From a virus: a stretch of 63,896 bases of DNA. The stretch spans positions 1-63,896 of IMG/VR virus record IMGVR_UViG_3300044516_000384; one strand, given 5' to 3'. A program made the translations under genes and the position numbers. The number at the start of each line of letters is the position of its first letter. The first letter of the stretch is position 1. The notes beneath the pieces are model-generated. The model was not told the origin of the DNA, made no database searches, and saw only the letters and a list, made by a program, of their open reading frames with translations. Below, in pieces: positions 1-63,896 of the stretch.

Positions 1-10
1 AAATATATAT

Positions 11-136
11 TAAACGACTCAATAAGAAAGGAAATAATGTTCAACGCGAACGTAAGTGTTACGACAGATGAGTATGAATGGTTTGCGTCTCATAAATGGA
101 ATGACATGCAACCTAATGTATGTCACAGTCTTACAC
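11..136. repeat. Left copy of 126-bp direct terminal repeat
   Basis: Bases 11-136 are identical to 63771-63896. The first ten bases of the window differ from the ten before the right copy (7 of 10 match). The repeat shows that the contig closes into a circle of about 63,760 bp. The length is close to a typical assembler overlap, so it may be an assembly product and not a physical terminal repeat of the virion DNA. The repeat lies inside a coding sequence, not in a packaging-site-like region. Confidence 0.95.
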
Positions 137-312
137 AATCATTACTCTATCCTCAAGTACTACAACACGTACTACGTGCGCCGACGCCATTGGCTGCACG
201 TATAGCATTAGAACTAGATAAGCTCTCCGTATTCCCTGATGGAACATCATCTACTAAATATGTAAAACAAGTTTGGGAATATATACATGGAAGAAGATCC
301 AGATCTAAATGA
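37..312 (+). CDS. Hypothetical protein; C-terminal part of a gene spanning the circle junction
   Basis: I do not recognise this protein. As seen here it is 91 aa from an ATG preceded by AAAGGAA. When the right terminal repeat is joined to the left one, the frame beginning at 63509 runs through this ATG without a stop, giving a single protein of about 187 aa. The ATG at 37 may therefore be internal, or a second start with its own ribosome site. The C-terminal end is basic (HGRRSRSK) and overlaps the small membrane-protein gene at 287. It lies at the head of the recombination genes. No catalytic motif is visible. Confidence 0.6.
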   Translation: MFNANVSVTTDEYEWFASHKWNDMQPNVCHSLTQSLLYPQVLQHVLRAPTPLAARIALELDKLSVFPDGTSSTKYVKQVWEYIHGRRSRSK

Positions 313-397
313 AGCAATCAAAGGCGGTATGGGCTGCGTTCTAATCTTAATCATCATCGGGATATATGTGTACCACGCATATATCATTAGGATATGA
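287..397 (+). CDS. Small predicted membrane protein (36 aa)
   Basis: A short acidic N-terminus (MEEDPDLNEA) is followed by one hydrophobic segment at about residues 15-33 (cores VLILIIIGIYVY) and a short basic tail, so a single-pass membrane peptide is likely. It overlaps the previous gene by 26 nt, and its TGA overlaps the ATG of the VRR-NUC gene as ATGA, which supports translation by coupling. The upstream ribosome site (GGGA) is weak. Function is unknown. Confidence 0.55.
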   Translation: MEEDPDLNEAIKGGMGCVLILIIIGIYVYHAYIIRI

Positions 398-762
398 GAA
401 GACGAAATGATGAAGCAGTATTTCAAAGCCAAGTTTGCATGATGTTGAGAGCATGTGGATACACAGTCATTGAGATTGGTAAGTCAAGAGGCAAGACGCG
501 ATGTCGTTCATGTGGCACGTTTCAATATGCTACTGGATGGCAAGGTAATACAGTAGGTGCACCTGACTTATATATCCACTGCAAGGACTGGCCCATACCA
601 ATTGGTGTGGGCCTTGAATTAAAAACGGAGAAAGGATCAGTAAGAGAAGCACAACAATTAATAGCTAATGAAAACATGACAGTCATATGCAGAAATGTAG
701 ATGACGTAATTAACGCAATGCGAAAAGTAGAATCAAAGTTTGAAAGAGAATGTAAATTATGA
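394..762 (+). CDS. VRR-NUC domain nuclease
   Basis: A 122-aa protein of the stand-alone VRR-NUC type, a PD-(D/E)xK nuclease family common in phages and linked to Holliday-junction or flap processing. Visible parts: an N-terminal helix (DEAVFQSQV), a GAPDLY strand at about residue 56 and a GLELKTEKG strand at about residue 72, which supply the D and E-x-K catalytic residues, then a helix with REAQQ. An extra CRSCG pair sits at about residue 37. It starts on ATGA overlap with the upstream small gene and overlaps the next gene by 4 nt. Its neighbours (annealing protein, Gam-like protein) suggest a role in recombination-linked replication. Confidence 0.85.
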   Translation: MRRRNDEAVFQSQVCMMLRACGYTVIEIGKSRGKTRCRSCGTFQYATGWQGNTVGAPDLYIHCKDWPIPIGVGLELKTEKGSVREAQQLIANENMTVICRNVDDVINAMRKVESKFERECKL

Positions 763-1409
763 ATTATGATGTGTTCCCATTTAGTGAGAGCAATCATGGA
801 TGCGACCTAACATATGATCCATTTCATTATGTTTATGTAGCAGAAAAAGATGGCGCGATAGCACACGTTTCTAAAAATGGCTGGTCTTTAGTCTGCTGTT
901 GGAGTTCCGCATGGGACGCACAGAGTAATGTTGAAAAAGATTTTAGTAATCCTAAAGACTATGACATTAAACCAATATCAATTCACATATTAGCCCATGT
1001 ATCTCCAGCAATAGTTCTTGATGGAGAACCAATGTTGATCAAGTCAACTAACATAGTAAATACAAAAGCATCAACACTTACATGCCCTGATGTCATGTAT
1101 CCAGATGCCGCAATGCTATGGCATATTGCTGTAGACAAAGAAGCTAAGTCTCCAATAACTGATAATAATGGTAATCCATTTGCAGATTTAGACCCATTTG
1201 AATTGATGACTTCAATTTATAAACACGTTGGTGAGGAATGTATTGATAAATTAGCTGTTGGTGATTACGTTATTGTTGCATATACATTGTTAGTTCTATC
1301 TAAAATGGCAACAAGCTACAACGTAAATGGAAAAGTATATAGTCCAAGCGTTTCATTACTACTAAGTAAGCATGGACGGAAAGCAAACAAAGAACACGAT
1401 AATGTTTAA
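759..1409 (+). CDS. Hypothetical protein in recombination cluster
   Basis: I do not recognise this 216-aa protein. It overlaps the nuclease gene by 4 nt and the annealing-protein gene by 8 nt, so it belongs to the same coupled operon. It is soluble-looking, with aromatic residues near the N-terminus (YDPFHYVYV) and a paired Cys (VCCW) near residue 46. No nuclease, kinase or HTH motif is evident. Confidence 0.8.
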   Translation: MNYDVFPFSESNHGCDLTYDPFHYVYVAEKDGAIAHVSKNGWSLVCCWSSAWDAQSNVEKDFSNPKDYDIKPISIHILAHVSPAIVLDGEPMLIKSTNIVNTKASTLTCPDVMYPDAAMLWHIAVDKEAKSPITDNNGNPFADLDPFELMTSIYKHVGEECIDKLAVGDYVIVAYTLLVLSKMATSYNVNGKVYSPSVSLLLSKHGRKANKEHDNV

Positions 1410-1986
1410 TCCTAGAGATCATTTCATCAACTTAAAGGGCAAGCAGTACTTGCCAGTCGCAGCTCGCATTGCTTGGTTTAGAGAAGACCACCCAGAATGG
1501 AGCATAATAACAAAAGCAGTACCGGATTTATCCGGTGCTGACTATTGTACATTTCATGCTCAGATATGTCATCCGCAGCACATATGTATTGCAACTGCTC
1601 ATAAGACAGAGCATGAGAAGCACTTTGCTGATTACCGCGAGAAGGCAGAAACGGGCGCCATTGGGCGAGCATTGGCCTTGTGTGGATACGGCACATTGTT
1701 TGCTCAAGAGTTAGAGGAGCCAGTTACACCAGCGGGTGATATGCGTATTGTTGATGCACCACAACCAAGTAAGACTTCCACACTTACACCGGGTAAGCAG
1801 TTTGGTTTAGAGTGCAAGCGAATCTGGGGTTCTGGTATTACGCCATCAGACATGAAGCGTGTATTTACTAAATTGGCTGGCAACATTGATACAACAGAAG
1901 AAAATTTACGCCTTGTCGTAGAAGTACTGCAAGGTTTCAATACACCGGAAGAAGCAGAGTCGGTGTTCTTGGCAGAGGAGGATTAA
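1402..1986 (+). CDS. Putative single-strand annealing / ssDNA-binding protein
   Basis: The pattern NPRDHFINLKGKQYL, then ARIAWFREDHPEWSI, then KAETGAIGRALALCGYGT matches a family found in phages and Firmicutes or Chloroflexi genomes that I recall being annotated as ssDNA-binding or Erf/Rad52-like annealing proteins. The GxIGRAL block at about residues 82-96 is its most conserved part. The start at MFNPRDH (1402, overlapping the upstream stop by 8 nt) fits the family better than the ATG at 1372; neither has a strong ribosome site. Followed 1 nt later by a Gam-like gene, it likely forms the annealing half of a phage recombination system. Confidence 0.7.
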   Translation: MFNPRDHFINLKGKQYLPVAARIAWFREDHPEWSIITKAVPDLSGADYCTFHAQICHPQHICIATAHKTEHEKHFADYREKAETGAIGRALALCGYGTLFAQELEEPVTPAGDMRIVDAPQPSKTSTLTPGKQFGLECKRIWGSGITPSDMKRVFTKLAGNIDTTEENLRLVVEVLQGFNTPEEAESVFLAEED

Positions 1987-1987
1987 A

Positions 1988-2551
1988 TTGGACCCAAATA
2001 AGTTTGACATCATTGGCGATAGTTACTACGAGATTGAGACCGGCGAATATGCCGGTCCAGTTGACGGCTGGTTAGGTGAGGAACTTAAAACAGAAGATGA
2101 CGTTCTTTTAGCTTTACAGCGTTTACTAAAATACGAGACTGAATTAAAGGCAGAGCAACTGGCTATGCAATCAGTAGTAGAGCGTTATAAGTCCATGGTC
2201 AAGGACAAGGAACGCAAGGTGCTATGGTTACAAGCACGTTATGGCCTACAGATTGCAGACTTTGCTAAACAGCAACTAACTGGCAAGTCTAAGACATGGA
2301 AGTGCCCATGGGGTCAAGTAGCATTTCGCACATCAGCTCCTACGTTTTCTATACTTAATGAAGAGAAGGCAGCATATGTTATTCCCTTATCGCTTGACGC
2401 CATAAAGGTTGAGCATAAAGTATACAAAAGCAAGATACCAAAAGAAGTACAACTCACACTGGTTGAAGAGTATCCAGAGTTGTTTAGTATGACAGAGGCA
2501 TCTGAAAACTTCAGCATTAAAACGTTGACAGCAACTGAGGTAGAAGAGTAA
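1988..2551 (+). CDS. Gam-like host-nuclease inhibitor / DNA end-binding protein
   Basis: A 187-aa protein with a long helical N-terminal half (LLKYETELKAEQLAM and onward) followed by GKSKTWKCPWGQVAFR at about residue 98, the counterpart of the ktvk.p.G.i.fR signature of the Mu Gam-like family. Mu Gam binds double-strand ends and blocks RecBCD-type exonucleases. The gene uses a TTG start chosen because a perfect AGGAGG lies 6 nt upstream. It directly follows the annealing-protein gene, a common pairing in phage recombination modules. Confidence 0.75.
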   Translation: MDPNKFDIIGDSYYEIETGEYAGPVDGWLGEELKTEDDVLLALQRLLKYETELKAEQLAMQSVVERYKSMVKDKERKVLWLQARYGLQIADFAKQQLTGKSKTWKCPWGQVAFRTSAPTFSILNEEKAAYVIPLSLDAIKVEHKVYKSKIPKEVQLTLVEEYPELFSMTEASENFSIKTLTATEVEE

Positions 2552-2604
2552 GATTGATTGCTCTGTAACTATATTCAAACGGAGTCAACAACAACCAAAC
2601 ATAG

Positions 2605-2635
2605 AAGGCCGCGAGTTAATACCTCGTGGCCTTTT
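2605..2635 (+). terminator. Probable intrinsic terminator after the recombination genes
   Basis: AAGGCC-CGAG pairs with CTCG-GGCCTT around a 7-nt loop, with one mismatched pair, and is followed by TTTTG. The U-run is short, so termination may be partial. It separates the recombination genes from the replication genes that begin at 2655. Confidence 0.6.
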
Positions 2636-2654
2636 GTGGCATAGAAAGAATTAT

Positions 2655-3203
2655 ATGAACGAAGAGATTGTACGTATTGGAAACTTACCTAGTTCGATTT
2701 TAGTTTCAGATGTAGGTATTACATTCCTTAAAGATTTAGAATTTGATGATTGGTACAAGTTAATGCAAACACTGCAAAGACTTGAGACTGCATTTCAATT
2801 TGGCATTGGTGACGCATTAAATTATGGACAAACACAATATGGTGAGAAGTATTCTCAAGCAATGGATGCCACGGGATATGCATACCAGTCATTAGCCAAC
2901 TGGGCATGGGTAAGTGGATCAATACCTCATCACAACCGTGTATCAGGACTTAGCTGGTCACATCACCGTGTAGTTGCTAAGCTTCCAGTTGATCAACAAA
3001 AAGAAATATTACTATCTGCTTACTCACAACAAATGTCTGCCAGTGATATAGTTGCAGTCCTGACTGGTGATGTAGAACCACAGAAAAGAGTTACTGTTAA
3101 AGTCCCCGACGGCATGACAGCCGATGAGGCAAGTGAGATATTAACTAAGTCAGCATCAAACAAAAAAGAAGACGTATGTGCGTCATGCCCATATAGGAAA
3201 TAA
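2655..3203 (+). CDS. Hypothetical protein, possible DNA-binding regulator
   Basis: The start MNEEIVRIGN is chosen over the longer frame because an AGAAAG site lies just upstream and the extra residues fall in the terminator. The middle (YGEKYSQAMDATGYAYQSL, then LSWSHHRVVAKLP) resembles a region I have seen in phage and actinobacterial proteins with partition or HTH-like roles, but I cannot name the family firmly. The C-terminus ends in a Cys pair (CASCPYRK). It sits 2 nt before the replication initiator-like gene, so a role at the replication origin or in regulation is an inference. Confidence 0.75.
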   Translation: MNEEIVRIGNLPSSILVSDVGITFLKDLEFDDWYKLMQTLQRLETAFQFGIGDALNYGQTQYGEKYSQAMDATGYAYQSLANWAWVSGSIPHHNRVSGLSWSHHRVVAKLPVDQQKEILLSAYSQQMSASDIVAVLTGDVEPQKRVTVKVPDGMTADEASEILTKSASNKKEDVCASCPYRK

Positions 3204-3205
3204 CA

Positions 3206-3919
3206 ATGATAACAGTGTTCAACGGAAAGTCATTTGGCTTATCCGGTGAAAAAGCATCTGGATTTGTACAGATAGATAGATTACTTGTAGACCATATAAC
3301 TAACTTTACTCCATCAGGGTTTGTCGTTTTCATGGTTATCGTAATGCATGTAGACAATGAGGGTTATTGTTGGCCTAGTATCAAAAGACTTACTGAATGC
3401 ACTGGGCTTTCAGAAGCAACTGTTAGAAATGCATTGCATTATCTGACTGGGATGAAGATTAACGATAAACGATTATTGGAAATCAATTCTAGAACTTCTT
3501 CCAACGGGAGAACAACAAGTAATGGATACAAGTTATTTCCAGATTCAATTGATCATGACCCTGAAACAAAGGTCAGTTCAGTCAAGCAAGAGAAGAAGGA
3601 ACTCGTAAAGGAAGATGATCCAGCGTTCTTGTTATACAAAGCATTTAAAGTTGCGCGGTGGGGGATAGTGTCTGAGTCAGCAATTACCGACAAGGAATGG
3701 AAAGATGTTCGGTTAACAATCTGGCAGATGCACAAGGCTGGTGTAACAGAAGACAGCGTCATTGAGCGCGTGAACACACTCAAAGGTAAGTGGACAAACC
3801 AAGAGATGATCACGGTTCGCTCTTTGTGGAAGCATTGGGAAACACACGCGGCATCAACGTACGGTAAGCCTAAGATAGGCGTAAAGATAGAGGACTGGTT
3901 CAATGACAGCAACGGATAA
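3206..3919 (+). CDS. Replication initiator-like winged-helix protein
   Basis: A 237-aa protein with an N-terminal winged helix-turn-helix: CWPSIKRLTECTGLSEATVR at about residues 53-72, then ALHYL and a hairpin wing. This layout is that of lambda O-like or DnaD-like phage replication proteins, where the N-terminal domain binds origin repeats and the C-terminal half binds the helicase loader or helicase. The gene overlaps the loader-like gene by 17 nt, which overlaps dnaB, so the three form an initiator-loader-helicase set. Clear iterons within the gene were not seen by eye. Confidence 0.7.
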   Translation: MITVFNGKSFGLSGEKASGFVQIDRLLVDHITNFTPSGFVVFMVIVMHVDNEGYCWPSIKRLTECTGLSEATVRNALHYLTGMKINDKRLLEINSRTSSNGRTTSNGYKLFPDSIDHDPETKVSSVKQEKKELVKEDDPAFLLYKAFKVARWGIVSESAITDKEWKDVRLTIWQMHKAGVTEDSVIERVNTLKGKWTNQEMITVRSLWKHWETHAASTYGKPKIGVKIEDWFNDSNG

Positions 3920-4340
3920 ATTACTAGCGATTCTTTCGCAACTACCTAGTTCGATCACATGGAACGATACAAGTGAGACGGTATACAGGGTAGCAATCAA
4001 TGGTCTCAACGATGAAGACATTAAAGGTGGAGCATTACGGCTTCTTACACGTAGTAAGTTTCGTCCTACTCCATCAGAAGTGTTGCTCAGCGTGGCCATT
4101 GAGAAGTTTGGTGATGCTCAACCACATATTGTTACGTATGACATCGGTGAGGGATTGAGGTTAGGGGTACCTGCTGACAAGCTGCATCCTACAGTTAGAC
4201 TCGTTCTAAGAAAGACTGGAGGCTATCAAGCATGGAGAGTAGAACCACCTATCAAAGGGCAATCGCTACAAGAAGTAATTAATGAAGTACACATCGTTAG
4301 GCTAACGGAATACATGAATGAGCAAAGAACAAAATCTTAG
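3903..4340 (+). CDS. Putative helicase loader (G39P-like)
   Basis: This 145-aa protein lies between an initiator-like gene and dnaB, overlapping both. Residues 15-65, including ALRLLTRSKFRPTPSEV, resemble the small helical SPP1 G39P-type loaders (an RF-PTPSE-like turn follows a short helix bundle). G39P delivers hexameric helicase to the origin. The rest has no ATPase motif, so it is not a DnaC-type AAA+ loader. The identification rests on position and a weak motif. Confidence 0.6.
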   Translation: MTATDKLLAILSQLPSSITWNDTSETVYRVAINGLNDEDIKGGALRLLTRSKFRPTPSEVLLSVAIEKFGDAQPHIVTYDIGEGLRLGVPADKLHPTVRLVLRKTGGYQAWRVEPPIKGQSLQEVINEVHIVRLTEYMNEQRTKS

Positions 4341-5703
4341 AAGCATTGGCTTCAACATTGAAATACCTTCAGATGTTATGAGTGAGCAATCACTTATAGC
4401 ATCTGTTCTTCTTGGTGGAAAGAAGTTATTCAAGAGTCTCTCGCACATCAACAAAGGTATGTTCTACAGGGTCTCACACAGCCTCATATGGGATGCATAT
4501 GTTGCAATCGATGCAGCTGGTCAAGACATTGATATCGTTACTGTAAATGAAGAACTAACAAAGCATAATGCGCTAGAGGCTTGTGGTGGACTTGGCTACA
4601 TCATGCAGTGTGCGGAGTTGCTACCAAGTACATCTAACTACGAGAGTTATGTCAAGTTAGTAGTCGAGTATCATCGACGGAGAGAAATAATATTCTCATC
4701 AGAGTTAGCAAGCAAGAAGGCCTCGCTTGGAGATGATGATGTTGATTCGATCATCGCTGATTTAAATAAATCTGTTTCGTATACCAATTCCGGAAACGCA
4801 TCTGAAGATTTATCTAAATTAATATGGGACACAACAACCGACGCTGTGTCTAGAGATGCTGATAAAGAAGACTTCTCCATTGGGTCTGGTTACAGTGAGG
4901 TCGATTTAATTACTGGGGGCTGGCGCGATGGTGAGTTGATCATCTTAGGTGGTCGTCCGTCTATGGGAAAGTCAAGCCTTGGGTTACAATATGCATGGAA
5001 TGCAGCTAGGTTCATGCGGACACTAGAAAAGAAGACAGGAGTATTGATTATCAGCGCAGAGATGTCGAAAGACATGGTAACTGCACGTATGCTTTCAATC
5101 TACAGTGAAGTGGATAGCCAAGTTATACAGACAAAGAAACTGAATAACTATCAGAAGGATAAGCTACAAGCCGTAGCACAGGAGGCTAGGACACTTCATG
5201 TTAGGATTATCGCAGATAAGACTGTCACCCTTGGAGGAATCAGAGATGCCATCAGGGACGCACAAAAATCTTTTCATGTTGGCTTGGTGGTTGTTGATTA
5301 CTTACAGATGATTGCCATGCCAGCGTCATATAAGTCAGAGAATCGCACACGTGATATTGGCGTGATCAGTCGAGGGCTAAAAGATATTGCCCGTGAATAC
5401 AAGTGTCCCGTCATTGCACTATCGAGCCTGTCTAGAGCAGTAGAGCAACGACAAGATAAGAGGCCGATGATGTCAGATCTAAGAGAATCTGGAGACATTG
5501 AATCAGATGCTGATGTCATCCAGTTTATATATAGAGCTGGCTACTACGAGCAGAAGCAATCTGGTGATGAGGAACAAGAAGCCGATAAGGCTGAAGTCAT
5601 TACTGCTAAAAACAGAAATGGAAAGACCGGGGTCTCACTACTACAGTTTGAACCCCGGTTCGCAAAGTTTACAGAGTTTTCATCAGGAGGATTTTTTCTT
5701 TAG
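4318..5703 (+). CDS. dnaB: Replicative DNA helicase, DnaB-like
   Basis: A 461-aa protein, the usual DnaB length. The N-terminal helical domain (from SEQSLIASVLLGGK, residues 22-35) binds primase in the family, and the RecA-like C-terminal domain has Walker A GGRPSMGKSS at 211-220, a SAEMSK motif near 246 and Walker B VVVDYLQ at 324-330. It also has LSSLSR and SGDIESDAD motifs typical of DnaB. No primase or polymerase gene is recognisable in the genome, so the helicase probably recruits the host replisome. The gene overlaps the loader-like gene by 23 nt and its 3' end overlaps the endolysin gene on the other strand by 21 nt. An 8-bp inverted repeat (5626-5633 / 5652-5659) lies near its end. 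Confidence 0.92.
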   Translation: MSKEQNLRSIGFNIEIPSDVMSEQSLIASVLLGGKKLFKSLSHINKGMFYRVSHSLIWDAYVAIDAAGQDIDIVTVNEELTKHNALEACGGLGYIMQCAELLPSTSNYESYVKLVVEYHRRREIIFSSELASKKASLGDDDVDSIIADLNKSVSYTNSGNASEDLSKLIWDTTTDAVSRDADKEDFSIGSGYSEVDLITGGWRDGELIILGGRPSMGKSSLGLQYAWNAARFMRTLEKKTGVLIISAEMSKDMVTARMLSIYSEVDSQVIQTKKLNNYQKDKLQAVAQEARTLHVRIIADKTVTLGGIRDAIRDAQKSFHVGLVVVDYLQMIAMPASYKSENRTRDIGVISRGLKDIAREYKCPVIALSSLSRAVEQRQDKRPMMSDLRESGDIESDADVIQFIYRAGYYEQKQSGDEEQEADKAEVITAKNRNGKTGVSLLQFEPRFAKFTEFSSGGFFL

Positions 5704-6474
5704 ATAGACTTTCTTTTGGTCACTATTGGCGATGCAATCAAGATCAAAACTACGAGCAAGATCTCTGATTGCTGCATATGATTTACCATCTCGTAGAATA
5801 CACTGAACGGCCAGTGGTTCACCATTGATCACTGGCCCATCTTCCCAAGCAAGTACGACATTGTCCCCAGCGACAAGCCGAACAAAGTCACGCACAGGCG
5901 CGTATGTCTTTCCATTCTGCAATAAGGCAACAATGTGGTTGTCTCCGTACACAATCTTCCAATCCTGCCCAGCTTGAATCAATGACCATGGACGTATAAA
6001 ACGGACCGCGTTTTTATTACGATTTCCATATAGTGGTCGGTGGGCTACTTCATATCCATTGCGACTTCCATCGTTATTACTATTCCCCTCAATGGATTTC
6101 CAAATACCATTCTCATCTTTTCCTTCAACAATCCCAATGTGAAATGCATCTTGATGTCCATTGTTTAAAGTCTTTACCAAGATGACTAAATCACCAGCCA
6201 TAGGTGTTGTATGCAATACACCATATTTCTTAGCAACAGCTAACCAGACATCGCAGTCTGCACTGAAACATAATGGCCAATCCAAACCACTCTTATCTTC
6301 CCACTCCATTGCAATCCCACTTACAAATGACGCGCACCAAAAGCTACCTAATGGTGCATGCACATTTGTGTTCCACCTATCAATCAGTGGGCCACGATTG
6401 CTACCAACTGGTTGCTCAGATACATCAATGTATTTTTCTGCAATAGAAATAAACAAATCAGCATTAGTAGTCAT
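5683..6474 (-). CDS. Endolysin: CHAP-type cysteine amidase/peptidase with stalk-like C-terminal domain
   Basis: A 263-aa cell-wall hydrolase. The N-terminal domain has the catalytic pattern of CHAP/TIGR02594-like enzymes: Cys47 in FWCASFV, His112 in FHIGIVEG and a likely third residue in IEGNSNN near 131. Residues about 185-262 hold two YAPVRD / YAAIRD-type units with a KKVYLK end, as in the copper-amine-oxidase-N/stalk domain known from many Firmicutes surface proteins, probably for wall attachment. There is no signal peptide, so a holin is needed for export. It overlaps the end of the giant gene by 11 nt and is the last gene of the late arm. Confidence 0.85.
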   Translation of the reverse strand: MTTNADLFISIAEKYIDVSEQPVGSNRGPLIDRWNTNVHAPLGSFWCASFVSGIAMEWEDKSGLDWPLCFSADCDVWLAVAKKYGVLHTTPMAGDLVILVKTLNNGHQDAFHIGIVEGKDENGIWKSIEGNSNNDGSRNGYEVAHRPLYGNRNKNAVRFIRPWSLIQAGQDWKIVYGDNHIVALLQNGKTYAPVRDFVRLVAGDNVVLAWEDGPVINGEPLAVQCILRDGKSYAAIRDLARSFDLDCIANSDQKKVYLKKKSS

Positions 6475-9400
6475 ATCGGTTTCGTCCTCGCTCTAAATTT
6501 TTTCTCTGCATGCGTTCTTCTTCTTCTTGTAATGCTTGTTCCATTATTGATGGGCCTTGTTTTTCATCACTTGGAAGAATAGGTTTTAATGGGATTTTAA
6601 GATCTGGTGATTTAGTTACAGCTTCAGCAAACTTCTTCTTATCCAACTTAGATAACGATTTAGTTTTCTCTGATGGCAGCTGATACATCATACGAGCTTG
6701 ATCTTGAGGCGCACTGTCAGGAATACCAGAAACTACTCCACGCATGCCATATTTTGATGCAATCTCAGGAGCATTTGGATATTGACTTGCTTCCTTAAGA
6801 TCGTAGAATAATCCATTTAAACGTAACTCATCAATCTGATCTTTCAAAGCGTAGTTATTGAATCGAGAGTTGACACCAAATAGTCTTAAATACATTGACC
6901 ACTTTAATGTATCTGATAATTCGTTATCACCTGTGCCCTTAGTAATAGCATCATATATTGCAATGTCATTCATAAACGATTGATACTGTACGTTTGTAAG
7001 AGATAACGATAACTCTGATGCATTCTCACCCAATGCAGCTCTGTACACTGGATCCATAATCGTCATTGGGCTGAAAGGTATTTTTATACGTCCTTCACGC
7101 ATAACATCGTAACCCTTACTTTGCTGTAATGCAGGTGCGCCAGTAAATGTCTTTCCAGTAGCTGCAGTCTTTGCATATCCAGCAAGGGATGTTAACTTAG
7201 AAAAGAAAGTTGTTTGTGCAACTGATTCAAAATAAGTGCGTAATGCCTCGTCTGTACTTGTTGCTTTACTAGCACGTTGGAATGGCTCTACTAATGTGCG
7301 GTTAAAGAATGTTGCTGATTGTGGTAAATCATATAGAACACTATTGAATAATCGTAACTTACCAAAACCTTCCTTCATAGGATTCAAATTATCAAAAAGC
7401 TTAGGCCCTACAGCAACGCCTTGGAATTTCTTGTGGTTATAACCAAAGATTGTAGCAAAGTCATTCCAATCAGTTGGTGTTTTATTTTGCGCCAAGAATC
7501 TTTTGTTGTCTATATATTGACTTAAGATATTAGACACCATGCCAAGTATTGCTGTTTGCATTACCATGTTTGCAAACACACGAGCAGTCTGTATCCAAGA
7601 TTCTTTTCCGCGAGAGAAAAATCTACGTTCTGCGTAGTTGTCAACCCATCCATCTCCTATACCAAGTGGGTCAGCATGCTTGTTAAATCCCATAATCACA
7701 TTGTTTGCTGTTGCTTTTAATCCCATGCTAATGAATGCTGGTAGTAATGTTTGCATAGCCTGTGACTTGTGCCATTGCGGAGCACTCATAACTGTTCTTC
7801 CAAAGTCAAGTATATTCTTAACTACAGGCTTAAGTGCTGGATCAGATCCTGCTGGAGCACCACTAATAGCATTGATGTGTGTAGCATGATCTTGTTTCAT
7901 CTTCATCTTCTGATATTGCGATAGCAAAATATTACTGTCTACTTGTGCTGCATATTCAAGCCAAGACTTGATACGCAAGATGTCTGTAGATAAAGAGTTT
8001 CCGCGTTCAATTGCGTTTGCTGCAGGTAGTAACTTAGCTAATACTCCACTTCCAAGTGATTCAGATGTTGTATTTTGAATTGCATAATCATATACATCTG
8101 TACCATTCATCAGTGCTAACTTAGTAGCCTCTGCAAACCATTGTCCATAGTCGGTAACTAAACCAGCTTTTGTAAGGTCATCAATGGTGTAAGCTCTACC
8201 ACTACCGGGATTTCCTAATCCAAAAACTTCAGTCTTTGGTCCAAATGGCAATATGCCAAGTCGTATTTCATTACCCGGTGTTCCATACTTAGAAAATAAA
8301 CCTTGAACAATTCTGTGATACATCTTGTCACCGTATGCACCCAGCTTTCTATGTCCAGAAATTGCACCAACTAATTTTCCAAACCCACCCTTACCTGTTG
8401 TTGGTGAACTACCAAATGGCAAGTTTGGAAGTATCGCTGTTAGTCCATAAAACTGCATCATTGCATTCTTAGGGTTCATTGATGTTAATGCATAGTTCTG
8501 AATGAATGTACGACCAAAGTCATAGTTCAATACAGCAGCTTTTGCAATGCTGGTTAACTCCACCCATATACCAGATAGAACACTACTAACAGCGCGTCCC
8601 TTTTTTGTTTTGTACCAAGGCATCTTAGACATCTGTCCGGGTGCTAACTTTACAACACTAGGAGTTGTTGTTGGTCCGCCCGGAGTTGGACTAGATGAAG
8701 TACTAAACAACGCGGATGCAGTCTCTTCAAATACACGTGTTGGAATAGAGATGTATAAAGTATCTCCCTTTACCTGTGATGAAGAGTGCACTCCATTAAT
8801 TGTGTCATCATTGTGGATCACAAGATTCTTAGGTTCTGCTGGTACAGTCGTAGCTTCTTTAATAAACCTAGTTGCCTGTAATTCTCTATACGCTTGTACA
8901 ACACCGGGGTCATCTGCAAACTTTTCAGGTATCTCAAAGCCGGGATCCATAGCATGCTTGTACTGGTCAGGCATGATATCTTCAACATCTGCCATGTCGT
9001 AACCAGATGACATCCAAGTACTTCCCTCGTCAGACTTGACAACAGCTGAGCTAACCTCTTTGTACACACTTCCGTTTTCTGCTTCAAAGAATGCTTCTCG
9101 CACTGTTGTTAACTTCTTTGAGTTCTCCATCCATGATTCTAATGACGTGCCTTCTTTTAACCCCCTAAGTAATTCCTGAGATGTCAATAGCTTTGCAACA
9201 TGAACTTGCATCGGCACAATTTTCTTATTGCCTACAGCCTCGCGTTGTTTATCATTAAGAATATTGTTTTTGAAGACAGTGTCTATAAGAAGTCGTGGGT
9301 TTTGACTAGCAATATCTTGATTATTGCTTCCGTCTTCATATACAGACTTATATGGGTTAGCCAGTTCGGTAGCCGTAAATGACATCCCAGTTTCAGAAGA

Positions 9401-12400
9401 GATGCCAATTTTCTCTGTAGCCTGAATACCACCTAATGATTGTGTTTTACGAACTGCATCAACTTTGTATAACCGGAGTCCTGATGTTGTGTCAGCCTCA
9501 GCGTTATTATTAATCAGATCTTCAATAGACATTGGGCGAGCAATAATAATTGACTTTCGCGTAGCCAATTCATTGCGCTCAGTTTCAGAAAGAATATTTA
9601 TAATCTGGTCTTGAGTAATATCCTCAACAACATCGCCCTTTGCTTTCTTGCGTGGTGCATCAGATGCCTCTGTTTTATAGAGGGATACTCGATCATTTAA
9701 GTGGTCACCGTCAATCCATGTTCCAGTAAATGGATCTTTATGAACAGAGGACACAGAATTGTCTGTCAAAGATACCCTGAATGTAGCACCAGATTCATGT
9801 TCAATAATCACGTTATTCTTCTGTGCAAAAGAATCACCGATGATTTTAAACTCCTGCCAATTGTAAAGTGCTCGTCCAATTTCACGAGATTGCAGATCGC
9901 TCAACAATGCAACTGACTGGACTTCACTTAATGCACGTGCACGTACATTGATATCTTCCGACTGTAATCTCTGTAAGAAATCTTTTTGCTGTGATGGCTT
10001 ACTGTACACATGCTTGAACAATAAGTTCATTACATGTCCTGCAGCAACACTTGCAGCTCCCTGATCTAAACGGTTATTGGATGTAATGTCAAATCCTCTA
10101 TTTAAGGATAAGACTGTGTCATTAAACGTATCTTCAAATTCTTGATCTTGACTTACAACTCTTTCGTTTCCAAATTCACCAGCAGATGTTTCACTGATAT
10201 GTAATAACCCACTGCTGAACATAGTGTTCAATATTGGCAATACATTTACTGGTTGTCCATCAACATCAATCTCAAAGTAACTTGAAGCATCTGTAGTCAT
10301 AGGATCTGATTCAAGCATGTCAGCAATAGATTCAAGTGACATACCCTTATTAACACCAGTTGCATCAAAATTATTCATCACATCGTAAATGCGACGATAT
10401 ACACGCTTTGCATACAAGCGAGCTTCAGCATCAGAAGAACCATCAGGTGCAGTTTGAACAACGGTGTCATAGAACGCTTGCATTGCTCTTGCTTCAGGAG
10501 AGTTGCGCCCTACTAAAACTACAGGCGCATCAGTAGACATCCCGCGTACAGAATTTAATGCCTTGTCGTTATGACGATATAGACTAGCCTTTTTGATAAA
10601 GTCAGTTACGTCAATCAATGCATCATTAACAGAACCAATAAACGATTCACCAGCTTCTGTTAAGTATCCAATGTCACTGAAGTAATCCTCAGATTGCTTC
10701 ATGATATTCCACATGGTGTTTTTAAATACACGGCTTCCAGCTGATATACGCGCTCCGTAATCAATACCAGATGCAGCAACAACTCGTTGTTGTTCACTGC
10801 CCATATAAGATCCAAGACGAGTTTGTAAATCTAACTGTGGATCAAATGAGTAATTGCGTTCAAACTTTTTAGATACACCAAGGCCAAGTTCGTTTTCAAG
10901 AACTTGCTGGTCTCGGAATCTAAGGTCACCTCTCATTTGATATTGAGCAAGATTAAACTTGCGATTCATGTTGTAAATTAAGTTACTGAACTTAGCGTCA
11001 TAACCACCAGTGTTGCCCATCATTTTGGCTTGCATCGAGTCATTCAATAATGCTGTTTGACCAAGGATGAATTTACTGTTGGTAGTTTTTGTACGCCACT
11101 TAGGACCATCTGGAGTTGAATCCTTGTACCAAACCGTGACTGGGGATTCTACTACATACGCATAATCATCAGTTACTGCAGTCTGGTATCTAGCACCGCG
11201 TTGATTCATTGCCTCAGATCCAGCAGTTTGATATGCACGTGGCGTAAACCAGCTGTCACCTTCGACAGCTGATTTAACCCACCAGTAAGATTTAGTTTTA
11301 TCTACAGGATCCTGAGTGCGCAGAGCTGGTTCAAATCCTGCAGCCCGAACATCATCAATATTCGTAAACTTCGTTTTTACAATCATTCCAACAACTTGAC
11401 CATTAAAGGTATTTGTTTGTGCGCCAGTTGCTGGGTCATATGTTTTATTAGCCATTGATCCACGCGGTGCAACGAATGATTCAGTATTTCTATCAGCTAA
11501 AATAGCAGCAGCTTGTCCGTCACTAACTGGAAGATATGTTTCACGACTGTCGTATTCAACTTCATATCCATAACCCATATGCGCTGGCTTAGAAGTTGAT
11601 CTGAACGCCGGATCATTCATTCCTCCAACGAGAGTTTCTGGACCAAAGAACATTCCTCCAACTTGCCGATTAAGTTGTGGGGTGACACTAAATCTGACAA
11701 AGTCGTTACGTCTCATGCTAATAAATGGTCTAGTAATTTCTCGTTTTACAAAACCCTTTTTCTTAGATGAAGATGGTCTATTTGTTGTAGTGTAAGAAAC
11801 TACTGGTAACTTACCAACCCATACCGCACGTGGTGCACCATTGATCATCACCAAGTCTGTTGGGTTACTCTTCATTATCTGTCGAGCAAATGCATTCAAT
11901 GGGCCTGACACCTGTTCAAGCACTGACATCATGTCATAGTCAATAGACGCTGCGTCATTATCGGAGATAACAAAATCATTACGTAACGCCATGTTCAACA
12001 AGCCAGTAACACCCATCTCGTGTCCAGCTGTGTGCCATCGCTCAGAGTAGTTAACTAAACGCGGGTCAGTTTTCCATGCATCTTGTAATGTTGTAAACTT
12101 ACCGGACTCAACAGCTTTGCGTACAGCAATTAACTGTGCTCGCATGACTGCATATGGATTGTCATCCGATGTGAAGGAAGCCTTATTTAATGGCTCAATA
12201 ATTGTTCCTTCCATATTGTCAGGGAACAATGTCTCCATAAACTTAGCTTGCAGTTGAGGATCTAGACTGTCAATTAAAACGTGTCCAATTTCGTGTGCAA
12301 GAGTAAATGCGCTCCTGTACCCATTTGATGAACCTTTACCAATTGCAACAAGGTTCATAACGGCTTCATCTCTACGAATCTTAGTCATAAACCCGTAAAG

Positions 12401-15400
12401 CTTTTCACCACCAACTACATCAGCAATTTTTGTTCCACTTGTAGCAAGCCATGCCCAGTCAGTGAAGTGAGTTTGTGCAATATTCTGATAGTAATCTTTT
12501 TTGTGACGTGCTGTCGCATAAACCATTGCGTAACGAACTTGTTTATCTGTCAGGGTTCCATCAGCCTTCATTCTAGTAAAAGCTTCACTTAGTGACATAC
12601 GTCTTGCAACATTCATGAACTCATCTGCAATAACATCACTACCAGTAATACGCCTTACGATATCCGCGTATCCTTTGATAACTCCCTCAGACGCCTTAGT
12701 CATTTCACGATTGATGGCTCGCGTTGCATGTCCATATGCAAACATGTCATACATGTCCGCCAATCCAGCAGCTAACTGTCTTGCAGCCTGTACATCACGA
12801 TCAAGACGAATAGCGACTTCTGTATCACCTACAACTGATCCACGTGCACGTTCGTTATACATTTCAGTGATACGCTCAAGAACCTTTATGTCTTCTTGAC
12901 GCATTCCAGACTTATCTATCTTGTCGTATGAGTCAGCCATAAATTTTGCGACTCGAACATCAACTTTACTCATGTCTACAGGAACAATAAATAAGGATGA
13001 CCCACCATATCTACTGTCTACAGAACCACTAGTCAATGGTCTATGAGGCTCGTTGTTTACTACATTTTTAAACTGAATAGCATCACTGCGAGTGCCATCA
13101 GATAATATTGCATGTCCAATACCGATGCGATATGCGTGATTATCACTAACTTTTGTAAAGTCTATATCAGATGTGCCAGCACGTGGGACCAAAACCTTTA
13201 AAACATCTGTAGGCTTTAATCCAATTTCACTACCAAACGCTTTCATGTGTTCTATTAAATCGGCAACGGTATTAATGCCGTCACGTCGCATTGCATCATT
13301 GATAAATTTTCTGGATGCAGAAATCCTGTCGCTCATCGATCTTTCTGATGGCAGTAAACGAGCTGTTTTACTTACCCAGTTATTTACAATAATGCCTTTT
13401 ACTGCATCTGTTAATGTAATTTGTGATGGGTCATTACTCATCTTTAAGACATTCAAGACTTCTAAGCCATTAACTGAACTCTTAATTACTGACCCTTGAC
13501 TATCTACATTTGAGTCGCCGAGAATTTCAATAAATTCCTGACCTCTACCACTAAATGAATTTCGTAGAATGCCTTCAAAAATACTTTGAACACCTGCTCT
13601 GTTGTGTCCAACAAACGTTTGCACTGATGCTTTACCCGGAGCATTATTGTCCGCTGAATGCATCTTCTCACTTTGCTCCATCTCAAATGCGTCTTGAATA
13701 ATTAATGGAGCATCCGACACAAAGTCAAGCAGGTCTTGTTCTACATCTACTGGTTTAAGTTGTTCTGCATCTTGCTCAGTTACGTCAATAACACGTACAG
13801 GCGACTCCGCATTTTCAGCTTCAATTTCACCAAGAGTAGTAGCAACTTCTGGTCGCAGTTCTGCAGCATCAGCACGTAAACCCTGTAGTGTTATGCGTCC
13901 TGATTCATCTACCTTGATAGGAGTTGTCAGGAACTCAGCAGCTTCAGCTACGCGAGCACGACGTGCCTGTGCTGAACTTTCAGCTACTGCTGCTTGTGTT
14001 GCAGCCTGTACTGGTATTGTTTTCCACTGTTGTTTAAATACAGCGTTAGTCTTATATAACTCAGTTATGCCAGCTGACAGTTCATTCTGTAAATAGTCAT
14101 ATATACCCTTGTCTGTCATAAATACAGACTCAAGCATGCCCGGCATATCAAAGTCACTTAGTAATTTAAAGACGTTATTTATATCGGTATTGAATTGGCT
14201 AACAAAAGAGGCCTCCTCTTTATCTCTGTCAATAACACCTTCAGTAAAGAAACCAGCTTCAAATAATGCTTGTAGTTTTCTTAACTTAGCTGCCTCATCA
14301 AGTTTCCCAGATGCTTCAGCTTCTCTTATGCGCTGAGGAAGAATGTTGTCTACATATTCTTTAGTGTCAGCTTCAGCAGCGCCATAATCAAAAGTACTAG
14401 TATCAATGTTATCTAAAACATTTTGCTCATTGTCTCCAAGTACACCAAGGATACTAGTATTTACTGATCGAGTTTGCTTTCCCCTGACCTCTACTGTCTT
14501 AAGATTGCCTGATGGTGTATAGAATCCTACTGCATCATTGTAAGATTGAAGTGCATCGTTAACTGCAAGTTCTATAGCGGTTCTAAATTTGTTAACTAAT
14601 GGTAATTTACCGATAGGTGTAACATATCCATCAGCATCTTCAGACACAGTATCCAATGCATTGATCAAATTCCGTACAGTCTTGACTAGGCCTATACGAG
14701 AACTAGCGAATTCATCAAATGCTTCTTTCCGGATGTCAGAGATTTTTGCGCCAGCAATACGCTCAGCATCAGTATCCTCATTATCTTTTGCGCGAGCATA
14801 CTCAAGCTTGGCTTCAATCATGTCAGGCCTCTTACTGACATAACTTAAGAATGCTTCTTGTTGACCTATAAACTCTTGTCTTATCTGCCTAATTGCTGTG
14901 TGTATAGCTTCAATGTTTTTACGACGTAAACCTTTACTTAATTCACGAGCGTCAACACCCATAGCGTCGGCAAGCAATTGCATTGACCTTGTCGTGACGT
15001 GATCATCAAGTTCTTTTTCAATTGATTTCGCTTCACCATTAGTTTCAGTGATTGGTGTTGTTTTACCAGTAGCATCTGTAACAGCTTCGTAATTAGTTTT
15101 TTGTGCTGGATTTAATTCATCAACCTGTTTAAGTAAATCCTGTAAAGATTCTACGTAACGCTTTTTCGTCACTGGGTCAACATCTGAATTATTGATTGTA
15201 TTAATAACCATCTGCCTATTGTTGTCAGATGAAGAAATCATATTTAAGAATGCAAGTGTATTTGTGCCATCCGGCGTTCCATCTTCTTGGAATGCCATAA
15301 ACCTACCATCGCGCAGCTTAGCATTTGTCTCTGTGCGTAAGATGTTTAACTGCAAGCCGTTGGCTATATAACCAGCTGCTTTACGTGCAAAGTCTATAGA

Positions 15401-18400
15401 CGCTTCAGGATTTAATGAGTTAAGTCTAATCGTAGCTCGTTGGTCAACAGTATTTGCTTGATAGTAGAAGAACTCTAATCCGAGTGCGTGTAATTCTTCC
15501 AATGCCTTATCGCCAAACGCTAGGACATAATCCTTTGCGTCACGCTTTGCTTTGTTATAAGAGGCTTCATTCTTCCAGAAATCTGCTAGTGAGTCAGGTA
15601 AGTTGCTATCTTTAATAGATTGCCGTATCGCTTCATCACGCGCTGCATATATAGCTCTACCTAAACTAACTTGGGCCTCAACACGTAGTCCAGCAATAGA
15701 ATCAATGTGCCACTGTGTACTCATGTGATAGAAGGCTTGACCAGCGACAGATCGCATCAACTTACTTAGAGCAGTGACCTTAGCCAGAGATAAATCATTT
15801 ACCTCATCTTCTGTTAACCGCAACGCTTTAACAGCAGATCTAAATAATGCAGCATCTGTCTTTGATTGACTTGGCCGACCAAGTAGCAGGTTGATCTGAT
15901 GAGCGACTTGGAATACGCGAGGTCTAGCTGTACGACTATATGATGATGGGATCTTAGCGTTTGCAGATGCAAATGCCTCAGACATTACACCTAATGAATC
16001 AAGATGTTGATGTACTTGGTTAAGAGTTACCTCAAACCCATCACCTGAGAACATACGAGCAATACGACTAATGGCGCCATAATCAACATCGCTGTTTGGT
16101 CGAGTAACAGAATCTAATGCGTTGTACAACGCACCCATAGTGTCAATGATGCCATGCTCTAACGAGAATGATATTAAAGCTTCTTGTATCTGAGCAACTG
16201 GGGCAGTGCCATTAAGTAAGACATCAAGTAAAACATCGTTAATTGTGTCAGGTGTTGCAGCCTTAATTTTTTCCCAAGCTTTTTGAGTGTCACGCCATCT
16301 CGTGTATGCTGCTGCATTTTCTTCATCAGTTAACGTTCTCTTCAATGGACGCAGTTGAGGTGTGCCTTCGCTTGGAGTAAACCCTGCAGCGCGTTCCCCT
16401 AATTTATAATCATCGCGAGCCGAATCCAAGACTACATCATTAGCACTAAGTGTATAAGACATGCCCTCTGGGTTGTCTAATGCTTTGACGGTAACCATTC
16501 CGTCTTTACTGTCAATTACGATAGCTTCTTTTTCAGGGTTAATGTTGTCGCCAATACGAGCAAGCACAACGTCACCAACGCGAGCTTTAGTATCATAAAT
16601 TAAATCACCGTTTGCAACTCGCCCAACAAATCCGGATTCAGCAGTAGTGTCTGCTAAATAATCGGATACTACTTGAGCAATTGCTAATTCTTTAGACTCG
16701 TCAGACATTTCTGATCTGGCTATATCGCCTAATCTATTAATCTGTTCAGCATTCAAAACAACGCGACTAACCGTACCTAGGTGCTGCAAAGGCATATCTA
16801 TATAGTTGACATCGCCACTTACAACATTGGACACTTGCTCAACCATAGACAACTTAGATGCGTAATCACCAGACAGTAGCTCTTGTTCTGTAAGCGGCTT
16901 GTATGTTGTTTGGTCACCTCCACGAGGTATACCCTGCATGATTATGGATCCATCTGGTAATTGATAAATACCAGTAGGGTTGACCATTCCCTCAATAGAG
17001 AGAAGTCTGCCAACAGTTGTCTGCTCTTCTCCAGTAACAGCATTCTTGCCTAAGTTAATGTCAGTTGGAAATGCATCTCTATCACCAGACTTAGGAAATG
17101 ATCTATCAGCAACTTCAGTTTCTGTACCTAAGCCAAGTTGCTCAACAGACTGCTTAACAGTTTGCTTGATATCAGTGTCACCACGTGGATTATCAGCAAC
17201 AAACTCCTTGTAGGACAGCGTCCTGATCACATCTCCATTAGCAGTGCGAGTGCGAACTACTACGCCACCACGGTTAGTAACACCAGTAACTATAGAAATA
17301 CCTAAAGGAGATCTATAAGAAAGAGCATTAGGCTCAACATTCATTTCATCAACAGCAAACTTCGTTAACTGTTCTGTGCGACCAGTGCCACGTAACCGTG
17401 TAACGTCTTTTGCGTCAATGATTTGTACATCTGCAAAGTCAGCTAACTCTGTGCGGACAACATCTGTAAATGTTTTGTTGTAAACAAGGTATTCTTGTTT
17501 GCCACCTTCTTCAGCTGGTAATTTGACAGCATAGAAATCCTTACCGCCAATCTTAGATGCATCAATAGGCTCAACTACTTTCTCCGTAGGAGGAATATCA
17601 GCACCTAACGATATGCGCATCTGTGGCTCAATTTCTTTTGCCAATGCGTTAATCTGATTCTTCTTTCCAACAGCCGTAGTTGGATAAAGTGATTCATTAT
17701 TCTGTAAAGTTAGAAGAGGATTGTCAGGTCCTACGGGTTGATTATCGCCCTTAGTTCGTGCCAACTGTAACAATGTGTCAACTGCTTCTTGCTGTACGTT
17801 TCTGCCAGACATCATTTCTGCAAAAATAGCAGATGGACTATTCCAAGCGGTCCCCGGTGTCTGTCGATCAGCAGCAAATTGTTGACCCGCCATCTTACGC
17901 AGTTGACTCACGATACGTTTAAGGTCACCGACATTTGCGTCCTGACCACCAAAATTACTCTTGAATCGTTCGTTAGCCATTTGGATAAATGTGTCGCCAT
18001 TCTCCACAATGTTCTTTGCTTCAAGCACAGAGTAACTTTTTGCGTTAGAGCCAGCATAAATATCTTTTCCGCCTATTTCAGAACGGAACAATCCCGACAA
18101 CTTACCAGCTGGACGCATTGCACCGAATGCCATGATTAATGAGCGTACATAATCCTCATTCTTCGGTGCTTCAACCTTGTCGTTATACTTAGACGAGATC
18201 GCCTGAGCTACAGGGTGAAGTAGGTTAGTTACACCAAAGGTTAAGTCTGGAACAACTTCGTTAGATAACTGCATATATTCAGCAGCTGTCTTACTACCTA
18301 AGTCTCGCAATGGATTGACACCAGTAGTCTTGATAGACTTATTGGCTTCCTTGACCATCTTATATAACTGACGTGCATCTTTATAAACACGTCCTGTTTG

Positions 18401-19756
18401 GCCACTAAACATAGCCATGCTAACACCAAGTTCACCCCACGCTAATGATGGATCATTTGCTTGGATAGCAGAACGTGCTGCCTTTTCTTCTTCTGGTTGC
18501 AATGATTCTAGGTATGAGTTAATTGGGTCACCAGCAATAGCAAGCGCTTTACCAGCTGTAGTTTCAGGGCCAACTAATGTACTACCAACACCAAGTGCAG
18601 TTGGGGTCAACATACCTGCAGTACGTGCTACATTTAATGTTCCAACCTGCGTTGCAAACGGAGTAGCTAATTTAACTGCAGCCTGTCCATACAGTTGCAT
18701 CACAGGGATTGTTGCAGCCAAGGACACAGCTTGCATTGCCATGCGCTCACCGTAGAATCTACCTACTTGATATGTCTTGTCATTGACATCACCAAACTTC
18801 CGCATATAGGCTTCTTCGTAGTCTTTGTCTTTAACCCCAAACATACGATTGCCAATTTGTGGAGCACCCATTGTAAATTGCTGGGCACCTTGTTCAGCAC
18901 CTGCTCCCAAAGCAAGATTAAAATCTGGTTCTAACTGACTACTAATATCTTCCCATGGTTTAAATTCACCTCGTAATCGTTTTTGTTCTACATCAGCGAC
19001 ACGACGTTGTTCAGCTTCATATGCAGAAGCTAACGGTGAATATTCATCTTCCTCAGAAGAACCAACTCCTCGTGTTTCACGTGGCCTAAGAGATGAACCT
19101 AAACCACTGCCAACTCCAATAAATCCAGAAAGAGTTCCCTCTGTCAATATCTTGCCGGTTTGATCTGGTGCGTTTTTTAATTTAGCTATACCACCAGCCA
19201 AGCCAGCTTTTTCTTCAGCTGATGCTGCTTCGACATCCTCTACTGATTCTTCAGCACCACGATACTGGCCACCCATCATCAGTTTTGATGCAGGAACCAT
19301 TTGTCCTGTGCCAATATCTTCTACTTTAGTAGTTGGTACTTTACTTACAACGTCTTTATACTTTGCGCTTAACTGATCATATTCTGACGGTTTAATATAA
19401 CCATTCCGGTATGCATATGTAAGGTTGTTTAATGTTTCTCGTCCAACAACATCAAAGCTACCTTCATCAAGTTTTTTCTTAAGTGGCTCAATAAACTTAG
19501 ATCTTACGTCTCTTGCTTTAGCGTTTTCTTCAGCTATTTGTGAATCAATATCTTTAAGGACAGCCGTGTAACTAGGTCCAGATAAATTACGTCTACCTAA
19601 TGGTTGACCAGCTTGTACAGCATCTGTCAATTTCTTACGTCTACGTAATAACTCGTCGCGTTTTGTTCTTCCTGCTTTTTCACTTGCAGGTTTTCCAACT
19701 GGCACATTTTCGTAACGGTTAGTACGTGGGTTATAACGTAAGATAGATCCTTGCAT
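6464..19756 (-). CDS. Giant 4430-aa virion protein with HEIGH metallopeptidase motif
   Basis: A single uninterrupted frame of 13.3 kb. ATG at 19756 follows AGGTAC and the preceding gene ends 9 nt before. Visible: a basic N-terminus (KAGRTKRDELLRRRKKL), long helical and coil-rich stretches, and an AHEIGHVLIDSL zincin motif with His at about 2488 and 2492. A C-terminal part (about residues 3880-4430) has many hydrophobic/amphipathic helices, including TAILGMVSNILSQYI near 4160. Huge proteins of this kind at the end of podovirus morphogenesis operons, next to gp7/gp20-like proteins, are ejected into the host; they include the DarB/large-polyvalent type. I recognise no polymerase catalytic motif. 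It may help DNA entry, cut host or virion proteins, or counter defences; these roles are inferred. Confidence 0.85.
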   Translation of the reverse strand: MQGSILRYNPRTNRYENVPVGKPASEKAGRTKRDELLRRRKKLTDAVQAGQPLGRRNLSGPSYTAVLKDIDSQIAEENAKARDVRSKFIEPLKKKLDEGSFDVVGRETLNNLTYAYRNGYIKPSEYDQLSAKYKDVVSKVPTTKVEDIGTGQMVPASKLMMGGQYRGAEESVEDVEAASAEEKAGLAGGIAKLKNAPDQTGKILTEGTLSGFIGVGSGLGSSLRPRETRGVGSSEEDEYSPLASAYEAEQRRVADVEQKRLRGEFKPWEDISSQLEPDFNLALGAGAEQGAQQFTMGAPQIGNRMFGVKDKDYEEAYMRKFGDVNDKTYQVGRFYGERMAMQAVSLAATIPVMQLYGQAAVKLATPFATQVGTLNVARTAGMLTPTALGVGSTLVGPETTAGKALAIAGDPINSYLESLQPEEEKAARSAIQANDPSLAWGELGVSMAMFSGQTGRVYKDARQLYKMVKEANKSIKTTGVNPLRDLGSKTAAEYMQLSNEVVPDLTFGVTNLLHPVAQAISSKYNDKVEAPKNEDYVRSLIMAFGAMRPAGKLSGLFRSEIGGKDIYAGSNAKSYSVLEAKNIVENGDTFIQMANERFKSNFGGQDANVGDLKRIVSQLRKMAGQQFAADRQTPGTAWNSPSAIFAEMMSGRNVQQEAVDTLLQLARTKGDNQPVGPDNPLLTLQNNESLYPTTAVGKKNQINALAKEIEPQMRISLGADIPPTEKVVEPIDASKIGGKDFYAVKLPAEEGGKQEYLVYNKTFTDVVRTELADFADVQIIDAKDVTRLRGTGRTEQLTKFAVDEMNVEPNALSYRSPLGISIVTGVTNRGGVVVRTRTANGDVIRTLSYKEFVADNPRGDTDIKQTVKQSVEQLGLGTETEVADRSFPKSGDRDAFPTDINLGKNAVTGEEQTTVGRLLSIEGMVNPTGIYQLPDGSIIMQGIPRGGDQTTYKPLTEQELLSGDYASKLSMVEQVSNVVSGDVNYIDMPLQHLGTVSRVVLNAEQINRLGDIARSEMSDESKELAIAQVVSDYLADTTAESGFVGRVANGDLIYDTKARVGDVVLARIGDNINPEKEAIVIDSKDGMVTVKALDNPEGMSYTLSANDVVLDSARDDYKLGERAAGFTPSEGTPQLRPLKRTLTDEENAAAYTRWRDTQKAWEKIKAATPDTINDVLLDVLLNGTAPVAQIQEALISFSLEHGIIDTMGALYNALDSVTRPNSDVDYGAISRIARMFSGDGFEVTLNQVHQHLDSLGVMSEAFASANAKIPSSYSRTARPRVFQVAHQINLLLGRPSQSKTDAALFRSAVKALRLTEDEVNDLSLAKVTALSKLMRSVAGQAFYHMSTQWHIDSIAGLRVEAQVSLGRAIYAARDEAIRQSIKDSNLPDSLADFWKNEASYNKAKRDAKDYVLAFGDKALEELHALGLEFFYYQANTVDQRATIRLNSLNPEASIDFARKAAGYIANGLQLNILRTETNAKLRDGRFMAFQEDGTPDGTNTLAFLNMISSSDNNRQMVINTINNSDVDPVTKKRYVESLQDLLKQVDELNPAQKTNYEAVTDATGKTTPITETNGEAKSIEKELDDHVTTRSMQLLADAMGVDARELSKGLRRKNIEAIHTAIRQIRQEFIGQQEAFLSYVSKRPDMIEAKLEYARAKDNEDTDAERIAGAKISDIRKEAFDEFASSRIGLVKTVRNLINALDTVSEDADGYVTPIGKLPLVNKFRTAIELAVNDALQSYNDAVGFYTPSGNLKTVEVRGKQTRSVNTSILGVLGDNEQNVLDNIDTSTFDYGAAEADTKEYVDNILPQRIREAEASGKLDEAAKLRKLQALFEAGFFTEGVIDRDKEEASFVSQFNTDINNVFKLLSDFDMPGMLESVFMTDKGIYDYLQNELSAGITELYKTNAVFKQQWKTIPVQAATQAAVAESSAQARRARVAEAAEFLTTPIKVDESGRITLQGLRADAAELRPEVATTLGEIEAENAESPVRVIDVTEQDAEQLKPVDVEQDLLDFVSDAPLIIQDAFEMEQSEKMHSADNNAPGKASVQTFVGHNRAGVQSIFEGILRNSFSGRGQEFIEILGDSNVDSQGSVIKSSVNGLEVLNVLKMSNDPSQITLTDAVKGIIVNNWVSKTARLLPSERSMSDRISASRKFINDAMRRDGINTVADLIEHMKAFGSEIGLKPTDVLKVLVPRAGTSDIDFTKVSDNHAYRIGIGHAILSDGTRSDAIQFKNVVNNEPHRPLTSGSVDSRYGGSSLFIVPVDMSKVDVRVAKFMADSYDKIDKSGMRQEDIKVLERITEMYNERARGSVVGDTEVAIRLDRDVQAARQLAAGLADMYDMFAYGHATRAINREMTKASEGVIKGYADIVRRITGSDVIADEFMNVARRMSLSEAFTRMKADGTLTDKQVRYAMVYATARHKKDYYQNIAQTHFTDWAWLATSGTKIADVVGGEKLYGFMTKIRRDEAVMNLVAIGKGSSNGYRSAFTLAHEIGHVLIDSLDPQLQAKFMETLFPDNMEGTIIEPLNKASFTSDDNPYAVMRAQLIAVRKAVESGKFTTLQDAWKTDPRLVNYSERWHTAGHEMGVTGLLNMALRNDFVISDNDAASIDYDMMSVLEQVSGPLNAFARQIMKSNPTDLVMINGAPRAVWVGKLPVVSYTTTNRPSSSKKKGFVKREITRPFISMRRNDFVRFSVTPQLNRQVGGMFFGPETLVGGMNDPAFRSTSKPAHMGYGYEVEYDSRETYLPVSDGQAAAILADRNTESFVAPRGSMANKTYDPATGAQTNTFNGQVVGMIVKTKFTNIDDVRAAGFEPALRTQDPVDKTKSYWWVKSAVEGDSWFTPRAYQTAGSEAMNQRGARYQTAVTDDYAYVVESPVTVWYKDSTPDGPKWRTKTTNSKFILGQTALLNDSMQAKMMGNTGGYDAKFSNLIYNMNRKFNLAQYQMRGDLRFRDQQVLENELGLGVSKKFERNYSFDPQLDLQTRLGSYMGSEQQRVVAASGIDYGARISAGSRVFKNTMWNIMKQSEDYFSDIGYLTEAGESFIGSVNDALIDVTDFIKKASLYRHNDKALNSVRGMSTDAPVVLVGRNSPEARAMQAFYDTVVQTAPDGSSDAEARLYAKRVYRRIYDVMNNFDATGVNKGMSLESIADMLESDPMTTDASSYFEIDVDGQPVNVLPILNTMFSSGLLHISETSAGEFGNERVVSQDQEFEDTFNDTVLSLNRGFDITSNNRLDQGAASVAAGHVMNLLFKHVYSKPSQQKDFLQRLQSEDINVRARALSEVQSVALLSDLQSREIGRALYNWQEFKIIGDSFAQKNNVIIEHESGATFRVSLTDNSVSSVHKDPFTGTWIDGDHLNDRVSLYKTEASDAPRKKAKGDVVEDITQDQIINILSETERNELATRKSIIIARPMSIEDLINNNAEADTTSGLRLYKVDAVRKTQSLGGIQATEKIGISSETGMSFTATELANPYKSVYEDGSNNQDIASQNPRLLIDTVFKNNILNDKQREAVGNKKIVPMQVHVAKLLTSQELLRGLKEGTSLESWMENSKKLTTVREAFFEAENGSVYKEVSSAVVKSDEGSTWMSSGYDMADVEDIMPDQYKHAMDPGFEIPEKFADDPGVVQAYRELQATRFIKEATTVPAEPKNLVIHNDDTINGVHSSSQVKGDTLYISIPTRVFEETASALFSTSSSPTPGGPTTTPSVVKLAPGQMSKMPWYKTKKGRAVSSVLSGIWVELTSIAKAAVLNYDFGRTFIQNYALTSMNPKNAMMQFYGLTAILPNLPFGSSPTTGKGGFGKLVGAISGHRKLGAYGDKMYHRIVQGLFSKYGTPGNEIRLGILPFGPKTEVFGLGNPGSGRAYTIDDLTKAGLVTDYGQWFAEATKLALMNGTDVYDYAIQNTTSESLGSGVLAKLLPAANAIERGNSLSTDILRIKSWLEYAAQVDSNILLSQYQKMKMKQDHATHINAISGAPAGSDPALKPVVKNILDFGRTVMSAPQWHKSQAMQTLLPAFISMGLKATANNVIMGFNKHADPLGIGDGWVDNYAERRFFSRGKESWIQTARVFANMVMQTAILGMVSNILSQYIDNKRFLAQNKTPTDWNDFATIFGYNHKKFQGVAVGPKLFDNLNPMKEGFGKLRLFNSVLYDLPQSATFFNRTLVEPFQRASKATSTDEALRTYFESVAQTTFFSKLTSLAGYAKTAATGKTFTGAPALQQSKGYDVMREGRIKIPFSPMTIMDPVYRAALGENASELSLSLTNVQYQSFMNDIAIYDAITKGTGDNELSDTLKWSMYLRLFGVNSRFNNYALKDQIDELRLNGLFYDLKEASQYPNAPEIASKYGMRGVVSGIPDSAPQDQARMMYQLPSEKTKSLSKLDKKKFAEAVTKSPDLKIPLKPILPSDEKQGPSIMEQALQEEEERMQRKNLERGRNRYDY

Positions 19757-19764
19757 GTATGTAC

Positions 19765-21660
19765 CTATTCTCTTCCAAGTAATGAGTCTATAACACCCTG
19801 TAATTCCTTGGTGGCGTCTTTATAATACGTTGTCTTGCGTACCTTTTCTGCTGCGTTTTGTGGAATACCGTTTACGCGTTGTTCAAGTCTTTGCATTGAA
19901 GCTAATTTACTAGTTGGCTGGTATTTAAGTGCGTCATTCAACGCTTTTAGATTAGCTCTAGAAATTACGCCAAGAGCAGTACCAACTTGATCTGGTGTTA
20001 CACCACTAGGTAATGCACCACTAATAATTCCAACTGACTGCAATATAGCTTCTTTGGCGTCTGGCGCAGCAGTAGCGAGTGTTCTTCCAGCCGAGTCAAG
20101 TTGCTCTGATCTACTATAAGCTCTAGCTCGTCCAAGATTGATACCACTTATAGAAACAGAGAGAGCTTCTTTATCTGCATCATTTGTAATATCAACAGCT
20201 CGTGCCGTTCTGTCAAGTGCTTTTTGCTCTGCCTCAAAACGCCTCTTAATGTCATCGCGAACGCCTTCCATAAGAGCCTTAGCAGCTTCATTGGAATCCT
20301 TACCTCGTGATTCTGCACGTGACCTACTAGTCTCGGTTGGATTAAAAATATCTGTAGATCTATTATAGATAGATGTTAATGCTGCTACAGCTTTTTCATC
20401 ATTTGCTAAATAATTTTGTAATAGCGATTCATTTTTTGGGCTAAATAATTGTATCTCTGGTTGATCTAAACCAAGCGCGATTTGAGCCTGATAAGGTGTG
20501 ACCTTATTTGTAGCTGCCCATTCTTTAATAAAGTTAAGAACTTTTGGCAATGCAATCTGCGTAGCTTTTACAGGATTAAATGTGACTTCAGCTGGGATAT
20601 ACGCACCAACCGCTACATCTTTTCCATTGCTTGCGCGATAAACGCCACCAGTTGTATTGTAACGACCCGGTTTAAAATCGTATGCACCGGCCTCATACTC
20701 GTTAATGCCTCTATCTTTTAAACCCTTCCTAAACGCATCTTTATCAGCAGCAGTTAACGTAGTATCTTTTTCAATCTTATACTCTTTGCCAGCAAGAATA
20801 TCAGCTACGCTAATTTTATTTACTGGAGGTTCTACAGGTTTCTGCGCTGCAGGTGCATTTGGATCTGGCATACCAGTTGGTTTTGTGGCTGCATTTGTAT
20901 CTGGTGGTGGCGGAGGTGGTTTTTGTTCACCACCCGGTGCTGGCATACTACCCGGTGCTGGCATACTACCCGGTGTTGGCATACTACCCGGTGCTGGCAT
21001 ACTACCCGGTGCTGGCATGTTAGATACATCAGGCACAGCAGTTGATGTATTAAACCCAACATTACTGGGCAATACTTTATTTGTCCCCGGTGCCTGTACT
21101 CCCGGAGCCTTCATGTCTAATAAGTCTGGTGGCGACCATGGTTTACTGTCATCAAATATATCGCCAAGTCCTTGAGCTGTAGCTTGTTCACCGTAAATCC
21201 CTTTTAAGTCCTCAAGCATCTTTCGTTCATCTTCAATCTCACCGCGTATTAAAGCTTCTGTAGTTGGAGTCAGATTTCTGTCTGCTAATTTTGGAAGCAA
21301 TGCTTGAATTTTCGTACGTGATTTATTTGATACATCAAACCATTGTGCTTTTAAAGCAGTTCGTTCTTTAGGTAATTTACTTTTAAGGTCAATGATAGCA
21401 GCTTGTCGTTGACCTGCTCTGATTGGAGCATTAGAGTTCCATTCTGCAAGTTCACGGTTGTATTGATCTACCTGTCTTTTATCAGCGTCAACGCCACGTT
21501 GATAAGTATCGTCAGCCCGCCTGCCTTCCGACATACGCTGTTCAGACTGTAAACGCTCTTGACTAAATTGCTGTTGTTGTTGTTGCCTTTGACCTTTACC
21601 TTGCTGCAAGGTATCAAGGAAAGACAGTAACCCAGTTACACCACCAGAGTTAATTTTCAT
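19765..21660 (-). CDS. Putative ejection (internal virion) protein, 631 aa
   Basis: The N-terminus is strongly Gln/Arg-rich and helical (SFLDTLQQGKGQRQQQQQQF), residues about 214-243 are five PAPGSM-type repeats followed by a Pro-rich linker, and the C-terminal half is again helical. Size, position between a gp7-like gene and the giant gene, and the low-complexity linker fit a P22 gp20-like internal protein that leaves the capsid with the DNA. Sequence identity to a named family was not recognised. It starts 3 nt after the 249-aa gene ends. Confidence 0.65.
   Translation of the reverse strand: MKINSGGVTGLLSFLDTLQQGKGQRQQQQQQFSQERLQSEQRMSEGRRADDTYQRGVDADKRQVDQYNRELAEWNSNAPIRAGQRQAAIIDLKSKLPKERTALKAQWFDVSNKSRTKIQALLPKLADRNLTPTTEALIRGEIEDERKMLEDLKGIYGEQATAQGLGDIFDDSKPWSPPDLLDMKAPGVQAPGTNKVLPSNVGFNTSTAVPDVSNMPAPGSMPAPGSMPTPGSMPAPGSMPAPGGEQKPPPPPPDTNAATKPTGMPDPNAPAAQKPVEPPVNKISVADILAGKEYKIEKDTTLTAADKDAFRKGLKDRGINEYEAGAYDFKPGRYNTTGGVYRASNGKDVAVGAYIPAEVTFNPVKATQIALPKVLNFIKEWAATNKVTPYQAQIALGLDQPEIQLFSPKNESLLQNYLANDEKAVAALTSIYNRSTDIFNPTETSRSRAESRGKDSNEAAKALMEGVRDDIKRRFEAEQKALDRTARAVDITNDADKEALSVSISGINLGRARAYSRSEQLDSAGRTLATAAPDAKEAILQSVGIISGALPSGVTPDQVGTALGVISRANLKALNDALKYQPTSKLASMQRLEQRVNGIPQNAAEKVRKTTYYKDATKELQGVIDSLLGRE
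20933..21019 (-). repeat. 18-bp in-frame tandem repeat (about 5 units)
   Basis: Five nearly perfect units of an 18-bp sequence (plus strand CCCGGTGCTGGCATACTA, with one C-to-T change in unit three) encode PAPGSM repeats in the 631-aa protein. Being a multiple of three, copy number can change without breaking the frame. Confidence 0.9.
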
Positions 21661-21662
21661 TT

Positions 21663-22412
21663 TTATGCTCTTTTCTTGTAGTAATCAATCTCAGCTTGAC
21701 GTACAGCATTTTGCGACTTAAAGTCTCTATCGGCATTCATTTGGTTCAAGTATTGGCCACCAAGATTACCGAACATGCCAGAAATCTGGTCCCTCTTGTT
21801 CTGTAATGCTGCATCACGTTCCATTGCTGCTTGACCCTCTGCTTGATATTGACCAGTAAGGTTATTAATACCAGACTGTGTATCGCCAAAGAATCCACGT
21901 GCAGCATTAGATGCTGATTGATAGCCTTGGTCAGCTAGACCAAGCGCTCTATTCCTACGATCATCAGCACCCATAGCATACTGCACAGCACCTTGTGACA
22001 TTGCTTGGCTGATTGGGTTATTGTAGAAGTTATCGGTCATCATGTTGCCCGTTATTCCACCACCCATATTGAGTGCATTGCCTTGAGCGTTGTAACGACC
22101 TTGAGCTTGAGCTGCATTAGCTGTAATGTTACCCATCTGAGCACCAGCACTTCTAAGCATGGCATTTGTAGCATCGGGATTCATAGCTCCCTCAATAGAA
22201 TTCTGCCTTAAACGTTCTGTTTGATCTTGCGCTTTGTTAGCTAATGAATTATTTTTAAGATAATTTTGTTGAGCCATATTTGTAAGCATTTGATTAGCAC
22301 CACGCTGTCTGCTAATATCTGCTTGATATGGATTGCGCACCTTGCCGAATGCGCCACCTGCCATGTTTCCTAAAAACTGTGATGCTAGACCAATGCCTAA
22401 TTGTGGTGGCAT
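21663..22412 (-). CDS. Putative ejection protein, gp7-like, 249 aa
   Basis: A Gln/Asn/Ala/Gly-rich protein with a Gly-rich amphipathic N-terminus (LASQFLGNMAGGAFG) and several YQA/GNA-type helical segments. P22 gp7 and similar DNA-injection proteins are short, Ala/Gln-rich and encoded just before the larger ejection proteins, which matches here. GGAGG lies upstream of the ATG. No enzyme motif is seen. Confidence 0.6.
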   Translation of the reverse strand: MPPQLGIGLASQFLGNMAGGAFGKVRNPYQADISRQRGANQMLTNMAQQNYLKNNSLANKAQDQTERLRQNSIEGAMNPDATNAMLRSAGAQMGNITANAAQAQGRYNAQGNALNMGGGITGNMMTDNFYNNPISQAMSQGAVQYAMGADDRRNRALGLADQGYQSASNAARGFFGDTQSGINNLTGQYQAEGQAAMERDAALQNKRDQISGMFGNLGGQYLNQMNADRDFKSQNAVRQAEIDYYKKRA

Positions 22413-22424
22413 AATGCGTTCCTC

Positions 22425-22859
22425 CTACTGTAGTACAAACCAAATACCAGTTCCTGTAGTTGATGTCTGTGCGACAACTGTGATTGTCTCATACTGTGCT
22501 ACTGGCCACGCTTTAGCTGCTGGCTTAACAACAACATCTCCAGACAATGCGGCAAGTGAAACTTGATTTGCAGTACTGTCAATCTTTATTATATGGATAA
22601 ATTGTCCCTTAGCATAGTATGCCGATGGCAAAGTAATAACTACAGCTGCAGTAGTGGCATCTGCTTGAATAATTAATTGACCAGTATCAGCTTGTCCAGA
22701 TGCGGTAACCGTCATTGGAGTAAAGTTAGCAGGTGTATATGCCTGTGAAAAATTACCAGCAGTCTGTACGTTTTGCGTAACAACTTTGCTTTTACCGGGA
22801 CCAACTGACCCGTTTGTCATTGCGCTATCTGGCGTTGTAAGTCCACCAATAATTGGCAT
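22425..22859 (-). CDS. Hypothetical beta-rich virion protein, 144 aa
   Basis: Ser/Thr/Ala/Val-rich with short alternating strands (AAVVITLPSAYYAKGQ, YETITVVAQTS), the look of a small fibre-head or decoration domain. TAATG overlap with the upstream nozzle gene and an AGGAG site support the start. It probably attaches to the tail; this is inferred from position only. Confidence 0.65.
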   Translation of the reverse strand: MPIIGGLTTPDSAMTNGSVGPGKSKVVTQNVQTAGNFSQAYTPANFTPMTVTASGQADTGQLIIQADATTAAVVITLPSAYYAKGQFIHIIKIDSTANQVSLAALSGDVVVKPAAKAWPVAQYETITVVAQTSTTGTGIWFVLQ

Positions 22860-25800
22860 TAACTTCTCCTAACTGAACTTTCAGTTGATTGTATAGATGC
22901 TGCATGAATTTCTAATCGTGATTGAACAGACCCTGTTAATTGTAACTGCAGCCAAGATCCACGCAGGTCAACAGGTAATTGCCTTAGTGCAATTGCCTTA
23001 TCTTCATTTACTGCAGTTGTATAGGTTTTACTATATCCAGTGGAGTTTCTGTTAGATGTTACATTCCACGTAATAGTCGTTGACACTGGACTAAAATAAT
23101 GTATGTTGCATTGATGCGGCCTATTAATACCATAGTAGGCTACTCCTTCAGCATATGTTTGTCCGTACTGTCTCGTAAGTAACTTCCATGCAATATTAAT
23201 ATTTGCACCGCTATATGTGGGCCTATCTGCAAATCCTTCTAATCTAAATACCTGTCCATTACTCCCACCAATATACATATCTGCAACATCATTAGTTGAC
23301 GTACAACTTACCGCAGACGTAGCAAATGTTTGCACTGAAGAGAAGATAGGTAAATTCCATTTAACCCATCCTGTAGTCCGTGAATCCCAAACATAGCACA
23401 CTGAATTTGATGTTGATGTAGTTGCTCCTGCAACAGGCGCAAATGCATACAGCCTACGCTCGTGTGTTACTAATATGATTCCAGAATATGCTACTGCTCC
23501 AATATATGATGCAGATCCAGTAGGGCCAAAATCAGACGACCTTGGATTTAATACACCCTCTAATGGAAGGCTGACAGGCTCAATGGTTGTTCCCGCCATT
23601 GTGCTTATACCAGAACTAGTTACATAAAGCGGTTTACCAATTACAGATGCAATTCCTTTTGGCGCAAGTAAACCCGCTCCGGGTTCTCTTACAAATTGTT
23701 GTGCCTGAAATGTTGTTGGGTCAAAACCCATAATTGGCACAATGCTGTTTTCTCTGAATGCAATAAGAACAGCTGACGTGTCTCCACCAGCAGCAACAAC
23801 TCCATCTCCAGCATATGACAATAGGTTGACTATTTTCTCTTTGTCGTCCTGTGAGCCAATAGTCATCAATGCGCCTTTAATGGCTAAAAACGGATCTTGT
23901 ACATTTGGAATATTAGTAGTGTATACACCGTATTCGTTATCTTTATTTAATGGCCAAGAGGCGTAAAGGGCATTGTCTTTACTAACAAACAAGCGTTGCT
24001 TGTGAGATGCTATTGAACTTAATCCAGTTGGTAGTTGATCATTACCTGAATGATAAAAATCACCTTGTCTACCGATGTTTGTGCTGTATAGGATATTCGT
24101 ATCCTTTACGTCATCATAGATAGTATATGTACCTACGTTACTGGCCCAACTAACATCAAATGTAAGACCGTCAGCAGCCACTAATGCTGGAGAGGCTGCA
24201 GCATAATCAAATACCTGCGCAGCTTGATTAGTATAACTACTAGCCGTCCCAAGGTTAATTGGTATCATCCCTATTAGTCGAGGCATGCCATCTGTAAAAA
24301 TTGTGTCACATCTTCTATAGATAAGGAGATAATCATAATTGTAATCAGTTGTACTATTGCGTAATCCAGTTTCAGTAAACGTAATACGTCCACGGCTATA
24401 CGCTACGGATGATTCAATTTGCTGGCTAAAATCCGATGACGTTGTTTCAATGCCCTCGCCCGGAGGAGCTGTGATTGCGTACGCTGATGTTGCTCTCCAT
24501 GCTACAGGAGCTGCTTTCCATCGAGTAAATATGTACTTGTATTGATTATCAGGAAGTAACCCTCCTTGCCTAACAACATCGCCAAGTCCAATTAATACAG
24601 AACTATTTGATACGTCCTCAATATCCTCATCAAAACGTAAATATAACGCAGTCACAGCATCTCTGACTGTAGCAGGAATAGGAAATAATTGAAACTCTAG
24701 AAACCGACTCTGCGCATTATATATGGCTTGCCCTGTCCAGTTAATTGCTCCAGATGATTCCTGTATGCCTAAACTAATCGGTAATCCGTTCGTTCGTATA
24801 TTAGGATGCAATTCTGCGCGTATGCCAAGTGCCCTGTCAGATGACATATCAAATGTTGCACCCAATGATAATTTAATAAGCCTATTTTGTACATATCCGC
24901 CATACATGCCAGTAATGTTACTGTTAACTTGAACTGCACTTACTGTAGCAAGTCCTAAATCTGTTGTAACAGCATTATCGTTTGCGCTTGATAAAAGGCT
25001 ATACATGTAAACGCCATCAATCAATATTCCGGGATCATCAAATCTTTCCCAACCACCGTTAGATAACGAAACCTGTAATGAAACTAATGTAGATTCAAAC
25101 TCCCTAAAATCAACGACATACTCAAATAAAATCCAGTCAGCTGTAGTTTGTTTTGGTGCTGCATCTGCAACTGCGCTAAAAACTGCTCCATTAATAAGAT
25201 TCCCTAATCCCGGAACAGATCCGCTATATCCTTTAACTATGACATTAATATATTGCCCATTAAAAGGTTTAGCGTCATCGTAATTCATTAAGTAAAAAGA
25301 AAGTTTAAATAGTCCATTTACTTTAGCTGTACTACCATTTTGTGTGTATGTTGGAAGACCTGTAATATCTTGAACAATATAGTCCTGTGGTTGGTCAATA
25401 TGAACTAAACGTCCACTGGTTCTACCATCAGCCCCTTTAGATACAGTGCCTTTTTTGCCTGTCCAAGGAATAGGTTTTAAGAGAACGTCATTACCGCTGC
25501 CGGTTCCAATAGACGGCTGACCAGCGGTGACATTCCAGTTTGCACATGTTGATGTTCCAAATGTAGCAAATATTGGATTAAGTACTCTATTGTCAGATGG
25601 CGACGCTGATACAAATGTTGCGTTAGCAGCAGAGTCAGCATATGTTCCAGACGTGTATTGTTTTAAGTTCTTAGTAATACCAACAGCATTTGGCCTTGTA
25701 GATGTTGGCCCAGCTACGACTGGCATAGATGCACCTATAGTTCCATTAGTCCTAAATGTACTAAATGTAGAACCAGATCCACCTACTCCATATATGTAAC

Positions 25801-26188
25801 GACCGTATTGAGTCATCCGTACATCTTTCCCCAGCGAGGGGAAAACAAACGATGCGCCAGTAGTTTGATCCGTAATTTCTGTTTCTACTGCAGGTGTTAC
25901 CGATGGATCTGTAGTAAATAGTTTTCCGTTTTTAGCGTAAATTAATTTACTTACGCCACTAGTACCTTTTAATGATGTTAGTTCATATACTGGATTAGCA
26001 TTAAACGTATTGCAAATACCTTTAAACCCATTGCGCACAACAAGTGAATTGCCATCAATCATCATGTTTTCTATATTTTGTGCATATCCATCTTTTAACT
26101 TATTAGGCTGTATTCGTGTGTCCATACCTATAAAGTTAATGTCACCAAGTACGTATGACTGCTGATTGTTTACTGCTCGTATAGCCAT
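22859..26188 (-). CDS. Putative tail nozzle/hub protein, 1109 aa
   Basis: The N-terminal region (about residues 16-55) has the pattern, seen in podovirus tail nozzle or stabilisation proteins, of a strand-turn followed by KLKDGYAQNIENM and VVRNGFKG. The rest is beta-rich; a late segment with YVWDSRTTGWVKW resembles the propeller-like blades of P22 gp10-type nozzles. The start MAIRAV is chosen because its ATG overlaps the upstream TAA as TAATG. It lies between fibre-like genes and the ejection-protein genes, as expected for a tail-tip component. Confidence 0.65.
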   Translation of the reverse strand: MAIRAVNNQQSYVLGDINFIGMDTRIQPNKLKDGYAQNIENMMIDGNSLVVRNGFKGICNTFNANPVYELTSLKGTSGVSKLIYAKNGKLFTTDPSVTPAVETEITDQTTGASFVFPSLGKDVRMTQYGRYIYGVGGSGSTFSTFRTNGTIGASMPVVAGPTSTRPNAVGITKNLKQYTSGTYADSAANATFVSASPSDNRVLNPIFATFGTSTCANWNVTAGQPSIGTGSGNDVLLKPIPWTGKKGTVSKGADGRTSGRLVHIDQPQDYIVQDITGLPTYTQNGSTAKVNGLFKLSFYLMNYDDAKPFNGQYINVIVKGYSGSVPGLGNLINGAVFSAVADAAPKQTTADWILFEYVVDFREFESTLVSLQVSLSNGGWERFDDPGILIDGVYMYSLLSSANDNAVTTDLGLATVSAVQVNSNITGMYGGYVQNRLIKLSLGATFDMSSDRALGIRAELHPNIRTNGLPISLGIQESSGAINWTGQAIYNAQSRFLEFQLFPIPATVRDAVTALYLRFDEDIEDVSNSSVLIGLGDVVRQGGLLPDNQYKYIFTRWKAAPVAWRATSAYAITAPPGEGIETTSSDFSQQIESSVAYSRGRITFTETGLRNSTTDYNYDYLLIYRRCDTIFTDGMPRLIGMIPINLGTASSYTNQAAQVFDYAAASPALVAADGLTFDVSWASNVGTYTIYDDVKDTNILYSTNIGRQGDFYHSGNDQLPTGLSSIASHKQRLFVSKDNALYASWPLNKDNEYGVYTTNIPNVQDPFLAIKGALMTIGSQDDKEKIVNLLSYAGDGVVAAGGDTSAVLIAFRENSIVPIMGFDPTTFQAQQFVREPGAGLLAPKGIASVIGKPLYVTSSGISTMAGTTIEPVSLPLEGVLNPRSSDFGPTGSASYIGAVAYSGIILVTHERRLYAFAPVAGATTSTSNSVCYVWDSRTTGWVKWNLPIFSSVQTFATSAVSCTSTNDVADMYIGGSNGQVFRLEGFADRPTYSGANINIAWKLLTRQYGQTYAEGVAYYGINRPHQCNIHYFSPVSTTITWNVTSNRNSTGYSKTYTTAVNEDKAIALRQLPVDLRGSWLQLQLTGSVQSRLEIHAASIQSTESSVRRS

Positions 26189-27186
26189 TACAAACACCCC
26201 TTACGAGTAAATTGTTTACTCAGTGTTCCGTCTCTAGTCACTGTACATACAGTAGAATCATCGCGATAATATCCACGACTAGCTATTAATCTACTAATTG
26301 AATACATCCTAAATATTGGCAAAGTATACGGTAAAACAGATTCTCGTCCGTCTGATACTGTGCAATTTATGTTGTTGCCACGATGATATTCACTACCAGA
26401 TATTACTTCACTAAGATCGTACATTCTAAAAATCGGCAAAGTAAATGGTAAATCCGCGTGACCATCTAAACACTGAACTTGATTGATCAACCAACTAGAA
26501 GATAGTGTTGGTGGAACACGCCACGGTGGGCATTCACATAAATCAGCATATATTGCAGTCGCTGTAAAAGATGCATTCCCAGTCATACTGACTGAAGATG
26601 GAGGGATAGGTCCACCAGTAACAATACTTGAAACTACCGTACTGGCAAATGCACTTAATGTTGAAGACGATGTATATGTTGGAGTAGAACTTACATTTGC
26701 TCTTGCTAGAATAGATCCATTTATAGTCCAATTAGCAACAGATGATGTAGACGCAAATGCAGATAACGTACTATTGGCAACACGCTGCGGAATAGATGAA
26801 AGAGTTGCAAAACCAGATAACGTAGAACTTGCCGGTCTGGTTGCGTTAGATGTAAATGAGGCAAATCCAGTAACTAAAGTACCAACACTAATTATAGGTA
26901 TTATTGAAACTCTAGCAGAAGCCGACATCACAGAAGCTGATGTGCCTTGCGTAGAGGTGACTAACGTAGCAAATGCAGATAACGTGCTAGATGCTGGCCT
27001 TGTAACGTTAGCCGTTACAGTTGCTTTTGCTGATTGCGTACTGCTGACTGATATTGTAGGCGTTGAAGATAGGGTAGCGAAAGCACTAAGGCTTGCTGAT
27101 TGATTACCACCGGGAGCAGGTGGTGCAGCAAGCCTTGCGGCTAAAAATACCGCTGTTATATAACCAGCGCCAAGTGGTATTGCCAT
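26188..27186 (-). CDS. Repeat-containing tail/fibre-like protein, 332 aa
   Basis: After a short hydrophobic N-terminus (AIPLGAGYITAVFLAARLA), residues about 30-195 consist of irregular Ser/Thr/Ala repeats built on STLSAFATL / STLSGFATL / STLSAFAST. The C-terminal 100 residues contain a duplication: LPFTLPIFRMY and LPYTLPIFRMY, each followed by a ser/ile-rich segment and a Cys (NCTV / VCTV). This suggests a long thin beta spacer with two small globular ends, perhaps surface-exposed. It overlaps both neighbours by one base (TAATG). Confidence 0.6.
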   Translation of the reverse strand: MAIPLGAGYITAVFLAARLAAPPAPGGNQSASLSAFATLSSTPTISVSSTQSAKATVTANVTRPASSTLSAFATLVTSTQGTSASVMSASARVSIIPIISVGTLVTGFASFTSNATRPASSTLSGFATLSSIPQRVANSTLSAFASTSSVANWTINGSILARANVSSTPTYTSSSTLSAFASTVVSSIVTGGPIPPSSVSMTGNASFTATAIYADLCECPPWRVPPTLSSSWLINQVQCLDGHADLPFTLPIFRMYDLSEVISGSEYHRGNNINCTVSDGRESVLPYTLPIFRMYSISRLIASRGYYRDDSTVCTVTRDGTLSKQFTRKGCL

Positions 27187-27674
27187 TAGTCTAAGGTAAT
27201 ACTAATGCCTGTATTATTTGGAAACGTAATTGTTTGACCACTGCCAAGAGTAACTGACCCACCTGTGATGTCACCGTAAAATAAAATACTAGTATCTGTA
27301 GTGGCAGTAGCACTAATAGTTGCTGATGTGCAAATGGCAATTCCTGTAATAGTAATCGCACCAGAAGCAGTAAAAGATACGGCTGGTATATTTGTTAATG
27401 GACCCGGAGTTGCTGTGCTTGCTGCAGTATTAACACCACCAACTCCAAAGACGGCAGCTGGTGATGTGCCAATCGCTATTCGTGCACTATAACCGCCCGT
27501 GCCTGATGCAATTTCAGCCAAAGCAGCATCAGATGTGATGTTTGACATCAATGCTAAATACAACTGAGTTCCCGTAGTTCCATTTCCACCAAAAGGACCA
27601 AATGAAGTATTGCGCAATAAATGATTAATTACTGCTGCTTCTGTTGCGTTTGTAAACGCTGTTGTTGTTGCCAT
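27186..27674 (-). CDS. Putative tail fibre/structural protein, 162 aa
   Basis: The start MATTTAFTN is chosen for its upstream TAGGAAC; the longer frame extends into the previous gene. The pattern LYLALMSN ... GTGGYSARI ... ISFTASGAITITG-like strands resembles small phage structural proteins with an LxLhxxdP...GGsYaR core found near tail fibres. Beta-rich, no enzymatic motif. Confidence 0.65.
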   Translation of the reverse strand: MATTTAFTNATEAAVINHLLRNTSFGPFGGNGTTGTQLYLALMSNITSDAALAEIASGTGGYSARIAIGTSPAAVFGVGGVNTAASTATPGPLTNIPAVSFTASGAITITGIAICTSATISATATTDTSILFYGDITGGSVTLGSGQTITFPNNTGISITLD

Positions 27675-27676
27675 GA

Positions 27677-28660
27677 CTATGTTCCTACCTTTACAATTGG
27701 ATCCGCAGTAACGCTGGTTGTAATTGGTTGTGACCAAATTATTGTAGTGTCAGCTTCATTGTACACATCAACTTGTGTGCCACCTGACGCATCTACCTTG
27801 TTTCGTAAAATGCGTAACGCATTACGAACTGTACGCCCACTGGATGTAGTGGACACTTCATTTCCAGAACTATCAAGATTACGTTTAAGAATAGCATCAG
27901 CTATTTCTTCAGCCGCATCAGTGGCAAGTGCATTTGCATTAATAGCACCTGCTGCAAAGTCAGCAGCAACAATAACTCCCGCTTGCATTTCATGCACGTC
28001 CGCAGCTATGTGGTTTGAACCTGTTATAAACACTTCAGTCGATGGCGATGTAGACCTTGCCCTGACAATCCTTGCACCAAAGGAGTTTGCCGTCGTGTAC
28101 GAAGCAAGCAATGCATTCCATACAGCAGCTGCAGTCCCGGCAGCATCCAGTGGAGCTGTAGTAAGAGAATAGCCAGTCTTGTCGTTGTTGGTTGCAACCG
28201 TGACCTGCCCAGTAGCATTACCTGTTGAGATAGAACCCGTAGTACCCTGCGCTACGTTAGGTATAGCTGTAAGACCAAGACGTACACCATCATCAGGGTT
28301 GAATCCTACGATCTGATATTCAAGAACTACAGGAGCCATGTTGGTCGCACCCTTGAGCATTACAACAGATTTGTCACCTGTGGCAAATACTACGTTTGGC
28401 ACATCATATCTATACACGCCCGGCATTAATGCTGCGTCAACTTCAACAAATCCACCTGTAGTCCAAGCAGCACTAGCACTAGCTAGTAATGCAAATGCCA
28501 TCGATGATGCAGTACCGCGCTCTACTACATGAGCCGCAGTCAATCCAGCAGATAAGTAAGTAAGACCAGTTAACCCTGCTCCCGTAGTACTGGAAGAATT
28601 CTGAATGAAGATGTATTCACTACGGCTAGTATTACCAAGTTGTACAAGTTGTTTAGCCAC
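27677..28660 (-). CDS. Receptor-binding/fibre protein with shared module, 327 aa
   Basis: GTG start at 28660 chosen because GGAGG lies 5 nt upstream. Residues about 20-110 (GLTYLSAGLTAAHVV, then GGFVEVDAALMPGVYRYDVP) and the last 60 (RTVRNALRILRNKV then VDVYNEADTT) match a module at the C-terminus of the 547-aa spike-like protein (30031-31674). Here the two halves are separated by about 150 residues of Ala-rich helical sequence. This is a fibre or adaptor subunit by inference. Confidence 0.65.
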   Translation of the reverse strand: MAKQLVQLGNTSRSEYIFIQNSSSTTGAGLTGLTYLSAGLTAAHVVERGTASSMAFALLASASAAWTTGGFVEVDAALMPGVYRYDVPNVVFATGDKSVVMLKGATNMAPVVLEYQIVGFNPDDGVRLGLTAIPNVAQGTTGSISTGNATGQVTVATNNDKTGYSLTTAPLDAAGTAAAVWNALLASYTTANSFGARIVRARSTSPSTEVFITGSNHIAADVHEMQAGVIVAADFAAGAINANALATDAAEEIADAILKRNLDSSGNEVSTTSSGRTVRNALRILRNKVDASGGTQVDVYNEADTTIIWSQPITTSVTADPIVKVGT

Positions 28661-29771
28661 GTATACCTCCACTCATTCCGGGATGGACAACCATTCCGCC
28701 ACCACTAGCACTTGCCGTAGCAGCACTAATAATCAACTTCCAAGCTGGAACCAATGTATCTGTATCAGTCCACGCTCCAGCGTTAACTCGCTCTGTCTTA
28801 TGATATGTACCGCCACCTGTAAACGCTCTAACAACAGTATTGTTTGGGAAGTTTACGTACAACATAGTTGTAAATCCTAAAGACGTAGCAGTTGCTTCTA
28901 TAGCGATTCTATATGTACTTCCCGGTGTCAAATTCTCTAATGTTGTCGTGTCGAACATTAACGTGCGCTGTAGATTTGCAGCTGTGCCAGCATACAACTC
29001 CGTTGAAGTGAATGACTTGCTTTGCAATAAAGTACTTGAACTGTCATACAGTTTTAAAGTTCCTGTTGCCGCACTGTTAGTAACGCCTAATATGCCTTGA
29101 ATCCCCAAAATGTTGTAGTTGGTTGTCCACGATGACTCCAGACTAAACTTGACTCCGATTTCGTCTGGTGATGAAGTACTGTTATATGACGCCTGACTAG
29201 TAGGCGTAACCTGTGGATTACCGTATGTTGCAGTACTTGATTCGCAATACATATTGGCGTGAGGTTGAGTAGCGTTATGGTTACTAGCAGCACCAGAGAC
29301 AATCGCCTTCACGGTAGGAAACGCTGTTATGTACTGACCAGCACCAGCATACGTAGTTGTAAACTGCAAGTTGTTTGACGCATCCCAAGTCCCAGATTGT
29401 GCATATACAACAATGGCATACAACTGCCCTCTAGTTACTGACGCAGTTCCATTTGCTGTTATGTCTAGGTTTACGCCACTGAAGTTAGGGAAGTTAGTAG
29501 CATTGGCTGTGTAATCTGTATATCCAAGCCACGTCCCACTTGGGTCACCGCTTGTGTTTACTGACTGTATTCCAACACGACACGTACCCGGTGTAGCATT
29601 TGTTCCACGAACATCGTGATAAAAACCAACTTTGGTAATCGTATCCGCTGTTTCAGCTTGCCTAATACACGCTACATAATCACCCGTGGCTTGTATCTTT
29701 TTACTATTAGTGCCAGTGGTAGTCGTTGGTTGCGGCAAAAACCAAGGATGGATAAAGTCTACTCTAGCCAC
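28653..29771 (-). CDS. Putative tail fibre protein, beta-sandwich type, 372 aa
   Basis: The GTG start overlaps the upstream gene by 8 nt with GGATAG upstream. Thr/Asn/Ser-rich beta strands dominate, with YDSSSTLLQSKSFTSTEL and TPGSTYRIAIEATA segments resembling carbohydrate-binding sandwich folds. The Gly-rich C-terminus (SGGGMVVHPGMSGG) is like flexible ends of bacterial and phage surface fibres. Likely part of the host-recognition set. Confidence 0.6.
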   Translation of the reverse strand: MARVDFIHPWFLPQPTTTTGTNSKKIQATGDYVACIRQAETADTITKVGFYHDVRGTNATPGTCRVGIQSVNTSGDPSGTWLGYTDYTANATNFPNFSGVNLDITANGTASVTRGQLYAIVVYAQSGTWDASNNLQFTTTYAGAGQYITAFPTVKAIVSGAASNHNATQPHANMYCESSTATYGNPQVTPTSQASYNSTSSPDEIGVKFSLESSWTTNYNILGIQGILGVTNSAATGTLKLYDSSSTLLQSKSFTSTELYAGTAANLQRTLMFDTTTLENLTPGSTYRIAIEATATSLGFTTMLYVNFPNNTVVRAFTGGGTYHKTERVNAGAWTDTDTLVPAWKLIISAATASASGGGMVVHPGMSGGIRG

Positions 29772-30021
29772 TTTTTTCTATCCACGCACCGTTAGGTGCA
29801 CTTGTATCAAATATCGCTTCTCCACCAGTTACAGCAGTCACAAGATACTCTTGCACCAACAATGAGCGCATCAAAGCCATTGGGTAGTTTGTCTGGCATT
29901 GATAAATCTCATCATGCCATTGCTGATCCGTAAGCGTAATAACTTGACCATTGTTGAACTCAATAGCCAATGCTCCATCTTCAGTAGTTGTTGCGCCTGT
30001 AATCTGTAATGTGCTTCGCAT
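29764..30021 (-). CDS. Hypothetical small tail-region protein, 85 aa
   Basis: I do not recognise it. An N-terminal beta part (LAIEFNNGQVITLTDQQWHD) is followed by a helix containing MALMRSLLVQEYL. Its place between two receptor-binding-like genes and its size suggest a fibre chaperone or connector, but nothing in the sequence proves this. Confidence 0.7.
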   Translation of the reverse strand: MRSTLQITGATTTEDGALAIEFNNGQVITLTDQQWHDEIYQCQTNYPMALMRSLLVQEYLVTAVTGGEAIFDTSAPNGAWIEKSG

Positions 30022-30030
30022 GTGCTTACC

Positions 30031-31674
30031 TTACGACGGATCTACCGTCACATCAGAAGTGTTAGACAACGATCCAGTCCATGCCGTGTCTGCATCGTTC
30101 TCCTTGTATACGGTCATTGTGCCACTTGCTACGGCTACCTTATTACGCAGTGATCGCAATGCAGAACGGACAGTACGCTCGTTCAACGTACCAGCGTTAG
30201 TACCGTTGCCAAGGTCTGCGCTTAGAATGTCGCTGGCGACAGATAGTAGCTTGATAGTCATTACCGCGCCGTTAGTCCCTGCAGCACCCTTTACAACAAC
30301 TGTAACATCATCAGCACCTAGGGCTACCGCAGCATCAGGCAGATCTAAACGGTAAACACCCGGCATGGTAGAAGCGTCAACTTCTTTAAATCCACCAGAC
30401 ACCCAACCGTCAGTCATATACGTTAGATTGACAAGTGTTATTGGTACGCGGTTACTACGTGTGCGGTTGTAAGTAGCTGTCAACCCAGCGGTTGTCGCTG
30501 TAAGACCTGTAACACCAAGGTATAGTTCAATACTTTGTGATGTGCTACCGGGAACAATTGTAATTGCACTAGAGTTCCGATCGGTTGGGTTGTATGCGGG
30601 GTTGATGGTTGCTAGTGTTTTGTATGTAGATGCTCCAGCATCTGGTGATGTACCAGACCAAGGGAATCCATAGATGTCTGTTGTTGGCGCACCACTAGCA
30701 GTACCAAACGATGTATTTGCACCACCTAATTGCGTTGCGTGTATAGCCGTTGTATTTAAACCATTGATTAAGGAATAACCGTCTTCTATGCCAGCATCAT
30801 AACTATTGGACGATGTTACAGACGTTGCTACTTGATACATTCCAGATTGCATCAGTCGATTATATTCCTGCACAATATGTCCAGTAATTGATGAGTTAAA
30901 TGCACTTTGTATTCCAACAAATAAACAGTTTCTCACGTACGTTGGGTATATCAAAGACCCAGATGCACTCTGTATCGCTATATTCGGAGTATTTATAAAT
31001 GTGCAGTTAAAAAAGGATACAGACACACTTACTAAATATAAAAATGGACCTAATACTCCAGTGTGAAAAATACAGTTTTTTACAGATGTTGTATCGGAAA
31101 CATTGTTTCCGTAAAGTCCAATAAGTGCAGCACCAGAATAGTTAACCTGCCCACCACCCATTACACATCTATCAAGTGTCGCATTTAGTGCTAATGAAGC
31201 AGGGGCAGTCATATTTATTAAAGGCGCACCATATCCAGTATGACGAAATGTGCATTTTGTAAAACTATTGTTCTGCCCTAAAAGCAAATCTACACATCTT
31301 GCAGAGAAACTACTAGCGTTATTTTCAAACGCAATGCTAGAAAATGCTAGATTTGATTTAGCCGACCCGTTAACTAAGACACCAGAATAAACAGAAGTTC
31401 CAGCGGAGTTTACGTTCGTAATAAATACCTTCCCAGCCGTCAAACCACTAAACTGTGTACATAGCGGGTCACCAGTTACAAACGTACTTGATGAATAAGT
31501 ACCCCCAATTACAACCTGTGCAGCATAACGCCCCGGTGCAATATAAACGGTATCCCCACCGGTTATACCAGTGGCTCCTAATGCTTTTGCTATTGTTGCC
31601 CACGCTTGTGCAGTAGATGAACCTAAACCCGTATTTAAATCGTTGCCATCAGGACGAACATAATAGGTTGCCAT
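30031..31674 (-). CDS. Tailspike-like parallel beta-helix protein, 547 aa
   Basis: The N-terminus YYVRPDGNDLNTGLGSSTAQ, then WATIAKAL and GDTVYIAPGRY is the usual beginning of right-handed parallel beta-helix (pectate-lyase-like) proteins. Residues 60-330 show rungs with N/S/V-rich turns (VKNCIFHTGVLG, VSFFNCTFINT, YVRNCLFVG). From about 375 on it carries the GLTATTAGLTATYN ... EVDASTMPGVYRLDLPDA ... RTVRSALRSLRNKV module shared with the 327-aa protein. The beta-helix probably binds or degrades a surface glycan; catalytic residues cannot be assigned. TAATG coupling with the upstream gene. Confidence 0.75.
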   Translation of the reverse strand: MATYYVRPDGNDLNTGLGSSTAQAWATIAKALGATGITGGDTVYIAPGRYAAQVVIGGTYSSSTFVTGDPLCTQFSGLTAGKVFITNVNSAGTSVYSGVLVNGSAKSNLAFSSIAFENNASSFSARCVDLLLGQNNSFTKCTFRHTGYGAPLINMTAPASLALNATLDRCVMGGGQVNYSGAALIGLYGNNVSDTTSVKNCIFHTGVLGPFLYLVSVSVSFFNCTFINTPNIAIQSASGSLIYPTYVRNCLFVGIQSAFNSSITGHIVQEYNRLMQSGMYQVATSVTSSNSYDAGIEDGYSLINGLNTTAIHATQLGGANTSFGTASGAPTTDIYGFPWSGTSPDAGASTYKTLATINPAYNPTDRNSSAITIVPGSTSQSIELYLGVTGLTATTAGLTATYNRTRSNRVPITLVNLTYMTDGWVSGGFKEVDASTMPGVYRLDLPDAAVALGADDVTVVVKGAAGTNGAVMTIKLLSVASDILSADLGNGTNAGTLNERTVRSALRSLRNKVAVASGTMTVYKENDADTAWTGSLSNTSDVTVDPS

Positions 31675-31901
31675 TAGATAGCATCTCCATATGCAATTTG
31701 ACGCGCCATAATCGAACTAAATTGACTTACATAAGCTAACTGAAAATCTATCACTTGTTGATTCCACCAAGTAAAAACACTCGTGCCGTCAGGCCCAAAA
31801 GTGCCTAACAGGATATTATTTTCATCGTAGATGTCACCTTTAATAATCCAATCTCCGGGAACATCTGGATTTGGTGTACATGAATAGTTTTGTACGTTCA
31901 C
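31674..31901 (-). CDS. Hypothetical small tail-region protein, 75 aa
   Basis: GTG start, overlapping the upstream stop as GTGA with AAGG before it. It contains DIYDENNILLGTFGPDG and a C-terminal helix (WWNQQVIDFQLAYVSQF), similar in layout to the 85-aa protein at 29764 (short beta segment plus helix), so the two may be related fibre connectors. Not recognised. Confidence 0.65.
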   Translation of the reverse strand: MNVQNYSCTPNPDVPGDWIIKGDIYDENNILLGTFGPDGTSVFTWWNQQVIDFQLAYVSQFSSIMARQIAYGDAI

Positions 31902-32080
31902 TTCTTTACCTTCCTGTTTGCAATAGCAACCAACGTAAGATCACGTAGCATCTCAAGGTCTGATGTACTCATAAAGTCTAGGTTGTCAGCAATCTGACGC
32001 AATACCAAAGCCTCACCAAAAGGCACTTTGACTTCAGGGACGTTAGCGATCTTCTTTACAAACTTGCTTAGCCAAGACAT
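31898..32080 (-). CDS. Hypothetical small protein, 60 aa
   Basis: The ATG at 32080 (MSWLSKFVKK) has AGGTGA 7 nt upstream; a GTG at 32089 is the alternative. Basic amphipathic N-terminus followed by acidic helical sequence (STSDLEMLRDLTLVAI). It sits next to two holin-like genes and could be a lysis accessory protein, but there is no clear membrane segment. Confidence 0.55.
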   Translation of the reverse strand: MSWLSKFVKKIANVPEVKVPFGEALVLRQIADNLDFMSTSDLEMLRDLTLVAIANRKVKK

Positions 32081-32081
32081 G

Positions 32082-32360
32082 TTATTCACCTAGCTTCTTT
32101 ACAATTTTTTCAGCCATTGCATTTACCAATTGAACTGATCGTAGTCCTAGTGTTCCAACAGCAAATGCGACACCTACTACCTGCTCAGGTGTTGTCCATT
32201 GGAATTGTTTAGCAATAAGTGGTGTGAGATAAACAGCAGATATCGTGCCGACAACTACACCGGCTAGACCATGCCAAAGGTTTTTCACTTTGGTTTTGTC
32301 CCACCAGTCAGTGCCAGCAACTGCACCAATGGCTCCTGCAATCAGCTGATCTCTATCCAT
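32082..32360 (-). CDS. Holin-like membrane protein, 92 aa
   Basis: Start MDRDQLIAG chosen for the GAGGGA site upstream and coupling to the 98-aa gene (8-nt overlap). Two hydrophobic segments are visible, at about residues 28-47 (HGLAGVVVGTISAVYLTPLI) and 58-76 (VVGVAFAVGTLGLRSVQLV), followed by a charged tail (AEKIVKKLGE). Length, two TM spans and basic C-terminus fit a small holin that would release the lysin encoded at 5683. Confidence 0.6.
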   Translation of the reverse strand: MDRDQLIAGAIGAVAGTDWWDKTKVKNLWHGLAGVVVGTISAVYLTPLIAKQFQWTTPEQVVGVAFAVGTLGLRSVQLVNAMAEKIVKKLGE

Positions 32361-32649
32361 CGATGTCCCTCGTCGTTTCACTGATCTTGGTAACCTCCGG
32401 TAATCGTGTCGAAAACACAGGCAAGCTACTATCTTGTCGCATAAAGAAAGCAATCAACGCAGTAGTCATTGCAGGTATACCAGAGCGGAACCCTTCAATG
32501 CCAGCAAGTAACAAAGCACGAGTAACTGTACCAAAGGTTGCGTTATCTGGTATGTGTTGCATTTTCCAAGAAGCGTCAAACTCAGGGGCAGCACTAGCCA
32601 TAAAAGCGGCTATTGCTATTAGGATTAATCTAGACCAAGCTATTTTCAT
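32353..32649 (-). CDS. Small membrane protein, possible holin/antiholin, 98 aa
   Basis: An N-terminal hydrophobic helix (SRLILIAIAAFMASAAP, residues 6-22) and a second moderately hydrophobic region (SGIPAMTTALIAFFM, about residues 57-71), then a charged C-terminus. The first helix could also be a signal sequence or signal-anchor. Pairing with the 92-aa holin-like gene suggests a lysis-timing partner. It overlaps the upstream adaptor gene by 4 nt. Confidence 0.55.
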   Translation of the reverse strand: MKIAWSRLILIAIAAFMASAAPEFDASWKMQHIPDNATFGTVTRALLLAGIEGFRSGIPAMTTALIAFFMRQDSSLPVFSTRLPEVTKISETTRDIDG

Positions 32650-33344
32650 TTAGTACCTTGCGCAATCGGTGGAATACTAAATAGGCCATTAGGACCTTTT
32701 AAAGACATATCCATTTTTGTCCATAGCTGCATCCTAACTTGATCATACCAATCTTTCCAAAATGCTCTTCCTACTAATGATGGATCATCGTAGTTTTTTA
32801 ATGCAATTTTTTGTGCAGCATAAGCAGGAAGTGCTTGCAGTAATAAATCATCGCTTACAAAAGAATAAGTGCCAGATCCTTCGAGGATAGCAGTCTGTAA
32901 TCCTGATCCAGTAATTGTAAATGATGTAGATGCAGTAGGTGCGTAATACAAACCTATAGCTGTAGTTCCAATCCTATACCAATAAGATGGAGTTCCAGTT
33001 ACAGATAAATAGTTTGAATCATATGACCGCAGTTCATTTTCACCACAATGAATTAAGGGTGTAGTAGCAGCCGATAATTTAATATCGATTGGACTTACAA
33101 GCAACCCTTGTGCGTGTGAATAAATTCTGCCAGTATGACCAGTAACATTAATACTTACAGGAAAGTAAACACACGTCCTACACATATCTGCTGCTGCTTC
33201 ATTTAAATAAAGCAGTATTGCATCATCCGTATCTGATGTAGCAGTACCACCAACACCAGTTGCGACTTCACCAACTACAGTGTCATTTACCTCGTTTAAA
33301 AGTCTAAGGGTTTCTAGTCGTAATGTAGTAAAGCCAACAGCCAT
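32646..33344 (-). CDS. Putative head-tail adaptor / tail protein, 232 aa
   Basis: An N-terminal helix (TLRLETLRLLNEV), a DDAILLYLNEAAADMCRTC helix at about residues 40-58, beta strands in the middle and a C-terminal helix pair (LLLQALPAYAAQKIALKNY). This is the helical-end, beta-core plan of podovirus adaptor or ring proteins encoded after the coat gene. Coupled to the previous gene by TAATG with GAGGG upstream. The family name is uncertain. Confidence 0.6.
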   Translation of the reverse strand: MAVGFTTLRLETLRLLNEVNDTVVGEVATGVGGTATSDTDDAILLYLNEAAADMCRTCVYFPVSINVTGHTGRIYSHAQGLLVSPIDIKLSAATTPLIHCGENELRSYDSNYLSVTGTPSYWYRIGTTAIGLYYAPTASTSFTITGSGLQTAILEGSGTYSFVSDDLLLQALPAYAAQKIALKNYDDPSLVGRAFWKDWYDQVRMQLWTKMDMSLKGPNGLFSIPPIAQGTK

Positions 33345-33991
33345 TACCGTGCCCTCCGCATATATACTGATGCAAAATTCTCCACCATGGAGAGACGATC
33401 TAAGTATTCGGCTTTAAATACTTGCATGCCATTCATATCAAGCATTTGCATTGCTCTTGCTTGCAATACTCCATATACAAGGCAGTCATGTGCTACTTCT
33501 GGTAAAGGGCAAGTAGTAGCATCAGTATTAGGTAACGCAGCCCCAGCGGAATCATATTCCCAGATATCACCGGGTTGAGCATAGCCTTCAATTAACAATC
33601 CGTTTGGCACAGTCACGTTTGTTGCGGGGTAAACACTAATTGAATTCATGCCACGTGTAACTACAATGTCTGGACGTTGAGCAGGTGGCTCATTTAACCA
33701 GCGTGTAATGTACTGGTTGTCAAAATTGAATAAGCGAGTATCTTCATACTCGTCGGTTGTGTTTTTAATTTTAATTAACTTAATTTTGTAGATGTCTGGA
33801 GCACAGTAATCATTGACATTTAAAGTCAAATCTAAATACCGACGACCAACCAGACAGTCCGTTTGACGAGCTATCTGATTGGCCGTTTCAATAATTAAGT
33901 AGTCTAGGCCAAATGGATCACGATCAGCATCGGTGCCAAAGTAATTTCTACCTAGCATCCTAACATTACGTTTAACTTGACCTAGATTCAT
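33344..33991 (-). CDS. Putative head-tail adaptor protein, 215 aa
   Basis: Starts with MNLGQVKRNVRMLGRNYFG and has LDYLIIETANQIARQTDCLVG, a long helix at the N-terminus, followed by a beta region about binding strand-turns (DIVVTRGMNSISVYPA) and helical C-terminus (YGVLQARAMQMLDM). The fold plan, size and position (after coat, before tail) match P22 gp4-like or gp10-adaptor-type connector proteins of podoviruses. Confidence 0.65.
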   Translation of the reverse strand: MNLGQVKRNVRMLGRNYFGTDADRDPFGLDYLIIETANQIARQTDCLVGRRYLDLTLNVNDYCAPDIYKIKLIKIKNTTDEYEDTRLFNFDNQYITRWLNEPPAQRPDIVVTRGMNSISVYPATNVTVPNGLLIEGYAQPGDIWEYDSAGAALPNTDATTCPLPEVAHDCLVYGVLQARAMQMLDMNGMQVFKAEYLDRLSMVENFASVYMRRAR

Positions 33992-33993
33992 AA

Positions 33994-34542
33994 TTAGATT
34001 ACACCTTCACGACTATTTTGAACGTGCATGCGAGTAAGGGTAATTACCGCGCCTGTACGCGCTGTAGCACTTGTAATTTTTAATTTCAAGAACTTAGCGT
34101 AGGACTGTAACGGCAATACAATCATGTCATCTCCAGCGGCAGCTGCTGCAACATAAGTTGTCTGAGACAAAATAGTACCAGTAGCAGGAGTAAATCCAGA
34201 AGTATTAGACCCATGCAACTCTACTAGGATAGTATCAGCAGCAGTTAATCCAGTATGGTTTAACATAACCTGTACATATAGTGGGCGAATAACCTGACCA
34301 CGAACATAGTCGTCGGCAGTTACCGATCCATCAGCATTAGCATCCATTACTGCATTAGTAACGCCGTTAGTGACAAGGCCACCATAGTTTAATTCTACAG
34401 AAGTAGCAGTAACGTTACCAGTTGTAGTTGCATTCATAGTCAATGCGACTACACCATTAACAGATGCGTTACTAATTAAATACGTGGTAGCAGTCGCGGG
34501 GTTTGCAACGGCAAACGCGAATGTAAGTTTAGCGTCTCTCAT
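33994..34542 (-). CDS. Putative head decoration / minor virion protein, 182 aa
   Basis: Almost entirely Thr/Val/Ala-rich beta sequence (LTFAFAVANPATATTYLISN, VITLTRMHVQNSREG), located immediately after the coat gene with a good AGGAG site. Genes in this slot often encode capsid decoration or stabilising proteins. Nothing more specific can be read. Confidence 0.65.
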   Translation of the reverse strand: MRDAKLTFAFAVANPATATTYLISNASVNGVVALTMNATTTGNVTATSVELNYGGLVTNGVTNAVMDANADGSVTADDYVRGQVIRPLYVQVMLNHTGLTAADTILVELHGSNTSGFTPATGTILSQTTYVAAAAAGDDMIVLPLQSYAKFLKLKITSATARTGAVITLTRMHVQNSREGVI

Positions 34543-34554
34543 ATCAATTTCTCC

Positions 34555-35568
34555 TTAGTTGGTAGCCAAACGTAATCTACCAATAGACCGTGTATGCGGC
34601 ATCCAAAGTCCCATACCCCAGTCAAACAAGATGTTGTGCATGATTCCGTTTTCAGCAGACTTGCCAAGATACTCTGGCTTGAATGGACCAGACTGCCAAC
34701 CCTGTACATATCCAGTTCCATAACGAACAGCATAGATGTCGTTAAAGTTTGTAGGAGCTGTAATGACAGGCGTTGTTCCGTTAAGCTTACGCCCTACAGT
34801 GCGAACTGTAGCGCCCTTGTACTTGTCAACCGTACGATCAAACGCATCAACGTCGGTGTTAAAACCAGTACCAGCGCCAAGTTGTCGAATCAAGAACTCA
34901 ATACGTCTCTTAGTTTCTTCATTCATATATAAGACAACACCATCGCCATCAGGCGTATTCATATTGTCAAACAATTCCTGAATTGCACTAATAACACCAT
35001 TAGCTTCAAGTGCATTATAACTAGAAGTTGTATCTAATGATGCTACGCCTGAAGCAGGCGCTACAAGACAGTCTGACGGAATATCGTAGTCAGCAGCATG
35101 CTCTAAACGATACTTTAATCCGGGGAAACAATCTGGCGAGTTACCAGAAGCAGCGGAAGTTGGGTCGTTATTAATGTACTTGTCATTAAAATCGTACGCA
35201 AAACCTTCCATAAAAATCTTGACCTGAGCTTCTACCGGATCAACAATTGTGTTCTGCTGATCAAGCAATCGCTTGTCAATAGTAATCTTGTTGCGGATGA
35301 GGTACATCTGCTCTTCGTAAGACTTTGGCTTGCCCTTGACTGCATTAGGCTCAGAGTTGATAGCGGACCACGTTGGAGTAGGAATTGTTCCTGCTTCATT
35401 CGTGTAGCGCACACCCTTCTGGCTCAACTGCGGAGAAGTGTAAAACGGAATATCCTTGATCGCGTTCCAAGTCTGGTGCAAAGACTTAGTGATTTCCTTA
35501 ACGAGTGGATCGTTAGAGAGAATCGCTTGATCGGCAAGTGTAAGGGCACCTGTGAAATCGATAGCCAT
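34555..35568 (-). CDS. Major capsid protein, 337 aa
   Basis: It follows the scaffold gene and precedes adaptors, with AAGGA 8 nt upstream of ATG. Features consistent with an HK97-fold coat: an N-terminal helix (LTLADQAILSNDPLVKEI), an E-loop-like segment (TNEAGTIPTPTW, residues about 55-66), a spine-helix region rich in KIFMEGFAYDFNDKYINND, and a P-domain ending in a basic strand (TRSIGRLRLAT). No protease gene or cleavable N-terminus is seen, as in P22-type phages that release scaffold intact. Confidence 0.8.
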   Translation of the reverse strand: MAIDFTGALTLADQAILSNDPLVKEITKSLHQTWNAIKDIPFYTSPQLSQKGVRYTNEAGTIPTPTWSAINSEPNAVKGKPKSYEEQMYLIRNKITIDKRLLDQQNTIVDPVEAQVKIFMEGFAYDFNDKYINNDPTSAASGNSPDCFPGLKYRLEHAADYDIPSDCLVAPASGVASLDTTSSYNALEANGVISAIQELFDNMNTPDGDGVVLYMNEETKRRIEFLIRQLGAGTGFNTDVDAFDRTVDKYKGATVRTVGRKLNGTTPVITAPTNFNDIYAVRYGTGYVQGWQSGPFKPEYLGKSAENGIMHNILFDWGMGLWMPHTRSIGRLRLATN

Positions 35569-35583
35569 AGTAATTGTCCTTTA

Positions 35584-36450
35584 TTAATTACCAATTCCAA
35601 GCAATCTACTTAAACCACTTAAAGATGGTCTCCGAGATTGAGATGGTTGTTGAACGACGGGTTGTGCAGAATATCCAGTATCAATAGGAGTAGGTACGGA
35701 TCTTCTTTCATCAAGCATATTGACCAGTTCAGGTACTAATGACTCGACAAGTCCAGCTACTTGTTGATGTACTGCTTGAGCTGCATCTACTGGCGAAACA
35801 CCAGATTGAATTAACTTATCGACTACATCTTCAGCTCTACGTGCATAAGGAAATGATTCAAATGCAGCAGCGCGTTGCTGAGTAATCATATAGTTATTCA
35901 TCTCACCCATTACGCGGTCGTAGCGCATAGAGCTGATTTCAGCTTCTGCCCTAGCCTCCGCAATAGATGGATCTACATAAGAAGTTTCAACTTGTTCCTG
36001 CCATTTGTTGCGAATATTTTGCTCTTGTTGAGCTAGTTCCTGTTCCTGACGCGCCTTTTGCAGGTCTGCTGCCGACTGGAATCCATTCGCCTCGAACTGC
36101 TTAATTACATCGGCCCACTTGTTATAAGCGTCCTGTGCTTTACGCAATTCCTTTGCTTCATCGTTTACTTCTCTGAAGCGCTCATAAGGTACGTTTCCCG
36201 GTTGTTGATTATTACCAACAGTATCGAGTAACTTCTGCCTTACCTTAGATTCAATATCTTCACTTGAAAATAAATCATCATATGTTTCACTGCTGTTATT
36301 TTGATCTGTATCACTATGACTGTTTAACGCCCCATTGTCACTTGCATCGGAAGGGGCGACCTCCCGAATATGATCCATCAATGCTCCAGCCATACCGCCC
36401 GGTGCCGCTGCTGGTGAGTCAGCGGTTCGTGTCACCATCTCTTCGGACAT
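35584..36450 (-). CDS. Scaffold protein, 288 aa
   Basis: An acidic, highly charged, coiled-coil-rich protein (residues 90-170, e.g. KARQEQELAQQEQNIRNKW) with a disordered Ser/Asn-rich N-terminus and a basic C-terminal tail (SQSRRPSLSGLSRLLG). This is the typical composition of podovirus scaffolding proteins, whose C-terminus binds the coat. Located between portal and coat genes, 1 nt after the portal stop. GAGGG precedes the start. Confidence 0.8.
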   Translation of the reverse strand: MSEEMVTRTADSPAAAPGGMAGALMDHIREVAPSDASDNGALNSHSDTDQNNSSETYDDLFSSEDIESKVRQKLLDTVGNNQQPGNVPYERFREVNDEAKELRKAQDAYNKWADVIKQFEANGFQSAADLQKARQEQELAQQEQNIRNKWQEQVETSYVDPSIAEARAEAEISSMRYDRVMGEMNNYMITQQRAAAFESFPYARRAEDVVDKLIQSGVSPVDAAQAVHQQVAGLVESLVPELVNMLDERRSVPTPIDTGYSAQPVVQQPSQSRRPSLSGLSRLLGIGN

Positions 36451-38664
36451 TTATATATTACCCTCTATTCCTTTTTCCGTGCCAGCCTGTGTAGGTTCTG
36501 GCTGCATGGCTTGCATCAAACGTTGCTTGCCAAGATCTGCCATAGCGAAATCTTCATTCGCTTGAGCTTCAAGTCCAGCCTTTGTAGTAGCAAGAGTAAT
36601 ATCCGCTTGCAACTTAGCTTGAATTTCTGCAGTCTTCTTTCCAATTTCAATTTGAGCTTTTGCTTGCTCAACTTCAGGATTGAATTCTTCTTTTGGTTGT
36701 TGTTGTGCAGCAGCTTGTTGTTGCATCATCATCATCTGCTGCTCTTGCATCTGCTGTTGTTTAACTGCTTGCTTCTCTAAATGTTCATAGATTTTGCTTG
36801 CATTGGGCATGCTAGTAAGGTCCACAAACAATCTGTTTGTTTCAGGATCCATTGGATCTCCAAGAACACCCATTTGTCTGAGTGCAGCAAGTTTCTGCAA
36901 CTTCTGGTCAGGACTATCTTCCATAGATGATCCGGGCACGTAAACAATACGGTGCTTTCCACCAGCTCTCAATGCATCAAAACGCATGATGCCTTGTCTG
37001 ATTTGATCAAGTGGAAGCATGTTGCCCTGCATGTTTCCAACAAATGGCAAGATGCCAAATTGCTCAACAAGAGATACTTCCCATTCTTTAATCTTTGCAG
37101 ATGACGTTTCAATATCTGCGCGGACATATGAGTGCTGCGTGTTATCGGATCGCTGTAATAACCTAACGGATTCAGCTGGTGTTCCAGCACTAGCCTGTCC
37201 TTGTGAAACATCATGTAACCCAGCAACATCCATCATGTCGCGCTCAATAAATTGCAGGAAAGGAAATAGGTCTGAGCCAACACCCGGTGCTCTTTGGATA
37301 GTAGGTGGATGACTACCTCTCTTATAGTTGATACGTCTATAGATTCTATTCTTGTCGTCAATCTCATCTGACATGTTGTCGTAAGCGTCAGCTCCAACAC
37401 CACTTAAGTTTTCAACAAGCACATAGTCCTTCTGGCCTTCAAACTGTTCGAGTAGTCTGGAGTACACACGGTTATACGTAGACTGTAGACTGGTTAATTC
37501 AAACCCAAGACTACATCCATATGGAGTACCCGCACGGGGTTGCCATCGCAGTGGAATAAATGGAAAAGAATCACGTTTTTCATATGGCCAAATACCGGCA
37601 TACAACAACGCACTATTTGTGCTAACGATATATCGCCCTTTTGGATAGAGCTTTGATGGTTTTTCCCAGTACTCATAAACAATAGCAGCCATCTTCTTTG
37701 CGTCATAATCATTTGTTACGGCAGAAGACTTTGGTGTAAATCCACGACCAACCCCACCAGCACCTGACAGATATGCATCTACAAATCCTGCATTCTGACC
37801 AACGCCAGCATCAGGCTGTACTGCCTTACCTGCTTCACCATACGAATCTACAAACCAAGATAACGGCTTAACCATCGCATGAATAAGCCAGCGTACATCA
37901 TCATCACGCTTTGCAGATGGATCTAAGAAGACATCAAATGCTGGAAGGATTTGTTCTACAACATCTCCTACATTCATCTTGGTGTGACCAATTACTTCAG
38001 TGCCAGTAGGGTCCATCTGAGGGACAATCTGCTCTCTATTGCTGTCCCAAAAAATCTTTAAGTAAGATGTTCCACAAACACAAGCCCATCTAACACGTTC
38101 TTTTGTTTGTGTCTCTCTATCAAACTTTCTGTTGTAATGACTAATTAAGTAGTTAGCTTCATCTGACGCCGCTCTATCAACTGGATTATCGCTTACTGGA
38201 ACAGACGATGAATCAGGAGCGCACTGTGTAAGTTTTCCAACAACACCATCAATAAGAGGACGCATCTTATTGACGGTCATATACCTATTAGGCTCTTTGT
38301 CATTTTGAAGAGACACTAGATTCCTTGATTGACTTTCAATCCGAAACCATTGCCGTCCCTCAAAAAAGGCAGTAGCCATTGCCCATTCAAGTTCCATCTC
38401 TTGTCTATTGCGGTATGACAAATCAAATTGCGTTTTAACAAACGTCATTAATTTTTTGGCTTGATCTACTTGTTCTTTTGGTTCTACTTTCCAATCCTTG
38501 GTTTCAACATCAATATTTAGATTGTCTTTGTTATCTTTAGTAATGTTTCCAGTATCAAAACTGCCAACAGTTCCAGTAGCTTCTTTTCTTTGAAACATGG
38601 ACATCTTTTGTTGTTTAGTATTCAATAACGAATTACGAACCATTGATTGAAGTTGATCTTCCAT
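36451..38664 (-). CDS. Portal protein, 737 aa
   Basis: Length is close to P22 gp1 (725 aa). The central region has FDLSYRNRQEMELEWAMATAFFEGRQWF at residues about 90-120, NRYMTVNKMRPLIDGVVGKL and KERVRWACVCGTSYLKIFW, the wing/stem pattern of podovirus portals that begin by fixing coat contacts. The C-terminus (about 640-730) is a Gln/Met-rich coiled barrel (KQQQMQEQQMMMMQQQA) like the long portal crown/barrel of P22. The dodecameric portal forms the DNA channel and docks terminase, whose gene lies directly upstream. Confidence 0.88.
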   Translation of the reverse strand: MEDQLQSMVRNSLLNTKQQKMSMFQRKEATGTVGSFDTGNITKDNKDNLNIDVETKDWKVEPKEQVDQAKKLMTFVKTQFDLSYRNRQEMELEWAMATAFFEGRQWFRIESQSRNLVSLQNDKEPNRYMTVNKMRPLIDGVVGKLTQCAPDSSSVPVSDNPVDRAASDEANYLISHYNRKFDRETQTKERVRWACVCGTSYLKIFWDSNREQIVPQMDPTGTEVIGHTKMNVGDVVEQILPAFDVFLDPSAKRDDDVRWLIHAMVKPLSWFVDSYGEAGKAVQPDAGVGQNAGFVDAYLSGAGGVGRGFTPKSSAVTNDYDAKKMAAIVYEYWEKPSKLYPKGRYIVSTNSALLYAGIWPYEKRDSFPFIPLRWQPRAGTPYGCSLGFELTSLQSTYNRVYSRLLEQFEGQKDYVLVENLSGVGADAYDNMSDEIDDKNRIYRRINYKRGSHPPTIQRAPGVGSDLFPFLQFIERDMMDVAGLHDVSQGQASAGTPAESVRLLQRSDNTQHSYVRADIETSSAKIKEWEVSLVEQFGILPFVGNMQGNMLPLDQIRQGIMRFDALRAGGKHRIVYVPGSSMEDSPDQKLQKLAALRQMGVLGDPMDPETNRLFVDLTSMPNASKIYEHLEKQAVKQQQMQEQQMMMMQQQAAAQQQPKEEFNPEVEQAKAQIEIGKKTAEIQAKLQADITLATTKAGLEAQANEDFAMADLGKQRLMQAMQPEPTQAGTEKGIEGNI

Positions 38665-38673
38665 TTTAGTCTC

Positions 38674-38823
38674 CTAAACCCATTTGCCAGATGCTTCAAT
38701 CTTAGTTACTAAAATCTTTTCATCTTTAATATCATTCATGATAACGGCTAACTTGCCAATAAATGCAGTCATTACTAACTGAGTCAAACACATTACCAAT
38801 AATACACATCCGGTTAAATCCAT
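38674..38823 (-). CDS. Small membrane protein between terminase and portal, 49 aa
   Basis: A short frame with GGAG 7 nt before its ATG, overlapping the end of the terminase gene by 10 nt and ending 9 nt before the portal start. It has a hydrophobic N-terminal half (CVLLVMCLTQLVMTAFIGKL) and a charged tail (NDIKDEKILVTKIEAS). A single-pass membrane protein is likely; function unknown. Confidence 0.55.
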   Translation of the reverse strand: MDLTGCVLLVMCLTQLVMTAFIGKLAVIMNDIKDEKILVTKIEASGKWV

Positions 38824-40565
38824 TTTGTTTCTCCATCTCGCTTATTTTTCATCCATGTGGGTACATACTTCTTTCCCACTCTGTCTGCCTCTTCCGTCTC
38901 TGGGCAGCGAACAGGATACTCACGCCACATAACACCGTAACGGAAACTATCAATAGCGTGGTCATTTTTTGTCCCATTATCAATATCCTCTGGATCTCTT
39001 GGATTAGCCATTGTATTAGATAACTGCTTGATCAAGTTAGGGGCAGCTCCTCTTACAATCTGTAATTTTGGCCTTAAATTACCTTCAACATATTCACTAG
39101 CCGCAACCCATTCTTTAACTCTGCGCCATCCAGCTTTTCTATCTTTTACTGCACGTACCGCAGGTATGTTCATTTCCCACCAAACTTCAACTGGATATTC
39201 ACCAATGCGTTCAGCTGCATTCATAGGAGGAAACGTATTTGCCCAGTCGAATGCTACAGCTTCTAGCTTGGTATTCCACTGACCACCTTCTTTCGCTTTG
39301 TCTTTCGGTGACGCATATCCACGCGTCTGTAGGAACTGTAATACCTTCTTTGCTTGGTCTGAACTGACTAAGCCAGCTTCATACACCTCACCGATGACAT
39401 AAACGTTTTCTCGTTCATCACTTGCGTACAAAATAAAACATGCTGGAGCACCAGTACCAAAGTCGTGGCTACCCCATATTCTCCACCAAGGTTGTACTTC
39501 AATGTGATCAATCACATGCCAAGGCTTACCAGTAGAATCATATTCCTTGAAGTCATTAAAGAATAATCCACCGACACCAACCTCGTGTTGACATTCACGT
39601 AAGAACGCTAACAGGCCATACGTGTCGATCTCGGCTTGACATACCTCTACGGACTTGTGTGACCACGTAGGCGTACCTGAATCAATCTTGTAGCCTACAC
39701 GTCCATCGTCACGTTCAAACGCCGTGTACTGCAAATTTTCAATTGCTGGAACGATAGGGCTTTGAATCCTATCTTGCAACATATCTAACTCACCACTTAG
39801 CACATGGGACATAACACTGTTTGCATGGATTCTATTCTGCACAAATACAATTGCGCAGTCAGTGCTTTTGGCTGGAAGAATTGTTTGAGTGATTGTTTTA
39901 ATCTTTTTTTCAACACCATTGACAGAATCGTCAAGCGCATCGATGTCGTCAAGAATAATCATATCTGGGCGTAAGTGATCTAACTTTACGCCACGAGCAC
40001 CAGTGTCAAGTCCAAAAGCAAGTACGTTAAATCCATTTGCTGTACGTAATTTACTAGCATTCCATCCGCGTGAGAAACCATACTTGTTGATAGCTCTCTC
40101 GATGCCACATCGCTCCATTGCTGTAGCAATATCACTAACGTGTCTATCCGCTGCATCTTGCGTTGCACAAACGTATACGGCAAACCTTCGTGTAGCTTTA
40201 ACTGCAAGTCTACTTACAATTAATTCCATGGTGGTTGATTTACCACCTCCACGAAACCAACACTCAATTAATGCTTTAGGGCTAGTGCCTTGCTGCAATG
40301 ATTCAGCCCACTTCCATGCGCGATGATGGTGTTCTGCTAACTTACTACTAGCGGCATGTGGTGCATAAGTCCTTAACCAAGATTCATACTCAAGCTCATG
40401 CCCTTGTAGCGGAGTCGCTTTACCACTGTCAAAATCACCATGCTCAATAGCCTGTGATAATTCAGTATCCATTGCTTCAAGTAATGCAATTTGCAAGGGT
40501 TTATCTGGACGCACAAACTTGCGCAACGACCGTGGCGTCAAACGTGTATTTACACTACTCTTCAT
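38814..40565 (-). CDS. terL: Terminase large subunit
   Basis: The DNA-packaging motor ATPase-nuclease, 583 aa. Walker A FRGGGKST at about 104-111, Walker B MIILDDID at 202-209 and a C-terminal RNase-H-like nuclease with GSHDFGTGAPACF near 365-377 (first catalytic Asp 368) and KNDHAIDSFRYGV near the end carrying another acidic residue. The order small subunit, large subunit, portal, scaffold, coat is standard for podoviruses. The start overlaps the upstream gene by 11 nt. Confidence 0.93.
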   Translation of the reverse strand: MKSSVNTRLTPRSLRKFVRPDKPLQIALLEAMDTELSQAIEHGDFDSGKATPLQGHELEYESWLRTYAPHAASSKLAEHHHRAWKWAESLQQGTSPKALIECWFRGGGKSTTMELIVSRLAVKATRRFAVYVCATQDAADRHVSDIATAMERCGIERAINKYGFSRGWNASKLRTANGFNVLAFGLDTGARGVKLDHLRPDMIILDDIDALDDSVNGVEKKIKTITQTILPAKSTDCAIVFVQNRIHANSVMSHVLSGELDMLQDRIQSPIVPAIENLQYTAFERDDGRVGYKIDSGTPTWSHKSVEVCQAEIDTYGLLAFLRECQHEVGVGGLFFNDFKEYDSTGKPWHVIDHIEVQPWWRIWGSHDFGTGAPACFILYASDERENVYVIGEVYEAGLVSSDQAKKVLQFLQTRGYASPKDKAKEGGQWNTKLEAVAFDWANTFPPMNAAERIGEYPVEVWWEMNIPAVRAVKDRKAGWRRVKEWVAASEYVEGNLRPKLQIVRGAAPNLIKQLSNTMANPRDPEDIDNGTKNDHAIDSFRYGVMWREYPVRCPETEEADRVGKKYVPTWMKNKRDGETKWI

Positions 40566-41289
40566 CTGACACTACCTCGGCTTCAATAATCTCTGGGTCT
40601 TCTTGATACTGTTTGAGCAACTTCCCAATACCAGATCTGATGTTAGCCATGTCATCTACATTTCTTATGTTCTGTTTGACGACACCGAGCACTTGCATAA
40701 TAAGACTGTACGCCTGATCAACTTCAAGTGTATATGCTTTTGAATGCAACATACGTTGTTCTGCTTCGACAATATCTGTTCGCTTTTCAATCAACTCAAC
40801 AACTTCAGCACTTGCTTTATACATGTCAGTGCCATTGCGAATCATTGTTCCTACTTCTTTGAACAATTCGTCAAATGTTTCCTGATCCCCAGTTCGCTTT
40901 GCGCGTTCCATTTGGGAGTACATTGACTGTATTTCTTGATAGTGCTCATAACTAACTCCATGACTTGCTGCTTCTGCGCGAACATCCATTAATGCCGTGA
41001 TGTATGCAGCGTCATCTTTTAGACTGAATAAATCTGGATCATCACGCAACTCATCAATACGTAATAGTAGTTTTGGTGCTACTTGCGCAAATCTGCGCTT
41101 TTGTTTTGACCATAATCCAGATTTAAACAGTGGACTATCAGGTCCAATTAATGATGATCCACCATGGTGTTTGCAGTTATCTCTATCTTTAACTGCCATG
41201 TTCATACACTTTGTTCCATCTGATTTTATAGAACTACAAAGCTTTACAACTGATCCATTCTTAAACTTACGTACGTGTTCAGTTTCCAA
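40555..41289 (-). CDS. Putative terminase small subunit
   Basis: A 244-aa protein directly upstream of terL. The N-terminal part has a Cys/His cluster (LCSSIKSDGTKC then NCKHHGG) followed by GPDSPLFKSGLWSKQKRR, the HGG-GP...F..G..S pattern seen in many proteins encoded just ahead of terL in phages. The rest is helical (VELIEKRTDIVEAEQRML) as in oligomerising small subunits. It begins on TTG, overlapping the upstream stop by 11 nt. The role in DNA recognition is by position and pattern. Confidence 0.65.
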   Translation of the reverse strand: METEHVRKFKNGSVVKLCSSIKSDGTKCMNMAVKDRDNCKHHGGSSLIGPDSPLFKSGLWSKQKRRFAQVAPKLLLRIDELRDDPDLFSLKDDAAYITALMDVRAEAASHGVSYEHYQEIQSMYSQMERAKRTGDQETFDELFKEVGTMIRNGTDMYKASAEVVELIEKRTDIVEAEQRMLHSKAYTLEVDQAYSLIMQVLGVVKQNIRNVDDMANIRSGIGKLLKQYQEDPEIIEAEVVSDEE

Positions 41290-42367
41290 AGTGTTGTACT
41301 ATTTTTCCTATCAAGCTTCCAAGGAGTGATGTCTTAGCACTAGTCACGTTTTGTCTAGTATTAGCAACTGCAGTTTTAACTGGCTGTAATACTTTATCAT
41401 CATTAGCTTTATACTTAGCTTGCAAGTCAGACATAAACTTCTGCTGTGCAGGACTCTCTCCCGGTGTAGAAGAAAGCATTTCAAGGATCCGACCAATGTC
41501 ACCATACTGTGGATCTAATTCGCCAGACCCACCACGACGTGCTTTAGATATTGGATAATTTGATTCAAATTTTGATGCACCGCCCATAAAATCAAATGCC
41601 TCATCGACTTTTTGTTTTGTTGCGCTATGTGCTTTAGTGCCAAACACAAGATCAAAATCTTTTAAAAAGTTAGAGCCAGTACGCGCAGCTTTAGCACCAA
41701 GATCTGTTCGTTGAACTGTTTGATCAATCAATGGTTCAACATGATGTTGAAATGCATGATCCTTATAAGTTTGTATACCTACTGGAACAGTTTGGCTTAA
41801 TGCGCCAGCTACATTTTTTTGCGCAGATTTACTCCATGATGCGGGGCCAACACCCTTACCTTTTGATGCAAGTGCTGCTAACGTATCAATACCTATATCC
41901 GTACCAATATTCAATCCATTCTTAAGTGCAATGGATAGTAGTTGATTATATGTATAGTCCTTTCCAGTTGAACCTTGATAATCATCAGACGGATCATCTG
42001 GAGTTTCATATCCTTCCTGATATCCGTATTCCATTTCTTTTGGATTAAACGCTTGATATGTTTGATGCGCATAATCTAACTGAGTTGGTAAATCATTTAT
42101 GACTCGACCTTTAAGTTGTGGTCTTACATCAGTAACTGCTTTTGCCGCTGTTCGTAATTTACTTGGAGGTTTTGCACGACGTTCCTTGAGTGCTGTTTTA
42201 CCTCCTGCTTTCGCAACCCTTTTATCTATTTGCCGGTTAACAACATTATATGCCGCATCACCAGCACCCTTTACTTGATTTGCAAGCTGCAAGTAACTTA
42301 GTAAATCCTCACCAATATTTAAACCACGCTGTACAGATGGCTTACTTTGCTGTTTTTCTTGTGGCAT
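41279..42367 (-). CDS. Hypothetical virion protein, 362 aa
   Basis: The start MPQEKQQSK is supported by GGAGG 5 nt upstream of ATG; the longer frame extends into the 1644-aa gene. Basic and helical with a Pro/Tyr-rich acidic middle (YGYQEGYETPDDPSDDYQG). It lies between a giant-type protein and the small terminase subunit. Likely an internal or ejected virion protein like its upstream neighbour, but unproven. Confidence 0.6.
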   Translation of the reverse strand: MPQEKQQSKPSVQRGLNIGEDLLSYLQLANQVKGAGDAAYNVVNRQIDKRVAKAGGKTALKERRAKPPSKLRTAAKAVTDVRPQLKGRVINDLPTQLDYAHQTYQAFNPKEMEYGYQEGYETPDDPSDDYQGSTGKDYTYNQLLSIALKNGLNIGTDIGIDTLAALASKGKGVGPASWSKSAQKNVAGALSQTVPVGIQTYKDHAFQHHVEPLIDQTVQRTDLGAKAARTGSNFLKDFDLVFGTKAHSATKQKVDEAFDFMGGASKFESNYPISKARRGGSGELDPQYGDIGRILEMLSSTPGESPAQQKFMSDLQAKYKANDDKVLQPVKTAVANTRQNVTSAKTSLLGSLIGKIVQHFGN

Positions 42368-45300
42368 TTTTTCCTCCAAATGCGTTACCCAACTTACCTG
42401 CAAATCCCTTTACTACTTGACCAGTCTGCACAACTAAACCTGCAACTCCACGTCCTCTGCGTGTATTCCGTATTAATTCACCTTGTGTTCTCTCTGCGCT
42501 TGCTGGCCTACGCGGTGGCTGTGGTGTAGCCGTAGGTGCTGGCGTAACCTGTACTGGTCTTGCAGGTGGTTGTGGTGCACGTCTTACCTGTGCTGTTGGA
42601 GGAGGAGTGCGTCGTGTTGCTGCAGCTTTACTTGCTGCAGATCCAGATGCAGTTTTCTTTAACTCTGGTATACGCTTAGCACTTTCCTCTGCTCGTTTTT
42701 GTTTTTCAGCTTCTTCCTGAGCGTTAGCCTCCATTGCCTTTTGAGACTGAACAATACGCTGTTTTACGCCATACTCAATAGTTACACCAAGTGCATCTGC
42801 CAATCGAACGAACTGAGCTTTGTTTTTAGCTGCAGATAATTTTGCTCGTATTTCTTTTGCTTCTTGTGGTGTACCAGCACGAAAAGTAACATTAGCACCT
42901 TTAAGTAAAGGTGTGTCAGCACTATATGCTTGCTTCTTAACTTCTACGGGTTCATTTTTCTTAGCCTCAGCTGCAGCTTCTCGTTCAGCTGCAAGCCTTG
43001 CTTCTGCTACTGCAGCAGCAGAAGCTACCTTATCAACTTTAATACCAGCCGCTTTTGCTCTTTGTAATTTCCTTCGTTGATCGGGACTCGTTTTATTACG
43101 AGCCTCAATCTCAACCATCTTTTTACTTTCTTCGGCGTCATCCATTTCAGCCTGTCTTTCAGGTGATATGGAAGATGCATATTTAATTGGAGGCATTTTA
43201 GAAGCAATAGACGGCTCAATTTTTGGCCATATACGTTCAAATGCTGCAGAAAATCTAGGATCGTTTAAACCTGTAAGTGTTTTATTTGCTGCATCATATC
43301 TAATGCCTAATGCATTCCATTTATCTTGTGGTCCACCCAAAGATCTTGCCATATCAGCATTTAATCTAGACGCTGCATTTAATACGTTAGCTGGAACTCC
43401 GGGTGCCCATTCTTTTACAAGTCGATAATATTCTGCAGTATCATTTTTTGCTTGAGATATTACCCATGCAGCTGTAATGACCTTTTGTAATTTATAGTAA
43501 CTTAATTTTTGATCAATAATCCATTGAGCTTTAGGATCTAACTCACCAACAACAGGTGTCTTTTTAATACCCTGAACAGCTTCTCTTGCTTCATCAGCTA
43601 ACTGTGCTTCCGATATAGGAGCTTTAGAAGGAATCAAGTAATCAGGAACTTCAACGGTTAATGTCTCTGGATTAATTTTAATTCCACGTTTAATCATGCC
43701 GTTTAATTCATCACGTAAAACCTCACGGAACTGAATGCCCGGATTAGAAGACGCACCAACCTCTTTAAGTTTTTTAAGGATCAATTCAACTTTTGGCTTA
43801 GACACTGGGTCAAGTTGATTTATAAAAGCAGTTGTTAATGCTGTATTAACTGGATTAGTTAGCCCTTCAATCGTCTTTGCTGTTGCTTCACCTGCTCGTT
43901 GACGAGCAATCTGTAAGTCCTCACCACGTCCTTTACCCGGAGATATTAATATTTGTCCATCCGAAACAACACGTGTTGGTACTAAGTCAGAGTTCTGCTC
44001 CCAATACATCCTAGCTGGACCAGACAACGTATCAGCATATTGCGAACGTATTGTTCCAATACCACCAGCGTTATACTCTCCACTCTTAATATCATTTGCT
44101 AGTCTACTTGCAGATTGTAAAAACTCAGCACGTATATATTCTGGAATTTTACTTGCTTCAGACTGAATGACATCTTGAACTTTTTTAGCAGCTTGCTCAG
44201 GTGTGTCGTCAGGACTAGCATTACGGTCAATAGTCTGACTAATAGTAAGTAGTGACCGCGTTGCCGTAGATACATCTTCGCTAACTTGCGTACCTATACT
44301 GTTGCGGTTAATCTTCTCTACAACTCGATCGTCTATGCTTCTGCTTTTCCCACGAGTACTTGTTGCATTGTAAGAACTTGATGCACGTAAGTCTCCAGTA
44401 ATGCCACCTTGTCTATCAATGTCAGTAACAAGTGCAAGAAGTCTATTACCTTGATCTCTGTTCATGGAACCAAGAAAACCCACAAACTGTGTGTCAGATA
44501 ATCCAGCTGCAGTCTCTTTTGTAAGTCCGCCACCAATCAAGTTTGCAACATACTTACGCCTATCTTCAAAGTTTGGAGCACCTTCTTGTAATCCACTTCG
44601 GATAAGAGAATGCATTTGTCGCGCTTGCTTAGCAATGTAATCACCAGACATGCCATATCGCGAACCAGATAATCCACCAGCAATTGCAGAACTTGTACGT
44701 GATGTAAAACCATACCGCTCTCGCTCATTTCGCGGAACAACAACTGTCTGTGTTAATGGAGACCCGTTTTTATCTAATGCTGGTACGTATGTCTTTTTGC
44801 CAGAGTCGTCAACCTTTTCCCGATAAACAGGTATGACCGCTTCACCATTGGCACTTATATTTACACGAACAGACGGAGCGTCTTCAATATACTCACCATA
44901 AGCATTAACTGGATTAATACTTACTCCAGTTCGCGCTTCCGATAATGTAGGTGTAGCACGAGAAACTTGAGCATCTTCTAAATTAACACCGCTAAAGTAA
45001 TTGGCTGCATTGATACCTCGCTTGTTAATCCAAGCATCAACAATATCAAAGCCTTGAGCAAGTCTTTGTTTTCCAGTTACTTCTTTTGGTCTAGTGAAAT
45101 CTGCGTCATTGCTTGTTCCTAATCTTTCAAAGAACGGAGATGTGCTGCGTCCTGCATTAGATGAATTACTTCTGTCTAGCATTTCTGACGAATCGTCTAA
45201 CTTGTCCGTTAAAAATGTTTTAAATTCATTTAGGTTTTGATATTCGGTATCACCTTTACCTAATCCTGTAAGTCGTTCATCAATTTTAGAAATCATTCCA

Positions 45301-47276
45301 CGCATAGCATTCATGGTTTGATCGTGTAACTTATCACCATAAGCAACGCCATCTTCGTCTTGTGTTACACGTAATAACTGATCTAAGTCTTCCATAGCTA
45401 CTGCTGGATCAAAGTTTTTGATAGAAATATCTTTGTTGACATCTCGTTTGCCAAACAGTGTCGTTGTAGTATCAATGCCAAAGTTTCTACCTACGCCAAG
45501 AAGGATACTATCTGGATCTGCGGTATACGTCATGTCTCTCTTTTTGTCTTTAGTGAGAGCAGTTTGCATATTACTGATATTGGATTCCACAGCAGTTCTA
45601 CGCGATGTCGTATCACCAATACCTCTCGCAGCAACTTCTTCAGCTGTATCAATTCCAAATGCGTTTGGTGTAGAACCATATACTTCAATGTCAACACCGG
45701 GAAAGAAAATACGCTTCTGCACCTTGTTCATGTATGGTGCTAACTCAGTGGCTGCTTGATCGTCTTGACCATTCTTTAAAAGAATCATTGCTCTGTCAGC
45801 AGCAGCAGCAAACTCAGTTTCTTTACCACGGAAATCAAAGGAGGATATATTTTGTAATTCCTTATTGATTCCAAACATGTCTGTAATTTGCTTTAGTGCA
45901 GAATCATCTGCAGTTGCCATCCCAGCTAGTTGTTTGGCTAGTTCTTTGTCGACACCTTTACTGCCCTGAAAAGCAGCAGTAATGCGTCTAGTAATATAAG
46001 TATTGAACGGATTGTCTACAGCGACATTAACACGATTAGAAACATCAGATTCAGATTTAAATCCGCCAAGTAACTGACGTAACAATGCAGCTTGTTTCTG
46101 CACACCAGTTCTTGTACCACGTCCAGAATCAGGCCCTTCGCCAGTGTAGACGTCTTTTGTGGCCAATGTGTCAAGTTTTACCAACTCGTTACTTAACCAC
46201 TTACCAGCGATTTGTCTTGCTGCAGTACCAAATGTTTTATTAAGTTCAACTTTATTTAGTTCTGTTTTCTCAGCTGATGAAGCAAAGAACTTTTTATAAA
46301 TAGGGTTATTTCCAAGAGCATCAAAAATAACTCCTCCACGATCAGGCTTAGCTGTAGGTAAGCTTGCTCCAGAAAGTTGCATGTGAGCAGAGCTAAAAAC
46401 TGCAGGGTCATCTGTATCGCCATTCAAATATCCAGACATACCAATGATTGCCTGAATAGCAGAATCTTTCTGTCCTTGCTTTGAGCGTGGATTACTAACA
46501 ATAGATCTAGCAACTCTTACAGCATCACTAAAGATATCTTGTTTATTAACTTGCCCTGCAACACCACTAAGTGGATCCATGCCTTCTGCTAGTACACCAC
46601 CAGCAGTTCTAGGTTGTGGTCCCGCTAAGGCGTCTTTAGCCAGCTTAGATGATTGTTCACCTCCCGGTAAATCCGGTAAATCTTTAAGTACAGAACCTGC
46701 GGATCTTCCAGTTTGCAACAACATCTTGAAGTTGCTTGCTAGTTGCTTTGATCTTTTACTATCTAGTAATTCAGGTACATCAATAATGTCTTGTGGTTTA
46801 TATCTAAGTTCTGGATAAGTAACACTTCTTGCTTCACGGTCCATTACTGGACTTGATGTAATAGGTGTGTTTAATTCAGCTGTACCCGTATTAGGTAATG
46901 CCTCACGTCCTCTTTGCTCAATATCTGCAGCTAACTGAGCATTGCCTAAATTAACTCGTTCGCTTGCTTTTGCGCCGGGAGCACTTAAGATTGTTTCTAA
47001 TTTTTCTCGCGCAACATCTTCTGTTGATTTTGGCGGTGGAGCTGAAACACGCTTTTTAACTGTTACGCCAGATGGTGGTGCAGTAGGTGTAGGAGTAGTT
47101 ACTGGTGGTTGTGGCATTACACCAGCCGGAGGTTGAGGGCCTCCAGCTGGTGCTGGCATGGGTGCGCCAGTGGGGGCAGGTTGTCCTCCCATAGAACCCG
47201 GTACAGGAGGAGTTACTGCTGCCTTCTTTGTCGGGTCTTCATTATCTGGAATTAACAATGATCTAAGGGAGGCCAT
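42342..47276 (-). CDS. Large putative internal virion protein, 1644 aa
   Basis: Pro/Ala/Gly-rich ends (PAPAGGPQPPAGVMPQPP near 35 and TPAPTATPQPPRRPAS near 1590) flank a long, mostly helical, Lys/Glu/Ala-rich centre, including a very charged segment around 1450-1520 (AAVAEARLAAEREAAAEAKK). The start has AAAGG upstream. No enzyme motif is recognised. It is the second-largest protein and is encoded at the head of the virion genes, far from the other ejection proteins; a role as a core or ejected protein is inferred from size and composition. Confidence 0.7.
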   Translation of the reverse strand: MASLRSLLIPDNEDPTKKAAVTPPVPGSMGGQPAPTGAPMPAPAGGPQPPAGVMPQPPVTTPTPTAPPSGVTVKKRVSAPPPKSTEDVAREKLETILSAPGAKASERVNLGNAQLAADIEQRGREALPNTGTAELNTPITSSPVMDREARSVTYPELRYKPQDIIDVPELLDSKRSKQLASNFKMLLQTGRSAGSVLKDLPDLPGGEQSSKLAKDALAGPQPRTAGGVLAEGMDPLSGVAGQVNKQDIFSDAVRVARSIVSNPRSKQGQKDSAIQAIIGMSGYLNGDTDDPAVFSSAHMQLSGASLPTAKPDRGGVIFDALGNNPIYKKFFASSAEKTELNKVELNKTFGTAARQIAGKWLSNELVKLDTLATKDVYTGEGPDSGRGTRTGVQKQAALLRQLLGGFKSESDVSNRVNVAVDNPFNTYITRRITAAFQGSKGVDKELAKQLAGMATADDSALKQITDMFGINKELQNISSFDFRGKETEFAAAADRAMILLKNGQDDQAATELAPYMNKVQKRIFFPGVDIEVYGSTPNAFGIDTAEEVAARGIGDTTSRRTAVESNISNMQTALTKDKKRDMTYTADPDSILLGVGRNFGIDTTTTLFGKRDVNKDISIKNFDPAVAMEDLDQLLRVTQDEDGVAYGDKLHDQTMNAMRGMISKIDERLTGLGKGDTEYQNLNEFKTFLTDKLDDSSEMLDRSNSSNAGRSTSPFFERLGTSNDADFTRPKEVTGKQRLAQGFDIVDAWINKRGINAANYFSGVNLEDAQVSRATPTLSEARTGVSINPVNAYGEYIEDAPSVRVNISANGEAVIPVYREKVDDSGKKTYVPALDKNGSPLTQTVVVPRNERERYGFTSRTSSAIAGGLSGSRYGMSGDYIAKQARQMHSLIRSGLQEGAPNFEDRRKYVANLIGGGLTKETAAGLSDTQFVGFLGSMNRDQGNRLLALVTDIDRQGGITGDLRASSSYNATSTRGKSRSIDDRVVEKINRNSIGTQVSEDVSTATRSLLTISQTIDRNASPDDTPEQAAKKVQDVIQSEASKIPEYIRAEFLQSASRLANDIKSGEYNAGGIGTIRSQYADTLSGPARMYWEQNSDLVPTRVVSDGQILISPGKGRGEDLQIARQRAGEATAKTIEGLTNPVNTALTTAFINQLDPVSKPKVELILKKLKEVGASSNPGIQFREVLRDELNGMIKRGIKINPETLTVEVPDYLIPSKAPISEAQLADEAREAVQGIKKTPVVGELDPKAQWIIDQKLSYYKLQKVITAAWVISQAKNDTAEYYRLVKEWAPGVPANVLNAASRLNADMARSLGGPQDKWNALGIRYDAANKTLTGLNDPRFSAAFERIWPKIEPSIASKMPPIKYASSISPERQAEMDDAEESKKMVEIEARNKTSPDQRRKLQRAKAAGIKVDKVASAAAVAEARLAAEREAAAEAKKNEPVEVKKQAYSADTPLLKGANVTFRAGTPQEAKEIRAKLSAAKNKAQFVRLADALGVTIEYGVKQRIVQSQKAMEANAQEEAEKQKRAEESAKRIPELKKTASGSAASKAAATRRTPPPTAQVRRAPQPPARPVQVTPAPTATPQPPRRPASAERTQGELIRNTRRGRGVAGLVVQTGQVVKGFAGKLGNAFGGKNATRKTAK

Positions 47277-47281
47277 ATTAC

Positions 47282-48190
47282 TTACTTGCCTTTCATCATA
47301 ATCTTACGCAGATTACTACTTGCATACATATTGTCGCGGACACCGGGTCTAGTGTTAGTTGGCTGTGCAACATTCTGCCCAGATGATCTCATACCAGATG
47401 GAGTAAATGTACGTCCATCAGCCTTACCTTTATTATATGCTGCAACTTCATCACCACGCTTGCTTGCACGTCCAGCCATTGCACCAACAGCACCAGCTGC
47501 TGCAATAGCTGCGCCAACTGCACCACGACTACGGCGACCGCCAGTAGATGAACCACCACCACCACCGCTACCACCACTACTTGTAGATGGGCGACGCGGC
47601 GGAGTAGAACCAGATCCACCACCAGAAGACTGCTGCGTTGTCGGAGTTCTAGGAGGCGGCTTAACTTGTGTGCGTCCACGAGAATCTTTTTGATCCATCG
47701 TAGCGCCGGTAGGTTTACGCGCATCTAGTTGACTTCTCATCTTGGCAGCTTGATTAGCTAATCTTTTTGTGTTTTCTGTTGCTGAAAGACGGCTACTACG
47801 AGGGCCTTGCATAGCAGTAGCACGTCTTTTATCAGCAGTTAATTGCGTTTTAAATTCAGAACTAACGACTGAGTTTGGGGTACCTTCGTTATAAGCTTTT
47901 GACAAACCTTCAGCTTGACCTGCACGTAGACGATTTTTTGCACCCTCGTCAGACATTGCTCTACTATTTCTAGTAGTGATCGTGTCTTTACCAAAACCGT
48001 AACGTCTATCTCTTTCACCAAATTCAATGCGTCTAAATGCACCTTCTGCTGGTTTTACATAACGTGGATTTTGAGAGCCTTTATAATCGACAGTTTTAGC
48101 TGTGATTTCTGTTGGCTTTGCCATTGGTTTGTTAGAACCTTTAGGCGGTGGTGCTGCTGCTTTTTTACTCTTATTGGGATCCTGTGGCAT
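47282..48190 (-). CDS. Basic low-complexity virion-region protein, 302 aa
   Basis: The start MPQDPNKSKK has GGAGG upstream. Strongly basic and disordered: Pro/Lys N-terminus, Arg-rich middle, a Ser/Gly linker (SSGGSGGGGGSSTGG near residue 215), then an Ala/Gly hydrophobic stretch (GAAIAAAGAVGAMAGRAS) that could insert into a membrane, and a basic end. Such composition fits a DNA-bound protein packaged in the head. Not recognised. Confidence 0.6.
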   Translation of the reverse strand: MPQDPNKSKKAAAPPPKGSNKPMAKPTEITAKTVDYKGSQNPRYVKPAEGAFRRIEFGERDRRYGFGKDTITTRNSRAMSDEGAKNRLRAGQAEGLSKAYNEGTPNSVVSSEFKTQLTADKRRATAMQGPRSSRLSATENTKRLANQAAKMRSQLDARKPTGATMDQKDSRGRTQVKPPPRTPTTQQSSGGGSGSTPPRRPSTSSGGSGGGGGSSTGGRRSRGAVGAAIAAAGAVGAMAGRASKRGDEVAAYNKGKADGRTFTPSGMRSSGQNVAQPTNTRPGVRDNMYASSNLRKIMMKGK

Positions 48191-48224
48191 TGTACTTTCC
48201 TCCATGACTGGTCTTTAACCAGAT

Positions 48225-48716
48225 TTATTTGCCGTTATCTTTACTGGCAAATAAAGCCTTAGTAAAATCAGATGCAACTCCACCAAGGGTGATTAATGCA
48301 CCTAGTGCACCACGTGACTTACGTGGTTTACTTTCATAAATACGTGGTGCATGATCGTAATCATCGCCACTATACCCACGTCTATGATTTGTAAGAGTTG
48401 TATGCAAGCGTTGCTTATAGAAGTAGTCACTCTCATTTTCTTTAGCAGAAGGGACTTCTAATCCAGCTTGTTTCCACTTTTGCTTAGCTGCATCAAGTTC
48501 AATGTTTGTACCACCACGCGGACGTCCTGCTGGAGGATCAGGAGTTGTTTTAGCTGGTGGTGGTGTTTTACTGTTGACAAGTTGTTGCCTTAACGAGTTA
48601 GTCACACGCGTTTTATAAACATCAGCTGATTCACCATTCTGACGTGCAGGTGGTGTCATTCCGCGATCTGTATATTTCTTGCGAGTTAACGCTGTTAACT
48701 TGTCAAAGTCGTCCAT
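48225..48716 (-). CDS. Hypothetical basic protein, 163 aa
   Basis: Charged, with NGESADVYKTRVTNSLRQQL and SEKENESDYFYKQRLHTTL-like segments that appear as two diverged copies of one short helical motif, a Pro-rich linker (PPPAKTTPDPPAG) between them, and a C-terminal hydrophobic stretch (GALGALITLGGVASDF). The ribosome site is weak. Unknown; grouped with the other small basic virion genes. Confidence 0.65.
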   Translation of the reverse strand: MDDFDKLTALTRKKYTDRGMTPPARQNGESADVYKTRVTNSLRQQLVNSKTPPPAKTTPDPPAGRPRGGTNIELDAAKQKWKQAGLEVPSAKENESDYFYKQRLHTTLTNHRRGYSGDDYDHAPRIYESKPRKSRGALGALITLGGVASDFTKALFASKDNGK

Positions 48717-48718
48717 GT

Positions 48719-48895
48719 CTATTTACACTTGCATGGAGACTGGCCACAAGAACACTTCTTGCCCTTGCCGTATTCAGCTTTTTCGTGCTTCATCATAGCC
48801 TTTGGGGACATACCCTTTTTGCTATATTCCTTTGCTTCCATCTTCTGTGTAGACTTCTTCATGCCCATCATTTGGGCCATGGATGCTTTTCTCAT
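48719..48895 (-). CDS. Lys/Met-rich protein with C-terminal Cys cluster, 58 aa
   Basis: Short frame starting on an ATGA overlap with the 83-aa gene upstream. It is Lys- and Met-rich and ends in KKCSCGQSPCKCK, a four-Cys knuckle that may bind zinc. Its small basic design with metal-binding end fits a DNA-binding or condensing virion component. The start, coupling and Cys pattern support it being real. Confidence 0.6.
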   Translation of the reverse strand: MRKASMAQMMGMKKSTQKMEAKEYSKKGMSPKAMMKHEKAEYGKGKKCSCGQSPCKCK

Positions 48896-49143
48896 TTACA
48901 GTTCCACGCTCTCAAGGATTTATTGATTCTACTATTAGGATCATTCGCTGTCTTAGCTGATGTCAGTTTCTTTTTCATACCACCCATGCGAGCACAAAAA
49001 GAGGCTTTACGCCCAGCATCAGATTTAGTAGCAGGATTAGGAGCAGGTGGTTTAAGATTAGCTCCTGTTGTACGTTTAAAGTGCGCACGACCAGCAGCAT
49101 TTAATCCGCCAGATGGATCTTGATATCTTTTAGTTACACCCAT
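48892..49143 (-). CDS. Small basic protein, DUF6321-like, 83 aa
   Basis: The pattern YQDPSGGLNAAGRAHFKR-TGANLKPP, then GRKASFCARMGGMKKK and a KSLRAWNC end matches a conserved small phage/viral family I recall as DUF6321. It is the first gene after the promoter at 49.16 kb, with AGGTG upstream. Function of the family is not established; basic charge suggests nucleic-acid contact. Confidence 0.7.
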   Translation of the reverse strand: MGVTKRYQDPSGGLNAAGRAHFKRTTGANLKPPAPNPATKSDAGRKASFCARMGGMKKKLTSAKTANDPNSRINKSLRAWNCK

Positions 49144-49161
49144 TTTATTTCACCTGTGGTC

Positions 49162-49167
49162 ATTATA
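49162..49167 (-). promoter_or_regulatory. Putative -10 promoter element for the virion-gene operon
   Basis: On the minus strand TATAAT lies 3 nt after the U-run of the terminator of the SSB operon and 18 nt before the ATG at 49143. No good -35 hexamer is found at 17 nt (the region is the terminator hairpin), so it may need a phage-encoded or atypical factor, or be weak. It is the only promoter-like signal before the structural genes. Confidence 0.5.
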
Positions 49168-49170
49168 CAT

Positions 49171-49198
49171 AAAAAAAGACCCGCTATATGCGGGTCTT
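49171..49198 (-). terminator. Intrinsic terminator after ssb
   Basis: Read on the minus strand, AAGACCCGC pairs with GCGGGTCTT around ATATA, followed by seven U. It lies 5 nt after the ssb stop, separating the metabolic genes from the structural ones. Confidence 0.85.
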
Positions 49199-49202
49199 CA
49201 TT

Positions 49203-49589
49203 CTAAGCAAAAGGATCATCAATGTCATCTATTTTCAGTGCACCTGCTGGCTTTGGATTAGGTGGAGCGCCATCAGATTCCTTACGTGAATCTAGTAGTT
49301 GCCAGTTATCAATCATGATTTTTACTGACTGTTGCTTCACGCCTTCCTTGTTAGTGTATTGGTCAAGTTGAATCTTTCCAACAATACCAATGAGGCGACC
49401 CTTTTGTGCATATTCTGCAAGAGCGTCTGCCTGTTGACCAAATGCAGTACAGCTAAAGAAGTCTGTTTCCTTTTCTCTGCCCTTACGGTCAACTGCAACA
49501 CGAATGCTACATATTGCTTTACCCATCTGGGTCTGGCGTGTTTCTGGATCTGCCACAAGCCGACCAACAATAGTGCACTGATTAATCAT
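49203..49589 (-). CDS. ssb: Single-stranded DNA-binding protein
   Basis: A 128-aa OB-fold SSB: MINQCTIVGRLVADPETR at the start, then ETDFFSCTAFGQQADAL and GRLIGIVGKIQLDQY, all core family motifs, and an acidic tip ending DDIDDPFA that resembles the partner-binding C-terminus of bacterial SSBs. It coats replication intermediates and would interact with host repair or replisome proteins through the tip. It overlaps thyX by 8 nt and is the last gene before a terminator. Confidence 0.93.
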   Translation of the reverse strand: MINQCTIVGRLVADPETRQTQMGKAICSIRVAVDRKGREKETDFFSCTAFGQQADALAEYAQKGRLIGIVGKIQLDQYTNKEGVKQQSVKIMIDNWQLLDSRKESDGAPPNPKPAGALKIDDIDDPFA

Positions 49590-50238
49590 TTAACTGCTTA
49601 TCCTTCTCAATCCAATACTCTTCAAAGGCTGCCGTAGTGACAGGCAACACCTTACGTAATACATTCCAACAATCCATGGCAACATCCCAATGCTCTGACT
49701 GCGTATGCGAGCTTAACCTCACTCGGCAGTAATGCATCCAGTCACGCACAGTTCCCTTCATATACAGCCTTGTGCCAACGCACATAGGCAATACCATGCG
49801 AGCCGACTCTAGTGCTACACCGCTTTTTACTAGATCATCATAAGCACGTATAGCCACAAGAATAGGAGCAAGAGCCTTATTGTCCATTTCAAGTTGTGTT
49901 TCTTTATCTTCAAATAAGACGCTACCTTGTCTGTTAGTGCTTCCTTTTTTACGCATAGATGGAAGATCTAATTCAATCTTGCTAGGGTTTGCGTATCTCT
50001 GGCTAAACTCTTGGAAATGAAAGCTTCTATGTCGCAACATCTGTGCTGAAATAGCCCTAGATGTATAGATCTCCATCACAACATCAACCATTTCAAATAC
50101 AGACCAGTGTCCCTCCTTCATACAGTAGCGTAATAGCTTCTTGTACTCAGGATTGTCTTCATTACTAGATGAAACACGGGCTAAATGAACCATAAACTCT
50201 TCGGCATCTGGCTGAATATACTTTAAAGTCGCTGCCAT
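49582..50238 (-). CDS. thyX: FAD-dependent thymidylate synthase ThyX
   Basis: ThyX makes dTMP from dUMP using methylene-tetrahydrofolate and FAD/NADPH. The family signature RHR-x7-S is present as RHRSFHFQEFS, followed by QRY. Length (218 aa) is typical. The start MAATLKY at 50238 is chosen because its ATG overlaps the upstream TAA (TAATG); a longer frame reaches 50271. With the dUTPase upstream, which supplies dUMP, it boosts dTTP supply for phage DNA synthesis. Confidence 0.93.
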   Translation of the reverse strand: MAATLKYIQPDAEEFMVHLARVSSSNEDNPEYKKLLRYCMKEGHWSVFEMVDVVMEIYTSRAISAQMLRHRSFHFQEFSQRYANPSKIELDLPSMRKKGSTNRQGSVLFEDKETQLEMDNKALAPILVAIRAYDDLVKSGVALESARMVLPMCVGTRLYMKGTVRDWMHYCRVRLSSHTQSEHWDVAMDCWNVLRKVLPVTTAAFEEYWIEKDKQLND

Positions 50239-50564
50239 TATTCGGAGATACCCATCTCTCTGTTGACCCACATTTCAACGTCATCAATAAAATGATCTAT
50301 AAACAATGGAGCTATCTCTTCTTGGTCATGCATAAGGACTTTACTAATACGCATAGTCTTTCCATTTACTCCATCCATGTTTAATTCAATGATATATCCA
50401 GCTTCACCTAACTTAACGTATGAATTAAAGCAGACTTTTCTATCATTTACAGTAGCAATCAATACATCCCAGTTAACTGGATTACGGTTTTCTCTTGCAG
50501 TATCTACTGACTTAGAGATAAACGACACTAACAATTTGTGTAACGACGACTTTTTTACAACCAT
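50238..50564 (-). CDS. Hypothetical protein, 108 aa
   Basis: ATG at 50564 (MVVKKSSLHK) has AGGAG 7 nt upstream; the longer open frame runs into tRNA-Arg and is an artefact. N-terminal helix, then a beta region (VNDRKVCFNSYVKLGEAGY, IIELNMDGVNGK) and an acidic helix (IDHFIDDVEMWVN). Not recognised. Coupled to thyX. Confidence 0.75.
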   Translation of the reverse strand: MVVKKSSLHKLLVSFISKSVDTARENRNPVNWDVLIATVNDRKVCFNSYVKLGEAGYIIELNMDGVNGKTMRISKVLMHDQEEIAPLFIDHFIDDVEMWVNREMGISE

Positions 50565-50584
50565 CTTTTTCTCCTCTAACCTAA

Positions 50585-50658
50585 TGTCTACGACAGGACT
50601 TGAACCTGTGGCCAATTGCTTAGAAGGCAATTGCTCTATCCACTGAGCTACGCAGACA
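50585..50658 (-). tRNA. tRNA-Arg (anticodon TCT)
   Basis: Minus strand cloverleaf: acceptor TGTCTGC/GTAGACA (one G-U pair), D arm with AGCTC...GAGC, anticodon stem ATTGC/GCAAT with loop CTTCTAA (anticodon TCT, AGA codon), T arm ACAGG-TTCAAGT-CCTGT. CCA is not encoded. It lies immediately after tRNA-Leu and probably shares its promoter. Confidence 0.93.
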
Positions 50659-50660
50659 GA

Positions 50661-50741
50661 TGCTCCAGACGGGACTCGAACCCGTACACCTTGCGGTAAC
50701 AGATTTTAAGTCTGTCGTGTCTACCATTTCACCACCGGAGC
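50661..50741 (-). tRNA. tRNA-Leu (anticodon TAA)
   Basis: Minus strand: acceptor GCTCCGG/CTGGAGC (one G-U pair), anticodon stem ACAGA/TCTGT with loop CTTAAAA (anticodon TAA, codon UUA), a long variable arm as in class II tRNAs, and T arm ACGGG-TTCGAGT-CCCGT with discriminator A. It decodes UUA, a codon favoured by an AT-leaning genome. Confidence 0.93.
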
Positions 50742-50749
50742 AGTGAGTT

Positions 50750-50758
50750 ATTGTATCA
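50750..50758 (-). promoter_or_regulatory. Extended -10 promoter candidate for tRNA-Leu/tRNA-Arg
   Basis: Minus strand TGATACAAT (TGn plus TACAAT), ending 8 nt before the tRNA-Leu 5' end, which would put the transcription start right at the mature tRNA start region. It lies just outside the 3' end of the 79-aa gene. No -35 hexamer is evident. Confidence 0.5.
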
Positions 50759-50765
50759 CAATGTA

Positions 50766-51005
50766 TTACATGAGATCTGGTTTATCTTCATCAGTGATTT
50801 GTATGACTTCCACTCCGGGTAGTTCTGACAGTTGCCACATGATGAAGTAATTTTTGAATTGTTCGTCAGTTACTGTTTCAGGATCAATGTTCTTTTCTTC
50901 CATCCACAGATACAGTTTGTTGTATTTAATGTATTTAGAAATAGACTCTATAACAATGTATAGGATTGCCGATGCAATTATTCCGTAGAGGAATCCTGCT
51001 ATCAT
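50766..51005 (-). CDS. Small membrane protein, 79 aa
   Basis: N-terminal transmembrane helix (GFLYGIIASAILYIVIESIS) followed by a charged soluble part containing KNIDPETVTDEQFKNYF and an acidic end. ATGA overlap with the SNase gene supports the start. No recognised family. Confidence 0.75.
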   Translation of the reverse strand: MIAGFLYGIIASAILYIVIESISKYIKYNKLYLWMEEKNIDPETVTDEQFKNYFIMWQLSELPGVEVIQITDEDKPDLM

Positions 51006-51385
51006 TCAGTCACCACTGCGGTAGCTTTAACAATCTTTCGTTTAGTTCCACCTGTGTATGTGTATGTACCTAGTGTGTTCATAATCTCTGTGTTTAACGC
51101 AGATGGAGATCGATCAGTTTTTACGTATACTAGTCGCCGTCCGTATTTATCTGACTTTTGAAGTACCGTGATAATGAATCGTTCGGCTGTATTTTGTCTT
51201 GAGGTAAACCATTCTTTTGCTGTTTCCGTAGCTGCTTTACCTTCGGGAGTGTTCTTTTCTGGTGTATCCACGCCAAAGAGGCGGCAGTGCTGATCCACAA
51301 GCCAGATACCAAACCCAAGATCAATATCACAAACAAAAGTATCACCATCAATAAGTCTTTTGAATCTAATGTTGTACTCATACAT
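51002..51385 (-). CDS. Staphylococcal nuclease-like (SNase) protein
   Basis: A 127-aa domain with DGDTFVCDIDLGFGIW, then CRLFGVDTPE (catalytic Arg) and KYGRRLVYV, the core of the thermonuclease family, which cleaves DNA and RNA with Ca2+. No signal peptide is present, so it acts inside the cell, possibly on host nucleic acid. The start overlaps the upstream stop as TAATG. Confidence 0.85.
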   Translation of the reverse strand: MYEYNIRFKRLIDGDTFVCDIDLGFGIWLVDQHCRLFGVDTPEKNTPEGKAATETAKEWFTSRQNTAERFIITVLQKSDKYGRRLVYVKTDRSPSALNTEIMNTLGTYTYTGGTKRKIVKATAVVTE

Positions 51386-51771
51386 TATCTATGCCTTGCT
51401 GCTTTCTGTGCTACGGTACGTGGCTGTGCAACAAACTGCTTACCTGCTTTATTACCAGCGGCTTTAGCACGATTAGTAGATGCTACTTCACTCTTAGATA
51501 ACGATCCCCATGCCTTGTCTGGCAGGTAGCGCTTCTTGCCTTCACTTGGTTTTCCGTCACTTGTGCGCCACTTCTGTTCTGTCCATTTGGACAGGCTGTT
51601 GTCAGCCTTCTTGGGTCCTACATATGAACCACCAGAGGCCTTGTATTGTTGTGTAGCAAGTTGCGCTTTACGTGCTGACCATTCACCGGGGTCACCACCT
51701 TTTGTCCCTGCTTTAACGCTAGAGACAATTCGACTCCACTTAGCTGGATCTTTTTTTACTGCTGTAGCCAT
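51385..51771 (-). CDS. Basic protein, DUF5872-like, 128 aa
   Basis: Residues about 57-128 (LSKWTEQKWRT, SEGKKRYLPDKAWGSLS, NRAKAAGNKAGKQFV) match a small basic viral family I recall as DUF5872, found in several phages and giant viruses; its function is unknown. A TATAAT lies only 5 nt before the ATG and there is no ribosome site, so the mRNA may begin at the A of ATG. Confidence 0.75.
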   Translation of the reverse strand: MATAVKKDPAKWSRIVSSVKAGTKGGDPGEWSARKAQLATQQYKASGGSYVGPKKADNSLSKWTEQKWRTSDGKPSEGKKRYLPDKAWGSLSKSEVASTNRAKAAGNKAGKQFVAQPRTVAQKAARHR

Positions 51772-51776
51772 AGACT

Positions 51777-51782
51777 ATTATA
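51777..51782 (-). promoter_or_regulatory. -10 promoter element, probably giving a leaderless mRNA
   Basis: Minus strand TATAAT, 3 nt after the U-run of the terminator and 5 nt before the ATG of the DUF5872-like gene. A start site about 7 nt after the -10 would fall on the initiation codon. No Shine-Dalgarno sequence lies upstream. Confidence 0.55.
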
Positions 51783-51785
51783 GCC

Positions 51786-51815
51786 AAAAAAGACCAGTGT
51801 GGCTGACTGGTCTTT
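51786..51815 (-). terminator. Intrinsic terminator downstream of tRNA-Asn
   Basis: Minus strand AAAGACCAGT pairs perfectly with ACTGGTCTTT around CAGCCAC, followed by a run of six U. On the plus strand the same hairpin has only three terminal T, so it works mainly on the minus strand. Confidence 0.85.
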
Positions 51816-51826
51816 CCTGTTTGCAG

Positions 51827-51898
51827 AGTTAGAATTTGTCGGGCAAGAAGAGGAGTTTTCTGGCCTTTCAAAGCTCACCTCTCGGTGGCAATCTAACT
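51827..51898 (-). other. Possible structured RNA element, 72 nt
   Basis: Lying between tRNA-Asn and a terminator, it begins AGTTAGA and ends TCTAACT (7 perfect pairs) and contains a CACC-GAGA-GGTG hairpin with a GNRA-type loop. It has the length of a tRNA but no T-arm or anticodon arm can be drawn, so it is not called a tRNA. The remainder is largely unpaired. Confidence 0.4.
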
Positions 51899-51931
51899 AT
51901 ACCATCCCGGTGCGTTTACATGCATGGGAAA

Positions 51932-52003
51932 CTCCTGCTGCTGGGATCGAACCAGCGACCGTCCGGTTAACAGCCGGATGCTCTACCGCTGAGCTAAGCA
52001 GGA
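51932..52003 (-). tRNA. tRNA-Asn (anticodon GTT)
   Basis: Minus strand cloverleaf: acceptor TCCTGCT/AGCAGGA perfectly paired, D arm AGCTC...GAGC, anticodon stem ATCCGG-side with loop CTGTTAA (anticodon GTT), T arm GCTGG-TTCGATC-CCAGC, discriminator G. CCA not encoded. Confidence 0.95.
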
Positions 52004-52009
52004 TTGTAA

Positions 52010-52198
52010 CTATTTAGCCTTATCAGCTATAGTCTTCAGATGGTCCATATAGTGATCGATTGCTCTTCTCACGAACCAACTCCGATTCCTTTTCCCGGCA
52101 TATCCCTCTATCTTCGCCAGCATCTCCGGTGTCAGCCGTAGTACCAACATAGCTGGATAGTTTAATGGACGTATCGCCCTTTTCTTCTCTAGGCTCAT
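52010..52198 (-). CDS. Ribbon-helix-helix (RHH/CopG-like) protein, 62 aa
   Basis: The pattern LVLRLTPEMLAKIEGYAGKRNRSWFVRRAI is a beta strand followed by two helices, as in CopG/Arc-type DNA-binding proteins that dimerise and bind operators. AAGGA lies about 11 nt before the ATG. It is transcribed between the DUF3310-like gene and tRNA-Asn and starts inside that upstream gene in another frame. It may be an operator-binding regulator of this operon or of other phage genes. Confidence 0.7.
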   Translation of the reverse strand: MSLEKKRAIRPLNYPAMLVLRLTPEMLAKIEGYAGKRNRSWFVRRAIDHYMDHLKTIADKAK

Positions 52199-52424
52199 GC
52201 ATTAATCCTTTACACACATGCACAACAGTGTCAGCGTACTTTGAGTTCTTGGTTAATGCGTATGCCAAAAACCACAGCGCCTTAAGCACATCTTCGTCGT
52301 ACGAGGAACCATCCTTCTTGCCAGCCCTAGCAATGTAAGCAAGAGCTGTAAAAAGATACCTGTCAAGGTTCCAAGCGTCAGCTGCATGTACAGGCTGCAG
52401 GTCACTCTGATTGTAATACGCCAT
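52023..52424 (-). CDS. DUF3310-like protein; 3' end overlaps the RHH gene
   Basis: The first 65-70 residues (NLDRYLFTALAYIARAGKKDGS and EDVLKALWFLAYAL) match DUF3310, a phage family sometimes called nucleotide-kinase-like. The remaining 55-60 residues, after about GLMHEPREEK, are encoded across the RHH gene in another frame and look unrelated to the family, so the functional domain may end near there. The ATG overlaps the dUTPase stop as TAATG. Confidence 0.7.
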   Translation of the reverse strand: MAYYNQSDLQPVHAADAWNLDRYLFTALAYIARAGKKDGSSYDEDVLKALWFLAYALTKNSKYADTVVHVCKGLMHEPREEKGDTSIKLSSYVGTTADTGDAGEDRGICREKESELVREKSNRSLYGPSEDYS

Positions 52425-52882
52425 TATAACCCCGTGGATCCTAATCCTTTGTCACCCCGAACACTATCCCCATCATCAAACAAGTCGCCATCAACAGGCA
52501 ATGCAAGGACAACAACAGGAACAGTATTAATAACAAGCTGCGCAATACGCATACCGGGCTGTACAAAAAATGGTTCATCACTTGAGTTTTGAAGTATCAC
52601 AAAGATCTGTCCAGTGTAGTCACTGTCGATGGTACCGGGAGAGTTAAGCACCCATACACCATACTTATGCGCTAGTCCAGAACGGCTACGTACCTGAGCC
52701 TCCCAGCCTTGATCTAGGCGCACTCCATACCCAGTTGCAATAGTTGTACGCTTGCCGGGATCAATCCTCACAGCAGACGCCACGTGGGCAAATAGGTCAT
52801 ATCCTGATGCACCATCAGTCGCCTTCTGCGGACGATACATATCAGGTGCATCTTTAAACCGTATTAGGTTAAACCAGTTCAC
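52424..52882 (-). CDS. dut: dUTPase (deoxyuridine triphosphatase)
   Basis: Trimeric-type dUTPase of 152 aa with all five motifs: motif 1 as ATDGASGYDL, 2 as RSRSGLA, 3 as GTIDSDYTGQI, 4 as GMRIAQLVI and 5 as RGDKGLGSTG. It hydrolyses dUTP to dUMP plus pyrophosphate, keeping uracil out of DNA and feeding ThyX. A GTG start overlaps the upstream gene by GTGA. First recognisable enzyme of the late-strand operon. Confidence 0.95.
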   Translation of the reverse strand: MNWFNLIRFKDAPDMYRPQKATDGASGYDLFAHVASAVRIDPGKRTTIATGYGVRLDQGWEAQVRSRSGLAHKYGVWVLNSPGTIDSDYTGQIFVILQNSSDEPFFVQPGMRIAQLVINTVPVVVLALPVDGDLFDDGDSVRGDKGLGSTGL

Positions 52883-53112
52883 TCGACAGGAGCCTTTTCC
52901 ATTGCAAGCTCAGACAGTGCAGTCTGTTGGAAGTCAATGAGGAACCTAGATGGAACCTTATGGCCATCGTTACGTAATACATATACCATTGTGGCCGCAT
53001 CAGCAAGATTATTGCAGACATGCTTATTGCCACCAAGGGTAATCTCATACTTACCACCAACCAACATCTTCACTTCAACGTCGCTATCTTTACCAGTCTT
53101 GATCAAGTACAT
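52879..53112 (-). CDS. Hypothetical protein, 77 aa, first gene of the minus arm
   Basis: Start MYLIKTGKDS at 53112 is chosen because AAGGATGG lies about 10 nt upstream; ATG at 53121 is an alternative and the longer frame to 53331 crosses the promoter. Contains VEVKMLVGGKYEITLGGNKH and a helical ADAATMVYVLRNDG segment. Not recognised. It is the promoter-proximal gene, a slot often used for host-takeover proteins. Confidence 0.7.
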   Translation of the reverse strand: MYLIKTGKDSDVEVKMLVGGKYEITLGGNKHVCNNLADAATMVYVLRNDGHKVPSRFLIDFQQTALSELAMEKAPVE

Positions 53113-53140
53113 ATCTTCCATCCTTTTGTAGGTGTAATAC

Positions 53141-53149
53141 ATTATAGCA
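53141..53149 (-). promoter_or_regulatory. Extended -10 promoter of the minus arm
   Basis: Minus strand TGCTATAAT, a perfect extended -10 (TGn plus TATAAT). The -35 region is not conserved, as is usual with extended -10. It lies about 20-30 nt upstream of the start codons at 53121/53112, giving a leader of 14-22 nt. Confidence 0.7.
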
Positions 53150-53491
53150 TAGAACATTAAAGAGGGGAGGCTCATTTTGATGGGGTGGTAGTGTTTCTCC
53201 AGAGGGAGAAGTATATAGAAAAGAGCTGAGATTATATCTGTCGGAGTCCCATATAGGTTGACTGAGAGAGGGTAGGGGGTTGCCATGCCACCCACCGGAC
53301 CGGGGTTACCACCCCACACAACTAGGTCCAACCCAACTGTTGGGTTATTTATGGTGTAGGCTCGAACCGCTGGTTCGGGTATGCGGGCGGGCGATAAGTA
53401 GCATGATGTAGCGAATCATGTAACCTATCGCCCGTTCGCATTCTACAAAACAAAACAAAACAACAAAACAACTAAAGGATGGTATTAGACA
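53150..53491 (+). other. Divergent intergenic region with leader hairpins
   Basis: About 340 bp without a credible gene between the divergent arms. It holds several inverted repeats: TTCTCC/GGAGAA near 53194-53209, AACCCA/TGGGTT near 53330-53347, CGAACC/GGTTCG near 53363-53377, and a large leader hairpin (53388-53434) with stem GGGCGATA/TATCGCCC and an inner CATGAT/ATCATG stem. The loop GCGA (411-414) could pair with TCGC (436-439) just after the hairpin, a possible pseudoknot. No clear plus-strand -10/-35 pair was seen. A run of CAAAACAAAAC precedes the ribosome site. Confidence 0.6.
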
Positions 53492-53917
53492 ATGTCTACA
53501 GTTTTCACGGACGCTGTAAAGCGCGAAGGTTTTGACGGCAACATCGCGGTATCACTTGACGGTATCGCGCGTATTCTAGATTCTACATCGATGGATTCTA
53601 CGGTAGTGAAACGTGCATTCAATCACTTGCTTGACGCGTGCGTAGCGTTCGATATGGATGTAACCACGGCAAACGGCGAGCGTATCGCGAAGTTGGCTGA
53701 AGCGTTTATGGCATACACTGCACCTGAAGTAGCGGATGCATCGAATCGACGTACCCGCGCCCAGTATGAGCACTACTTTGTGTTCTTCGCTGAGCACAAG
53801 ACGGTGAAGAGCACGACGGTCACGTTCACGGATGAGCAAAAGGCGGCTCGTAAGAGATTCAACGCCTCTGCGACTCGTGAGAAGAGCACGAAAGAGTTCA
53901 TCCCCTACACAGGCTAG
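53492..53917 (+). CDS. Hypothetical early protein, 141 aa
   Basis: First gene of the plus arm, with AAAGGATGG upstream and a long hairpin leader. Helical (AFNHLLDACVAFDMDV, ANGERIAKLAEAFMAY) with a basic C-terminal half (DEQKAARKRFNASATREKS). It is higher in GC and CpG than its neighbours. Followed by a strong terminator, so it is transcribed alone, as expected for an abundant early protein. Not recognised. Confidence 0.8.
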   Translation: MSTVFTDAVKREGFDGNIAVSLDGIARILDSTSMDSTVVKRAFNHLLDACVAFDMDVTTANGERIAKLAEAFMAYTAPEVADASNRRTRAQYEHYFVFFAEHKTVKSTTVTFTDEQKAARKRFNASATREKSTKEFIPYTG

Positions 53918-53924
53918 GGGATGG

Positions 53925-53956
53925 CTACCCGGTAGAACATACCGGGTAGTTTTTTT
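53925..53956 (+). terminator. Strong intrinsic terminator
   Basis: CTACCCGGTA pairs perfectly with TACCGGGTAG around GAACA, followed by seven T. It ends the first early transcript. Confidence 0.93.
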
Positions 53957-53998
53957 ATAATCACTTACTTTCTCCCTAGTGCGTTCAGTGCTAGGGAG
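53956..53998 (+). promoter_or_regulatory. Promoter -10 fused to terminator plus 5' mRNA hairpin
   Basis: TATAAT (53956-53961) begins in the terminator T-run. About 11 nt on, CTCCCTAG (972-979) pairs perfectly with CTAGGGAG (991-998) around an 11-nt loop, so the transcript would begin with a stable stem-loop, which often protects mRNA. The ribosome site GGAGG follows at 54012. No -35 hexamer is visible. Confidence 0.55.
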
Positions 53999-54022
53999 TA
54001 TTTGTTTGTATGGAGGTTAGTA

Positions 54023-54649
54023 ATGGGATTGAACACACGTTCGTTTGAGAATGCGTTGCACTTACAGTACGAGTTGACTGAGCATCGTAACGCTATTGTC
54101 GCTCACGGTCAGCGGGTAATGCTCGCTAACGCTATCTTGTACTCACCGGCTGCGAAAGCAATCATGAGTGACACGCAAGAATTGTTCGATGCATGTTTTG
54201 AGGGTGTCAGTGATACCCGTTGTGAACCCATCTACTGGTGGATGATTTCCCTTGGTGCTCAGATCATGGATCGTGTTGACCATGCATTCCAAGTACTCCA
54301 CACGAACGAGTTCGATGGCAACATCATGAACACATACGAGTATCTCCAAGAGAGCGTAATGTCCAAGCATACTGATGACTACAAGTATGGGTTCGAGTTC
54401 AACAACGGACACTGGTGCTTTTATACGCAAGCTGATTGCACCGTCATGGGCAAGCCTTTCCAAGGGCGTGTCGAGATTGGTTTCATGACTATGCCACGTA
54501 GGGGTTGTGATGTTCTCACCCCGCTTGAGATTGAGATGTATGAGCGCGTTGCAAAGGTGTTCATCACTCAACACTGGAAAGCACGGCTAGCCAAGATTGA
54601 ACGCGAGGGTCTCGACTTCTCGTACGATCACGACAACGACAACGACTAA
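54023..54649 (+). CDS. Hypothetical early protein, 208 aa
   Basis: ATG at 54023 (MGLNTRSFE) has GGAGG 6 nt upstream; the longer frame from a TTG is less likely. Helical N-terminus (ALHLQYELTEHRNAIVAHG), Trp/Tyr-rich middle (CEPIYWWMISLGAQI, YGFEFNNGHWCFY) and an acidic end (DHDNDND). Not recognised. Its stop codon lies within the 5' strand of a tRNA-like fold. Confidence 0.75.
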   Translation: MGLNTRSFENALHLQYELTEHRNAIVAHGQRVMLANAILYSPAAKAIMSDTQELFDACFEGVSDTRCEPIYWWMISLGAQIMDRVDHAFQVLHTNEFDGNIMNTYEYLQESVMSKHTDDYKYGFEFNNGHWCFYTQADCTVMGKPFQGRVEIGFMTMPRRGCDVLTPLEIEMYERVAKVFITQHWKARLAKIEREGLDFSYDHDNDND

Positions 54650-54706
54650 CAATGGTGAGGGTGATGGCAACGTCACCCTCCCGTGGTTCGATTCCACGGT
54701 TAGTTA
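54644..54706 (+). other. tRNA-like fold without a D arm
   Basis: GACTAAC (54644-54650) pairs with GTTAGTT (54699-54705) as a 7-bp acceptor-like stem with discriminator-like A706. The 3' hairpin CGTGG-TTCGATT-CCACG has the exact T-arm loop consensus. Between them is a single 8-bp hairpin (GAGGGTGA/TCACCCTC) with loop TGGCAACG instead of D and anticodon arms. It overlaps the stop codon of the preceding gene. Confidence 0.5.
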
Positions 54707-54766
54707 TCTCCCTAGTGGGGAACAATAGGTGAGCGACCTTTATACGCATACACAAGGATAACAACA

Positions 54767-54967
54767 ATGACATCACTACTCAAGCTCAAGAACCTCACCG
54801 CGTTTGAAGCCACCCTTATCAAGGCGTGGTTCTGCGCATGTATCTTCATCATTGGCGCATGCTTTACAATGCTCGGACAGAATATGCGTATCATGGAACT
54901 TGAATCCCATATCGCGTCAATGCAAGACGAAGACGCTAACGCGGACGCTATCGCGCAAGTCAACTAA
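54767..54967 (+). CDS. Small membrane protein, 66 aa
   Basis: One transmembrane helix (KAWFCACIFIIGACFTMLGQ, about residues 19-38) between a basic N-terminus and an acidic coiled tail (ESHIASMQDEDANADAIAQ). Ribosome site AAGGA about 8 nt upstream. Followed by a strong terminator. Function unknown; small membrane proteins at this early position may act on the host envelope. Confidence 0.75.
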   Translation: MTSLLKLKNLTAFEATLIKAWFCACIFIIGACFTMLGQNMRIMELESHIASMQDEDANADAIAQVN

Positions 54968-54978
54968 TCAATACACAG

Positions 54979-55011
54979 GCCATCACCTCCGGGTGGTGGC
55001 TTTTCTTTTTT
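54979..55011 (+). terminator. Intrinsic terminator with UNCG-type loop
   Basis: GCCATCACC pairs with GGTGGTGGC (one T-G pair) around TCCG, followed by TTTTCTTTTTT. It separates the first three early genes from the operon that begins at 55036. Confidence 0.93.
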
Positions 55012-55035
55012 GCGTGTCTGGAGGCACACCAACAA

Positions 55036-55257
55036 ATGCGTAATTCTTTTGAAATCAAAATAGATGTAAACACTGCACGTGATGCAGAACATCAATTACA
55101 TAAAATGTACGGCGATCTACGCCACCCTATGGTTATTGCTGCGACCGCTCGCAAGCGTGACCTCATCCGGCAAATGGATGACGCAATCATGCGTGAAATG
55201 ATGGACGGTAAACGCAAAGACGTAGAAGCTCTCTACGGTATGAGGAAAAAGAAATGA
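55036..55257 (+). CDS. Hypothetical protein, 73 aa
   Basis: Mostly helical and charged, with HQLHKMYGDL and RKRDLIRQMDDAIMREMM. The nearest SD (GGAGG) lies 11 nt upstream within a GTGT/ACAC arm. Overlaps the next gene by 4 nt. Not recognised. Confidence 0.75.
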   Translation: MRNSFEIKIDVNTARDAEHQLHKMYGDLRHPMVIAATARKRDLIRQMDDAIMREMMDGKRKDVEALYGMRKKK

Positions 55258-55487
55258 CAAGAGAACAAGCACTCGACGCGATCAAGGTGTACGCCGCATG
55301 GCAATACGACACCGACATCAACGCATGGTCAGTGACATCACGCGACCAATACGTTGACCGATACATGCAGTCAGTAGAACAACTGTGTGACACATACGTT
55401 ATTGGCATCGGAGAAGTAGCAATGAATGCTATGCTCAATCCCGTCGGTGACCTCGTTAAACAACTAAGGACATTGCAAGCACTATGA
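55254..55487 (+). CDS. Hypothetical protein, 77 aa
   Basis: A helical protein (ALDAIKVYAAWQYDTDINAW then VDRYMQSVEQLCDTYVIG) coupled to both neighbours by 4-nt overlaps. Not recognised. Confidence 0.78.
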   Translation: MTREQALDAIKVYAAWQYDTDINAWSVTSRDQYVDRYMQSVEQLCDTYVIGIGEVAMNAMLNPVGDLVKQLRTLQAL

Positions 55488-55870
55488 TCATCCCATCAGA
55501 ATTCCGCATCCTTGATGCAGAACCAAAGGTCTACACAATAGACCAACGTACATCGACCACCACCGTACCAGTAGCATACGCCCTCTTCACTGAGGGCGGA
55601 CACTACGATGAAGCGAACGATGAATACGAGGAGGGCACATATGTAGTACATATGGACTACCACAACATTGCACACGTGATCATGTGCAAAGACTTCTTTG
55701 TCGCACAAGGCGTACTCAAAGAATACCAAGAAGCAACACAAAACACTGCATACATATGCGGATGCCCATTGGAATCAGTGGATGATGGACATCACGTTCG
55801 ATACTACGAATCAGCATCAGTAATCGTAGACATGACAGTAGCCGACTACCTAGTAAGGATAAAGAAATGA
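55484..55870 (+). CDS. Hypothetical protein, 128 aa
   Basis: Acidic beta-rich protein (TTVPVAYALFTEGGHYDEAN, YVVHMDYHNIAHVIM) with two Cys in YICGCPL. Overlaps both neighbours by 4 nt. Not recognised. Confidence 0.78.
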   Translation: MIIPSEFRILDAEPKVYTIDQRTSTTTVPVAYALFTEGGHYDEANDEYEEGTYVVHMDYHNIAHVIMCKDFFVAQGVLKEYQEATQNTAYICGCPLESVDDGHHVRYYESASVIVDMTVADYLVRIKK

Positions 55871-56202
55871 AAGTAACAATCGACACAAAGAACTATACGG
55901 AAGCACAGCTCCGTACACTCGTACGCCAAGGCATCATCGACAAGAGTGTTCTCCGCAAGGAAACACTCGACCCCATTGCGATGGAAGCATTGCAGTTCAT
56001 GCACGTCCACTACACCAACGATCAGATCTCTGCAATGGCCGGTGTCAAATCCGCAACATGGGTCTGGAACATGGCACAAGGCAACATCGTTAAGATGTAC
56101 AAACTCGTCATCGACAACATGAACATCACACCAAGTGAACTGCTGATTATCCAGTCAGCTGCACACGTGATGACACGCATAGCACAACGTAGCATCAAGT
56201 AA
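55867..56202 (+). CDS. Possible HTH DNA-binding protein, 111 aa
   Basis: Residues 48-70 (HYTNDQISAMAGVKSATWVW) followed by NMAQGN match a helix-turn-helix of the kind that reads 'do repeat, A..aGvs..tv', so DNA binding is plausible. It is the last gene of the cluster before the tandem hairpins and the palindromic promoter at 56.28 kb, so it is the best local candidate for an operator-binding regulator. No ligand domain is seen. Confidence 0.6.
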   Translation: MKVTIDTKNYTEAQLRTLVRQGIIDKSVLRKETLDPIAMEALQFMHVHYTNDQISAMAGVKSATWVWNMAQGNIVKMYKLVIDNMNITPSELLIIQSAAHVMTRIAQRSIK

Positions 56203-56204
56203 GG

Positions 56205-56271
56205 GGGAGGGTCTAAAAATTAGTACCCTCCCAAAAATAGTAACCGGGAGGGTCTAAATTTAGTAACCCTC
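56205..56271 (+). repeat. Two tandem hairpin repeats (26 nt)
   Basis: GGGAGGGTCTAAAAATTAGTACCCTCCC (spread over 56205-56232; see positions) and a similar copy at 56246-56271 are direct repeats 41 nt apart. Copy one pairs GGGAGGGT with ACCCTCCC and copy two GAGGGT with ACCCTC, each with CTAA-rich inner pairing (CTAAA/TTTAG). Neither is followed by a U-run, so they are not ordinary terminators. Confidence 0.75.
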
Positions 56272-56277
56272 ATTACA

Positions 56278-56319
56278 TTGAATGATAATTAATTTAACTA
56301 TATATTGTCCATGGACAAT
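56278..56319 (+). promoter_or_regulatory. Promoter with overlapping palindromic operator
   Basis: TTGAAT (56278-56283), 17-nt spacer and TATATT (56301-56306) form a good sigma-70-like promoter. A perfect 16-bp palindrome, ATTGTCCATGGACAAT (56304-56319), overlaps the -10 and start site, as repressor operators often do. It drives the gene cluster from 56336. Confidence 0.65.
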
Positions 56320-56335
56320 GGGAGCTAGGTAATAC

Positions 56336-56644
56336 ATGGAGCTGAGAGTAGGACAGAACGTACGCAATGTACGACGCCCAGATGTCATAGGAATAATCAC
56401 ATCATTGGAAGCGCCCAACAATCAATGGGCAAGACCACAAGACCGTAGAGTCATGGTCAGATACCCACGAGTAACCATCATGTCCAATGGTAAATGGAAA
56501 GGTGGCATCCTTGATGAACTGCCAATAGATCTTCTCCCTACAGGAGAACCTATTCATCCTGCCTTTGACTCATATAAACGTAGCGGAGATCAAGGCACCG
56601 GCGAAGTTAGAATGCTCGCACACAAAAGGAACAGACGAAAATGA
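56336..56644 (+). CDS. Hypothetical protein, SH3-like, 102 aa
   Basis: The N-terminal half (VGQNVRNVRRPDVIGIITSL ... RVMVRYPRVT) reads like an SH3/KOW-like beta barrel, small nucleic-acid or protein-binding folds common in phages. Basic C-terminus. First gene behind the palindromic promoter, with GGGAG upstream. The fold is a guess from spacing of strands. Confidence 0.65.
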   Translation: MELRVGQNVRNVRRPDVIGIITSLEAPNNQWARPQDRRVMVRYPRVTIMSNGKWKGGILDELPIDLLPTGEPIHPAFDSYKRSGDQGTGEVRMLAHKRNRRK

Positions 56645-56760
56645 CAATCATCATATGCATATTCATAACAATGTTATCCATCATATTTTTAATAGGGTGG
56701 TTTTTTAATTCAATTAATGAAGCACAAAACCGTATTGACAAGGAGACAGAAAATGAATAA
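56641..56760 (+). CDS. Small membrane protein, 39 aa
   Basis: Starts on ATGA overlap with the previous gene. One hydrophobic helix (IIICIFITMLSIIFLIGWFF, residues 3-22) and a short charged tail (NRIDKETENE). It overlaps the next gene by 8 nt, so the cluster is tightly coupled. Unknown. Confidence 0.6.
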   Translation: MTIIICIFITMLSIIFLIGWFFNSINEAQNRIDKETENE

Positions 56761-57148
56761 ACAAATCATCAGTGCCCATGAGTTGGCACGTAACGTAATT
56801 AAGGCCTACGAGATAGCTGACGCCCTCATCACGGGCGTTGAGTTCCATAACTCAGAGAATGGTAGGTCAAAGCATCGATCGACTATCAATGGCGTACTTG
56901 AAGTCAGATTACATATGCATTATGAACGCATGACTTCTGCTGTGTACACAATCTACATTCAGATACATGACAACAAGTGGACACTGACAGCGCATGGTTA
57001 TCTTAATGATGTCAATGTCGAGTATTCAAGTACTGATACTGACATGACATACAACTACCTTGATCTTAAGGAATGGATCAATGACTTTGTTGCCACCGTC
57101 TATCAACTCAAAGTTGCAGAAGTACACGGCATCGTAGTCATCCCATAG
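56753..57148 (+). CDS. Hypothetical protein, 131 aa
   Basis: ATG at 56753 (MNKQIISAHE) is chosen because AAGGAG lies 8 nt upstream; a frame from 56717 is less likely. Helical N-terminus (ELARNVIKAYEIADALI) followed by beta strands (YTIYIQIHDNKWTLTAHG). Its stop is followed after 6 nt by pseudoknot copy 1. Not recognised. Confidence 0.72.
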   Translation: MNKQIISAHELARNVIKAYEIADALITGVEFHNSENGRSKHRSTINGVLEVRLHMHYERMTSAVYTIYIQIHDNKWTLTAHGYLNDVNVEYSSTDTDMTYNYLDLKEWINDFVATVYQLKVAEVHGIVVIP

Positions 57149-57154
57149 TTAGAC

Positions 57155-57183
57155 GTGAGGGATGCGTCTCACCAACAACGCAT
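57155..57183 (+). promoter_or_regulatory. H-type pseudoknot RNA element, copy 1
   Basis: Stem 1 GTGAG (155-159)/CTCAC (168-172), loop 1 GG, stem 2 ATGCGT (162-167)/ACGCAT (178-183), loop 3 CAACA. It lies between the stop of the previous gene (6 nt before) and the start of the next (14 nt after). Confidence 0.75.
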
Positions 57184-57197
57184 GAAAGAAAAACACA

Positions 57198-57530
57198 ATG
57201 ACTGACCTAACACATTACAGGACTATCATCCTGCGATTCGCTTACTTACATATCCACCCCGGTGGTGGTCTTGCCGCGATGATTATGCTTAAGCCTGGCT
57301 TTGAAGACAAACTCGATCACATAGCACAGACTAATCTGTGTGAGTTGCTCAGGTTTGCAAATGCACACGTTCCATACGACACACGCAATGCACAAGGATT
57401 CAATGACTGGCTTGGCGAGGAGCCAAACATGTTTGAGAAAGAGTCATTCAATAAGTGGATGTCGGCAATCACGCCAATGCCACGACCTACACCTGCAGGA
57501 TGGGAGGAGGTAGATACTACCAGTGTCTAA
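57198..57530 (+). CDS. Hypothetical protein, 110 aa
   Basis: Helical with a His/Gly-rich segment (HIHPGGGLAAMIMLKPG) and Trp-containing WLGEEPNMFEKESFNKWM. Preceded by pseudoknot copy 1 and a weak GAAAG ribosome site. Not recognised. Confidence 0.75.
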   Translation: MTDLTHYRTIILRFAYLHIHPGGGLAAMIMLKPGFEDKLDHIAQTNLCELLRFANAHVPYDTRNAQGFNDWLGEEPNMFEKESFNKWMSAITPMPRPTPAGWEEVDTTSV

Positions 57531-57771
57531 ATATACATACCACAATCAACAGTATGACTTTCAGGGCCGAGCAATCGGCCCTGTTGGTGTCTTTCATAAT
57601 GCCACTGTCGCAAAAACAGTGGCTCGTTATCTTGTATACATGCAACCAGAAATCATGCACATCAGGATTTCAAGATGCCTTGAGCATACATATGAATTTG
57701 AGCCGTTCATGATTGTTTACATGAACATTGTAACTGACAAAGCTAAAGTAAGTAGAAGGAAAGTATTTTAA
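57523..57771 (+). CDS. Hypothetical protein, 82 aa
   Basis: GTG start with GGAGGAGG about 12 nt upstream, overlapping the previous gene by 8 nt. It looks beta-rich (FQGRAIGPVGVFHNATVAKT, YVNIVTDKAKV). Basic end. Not recognised. Confidence 0.7.
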   Translation: MSKYTYHNQQYDFQGRAIGPVGVFHNATVAKTVARYLVYMQPEIMHIRISRCLEHTYEFEPFMIVYMNIVTDKAKVSRRKVF

Positions 57772-57772
57772 A

Positions 57773-58036
57773 ATGAGATTTGTACCTGTAGTGTTGTACG
57801 GTTCACTTGTACTTGAAAAGTTATTAAAAGAGAAATTAATAACAAAAGATCATTACGATCATATGTGGGAAAGATTTAAAGCTCTTGGTAACTCACTCAA
57901 TTATGTATTAATTGATCTTGATGAGGTAACTCTCAATCTTGAGGAAGTTGAATCAATAATGATAATGAATTACATAAGAGCTCAAGAAAACATAACGGAC
58001 CACGAGTTTTCGTTCAACATCAAAATTGCTATCTAA
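57773..58036 (+). CDS. Hypothetical protein, 87 aa
   Basis: Helical (LVLEKLLKEKLITKDHYDHM) then acidic (IDLDEVTLNLEEVESI). One nucleotide separates it from the previous stop. Pseudoknot copy 2 follows after 7 nt. Not recognised. Confidence 0.75.
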   Translation: MRFVPVVLYGSLVLEKLLKEKLITKDHYDHMWERFKALGNSLNYVLIDLDEVTLNLEEVESIMIMNYIRAQENITDHEFSFNIKIAI

Positions 58037-58043
58037 TGTTTGT

Positions 58044-58072
58044 GTGAGGGGTGCGCCTCACTGACAACGCAT
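58044..58072 (+). promoter_or_regulatory. H-type pseudoknot RNA element, copy 2
   Basis: Stem 1 GTGAGG (44-49)/CCTCAC (56-61), a 1-nt loop, stem 2 GTGCG (51-55) with CGCAT (68-72) including a G-U end pair, loop 3 TGACAA. Slightly different arm lengths from copies 1 and 3 but the same topology and position. Confidence 0.7.
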
Positions 58073-58088
58073 AGAAAAGAAACACATC

Positions 58089-58580
58089 ATGTCTATCGAA
58101 ATATACACAAAGTATTTCCGCGAGAATCTTCTCTCTGTTCCTGCAAAAGTAGCAGACGGTACCTTGTACTCATATGGTGGCTACCATACATGTTCACATA
58201 CAGATACCGTTGAACTCAACGGGCATCACATATCAATGGAGTACAAGCTGCGTATGGACGTAGCTAATGGTGAAGAGAAGACTCTTCATCCTATTCCTCT
58301 TGTTCAAATTGAAGTGACTATGACATTGCGTCCTGACAAGGATAGCCGTGAAACATCGTCATTTATGAATAAGATCATCAAGGTTCAGCTTAACAGCGAG
58401 ACTCTTGAAGAGCAGATTGATGAGGCGATTCAGACACTGGAGCGCATCATTATAGATGTGAAGTTGCCGACTATTGCCTTTGACTTCTGGAAGTATGTTG
58501 CTACGGCAATGCCAGACTTTGAGAAGCAAGTCAGCAAGACGATTGTAACTAACTACCAACGTCTGTCCTACAAGGACTAG
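58089..58580 (+). CDS. Hypothetical protein, 163 aa
   Basis: Beta-rich N-terminus with SYGGYHTCSHTDTVELNGHH (His/Cys) and a helical C-terminal half (NSETLEEQIDEAIQTLERI). Preceded by pseudoknot copy 2 and followed by copy 3. Not recognised. Confidence 0.78.
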   Translation: MSIEIYTKYFRENLLSVPAKVADGTLYSYGGYHTCSHTDTVELNGHHISMEYKLRMDVANGEEKTLHPIPLVQIEVTMTLRPDKDSRETSSFMNKIIKVQLNSETLEEQIDEAIQTLERIIIDVKLPTIAFDFWKYVATAMPDFEKQVSKTIVTNYQRLSYKD

Positions 58581-58586
58581 TTAGAT

Positions 58587-58615
58587 GTGAGGGGTGCGTC
58601 TCACTAACAACGCAC
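58587..58615 (+). promoter_or_regulatory. H-type pseudoknot RNA element, copy 3
   Basis: Stem 1 GTGAG (87-91)/CTCAC (600-604), loop 1 GG, stem 2 GTGCGT (94-99)/ACGCAC (610-615), loop 3 TAACA. The first pair of stem 2 is G-C here where copy 1 has A-T, a compensatory change that keeps pairing. Confidence 0.78.
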
Positions 58616-58641
58616 AACTACACAATATAGAGGAAAACATA

Positions 58642-58884
58642 ATGTATCGACAATGGTATGAACGCAAAATCAAACTTGATGATGGATATCAAGTGTCTAT
58701 TATCTGCAAACAACTGGTTAGTTATGGAGAAGATGAAAAGTTGTTTGAATGTGCTTTGATTACACCAGATGATTACGTCGATGATGATTCTGTAACAGGT
58801 TACTTAGACTTTCATCAGGTTGCAGAGTACATCAATAAAGCTAAGGAAAAACACAATGAAATACACAGAACCAACGTTTCGTAA
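58642..58884 (+). CDS. Hypothetical protein, 80 aa
   Basis: ATG at 58642 (MYRQWYERKI) has GAGG 8 nt upstream; the frame from 58594 runs through pseudoknot copy 3. Contains VSIICKQLVSYGEDEKLFE and an acidic middle (DDYVDDDSVTG). Overlaps the next gene by 29 nt. Not recognised. Confidence 0.72.
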   Translation: MYRQWYERKIKLDDGYQVSIICKQLVSYGEDEKLFECALITPDDYVDDDSVTGYLDFHQVAEYINKAKEKHNEIHRTNVS

Positions 58885-59119
58885 ACTCGTAGATGAGATG
58901 CTGACAAAGACTATCGGATTTGACAGTACTGATCTACCTGACTTTAGTCTTTGGGAATACTTTGACCTTGACTACGATTACACACCACAAGAAATAGCTG
59001 AAGCCGCACAAATAGCAAGCATTGATCTGCTTGTTGAAGCTGATGGGCCAAGCGATTTATTGATTGAGATAGTACAAGACTTGATAAAACAAGAAGCAAA
59101 CACACTAAGAGGAATTTAA
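58856..59119 (+). CDS. Hypothetical acidic protein, 87 aa
   Basis: ATG at 58856 (MKYTEPTF) has AAGGA upstream, inside the previous gene. Strongly acidic and helical (YDYTPQEIAEAAQIASIDLL and PSDLLIEIVQDLIK). Its small acidic shape is like DNA-mimic or inhibitor proteins, but nothing proves that. Confidence 0.7.
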   Translation: MKYTEPTFRKLVDEMLTKTIGFDSTDLPDFSLWEYFDLDYDYTPQEIAEAAQIASIDLLVEADGPSDLLIEIVQDLIKQEANTLRGI

Positions 59120-59121
59120 TT

Positions 59122-59364
59122 ATGAAAAAACTAAAACTCGTTTCTGTTCCAATGTTTAATGCACCCGGCGTATTGCGTTGGGCACGTCATTTCTATCGCA
59201 TGACTAACTGCTCAAAGAAAGATAAGAAGTATTTTTTAGGTGTCATGCGTTCATGGGTACAGAGAGATGCTAAATATTGTCTTGAGTGTGCAGACGAATT
59301 CATTGAATGGAATGTTAATGAAGAGTTTGTAACCATCACAGTTGATAGAAGGAAAAAGAAATGA
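59122..59364 (+). CDS. Hypothetical basic protein, 80 aa
   Basis: Two nt after the previous gene. Basic, with NCSKKDKKYFLG, WVQRDAKYCLECADEF and a KKK end; four Cys residues in all. Unknown. Confidence 0.72.
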   Translation: MKKLKLVSVPMFNAPGVLRWARHFYRMTNCSKKDKKYFLGVMRSWVQRDAKYCLECADEFIEWNVNEEFVTITVDRRKKK

Positions 59365-59678
59365 GTTTTGAATTTAGACCTATCAAATACACATTCTGGA
59401 ATACGTTCGGGGATAACACCCCGAACGATTTAGTTTGCATGTATATCGAACCGCATTACGGTGAGCCATGCCTTATCAAGATTAGGCGCAGACTTGCTAC
59501 AGAAATCGGATGTAAGAGACTACGTCAAGGTGTAGAGTGGCACGTCAATGATACTGACTGCTCCATGTGGAGTCAACGCCATGCAGTCATAGGTTTTGCT
59601 GAAGTGTTAGCACCAATAACAGTTGAGTCAAAGAAACAAGCTCTGGCGGTGTGTGAGTTTATGGAGTTAAAAACATGA
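59361..59678 (+). CDS. Hypothetical protein, 105 aa
   Basis: Overlaps both neighbours by 4 nt. Beta-like, with a GEPCLIKIRRRLATEIGCK segment and WHVNDTDCSMWSQRH. Not recognised. Confidence 0.75.
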   Translation: MSFEFRPIKYTFWNTFGDNTPNDLVCMYIEPHYGEPCLIKIRRRLATEIGCKRLRQGVEWHVNDTDCSMWSQRHAVIGFAEVLAPITVESKKQALAVCEFMELKT

Positions 59679-60073
59679 GTGACAACATAATGATACAAGC
59701 ATGGGATGAGATTATTGCTGATTCACAAGAAGCTGAAGAGTGCATTGTCTCTTTGTACAGCGTTGAGCCGTATTATGGTGGCCCAGAGGAAGGAGGTTGG
59801 TGGGGTAACTTGTACATACTTAGAAAGTATGTACGATGCAGCAATCGAGATGCAGCAGAGAGTCTACAAACAAAACTGCAGGAAAGGTGTTCACAATTAA
59901 ACTATGAAGCAAAAATAGCAGACGGGGAACACTGTTTACGTCAGATCGAACGTGCTGATGCACGAGGCGAAGACATTGATGACTATGGTTATGATGGACC
60001 AAGTTCATACAACGTAATCATCGAGAAGTTTCCCGGTGAGAATCAAGTAACAGAAAGATCACATTACGAATAA
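59675..60073 (+). CDS. Hypothetical acidic protein, 132 aa
   Basis: Starts with an acidic helix, then YYGGPEEGGWWGNLYILRKY (aromatic, Gly-rich) and a Cys in ERCSQLNYE. Overlaps the next gene by one nt. Not recognised. Confidence 0.75.
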   Translation: MSDNIMIQAWDEIIADSQEAEECIVSLYSVEPYYGGPEEGGWWGNLYILRKYVRCSNRDAAESLQTKLQERCSQLNYEAKIADGEHCLRQIERADARGEDIDDYGYDGPSSYNVIIEKFPGENQVTERSHYE

Positions 60074-60582
60074 TGCCACTCAAAAAACTTACGCCTGAAC
60101 AAACAGCGTCAATACGACATCAAGCAAACAACGGCGTAAGTGTAGTTGCACTTGCAGCTAAATACAAGTTGTCTCAACAACACATATACAGAATTAAGAA
60201 CAACGAAAGACGAGATAGGAAGACAAAACAAATGAGTACATATAACGGCTGGACTAATTACGCAACGTGGTTGTTTTATCTGCATCATCAGGAGCAAGTA
60301 GAGAACTGGTATTACGATGAGCCAGCAAGCACACGCAAAGATGTTGATGAAACAAATCTTCAAAATTACTTTGAGGAAATGTATGGCGAGCTGATTGATG
60401 GCGTCGCAAACATTTATATCACTGACGTTCTCAACAATGAGCTACGTGATGTGAATTGGAAGGAGGTAATGAAGACATTACGAGCAGAAGATGAGACATA
60501 TGACGCCAACTGGACAGAAGAAGGCGCAATAACAAACTACCTAGACCATGTAGCAGAAAACAAAGATAGAGAAAGAAACTAA
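60073..60582 (+). CDS. HTH protein fused to DUF7249-like domain, 169 aa
   Basis: Residues 1-45 form a small helix-turn-helix: LTPEQTASIRHQANNGVSVV followed by ALAAKYKLSQQHIYRI, a typical transposase/sigma-like HTH. From Met54 the protein reads MSTYNGWTNYATWLFYLHHQ, a pattern of a small phage family I recall as DUF7249, usually a separate protein. An AGGAAG lies just upstream of Met54 (60232), so the second part may also be made alone by internal initiation. Confidence 0.7.
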   Translation: MPLKKLTPEQTASIRHQANNGVSVVALAAKYKLSQQHIYRIKNNERRDRKTKQMSTYNGWTNYATWLFYLHHQEQVENWYYDEPASTRKDVDETNLQNYFEEMYGELIDGVANIYITDVLNNELRDVNWKEVMKTLRAEDETYDANWTEEGAITNYLDHVAENKDRERN

Positions 60583-61475
60583 TGACAGCACAACAATACC
60601 TCGCTAAGTTTGGGCTGGATGCAAATCCAGCCCTTTTCACCAATGTACACAATGGCAAACACATGAAGCCCAAGTACAACTCGTACTGCATCTATGACGG
60701 CGTTAGCCAGCTGGATCGACGTTCGCGCATCATATGTGTCATGTCTAACTGCCAGACTAACAATGAGGACTGGAACATCAAGACTGGTGACATGATTCAG
60801 TCATACATCATCATGCGTGATATTCATCCACAAGTTGCCATTGACCAACTACTTGATGGTTGTATCTGTGGTAACTGTACACACCGCAAGCGACGCAAGC
60901 GTCACACACGTACTGCTAAAATCAAGGATGTACGTACGTGTTACGTCAACATCGGCAAGGGTACTTCAGCTGTCTGGGAGTCATTTCAAAAGGGCAATAT
61001 ACCTATTGTGTCTAGCACTGTTGCCGCTACTATTCAGGTAGTTGCTGGCAAGAAACTACGAATGGGTACATACGGTGACCCTGTTGCCGTGCCATTCCCA
61101 ATCTGGGGTGACATGCTACGCTATGAGCTTGGTCATACTGGCTATACACATCAATGGCGTATGCCAGTAGCCAAGCCGTTCCGTGGTGTACTTCAAGCAT
61201 CATGTGACTCATACATTGATCGATGGGAAGCCAAACAGGCTGGCTGGGGTACGTTTCTAGTTCGTCCACACGATGGATATATTGACAAGCGCCACACTGC
61301 TTATGCCCGTGGCGCCAAACAATGCCCAAGCGATCCATTCATTAACGAGATGCGAGTAATGCGGAATATGCTGAAAATGCATACTACATGCGACACTTGT
61401 CCTGCATCTCTACGCTGTGATGGCGATAGCGATATTGTCATCCGTGCCCACGGCTCAGCTGCTCTGTGGGTTTAA
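60582..61475 (+). CDS. DUF7227-like phage protein, 297 aa
   Basis: Its order of motifs (Cys-containing YCIYDG / MSNCQTNNEDWNIKTGDM, CICGNC-tHRKRRKRHTRT, TCYVNIGKGTSAVW, then RMGTYGDPVAVPFPIWGDM and HTGYTHQW, ending CDTCPASLRCDGD) matches a family of phage proteins I recall as DUF7227. The clustered Cys (about residues 34-35, 54-58, 97-100 and near the C-terminus) suggest metal or iron-sulfur binding. Length is as expected. Role unknown. Confidence 0.65.
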   Translation: MTAQQYLAKFGLDANPALFTNVHNGKHMKPKYNSYCIYDGVSQLDRRSRIICVMSNCQTNNEDWNIKTGDMIQSYIIMRDIHPQVAIDQLLDGCICGNCTHRKRRKRHTRTAKIKDVRTCYVNIGKGTSAVWESFQKGNIPIVSSTVAATIQVVAGKKLRMGTYGDPVAVPFPIWGDMLRYELGHTGYTHQWRMPVAKPFRGVLQASCDSYIDRWEAKQAGWGTFLVRPHDGYIDKRHTAYARGAKQCPSDPFINEMRVMRNMLKMHTTCDTCPASLRCDGDSDIVIRAHGSAALWV

Positions 61476-61505
61476 TTAAACACAATAAACACGAGGTAAA
61501 TAAAC

Positions 61506-61919
61506 ATGTTCTATTCAATAGCAGATTACGACGAGTGGTCAACTGACCACTGGGACGGACAAGGGCACTACACCAAAGACGGTGAGTGCCTATCACCAGC
61601 CAATGGCGCATACTTTATGGCAGCCCTTGGTAGGCGTATCTTTAATACGTCCCTTATTCGATATACCGATGCAGCAATACGTCGCTTTATCAGTGAAGAA
61701 GAAGCACAAGGAGAAGTAAAAGTTACCGAGGATGAAATCACAAAGTTCATTGCCTTAGTACAGTCCGTGTACCACGAACGCACCATAGAAGAATTTAATG
61801 AGGCTATGTGGGAATACATCTGTGACTCTACATACAGCGAGTGGAATGACATATTTAGTGCGCATGACCTAGGTTTTGCATGCAAATTAGAAGAACCAGA
61901 ATTTTGGGTAACACATTGA
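61506..61919 (+). CDS. Hypothetical protein, 137 aa
   Basis: Aromatic N-terminus (YDEWSTDHWDGQGHYTKDG), helical acidic middle (EEAQGEVKVTEDEITKFIAL) and a Trp/Cys C-terminus. Ribosome site GAGG upstream. Not recognised. Confidence 0.75.
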   Translation: MFYSIADYDEWSTDHWDGQGHYTKDGECLSPANGAYFMAALGRRIFNTSLIRYTDAAIRRFISEEEAQGEVKVTEDEITKFIALVQSVYHERTIEEFNEAMWEYICDSTYSEWNDIFSAHDLGFACKLEEPEFWVTH

Positions 61920-62212
61920 CAGTAGAAGAGATTGATCAAGACGAAGAGAACTTCCAGAACGAGTTGCGATGGCTGCGGGAGAAATACCCGCAGTTTTACA
62001 TTGAGATATGGGGACCATACGACTTTGCATTGCAACTAAGACATGATAGTGGATACCCAACTGGGTATGAACTAGCACAGTCTGCAGCAGACAACTGGGA
62101 TAAATGGGTGGGTGTAGTCGAAGTATTACACGACACATTTGATGCTCACGTTGGTACGAATTGGGATCGGCTTACACAAGCAATAAAGGAGATTAATAGA
62201 GATGCAAAATGA
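61916..62212 (+). CDS. Hypothetical protein, 98 aa
   Basis: Start uncertain: TTG at 61916 overlaps the upstream stop (TTGA); ATG at 61880 in the same frame is the alternative. Acidic N-terminus (VEEIDQDEENFQNELRWLRE), aromatic Y-F segment (FYIEIWGPYDFALQ). Overlaps the next gene by 11 nt. Not recognised. Confidence 0.65.
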   Translation: MTVEEIDQDEENFQNELRWLREKYPQFYIEIWGPYDFALQLRHDSGYPTGYELAQSAADNWDKWVGVVEVLHDTFDAHVGTNWDRLTQAIKEINRDAK

Positions 62213-62531
62213 TTACACACCTGAACACATGACGTTTACTATTCAATCCATCAACACGGAGTGGTGGTACGAGATGATGATGGACATGATCCAATACAAC
62301 GATTGGGTCAAGAATGTACGCACCGTTGAACATACAGATACAAACTGGGTGCTTGAGATTATTGATGATGAATGTGAAACACATCTTATATCAGATCTAA
62401 ATCTATTGGAACACCTGCGTAAATGCTGGTCAATTGGTGATCGTACGTTTTTAGAGCCACAGAATGTTGACTACGACATCATCGACTGCATTGTGCAGGA
62501 GTTGTGCTTTGGTGAGTTAGTTTACGGTTAA
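62202..62531 (+). CDS. Hypothetical acidic protein, 109 aa
   Basis: Acidic with EWWYEMMMDMIQYNDW and a helical middle (ISDLNLLEHLRKCWSIG). Ribosome site GGAG about 12 nt upstream. Not recognised. Confidence 0.75.
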   Translation: MQNDYTPEHMTFTIQSINTEWWYEMMMDMIQYNDWVKNVRTVEHTDTNWVLEIIDDECETHLISDLNLLEHLRKCWSIGDRTFLEPQNVDYDIIDCIVQELCFGELVYG

Positions 62532-62542
62532 GGAGTAACACA

Positions 62543-63049
62543 ATGCCGAATTGGTGCGTTAACACATTTATTGTTTCTGGTGACAACATCGACGATGTAA
62601 CAAAATGGCAAACAGAAAACACAACTGTAGATAAACATGGTCTTTACCAAGTAGATTTCAATGGCTCAGTGCCAATGCCAGATGAAGAAGATGGCAACAA
62701 CTGGTACACATGGTCTCTGTCCAACTGGGGGACTAAATGGAATGCATGTTACGGATGCATACTGGAGAGTATTGGTAATGATAACGAGTTACGGTATTCG
62801 TTTGACACAGCATGGGGTCCACCACGTGAGTGGTTCATAACCATGAGTGCAAAGTATCCCAAGCTTAACTTTGCAATGCATTACTCAGAACCCGGCATGT
62901 GCTTTGCTGGCACTATGTCCAGACAAGACGGTTACTTTGACGAAGTGCAACGAGTAAATGAAGAGTTGACTGATGAAGACAAAGAAGCAATGGGTTACAC
63001 ACCATGCGAGTGTTGCAAGGGTTGGGAAGAAGAATGCATGTGTGACTGA
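62543..63049 (+). CDS. Api92/YubB-like ferredoxin-fold protein
   Basis: The start MPNWCVNTFIVSG followed later by WGTKWNA and a Cys-rich tail matches the small DUF1281/Api92-like ferredoxin-fold family known from phages, plasmids and Rhizobium-like genomes. Its role in the host is not clear; the fold suggests protein or nucleic-acid binding. The C-terminus adds a CxxC-like cluster (PCECCKGWEEECMCD). Ribosome site AAGGAG. Confidence 0.75.
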   Translation: MPNWCVNTFIVSGDNIDDVTKWQTENTTVDKHGLYQVDFNGSVPMPDEEDGNNWYTWSLSNWGTKWNACYGCILESIGNDNELRYSFDTAWGPPREWFITMSAKYPKLNFAMHYSEPGMCFAGTMSRQDGYFDEVQRVNEELTDEDKEAMGYTPCECCKGWEEECMCD

Positions 63050-63055
63050 TATACT
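63047..63055 (+). promoter_or_regulatory. Extended -10 promoter candidate
   Basis: TGATATACT (TGn plus TATACT) begins at the stop codon of the previous gene and lies about 35 nt before the ATG at 63090. It could start a transcript for the genes that continue across the circle junction into the recombination and replication genes. No -35 hexamer is evident. Confidence 0.45.
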
Positions 63056-63089
63056 AATGTATTACAAATCAATATCTTGAAAGGAAATT

Positions 63090-63509
63090 ATGTTAGAAGA
63101 ATTAGTTTCGTTAATGAATGAGATGCAGTCAGATGCAGATCCACAACTTAAAGAGGGATGGAAACAAATAGAGCCATTGATATCACCAAGTGGAATCATT
63201 ACACTCACGTGGCCTAAATGGAAATTAAAAATCACATCATTTAAAATGCCGAACACACAAGAAGGAAAGACAAATCATTTTGAAAATTTAAAAACCATTG
63301 ATGAATTGTATGTAAGCAAAGCAGATCAAGATAAACCAACATTACTTTGGAGAACTCCGCAATCAGAAACAAAATACAACTGGTCAGAATATGAAAAGCC
63401 TTACGTTGTAGATGTTGTTGATTGGTTCCTTAAAGGTGATTGGACTCCTCCTTGGAAATGTGGACATTGTATGGCAAGACACAAGACATCAAGTCCACCT
63501 AAGTTCTAA
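63090..63509 (+). CDS. Hypothetical protein, 139 aa
   Basis: AAAGGAA lies 7 nt before the ATG. Acidic helical N-terminus, then beta-like (PSGIITLTWPKWKLKITSF) and a C-terminal CGHC motif with ARHKTSSPPKF. Overlaps the next start as TAATG. Not recognised. Confidence 0.75.
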   Translation: MLEELVSLMNEMQSDADPQLKEGWKQIEPLISPSGIITLTWPKWKLKITSFKMPNTQEGKTNHFENLKTIDELYVSKADQDKPTLLWRTPQSETKYNWSEYEKPYVVDVVDWFLKGDWTPPWKCGHCMARHKTSSPPKF

Positions 63510-63896
63510 TGCCATCAAGAAGACGGAGTACTTATCATCCTGTCTGTTACTATGTAGACTCTCCGCTTGGTAGGGTCTACATAAGTAATCAGTTCACAGC
63601 AAAGATAATTTATCAACTGTGGTGTCAGTACTGCTGTGAGTATTCAATAGATGGCGTCATAGTTCTTCACGCTATGATGTCACCCAATGGATGGTCAACA
63701 TGGAGTAGGAAGCACATTATTGATTTGCTTAACGGTGGATGGAAATCAAGACTGCTTTGTAAATCAATAGTAAACGACTCAATAAGAAAGGAAATAATGT
63801 TCAACGCGAACGTAAGTGTTACGACAGATGAGTATGAATGGTTTGCGTCTCATAAATGGAATGACATGCAACCTAATGTATGTCACAGTCTTACAC
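63509..63896 (+). CDS. Hypothetical protein, N-terminal part; continues across the circle junction
   Basis: Open from ATG at 63509 to the end of the window with no stop. When the terminal repeats are joined it continues in frame into the gene at 37-312, predicting one protein of about 187 aa. The N-terminal part is Cys/Tyr/Trp-rich (YYVDSPLGRVYISNQF, LWCQYCCEYSIDG). Not recognised. Coupled to the previous gene by TAATG. Confidence 0.7.
   Translation, partial: MPSRRRSTYHPVCYYVDSPLGRVYISNQFTAKIIYQLWCQYCCEYSIDGVIVLHAMMSPNGWSTWSRKHIIDLLNGGWKSRLLCKSIVNDSIRKEIMFNANVSVTTDEYEWFASHKWNDMQPNVCHSLT
63771..63896. repeat. Right copy of 126-bp direct terminal repeat
   Basis: Identical to 11-136. One copy should be removed to obtain the circular map. 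Confidence 0.95.

Follow-up and report, generated by a model that had tools for sequence, protein, structure and literature searches.

The locus considered here raises the question of why a virus should keep the same small RNA fold between several pairs of its genes, and of what that fold does there. The DNA is contig IMGVR_UViG_3300044516_000384 of a virus, which we considered over its whole length of 63,896 bases (hereafter, the window) and for which an initial annotation had described three H-type pseudoknots between neighbouring genes. We found the three copies at the positions and on the strand that it had given, with the topology and geometry that it had described in all of them and with the series of first stem-2 pairs that it had read (Table 1). 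The copies share stem 1 GTGAG/CTCAC plus one extra G-U or G-C pair, the dinucleotide GG, stem 2 RTGCG/CGCAY, a 1-nt junction and a 6-nt loop. Each of them is flanked on both sides by genes on the same strand, and in copies 1, 2 and 3, respectively, the distance from the stop codon to the element is 6, 7 and 6 nt and that from the element to the next ATG is 14, 16 and 26 nt, as the spacings of 6-7 and 14-26 nt in the initial annotation had it.

Table 1. Coordinates in the window of the three pseudoknots, of their parts and of the adjoining genes.
Feature	Coordinates	Strand	Remarks
Pseudoknot copy 1	57155..57183	+	first stem-2 pair A-U
Copy 1, stem 1	57155-57159/57168-57172		GTGAG/CTCAC
Copy 1, loop 1	57160-57161		GG
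Copy 1, stem 2	57162-57166/57179-57183		ATGCG/CGCAT
Copy 1, loop 3	57173-57178
Pseudoknot copy 2	58044..58072	+	first stem-2 pair G-U
Copy 2, stem 1	58044-58048/58057-58061
Copy 2, loop 1	58049-58050		GG
Copy 2, stem 2	58051-58055/58068-58072		GTGCG/CGCAT
Copy 2, loop 3	58062-58067
Pseudoknot copy 3	58587..58615	+	first stem-2 pair G-C
Copy 3, stem 1	58587-58591/58600-58604
Copy 3, loop 1	58592-58593		GG
Copy 3, stem 2	58594-58598/58611-58615		GTGCG/CGCAC
Copy 3, loop 3	58605-58610
Gene upstream of copy 1	56753..57148	+	131 aa, no PHROG match, stop TAG 57146-57148
Gene downstream of copy 1	57198..57530	+	110 aa; another family in its place in related contigs
Gene upstream of copy 2	57773..58036	+	87 aa, no PHROG match, stop TAA 58034-58036
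Gene between copies 2 and 3	58089..58580	+	163 aa, no PHROG match, stop TAG 58578-58580
Gene downstream of copy 3	58642..58884	+	begins MYRQWYERK; family also found without the element

A pattern made from the letters shared by the copies matched three times in the window and not once in any of 100 dinucleotide shuffles of it. In a generic scan for this geometry the three copies fell in the top class, but similar pairing also arises by chance in other sequences. The three copies would not be decisive alone, and it is the homologues that decide.

The PHROG assignments in the window include a terminase, a portal, a major head protein, a DnaB-like helicase and a thymidylate synthase. Among cultured phages the terminase has only distant relatives (25-30% identity), no DNA relatives of the window were found there, and none of the 163-aa neighbour. 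Elsewhere in the window, on the minus strand, one ORF of 4430 codons (6464-19756), a giant phage protein, ends beside a 263-aa ORF; a 631-aa ORF (19765-21660) carries tandem PAPGSM repeats; and three tRNA genes (Arg-TCT, Leu-TAA and Asn-GTT; 50584-52003) have no element adjoining them.

The pseudoknots of the window belong to a widespread and apparently undescribed RNA family, present in hundreds of unrelated bacteriophages. IMG/VR contigs match the pattern GTGAGGNNTGCGNCTCACN{3,7}CGCA in 42 stretches, usually with two or three copies in each and at the same junctions between genes, and some copies in these relatives of the window have compensated outer stem-1 pairs (CTGAG/CTCAG, CCGAG/CTCGG and CGAG/CTCG). 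Loosened to GAGGGRTGCGNCTCN{3,9}CGCAY, it was found in at least 119 stretches, in unrelated contigs. Stems other than GAG/CTC occur in at least 120 stretches of viral contigs, and a doubly changed stem 2 (GCGCG/CGCGC) also in at least 120. What the initial annotation described is the local form of a much wider family, in which the sequence of stem 1 is free. The apparent invariance of stem 1 GAG/CTC and stem 2 TGCG/CGCA among the narrower matches was an effect of the search pattern. Control patterns with a swapped stem 1, a swapped stem 2 or a broken stem 1 had no match in viral contigs, and those with scrambled constant letters had 0-5, versus 275. For the analyses below we collected 297 non-redundant copies from 251 loci with a stem 1 of at least 4 bp, a number that is a lower bound, as are the match counts behind it; IMG/VR records are partly redundant and ORFs were called by simple rules. 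In four sequences (L013, L014 and L018, near 8100, 8750 and 11390 of the searched strand, and L072:57-80) there is a fourth copy with a shorter stem 1 (CGAG/CTCG), which is absent from the window and precedes a gene starting MAAK.

The carriers are unrelated tailed phages with one to three copies per genome, and they include cultured phages of E. coli, Mycobacterium and Corynebacterium. By very short BLAST matches, with examples inspected, the element is present in about 100 phages of the Stephanstirmvirinae (E. coli, Serratia, Klebsiella) and in about 280 of the Bclasvirinae (M. smegmatis); further cultured carriers are the Corynebacterium phages phi673 and PSonyx and the Mycobacterium phages Arbiter and Vincenzo. 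In one uncultured group the portal protein shares 36% identity with its counterpart in Nonlabens phages, so that Bacteroidota are the likely hosts there. Phage Acadian (L309), which carries two copies, has a gene product (gp71) annotated as RNase E.

Bacterial genomes essentially lack the motif, which is phage-specific. Its commonest form had no match in 257 billion bases of bacterial and archaeal genomes. A looser form had five matches there, about the number estimated for chance, and two or three of them look like phage contigs inside metagenome bins; a form with stem 1 left free matched once in 395 genomes of one phylum, versus three times for its reversed control. No Rfam model matched at any element, at either gathering or permissive thresholds (E up to 10), in a scan in which only tRNA and RNAI models reached the cut-offs and whose models capture pseudoknots poorly; the initial annotation was thus right in seeing neither a preQ1 nor a SAM-II pattern. 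The open-access literature, searched by topic, held no description of the element, and a search with its sequence returned unrelated papers only.

The consensus reads, from 5′ to 3′, a stop codon, 4-8 nt, stem 1, GG, [R][Y]GCG, N, stem 1′, a loop ending in A(A) and CGC[R][Y]. The whole element measures 25-30 nt, as in the 25-mer CGAGGGGUGCGACUCGGUAACGCAC, with stem 2 GUGCG/CGCAC. Stem 1 has 62 different sequences among the 297 copies, and loop 3 is mostly 4 nt long where stem 1 has 4 bp and 6 nt long where it has 5 bp, as is common. Hardly any variation is seen in loop 1 (GG), in the stem-2 core or in the AA that precedes stem 2′, and this suggests a particular tertiary fold or partner.

As far as its sequences indicate, stem 1 is constrained only to pair. 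Its outer pair, on which the search pattern sets no constraint, is U-A in 92 cases, C-G in 67, G-C in 11 and A-U in 8, so that 178 of 190 are paired versus 111 ± 4 after shuffling. In the set with stems other than GAG, stem-1 pairs 2, 3 and 4 are formed in 71, 76 and 56 of 88 cases (37, 34 and 32 when shuffled), and in the GCGCG set in 103, 103 and 80 of 115 (versus 84, 58 and 47). Among 59 distinct gapless 25-mers 95.3% of cells are paired and the covariation score is 0.335, versus 0.114 ± 0.012 for shuffled sets, none of 500 shuffles reaching 0.335; the covariation vanishes when the partners are slid, and three stem-1 and two stem-2 pairs are changed on both sides.

As regards stem 2, the first pair is G-C in 261 of the 297 copies, A-U in 18, G-U in 17 and A-C in one, and the second is U-A in 219, C-G in 77, U-G in one and C-A in none, the latter counts being partly so by construction because most copies were retrieved with paired patterns. 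A double change that is independent of any pattern is found at an orthologous junction of Acadianvirus, where stem 2 is GTGCG/CGCAC in most phages and GCGCG/CGCGC in Reprobate. Moreover, G-U is kept and A-C avoided (G-C 147, G-U 24, A-U 19, A-C 0; Fisher p ~1e-14). Judged by these substitutions, the element is an H-type RNA pseudoknot with two interleaved helices, both conserved by pairing. The initial annotation had proposed from three copies that selection acts on pairing, and both stems covary across hundreds of homologues; it had also named a lack of homologues with preserved stem-2 pairing in related phages as evidence against itself, and in the hundreds examined the pairing stands.

Some copies are accompanied by further structure. 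In two contigs, L102 (7355-7440) and L109 (around 1397), the pseudoknot is followed by a similar second structured stretch, a GACCCTTCGGGGTC-type hairpin and then GATCCGT.A, which precedes related genes (phrog_1392). In L339, L348, L351, L374, L404 and similar sequences, with stem 1 CCAG and stem 2 GCGCG, an extra hairpin (GGGTGG...CCACCC) lies directly 5′ of the pseudoknot, which stands about 30 nt behind the stop.

The orientation of the element is fixed to the transcript. A stop codon on the same strand lies 4-8 nt upstream of 199 of the 297 copies, versus 10 in the opposite-strand control, and the distance from the stop to stem 1 has its mode at 6 nt (5 nt, 48 copies; 6 nt, 73; 7 nt, 43; 8 nt, 24). 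About one sixth of the copies (50/297) have no stop trinucleotide 3-9 nt upstream, one such group having a hairpin just upstream. Compaction alone does not explain the spacing, because terminator hairpins in the same contigs lie at broadly spread distances behind stops (4-61 nt from the 5th to the 90th percentile, median 29). On the downstream side, the ATG of an ORF of at least 20 aa begins within 60 nt of 266 of the 297 copies (median 20 nt), and in nine copies a tRNA gene comes next, 3-11 nt away. Within 110 nt downstream a terminator-like hairpin follows only one of 275 copies (phage ukendt), and the element itself is not an intrinsic terminator, as no U-run comes after it. In L165-L169 (phi92, ukendt, Bas62, KKP_3264 and ZCKP1) an unannotated short frame lies between the last tRNA and the element; it ends with TGA in phi92 and TAA in ukendt, its codons are partly conserved (PAVS.K..P.SF), and it is possibly a mini-ORF kept for its stop codon.

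The upstream proteins fall into 71 clusters and the downstream ones into 65, and the function is therefore independent of particular genes; gene-specific autoregulation, of the T4 gene 32 type, is rejected on the same diversity. Within the phage group of the window the upstream gene is followed by the element in 74 of 75 cases, that is, behind homologues of the 131-aa gene in 16 of 17, of the 87-aa gene in 25 of 25 and of the 163-aa gene in 33 of 33. The 163-aa gene is followed by six downstream gene families, all of which also occur without the element. In some other groups it is the downstream families (D1, D10) that keep the element while the upstream genes vary; the gene association is therefore not uniform. 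In the mycobacteriophage Vortex (L305) a plain strong hairpin, GGCGGGA/TCCCGCC, replaces the pseudoknot before an orthologous gene. The cluster B mycobacteriophages have the element in a leftward operon at the right genome end, one copy sits between packaging and capsid genes, and some neighbours are ssDNA-binding, annealing or primase genes.

Taken together at the level of sequence, these data establish that an RNA knot under selection lies at phage gene junctions, at a distance that is tied to the stop codon. As for its function, the explanation that we prefer, and that we hold only tentatively, is a barrier that would abut the terminating ribosome and protect or insulate the upstream cistron. 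The 5′ edge, usually 5-8 nt behind the stop, would coincide with the mRNA entrance of a ribosome that has the stop codon in its A site, and the knot would act as a mechanical barrier touching that ribosome. If the polycistronic transcript were then cut downstream, by RNase P at an adjacent tRNA or within the unstructured spacer before the next ATG, the knot could shield the 3′ end of the upstream cistron from 3′-to-5′ exonucleases; it may also, or instead, insulate neighbouring cistrons from each other. A block of 3′ decay, which had been among the roles first suggested, is possible. The barrier fits the tRNA cases well, because after cleavage by RNase P no more than 3-11 nt would be left behind the knot as a tail; the xrRNAs are a precedent for pseudoknots by which viruses block exonucleases (PMC6299227), and it is also favoured by the tight stop spacing, the linkage to the upstream gene in the group of the window, the varied downstream content, the independence of particular genes and the hairpin that takes its place in Vortex. 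The near-absence from bacteria and the constancy of the core suit it less well: an RNA that only stabilised the transcript could do without a constant core, might occur in more than one to three copies per genome, and could be expected in bacteria too. Against it stand also the nearness of an ATG to 90% of the copies, the downstream families that keep the element behind varied upstream genes, as would fit a leader function, and the sixth of the copies without a stop just upstream.

That nearness of the ATG would suit a translation enhancer, in which the pseudoknot and an unstructured CA/UA-rich spacer would serve as a standby site by binding S1 or the 30S platform, and would aid the start of the next gene. 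S1-binding and 30S-docking pseudoknots are precedents for it (PMC7708055, PMC3858243), and the element is retained before D1 and D10 genes even though several upstream genes are found there. We consider it somewhat unlikely, given that the enhancer leaves the tight stop spacing unexplained, that one would expect a module of this kind in bacteria as well and that the group of the window swaps downstream genes freely, these genes occurring elsewhere without the element. To our knowledge, moreover, S1-binding pseudoknots do not require one fixed core. Control of the next gene's translation, as put forward in the initial annotation, accordingly keeps its proximity argument and is not established, with nine copies standing before a tRNA gene, one cultured group before a terminator and the element of the window's group following the upstream gene. 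The copies before tRNA genes, together with the leftward operon of the cluster B mycobacteriophages, speak for antitermination or anti-Rho activity of the put/nut kind. Here the nascent pseudoknot, standing in the first stretch behind a stop codon that is free of ribosomes, would target RNA polymerase or Rho and let phage transcription run on into the following cistron or tRNA array. The low copy number (one to three per genome), phage specificity and gene independence would be as expected, universal host partners would suit hosts from Escherichia to Mycobacterium, and Rho termination follows lost translation at gene junctions (PMC9239205). Such activity is nevertheless unlikely: three copies within 1.5 kb in the window are hard to explain by it, one copy lies between packaging and capsid genes, and a terminator-like hairpin is nearly always missing downstream.

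Recognition of the GG/stem-2/AA core by a phage protein, in the way that gp32 binds the T4 gene 32 pseudoknot, or by a small ligand (a minimal riboswitch) that would control the mRNA is an improbable reading, in spite of the near-invariant loop 1 and stem-2 core, which beside a free stem 1 look like a recognised core, and of the ssDNA-binding, annealing or primase genes among the neighbours. In fact, the neighbour clusters are unrelated, hosts and phages are too diverse for one phage regulator, the near-absence from bacterial genomes speaks against a metabolite riboswitch, and no Rfam model matches. Stimulation of readthrough, which had also been suggested initially, or of frameshifting in the upstream gene is very improbable, although the spacer of 5-8 nt equals that of pseudoknots with this role and lies within the ~5-9 nt taken for recoding stimulators. 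It is rejected because of stop identity and tandem stops: UAA makes up 133 of 176 stops and a second in-frame stop lies within 8 codons in 78 of 176. The median extension is 12 codons, we saw no shared slippery sequence, and no leaky stop or slippery site was found that leads into a conserved extension of the frame. Finally, both stems are inverted repeats in DNA, and among the relatives of the window it is at this site that one downstream gene has taken the place of another, so that one may think of interlocked repeats for a DNA-binding protein or of recombination sites. This is scarcely credible, as stem 1 varies freely and yet stays complementary; a DNA operator is rejected because G-U is kept with A-C almost absent, and because the strand is fixed.

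More broadly, to a universal phage RNA device we give appreciable, though less than even, credence. A single mini-pseudoknot would then have passed between unrelated phages, or arisen in them anew, in hosts that range from Escherichia to Mycobacterium; its target would be the terminating ribosome, or else the RNA just behind the stop where ribosomes are first absent, and it would work through a host partner common to these bacteria, which do not use it themselves. Among the structured RNAs of bacteriophages the element appears to be one of the smallest and most widespread. It is new to Rfam and to the open-access literature searched, and it is unannotated in culturable phages such as phi92 and BASEL Bas62 of E. 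coli, hundreds of M. smegmatis phages and phi673 of C. glutamicum. The fixed stop distance and the free stem 1 make it directly testable, and whichever mechanism is true (decay barrier, ribosome docking or antitermination), it would be a common trick of unrelated phages at gene junctions.

Among known systems, the frameshift and readthrough pseudoknots of Luteovirus and retroviruses share with the element the short H-type geometry and the 5-8 nt spacer to the decoding site; unlike them, the element has UAA stops, tandem stops and no conserved extension. The preQ1-I and SAM-II riboswitches are small H-type pseudoknots as well, whereas the element is without an Rfam match at permissive thresholds and nearly absent from bacterial genomes. 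The gene 32 pseudoknot of T4, T2 and RB69 is, like the element, an H-type fold in phage mRNA upstream of a start codon; it lies 67 nt upstream of one gene and is the repressor site of that same gene (PMC3014915). The element differs from it in being gene-independent and linked to a stop, in having a fixed stem-2 core and in recurring in unrelated phages. The put and nut sites of lambdoid phages are also phage-specific cis-acting RNAs with few copies per genome, but put consists of two stem-loops and nut of boxA plus a hairpin, neither being a pseudoknot. In lambda, nutR lies just behind the cro stop codon, and the copy number and location of the element would be compatible with a put/nut-like antiterminator. 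We know of no core sequence in common between the element and S1-binding or standby pseudoknots, and as a candidate of this type its position would be compatible in about 90% of the copies. SELEX has yielded H-type pseudoknots with nanomolar affinity for S1, and a fold of this type is essential for the standby translation of tisB (PMC7708055), and the rpsO pseudoknot docks on the 30S platform (PMC3858243); these are, like the element, small H-type knots near unstructured RNA before translation starts (PMC7708055, PMC3858243). The tisB and rpsO knots lie near the 5′ ends or ribosome-binding sites of single host genes, whereas the element is intercistronic and essentially absent from hosts. The xrRNAs, which block exonucleases, resemble the element in being compact, virus-specific pseudoknots that have a conserved core and are spread over unrelated viruses (PMC6299227). 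They stop 5′-to-3′ enzymes in eukaryotic viruses, and the element, different in sequence and fold, has resistance only as a candidate property, with which its position behind the stop and the short tail before tRNAs would be compatible.
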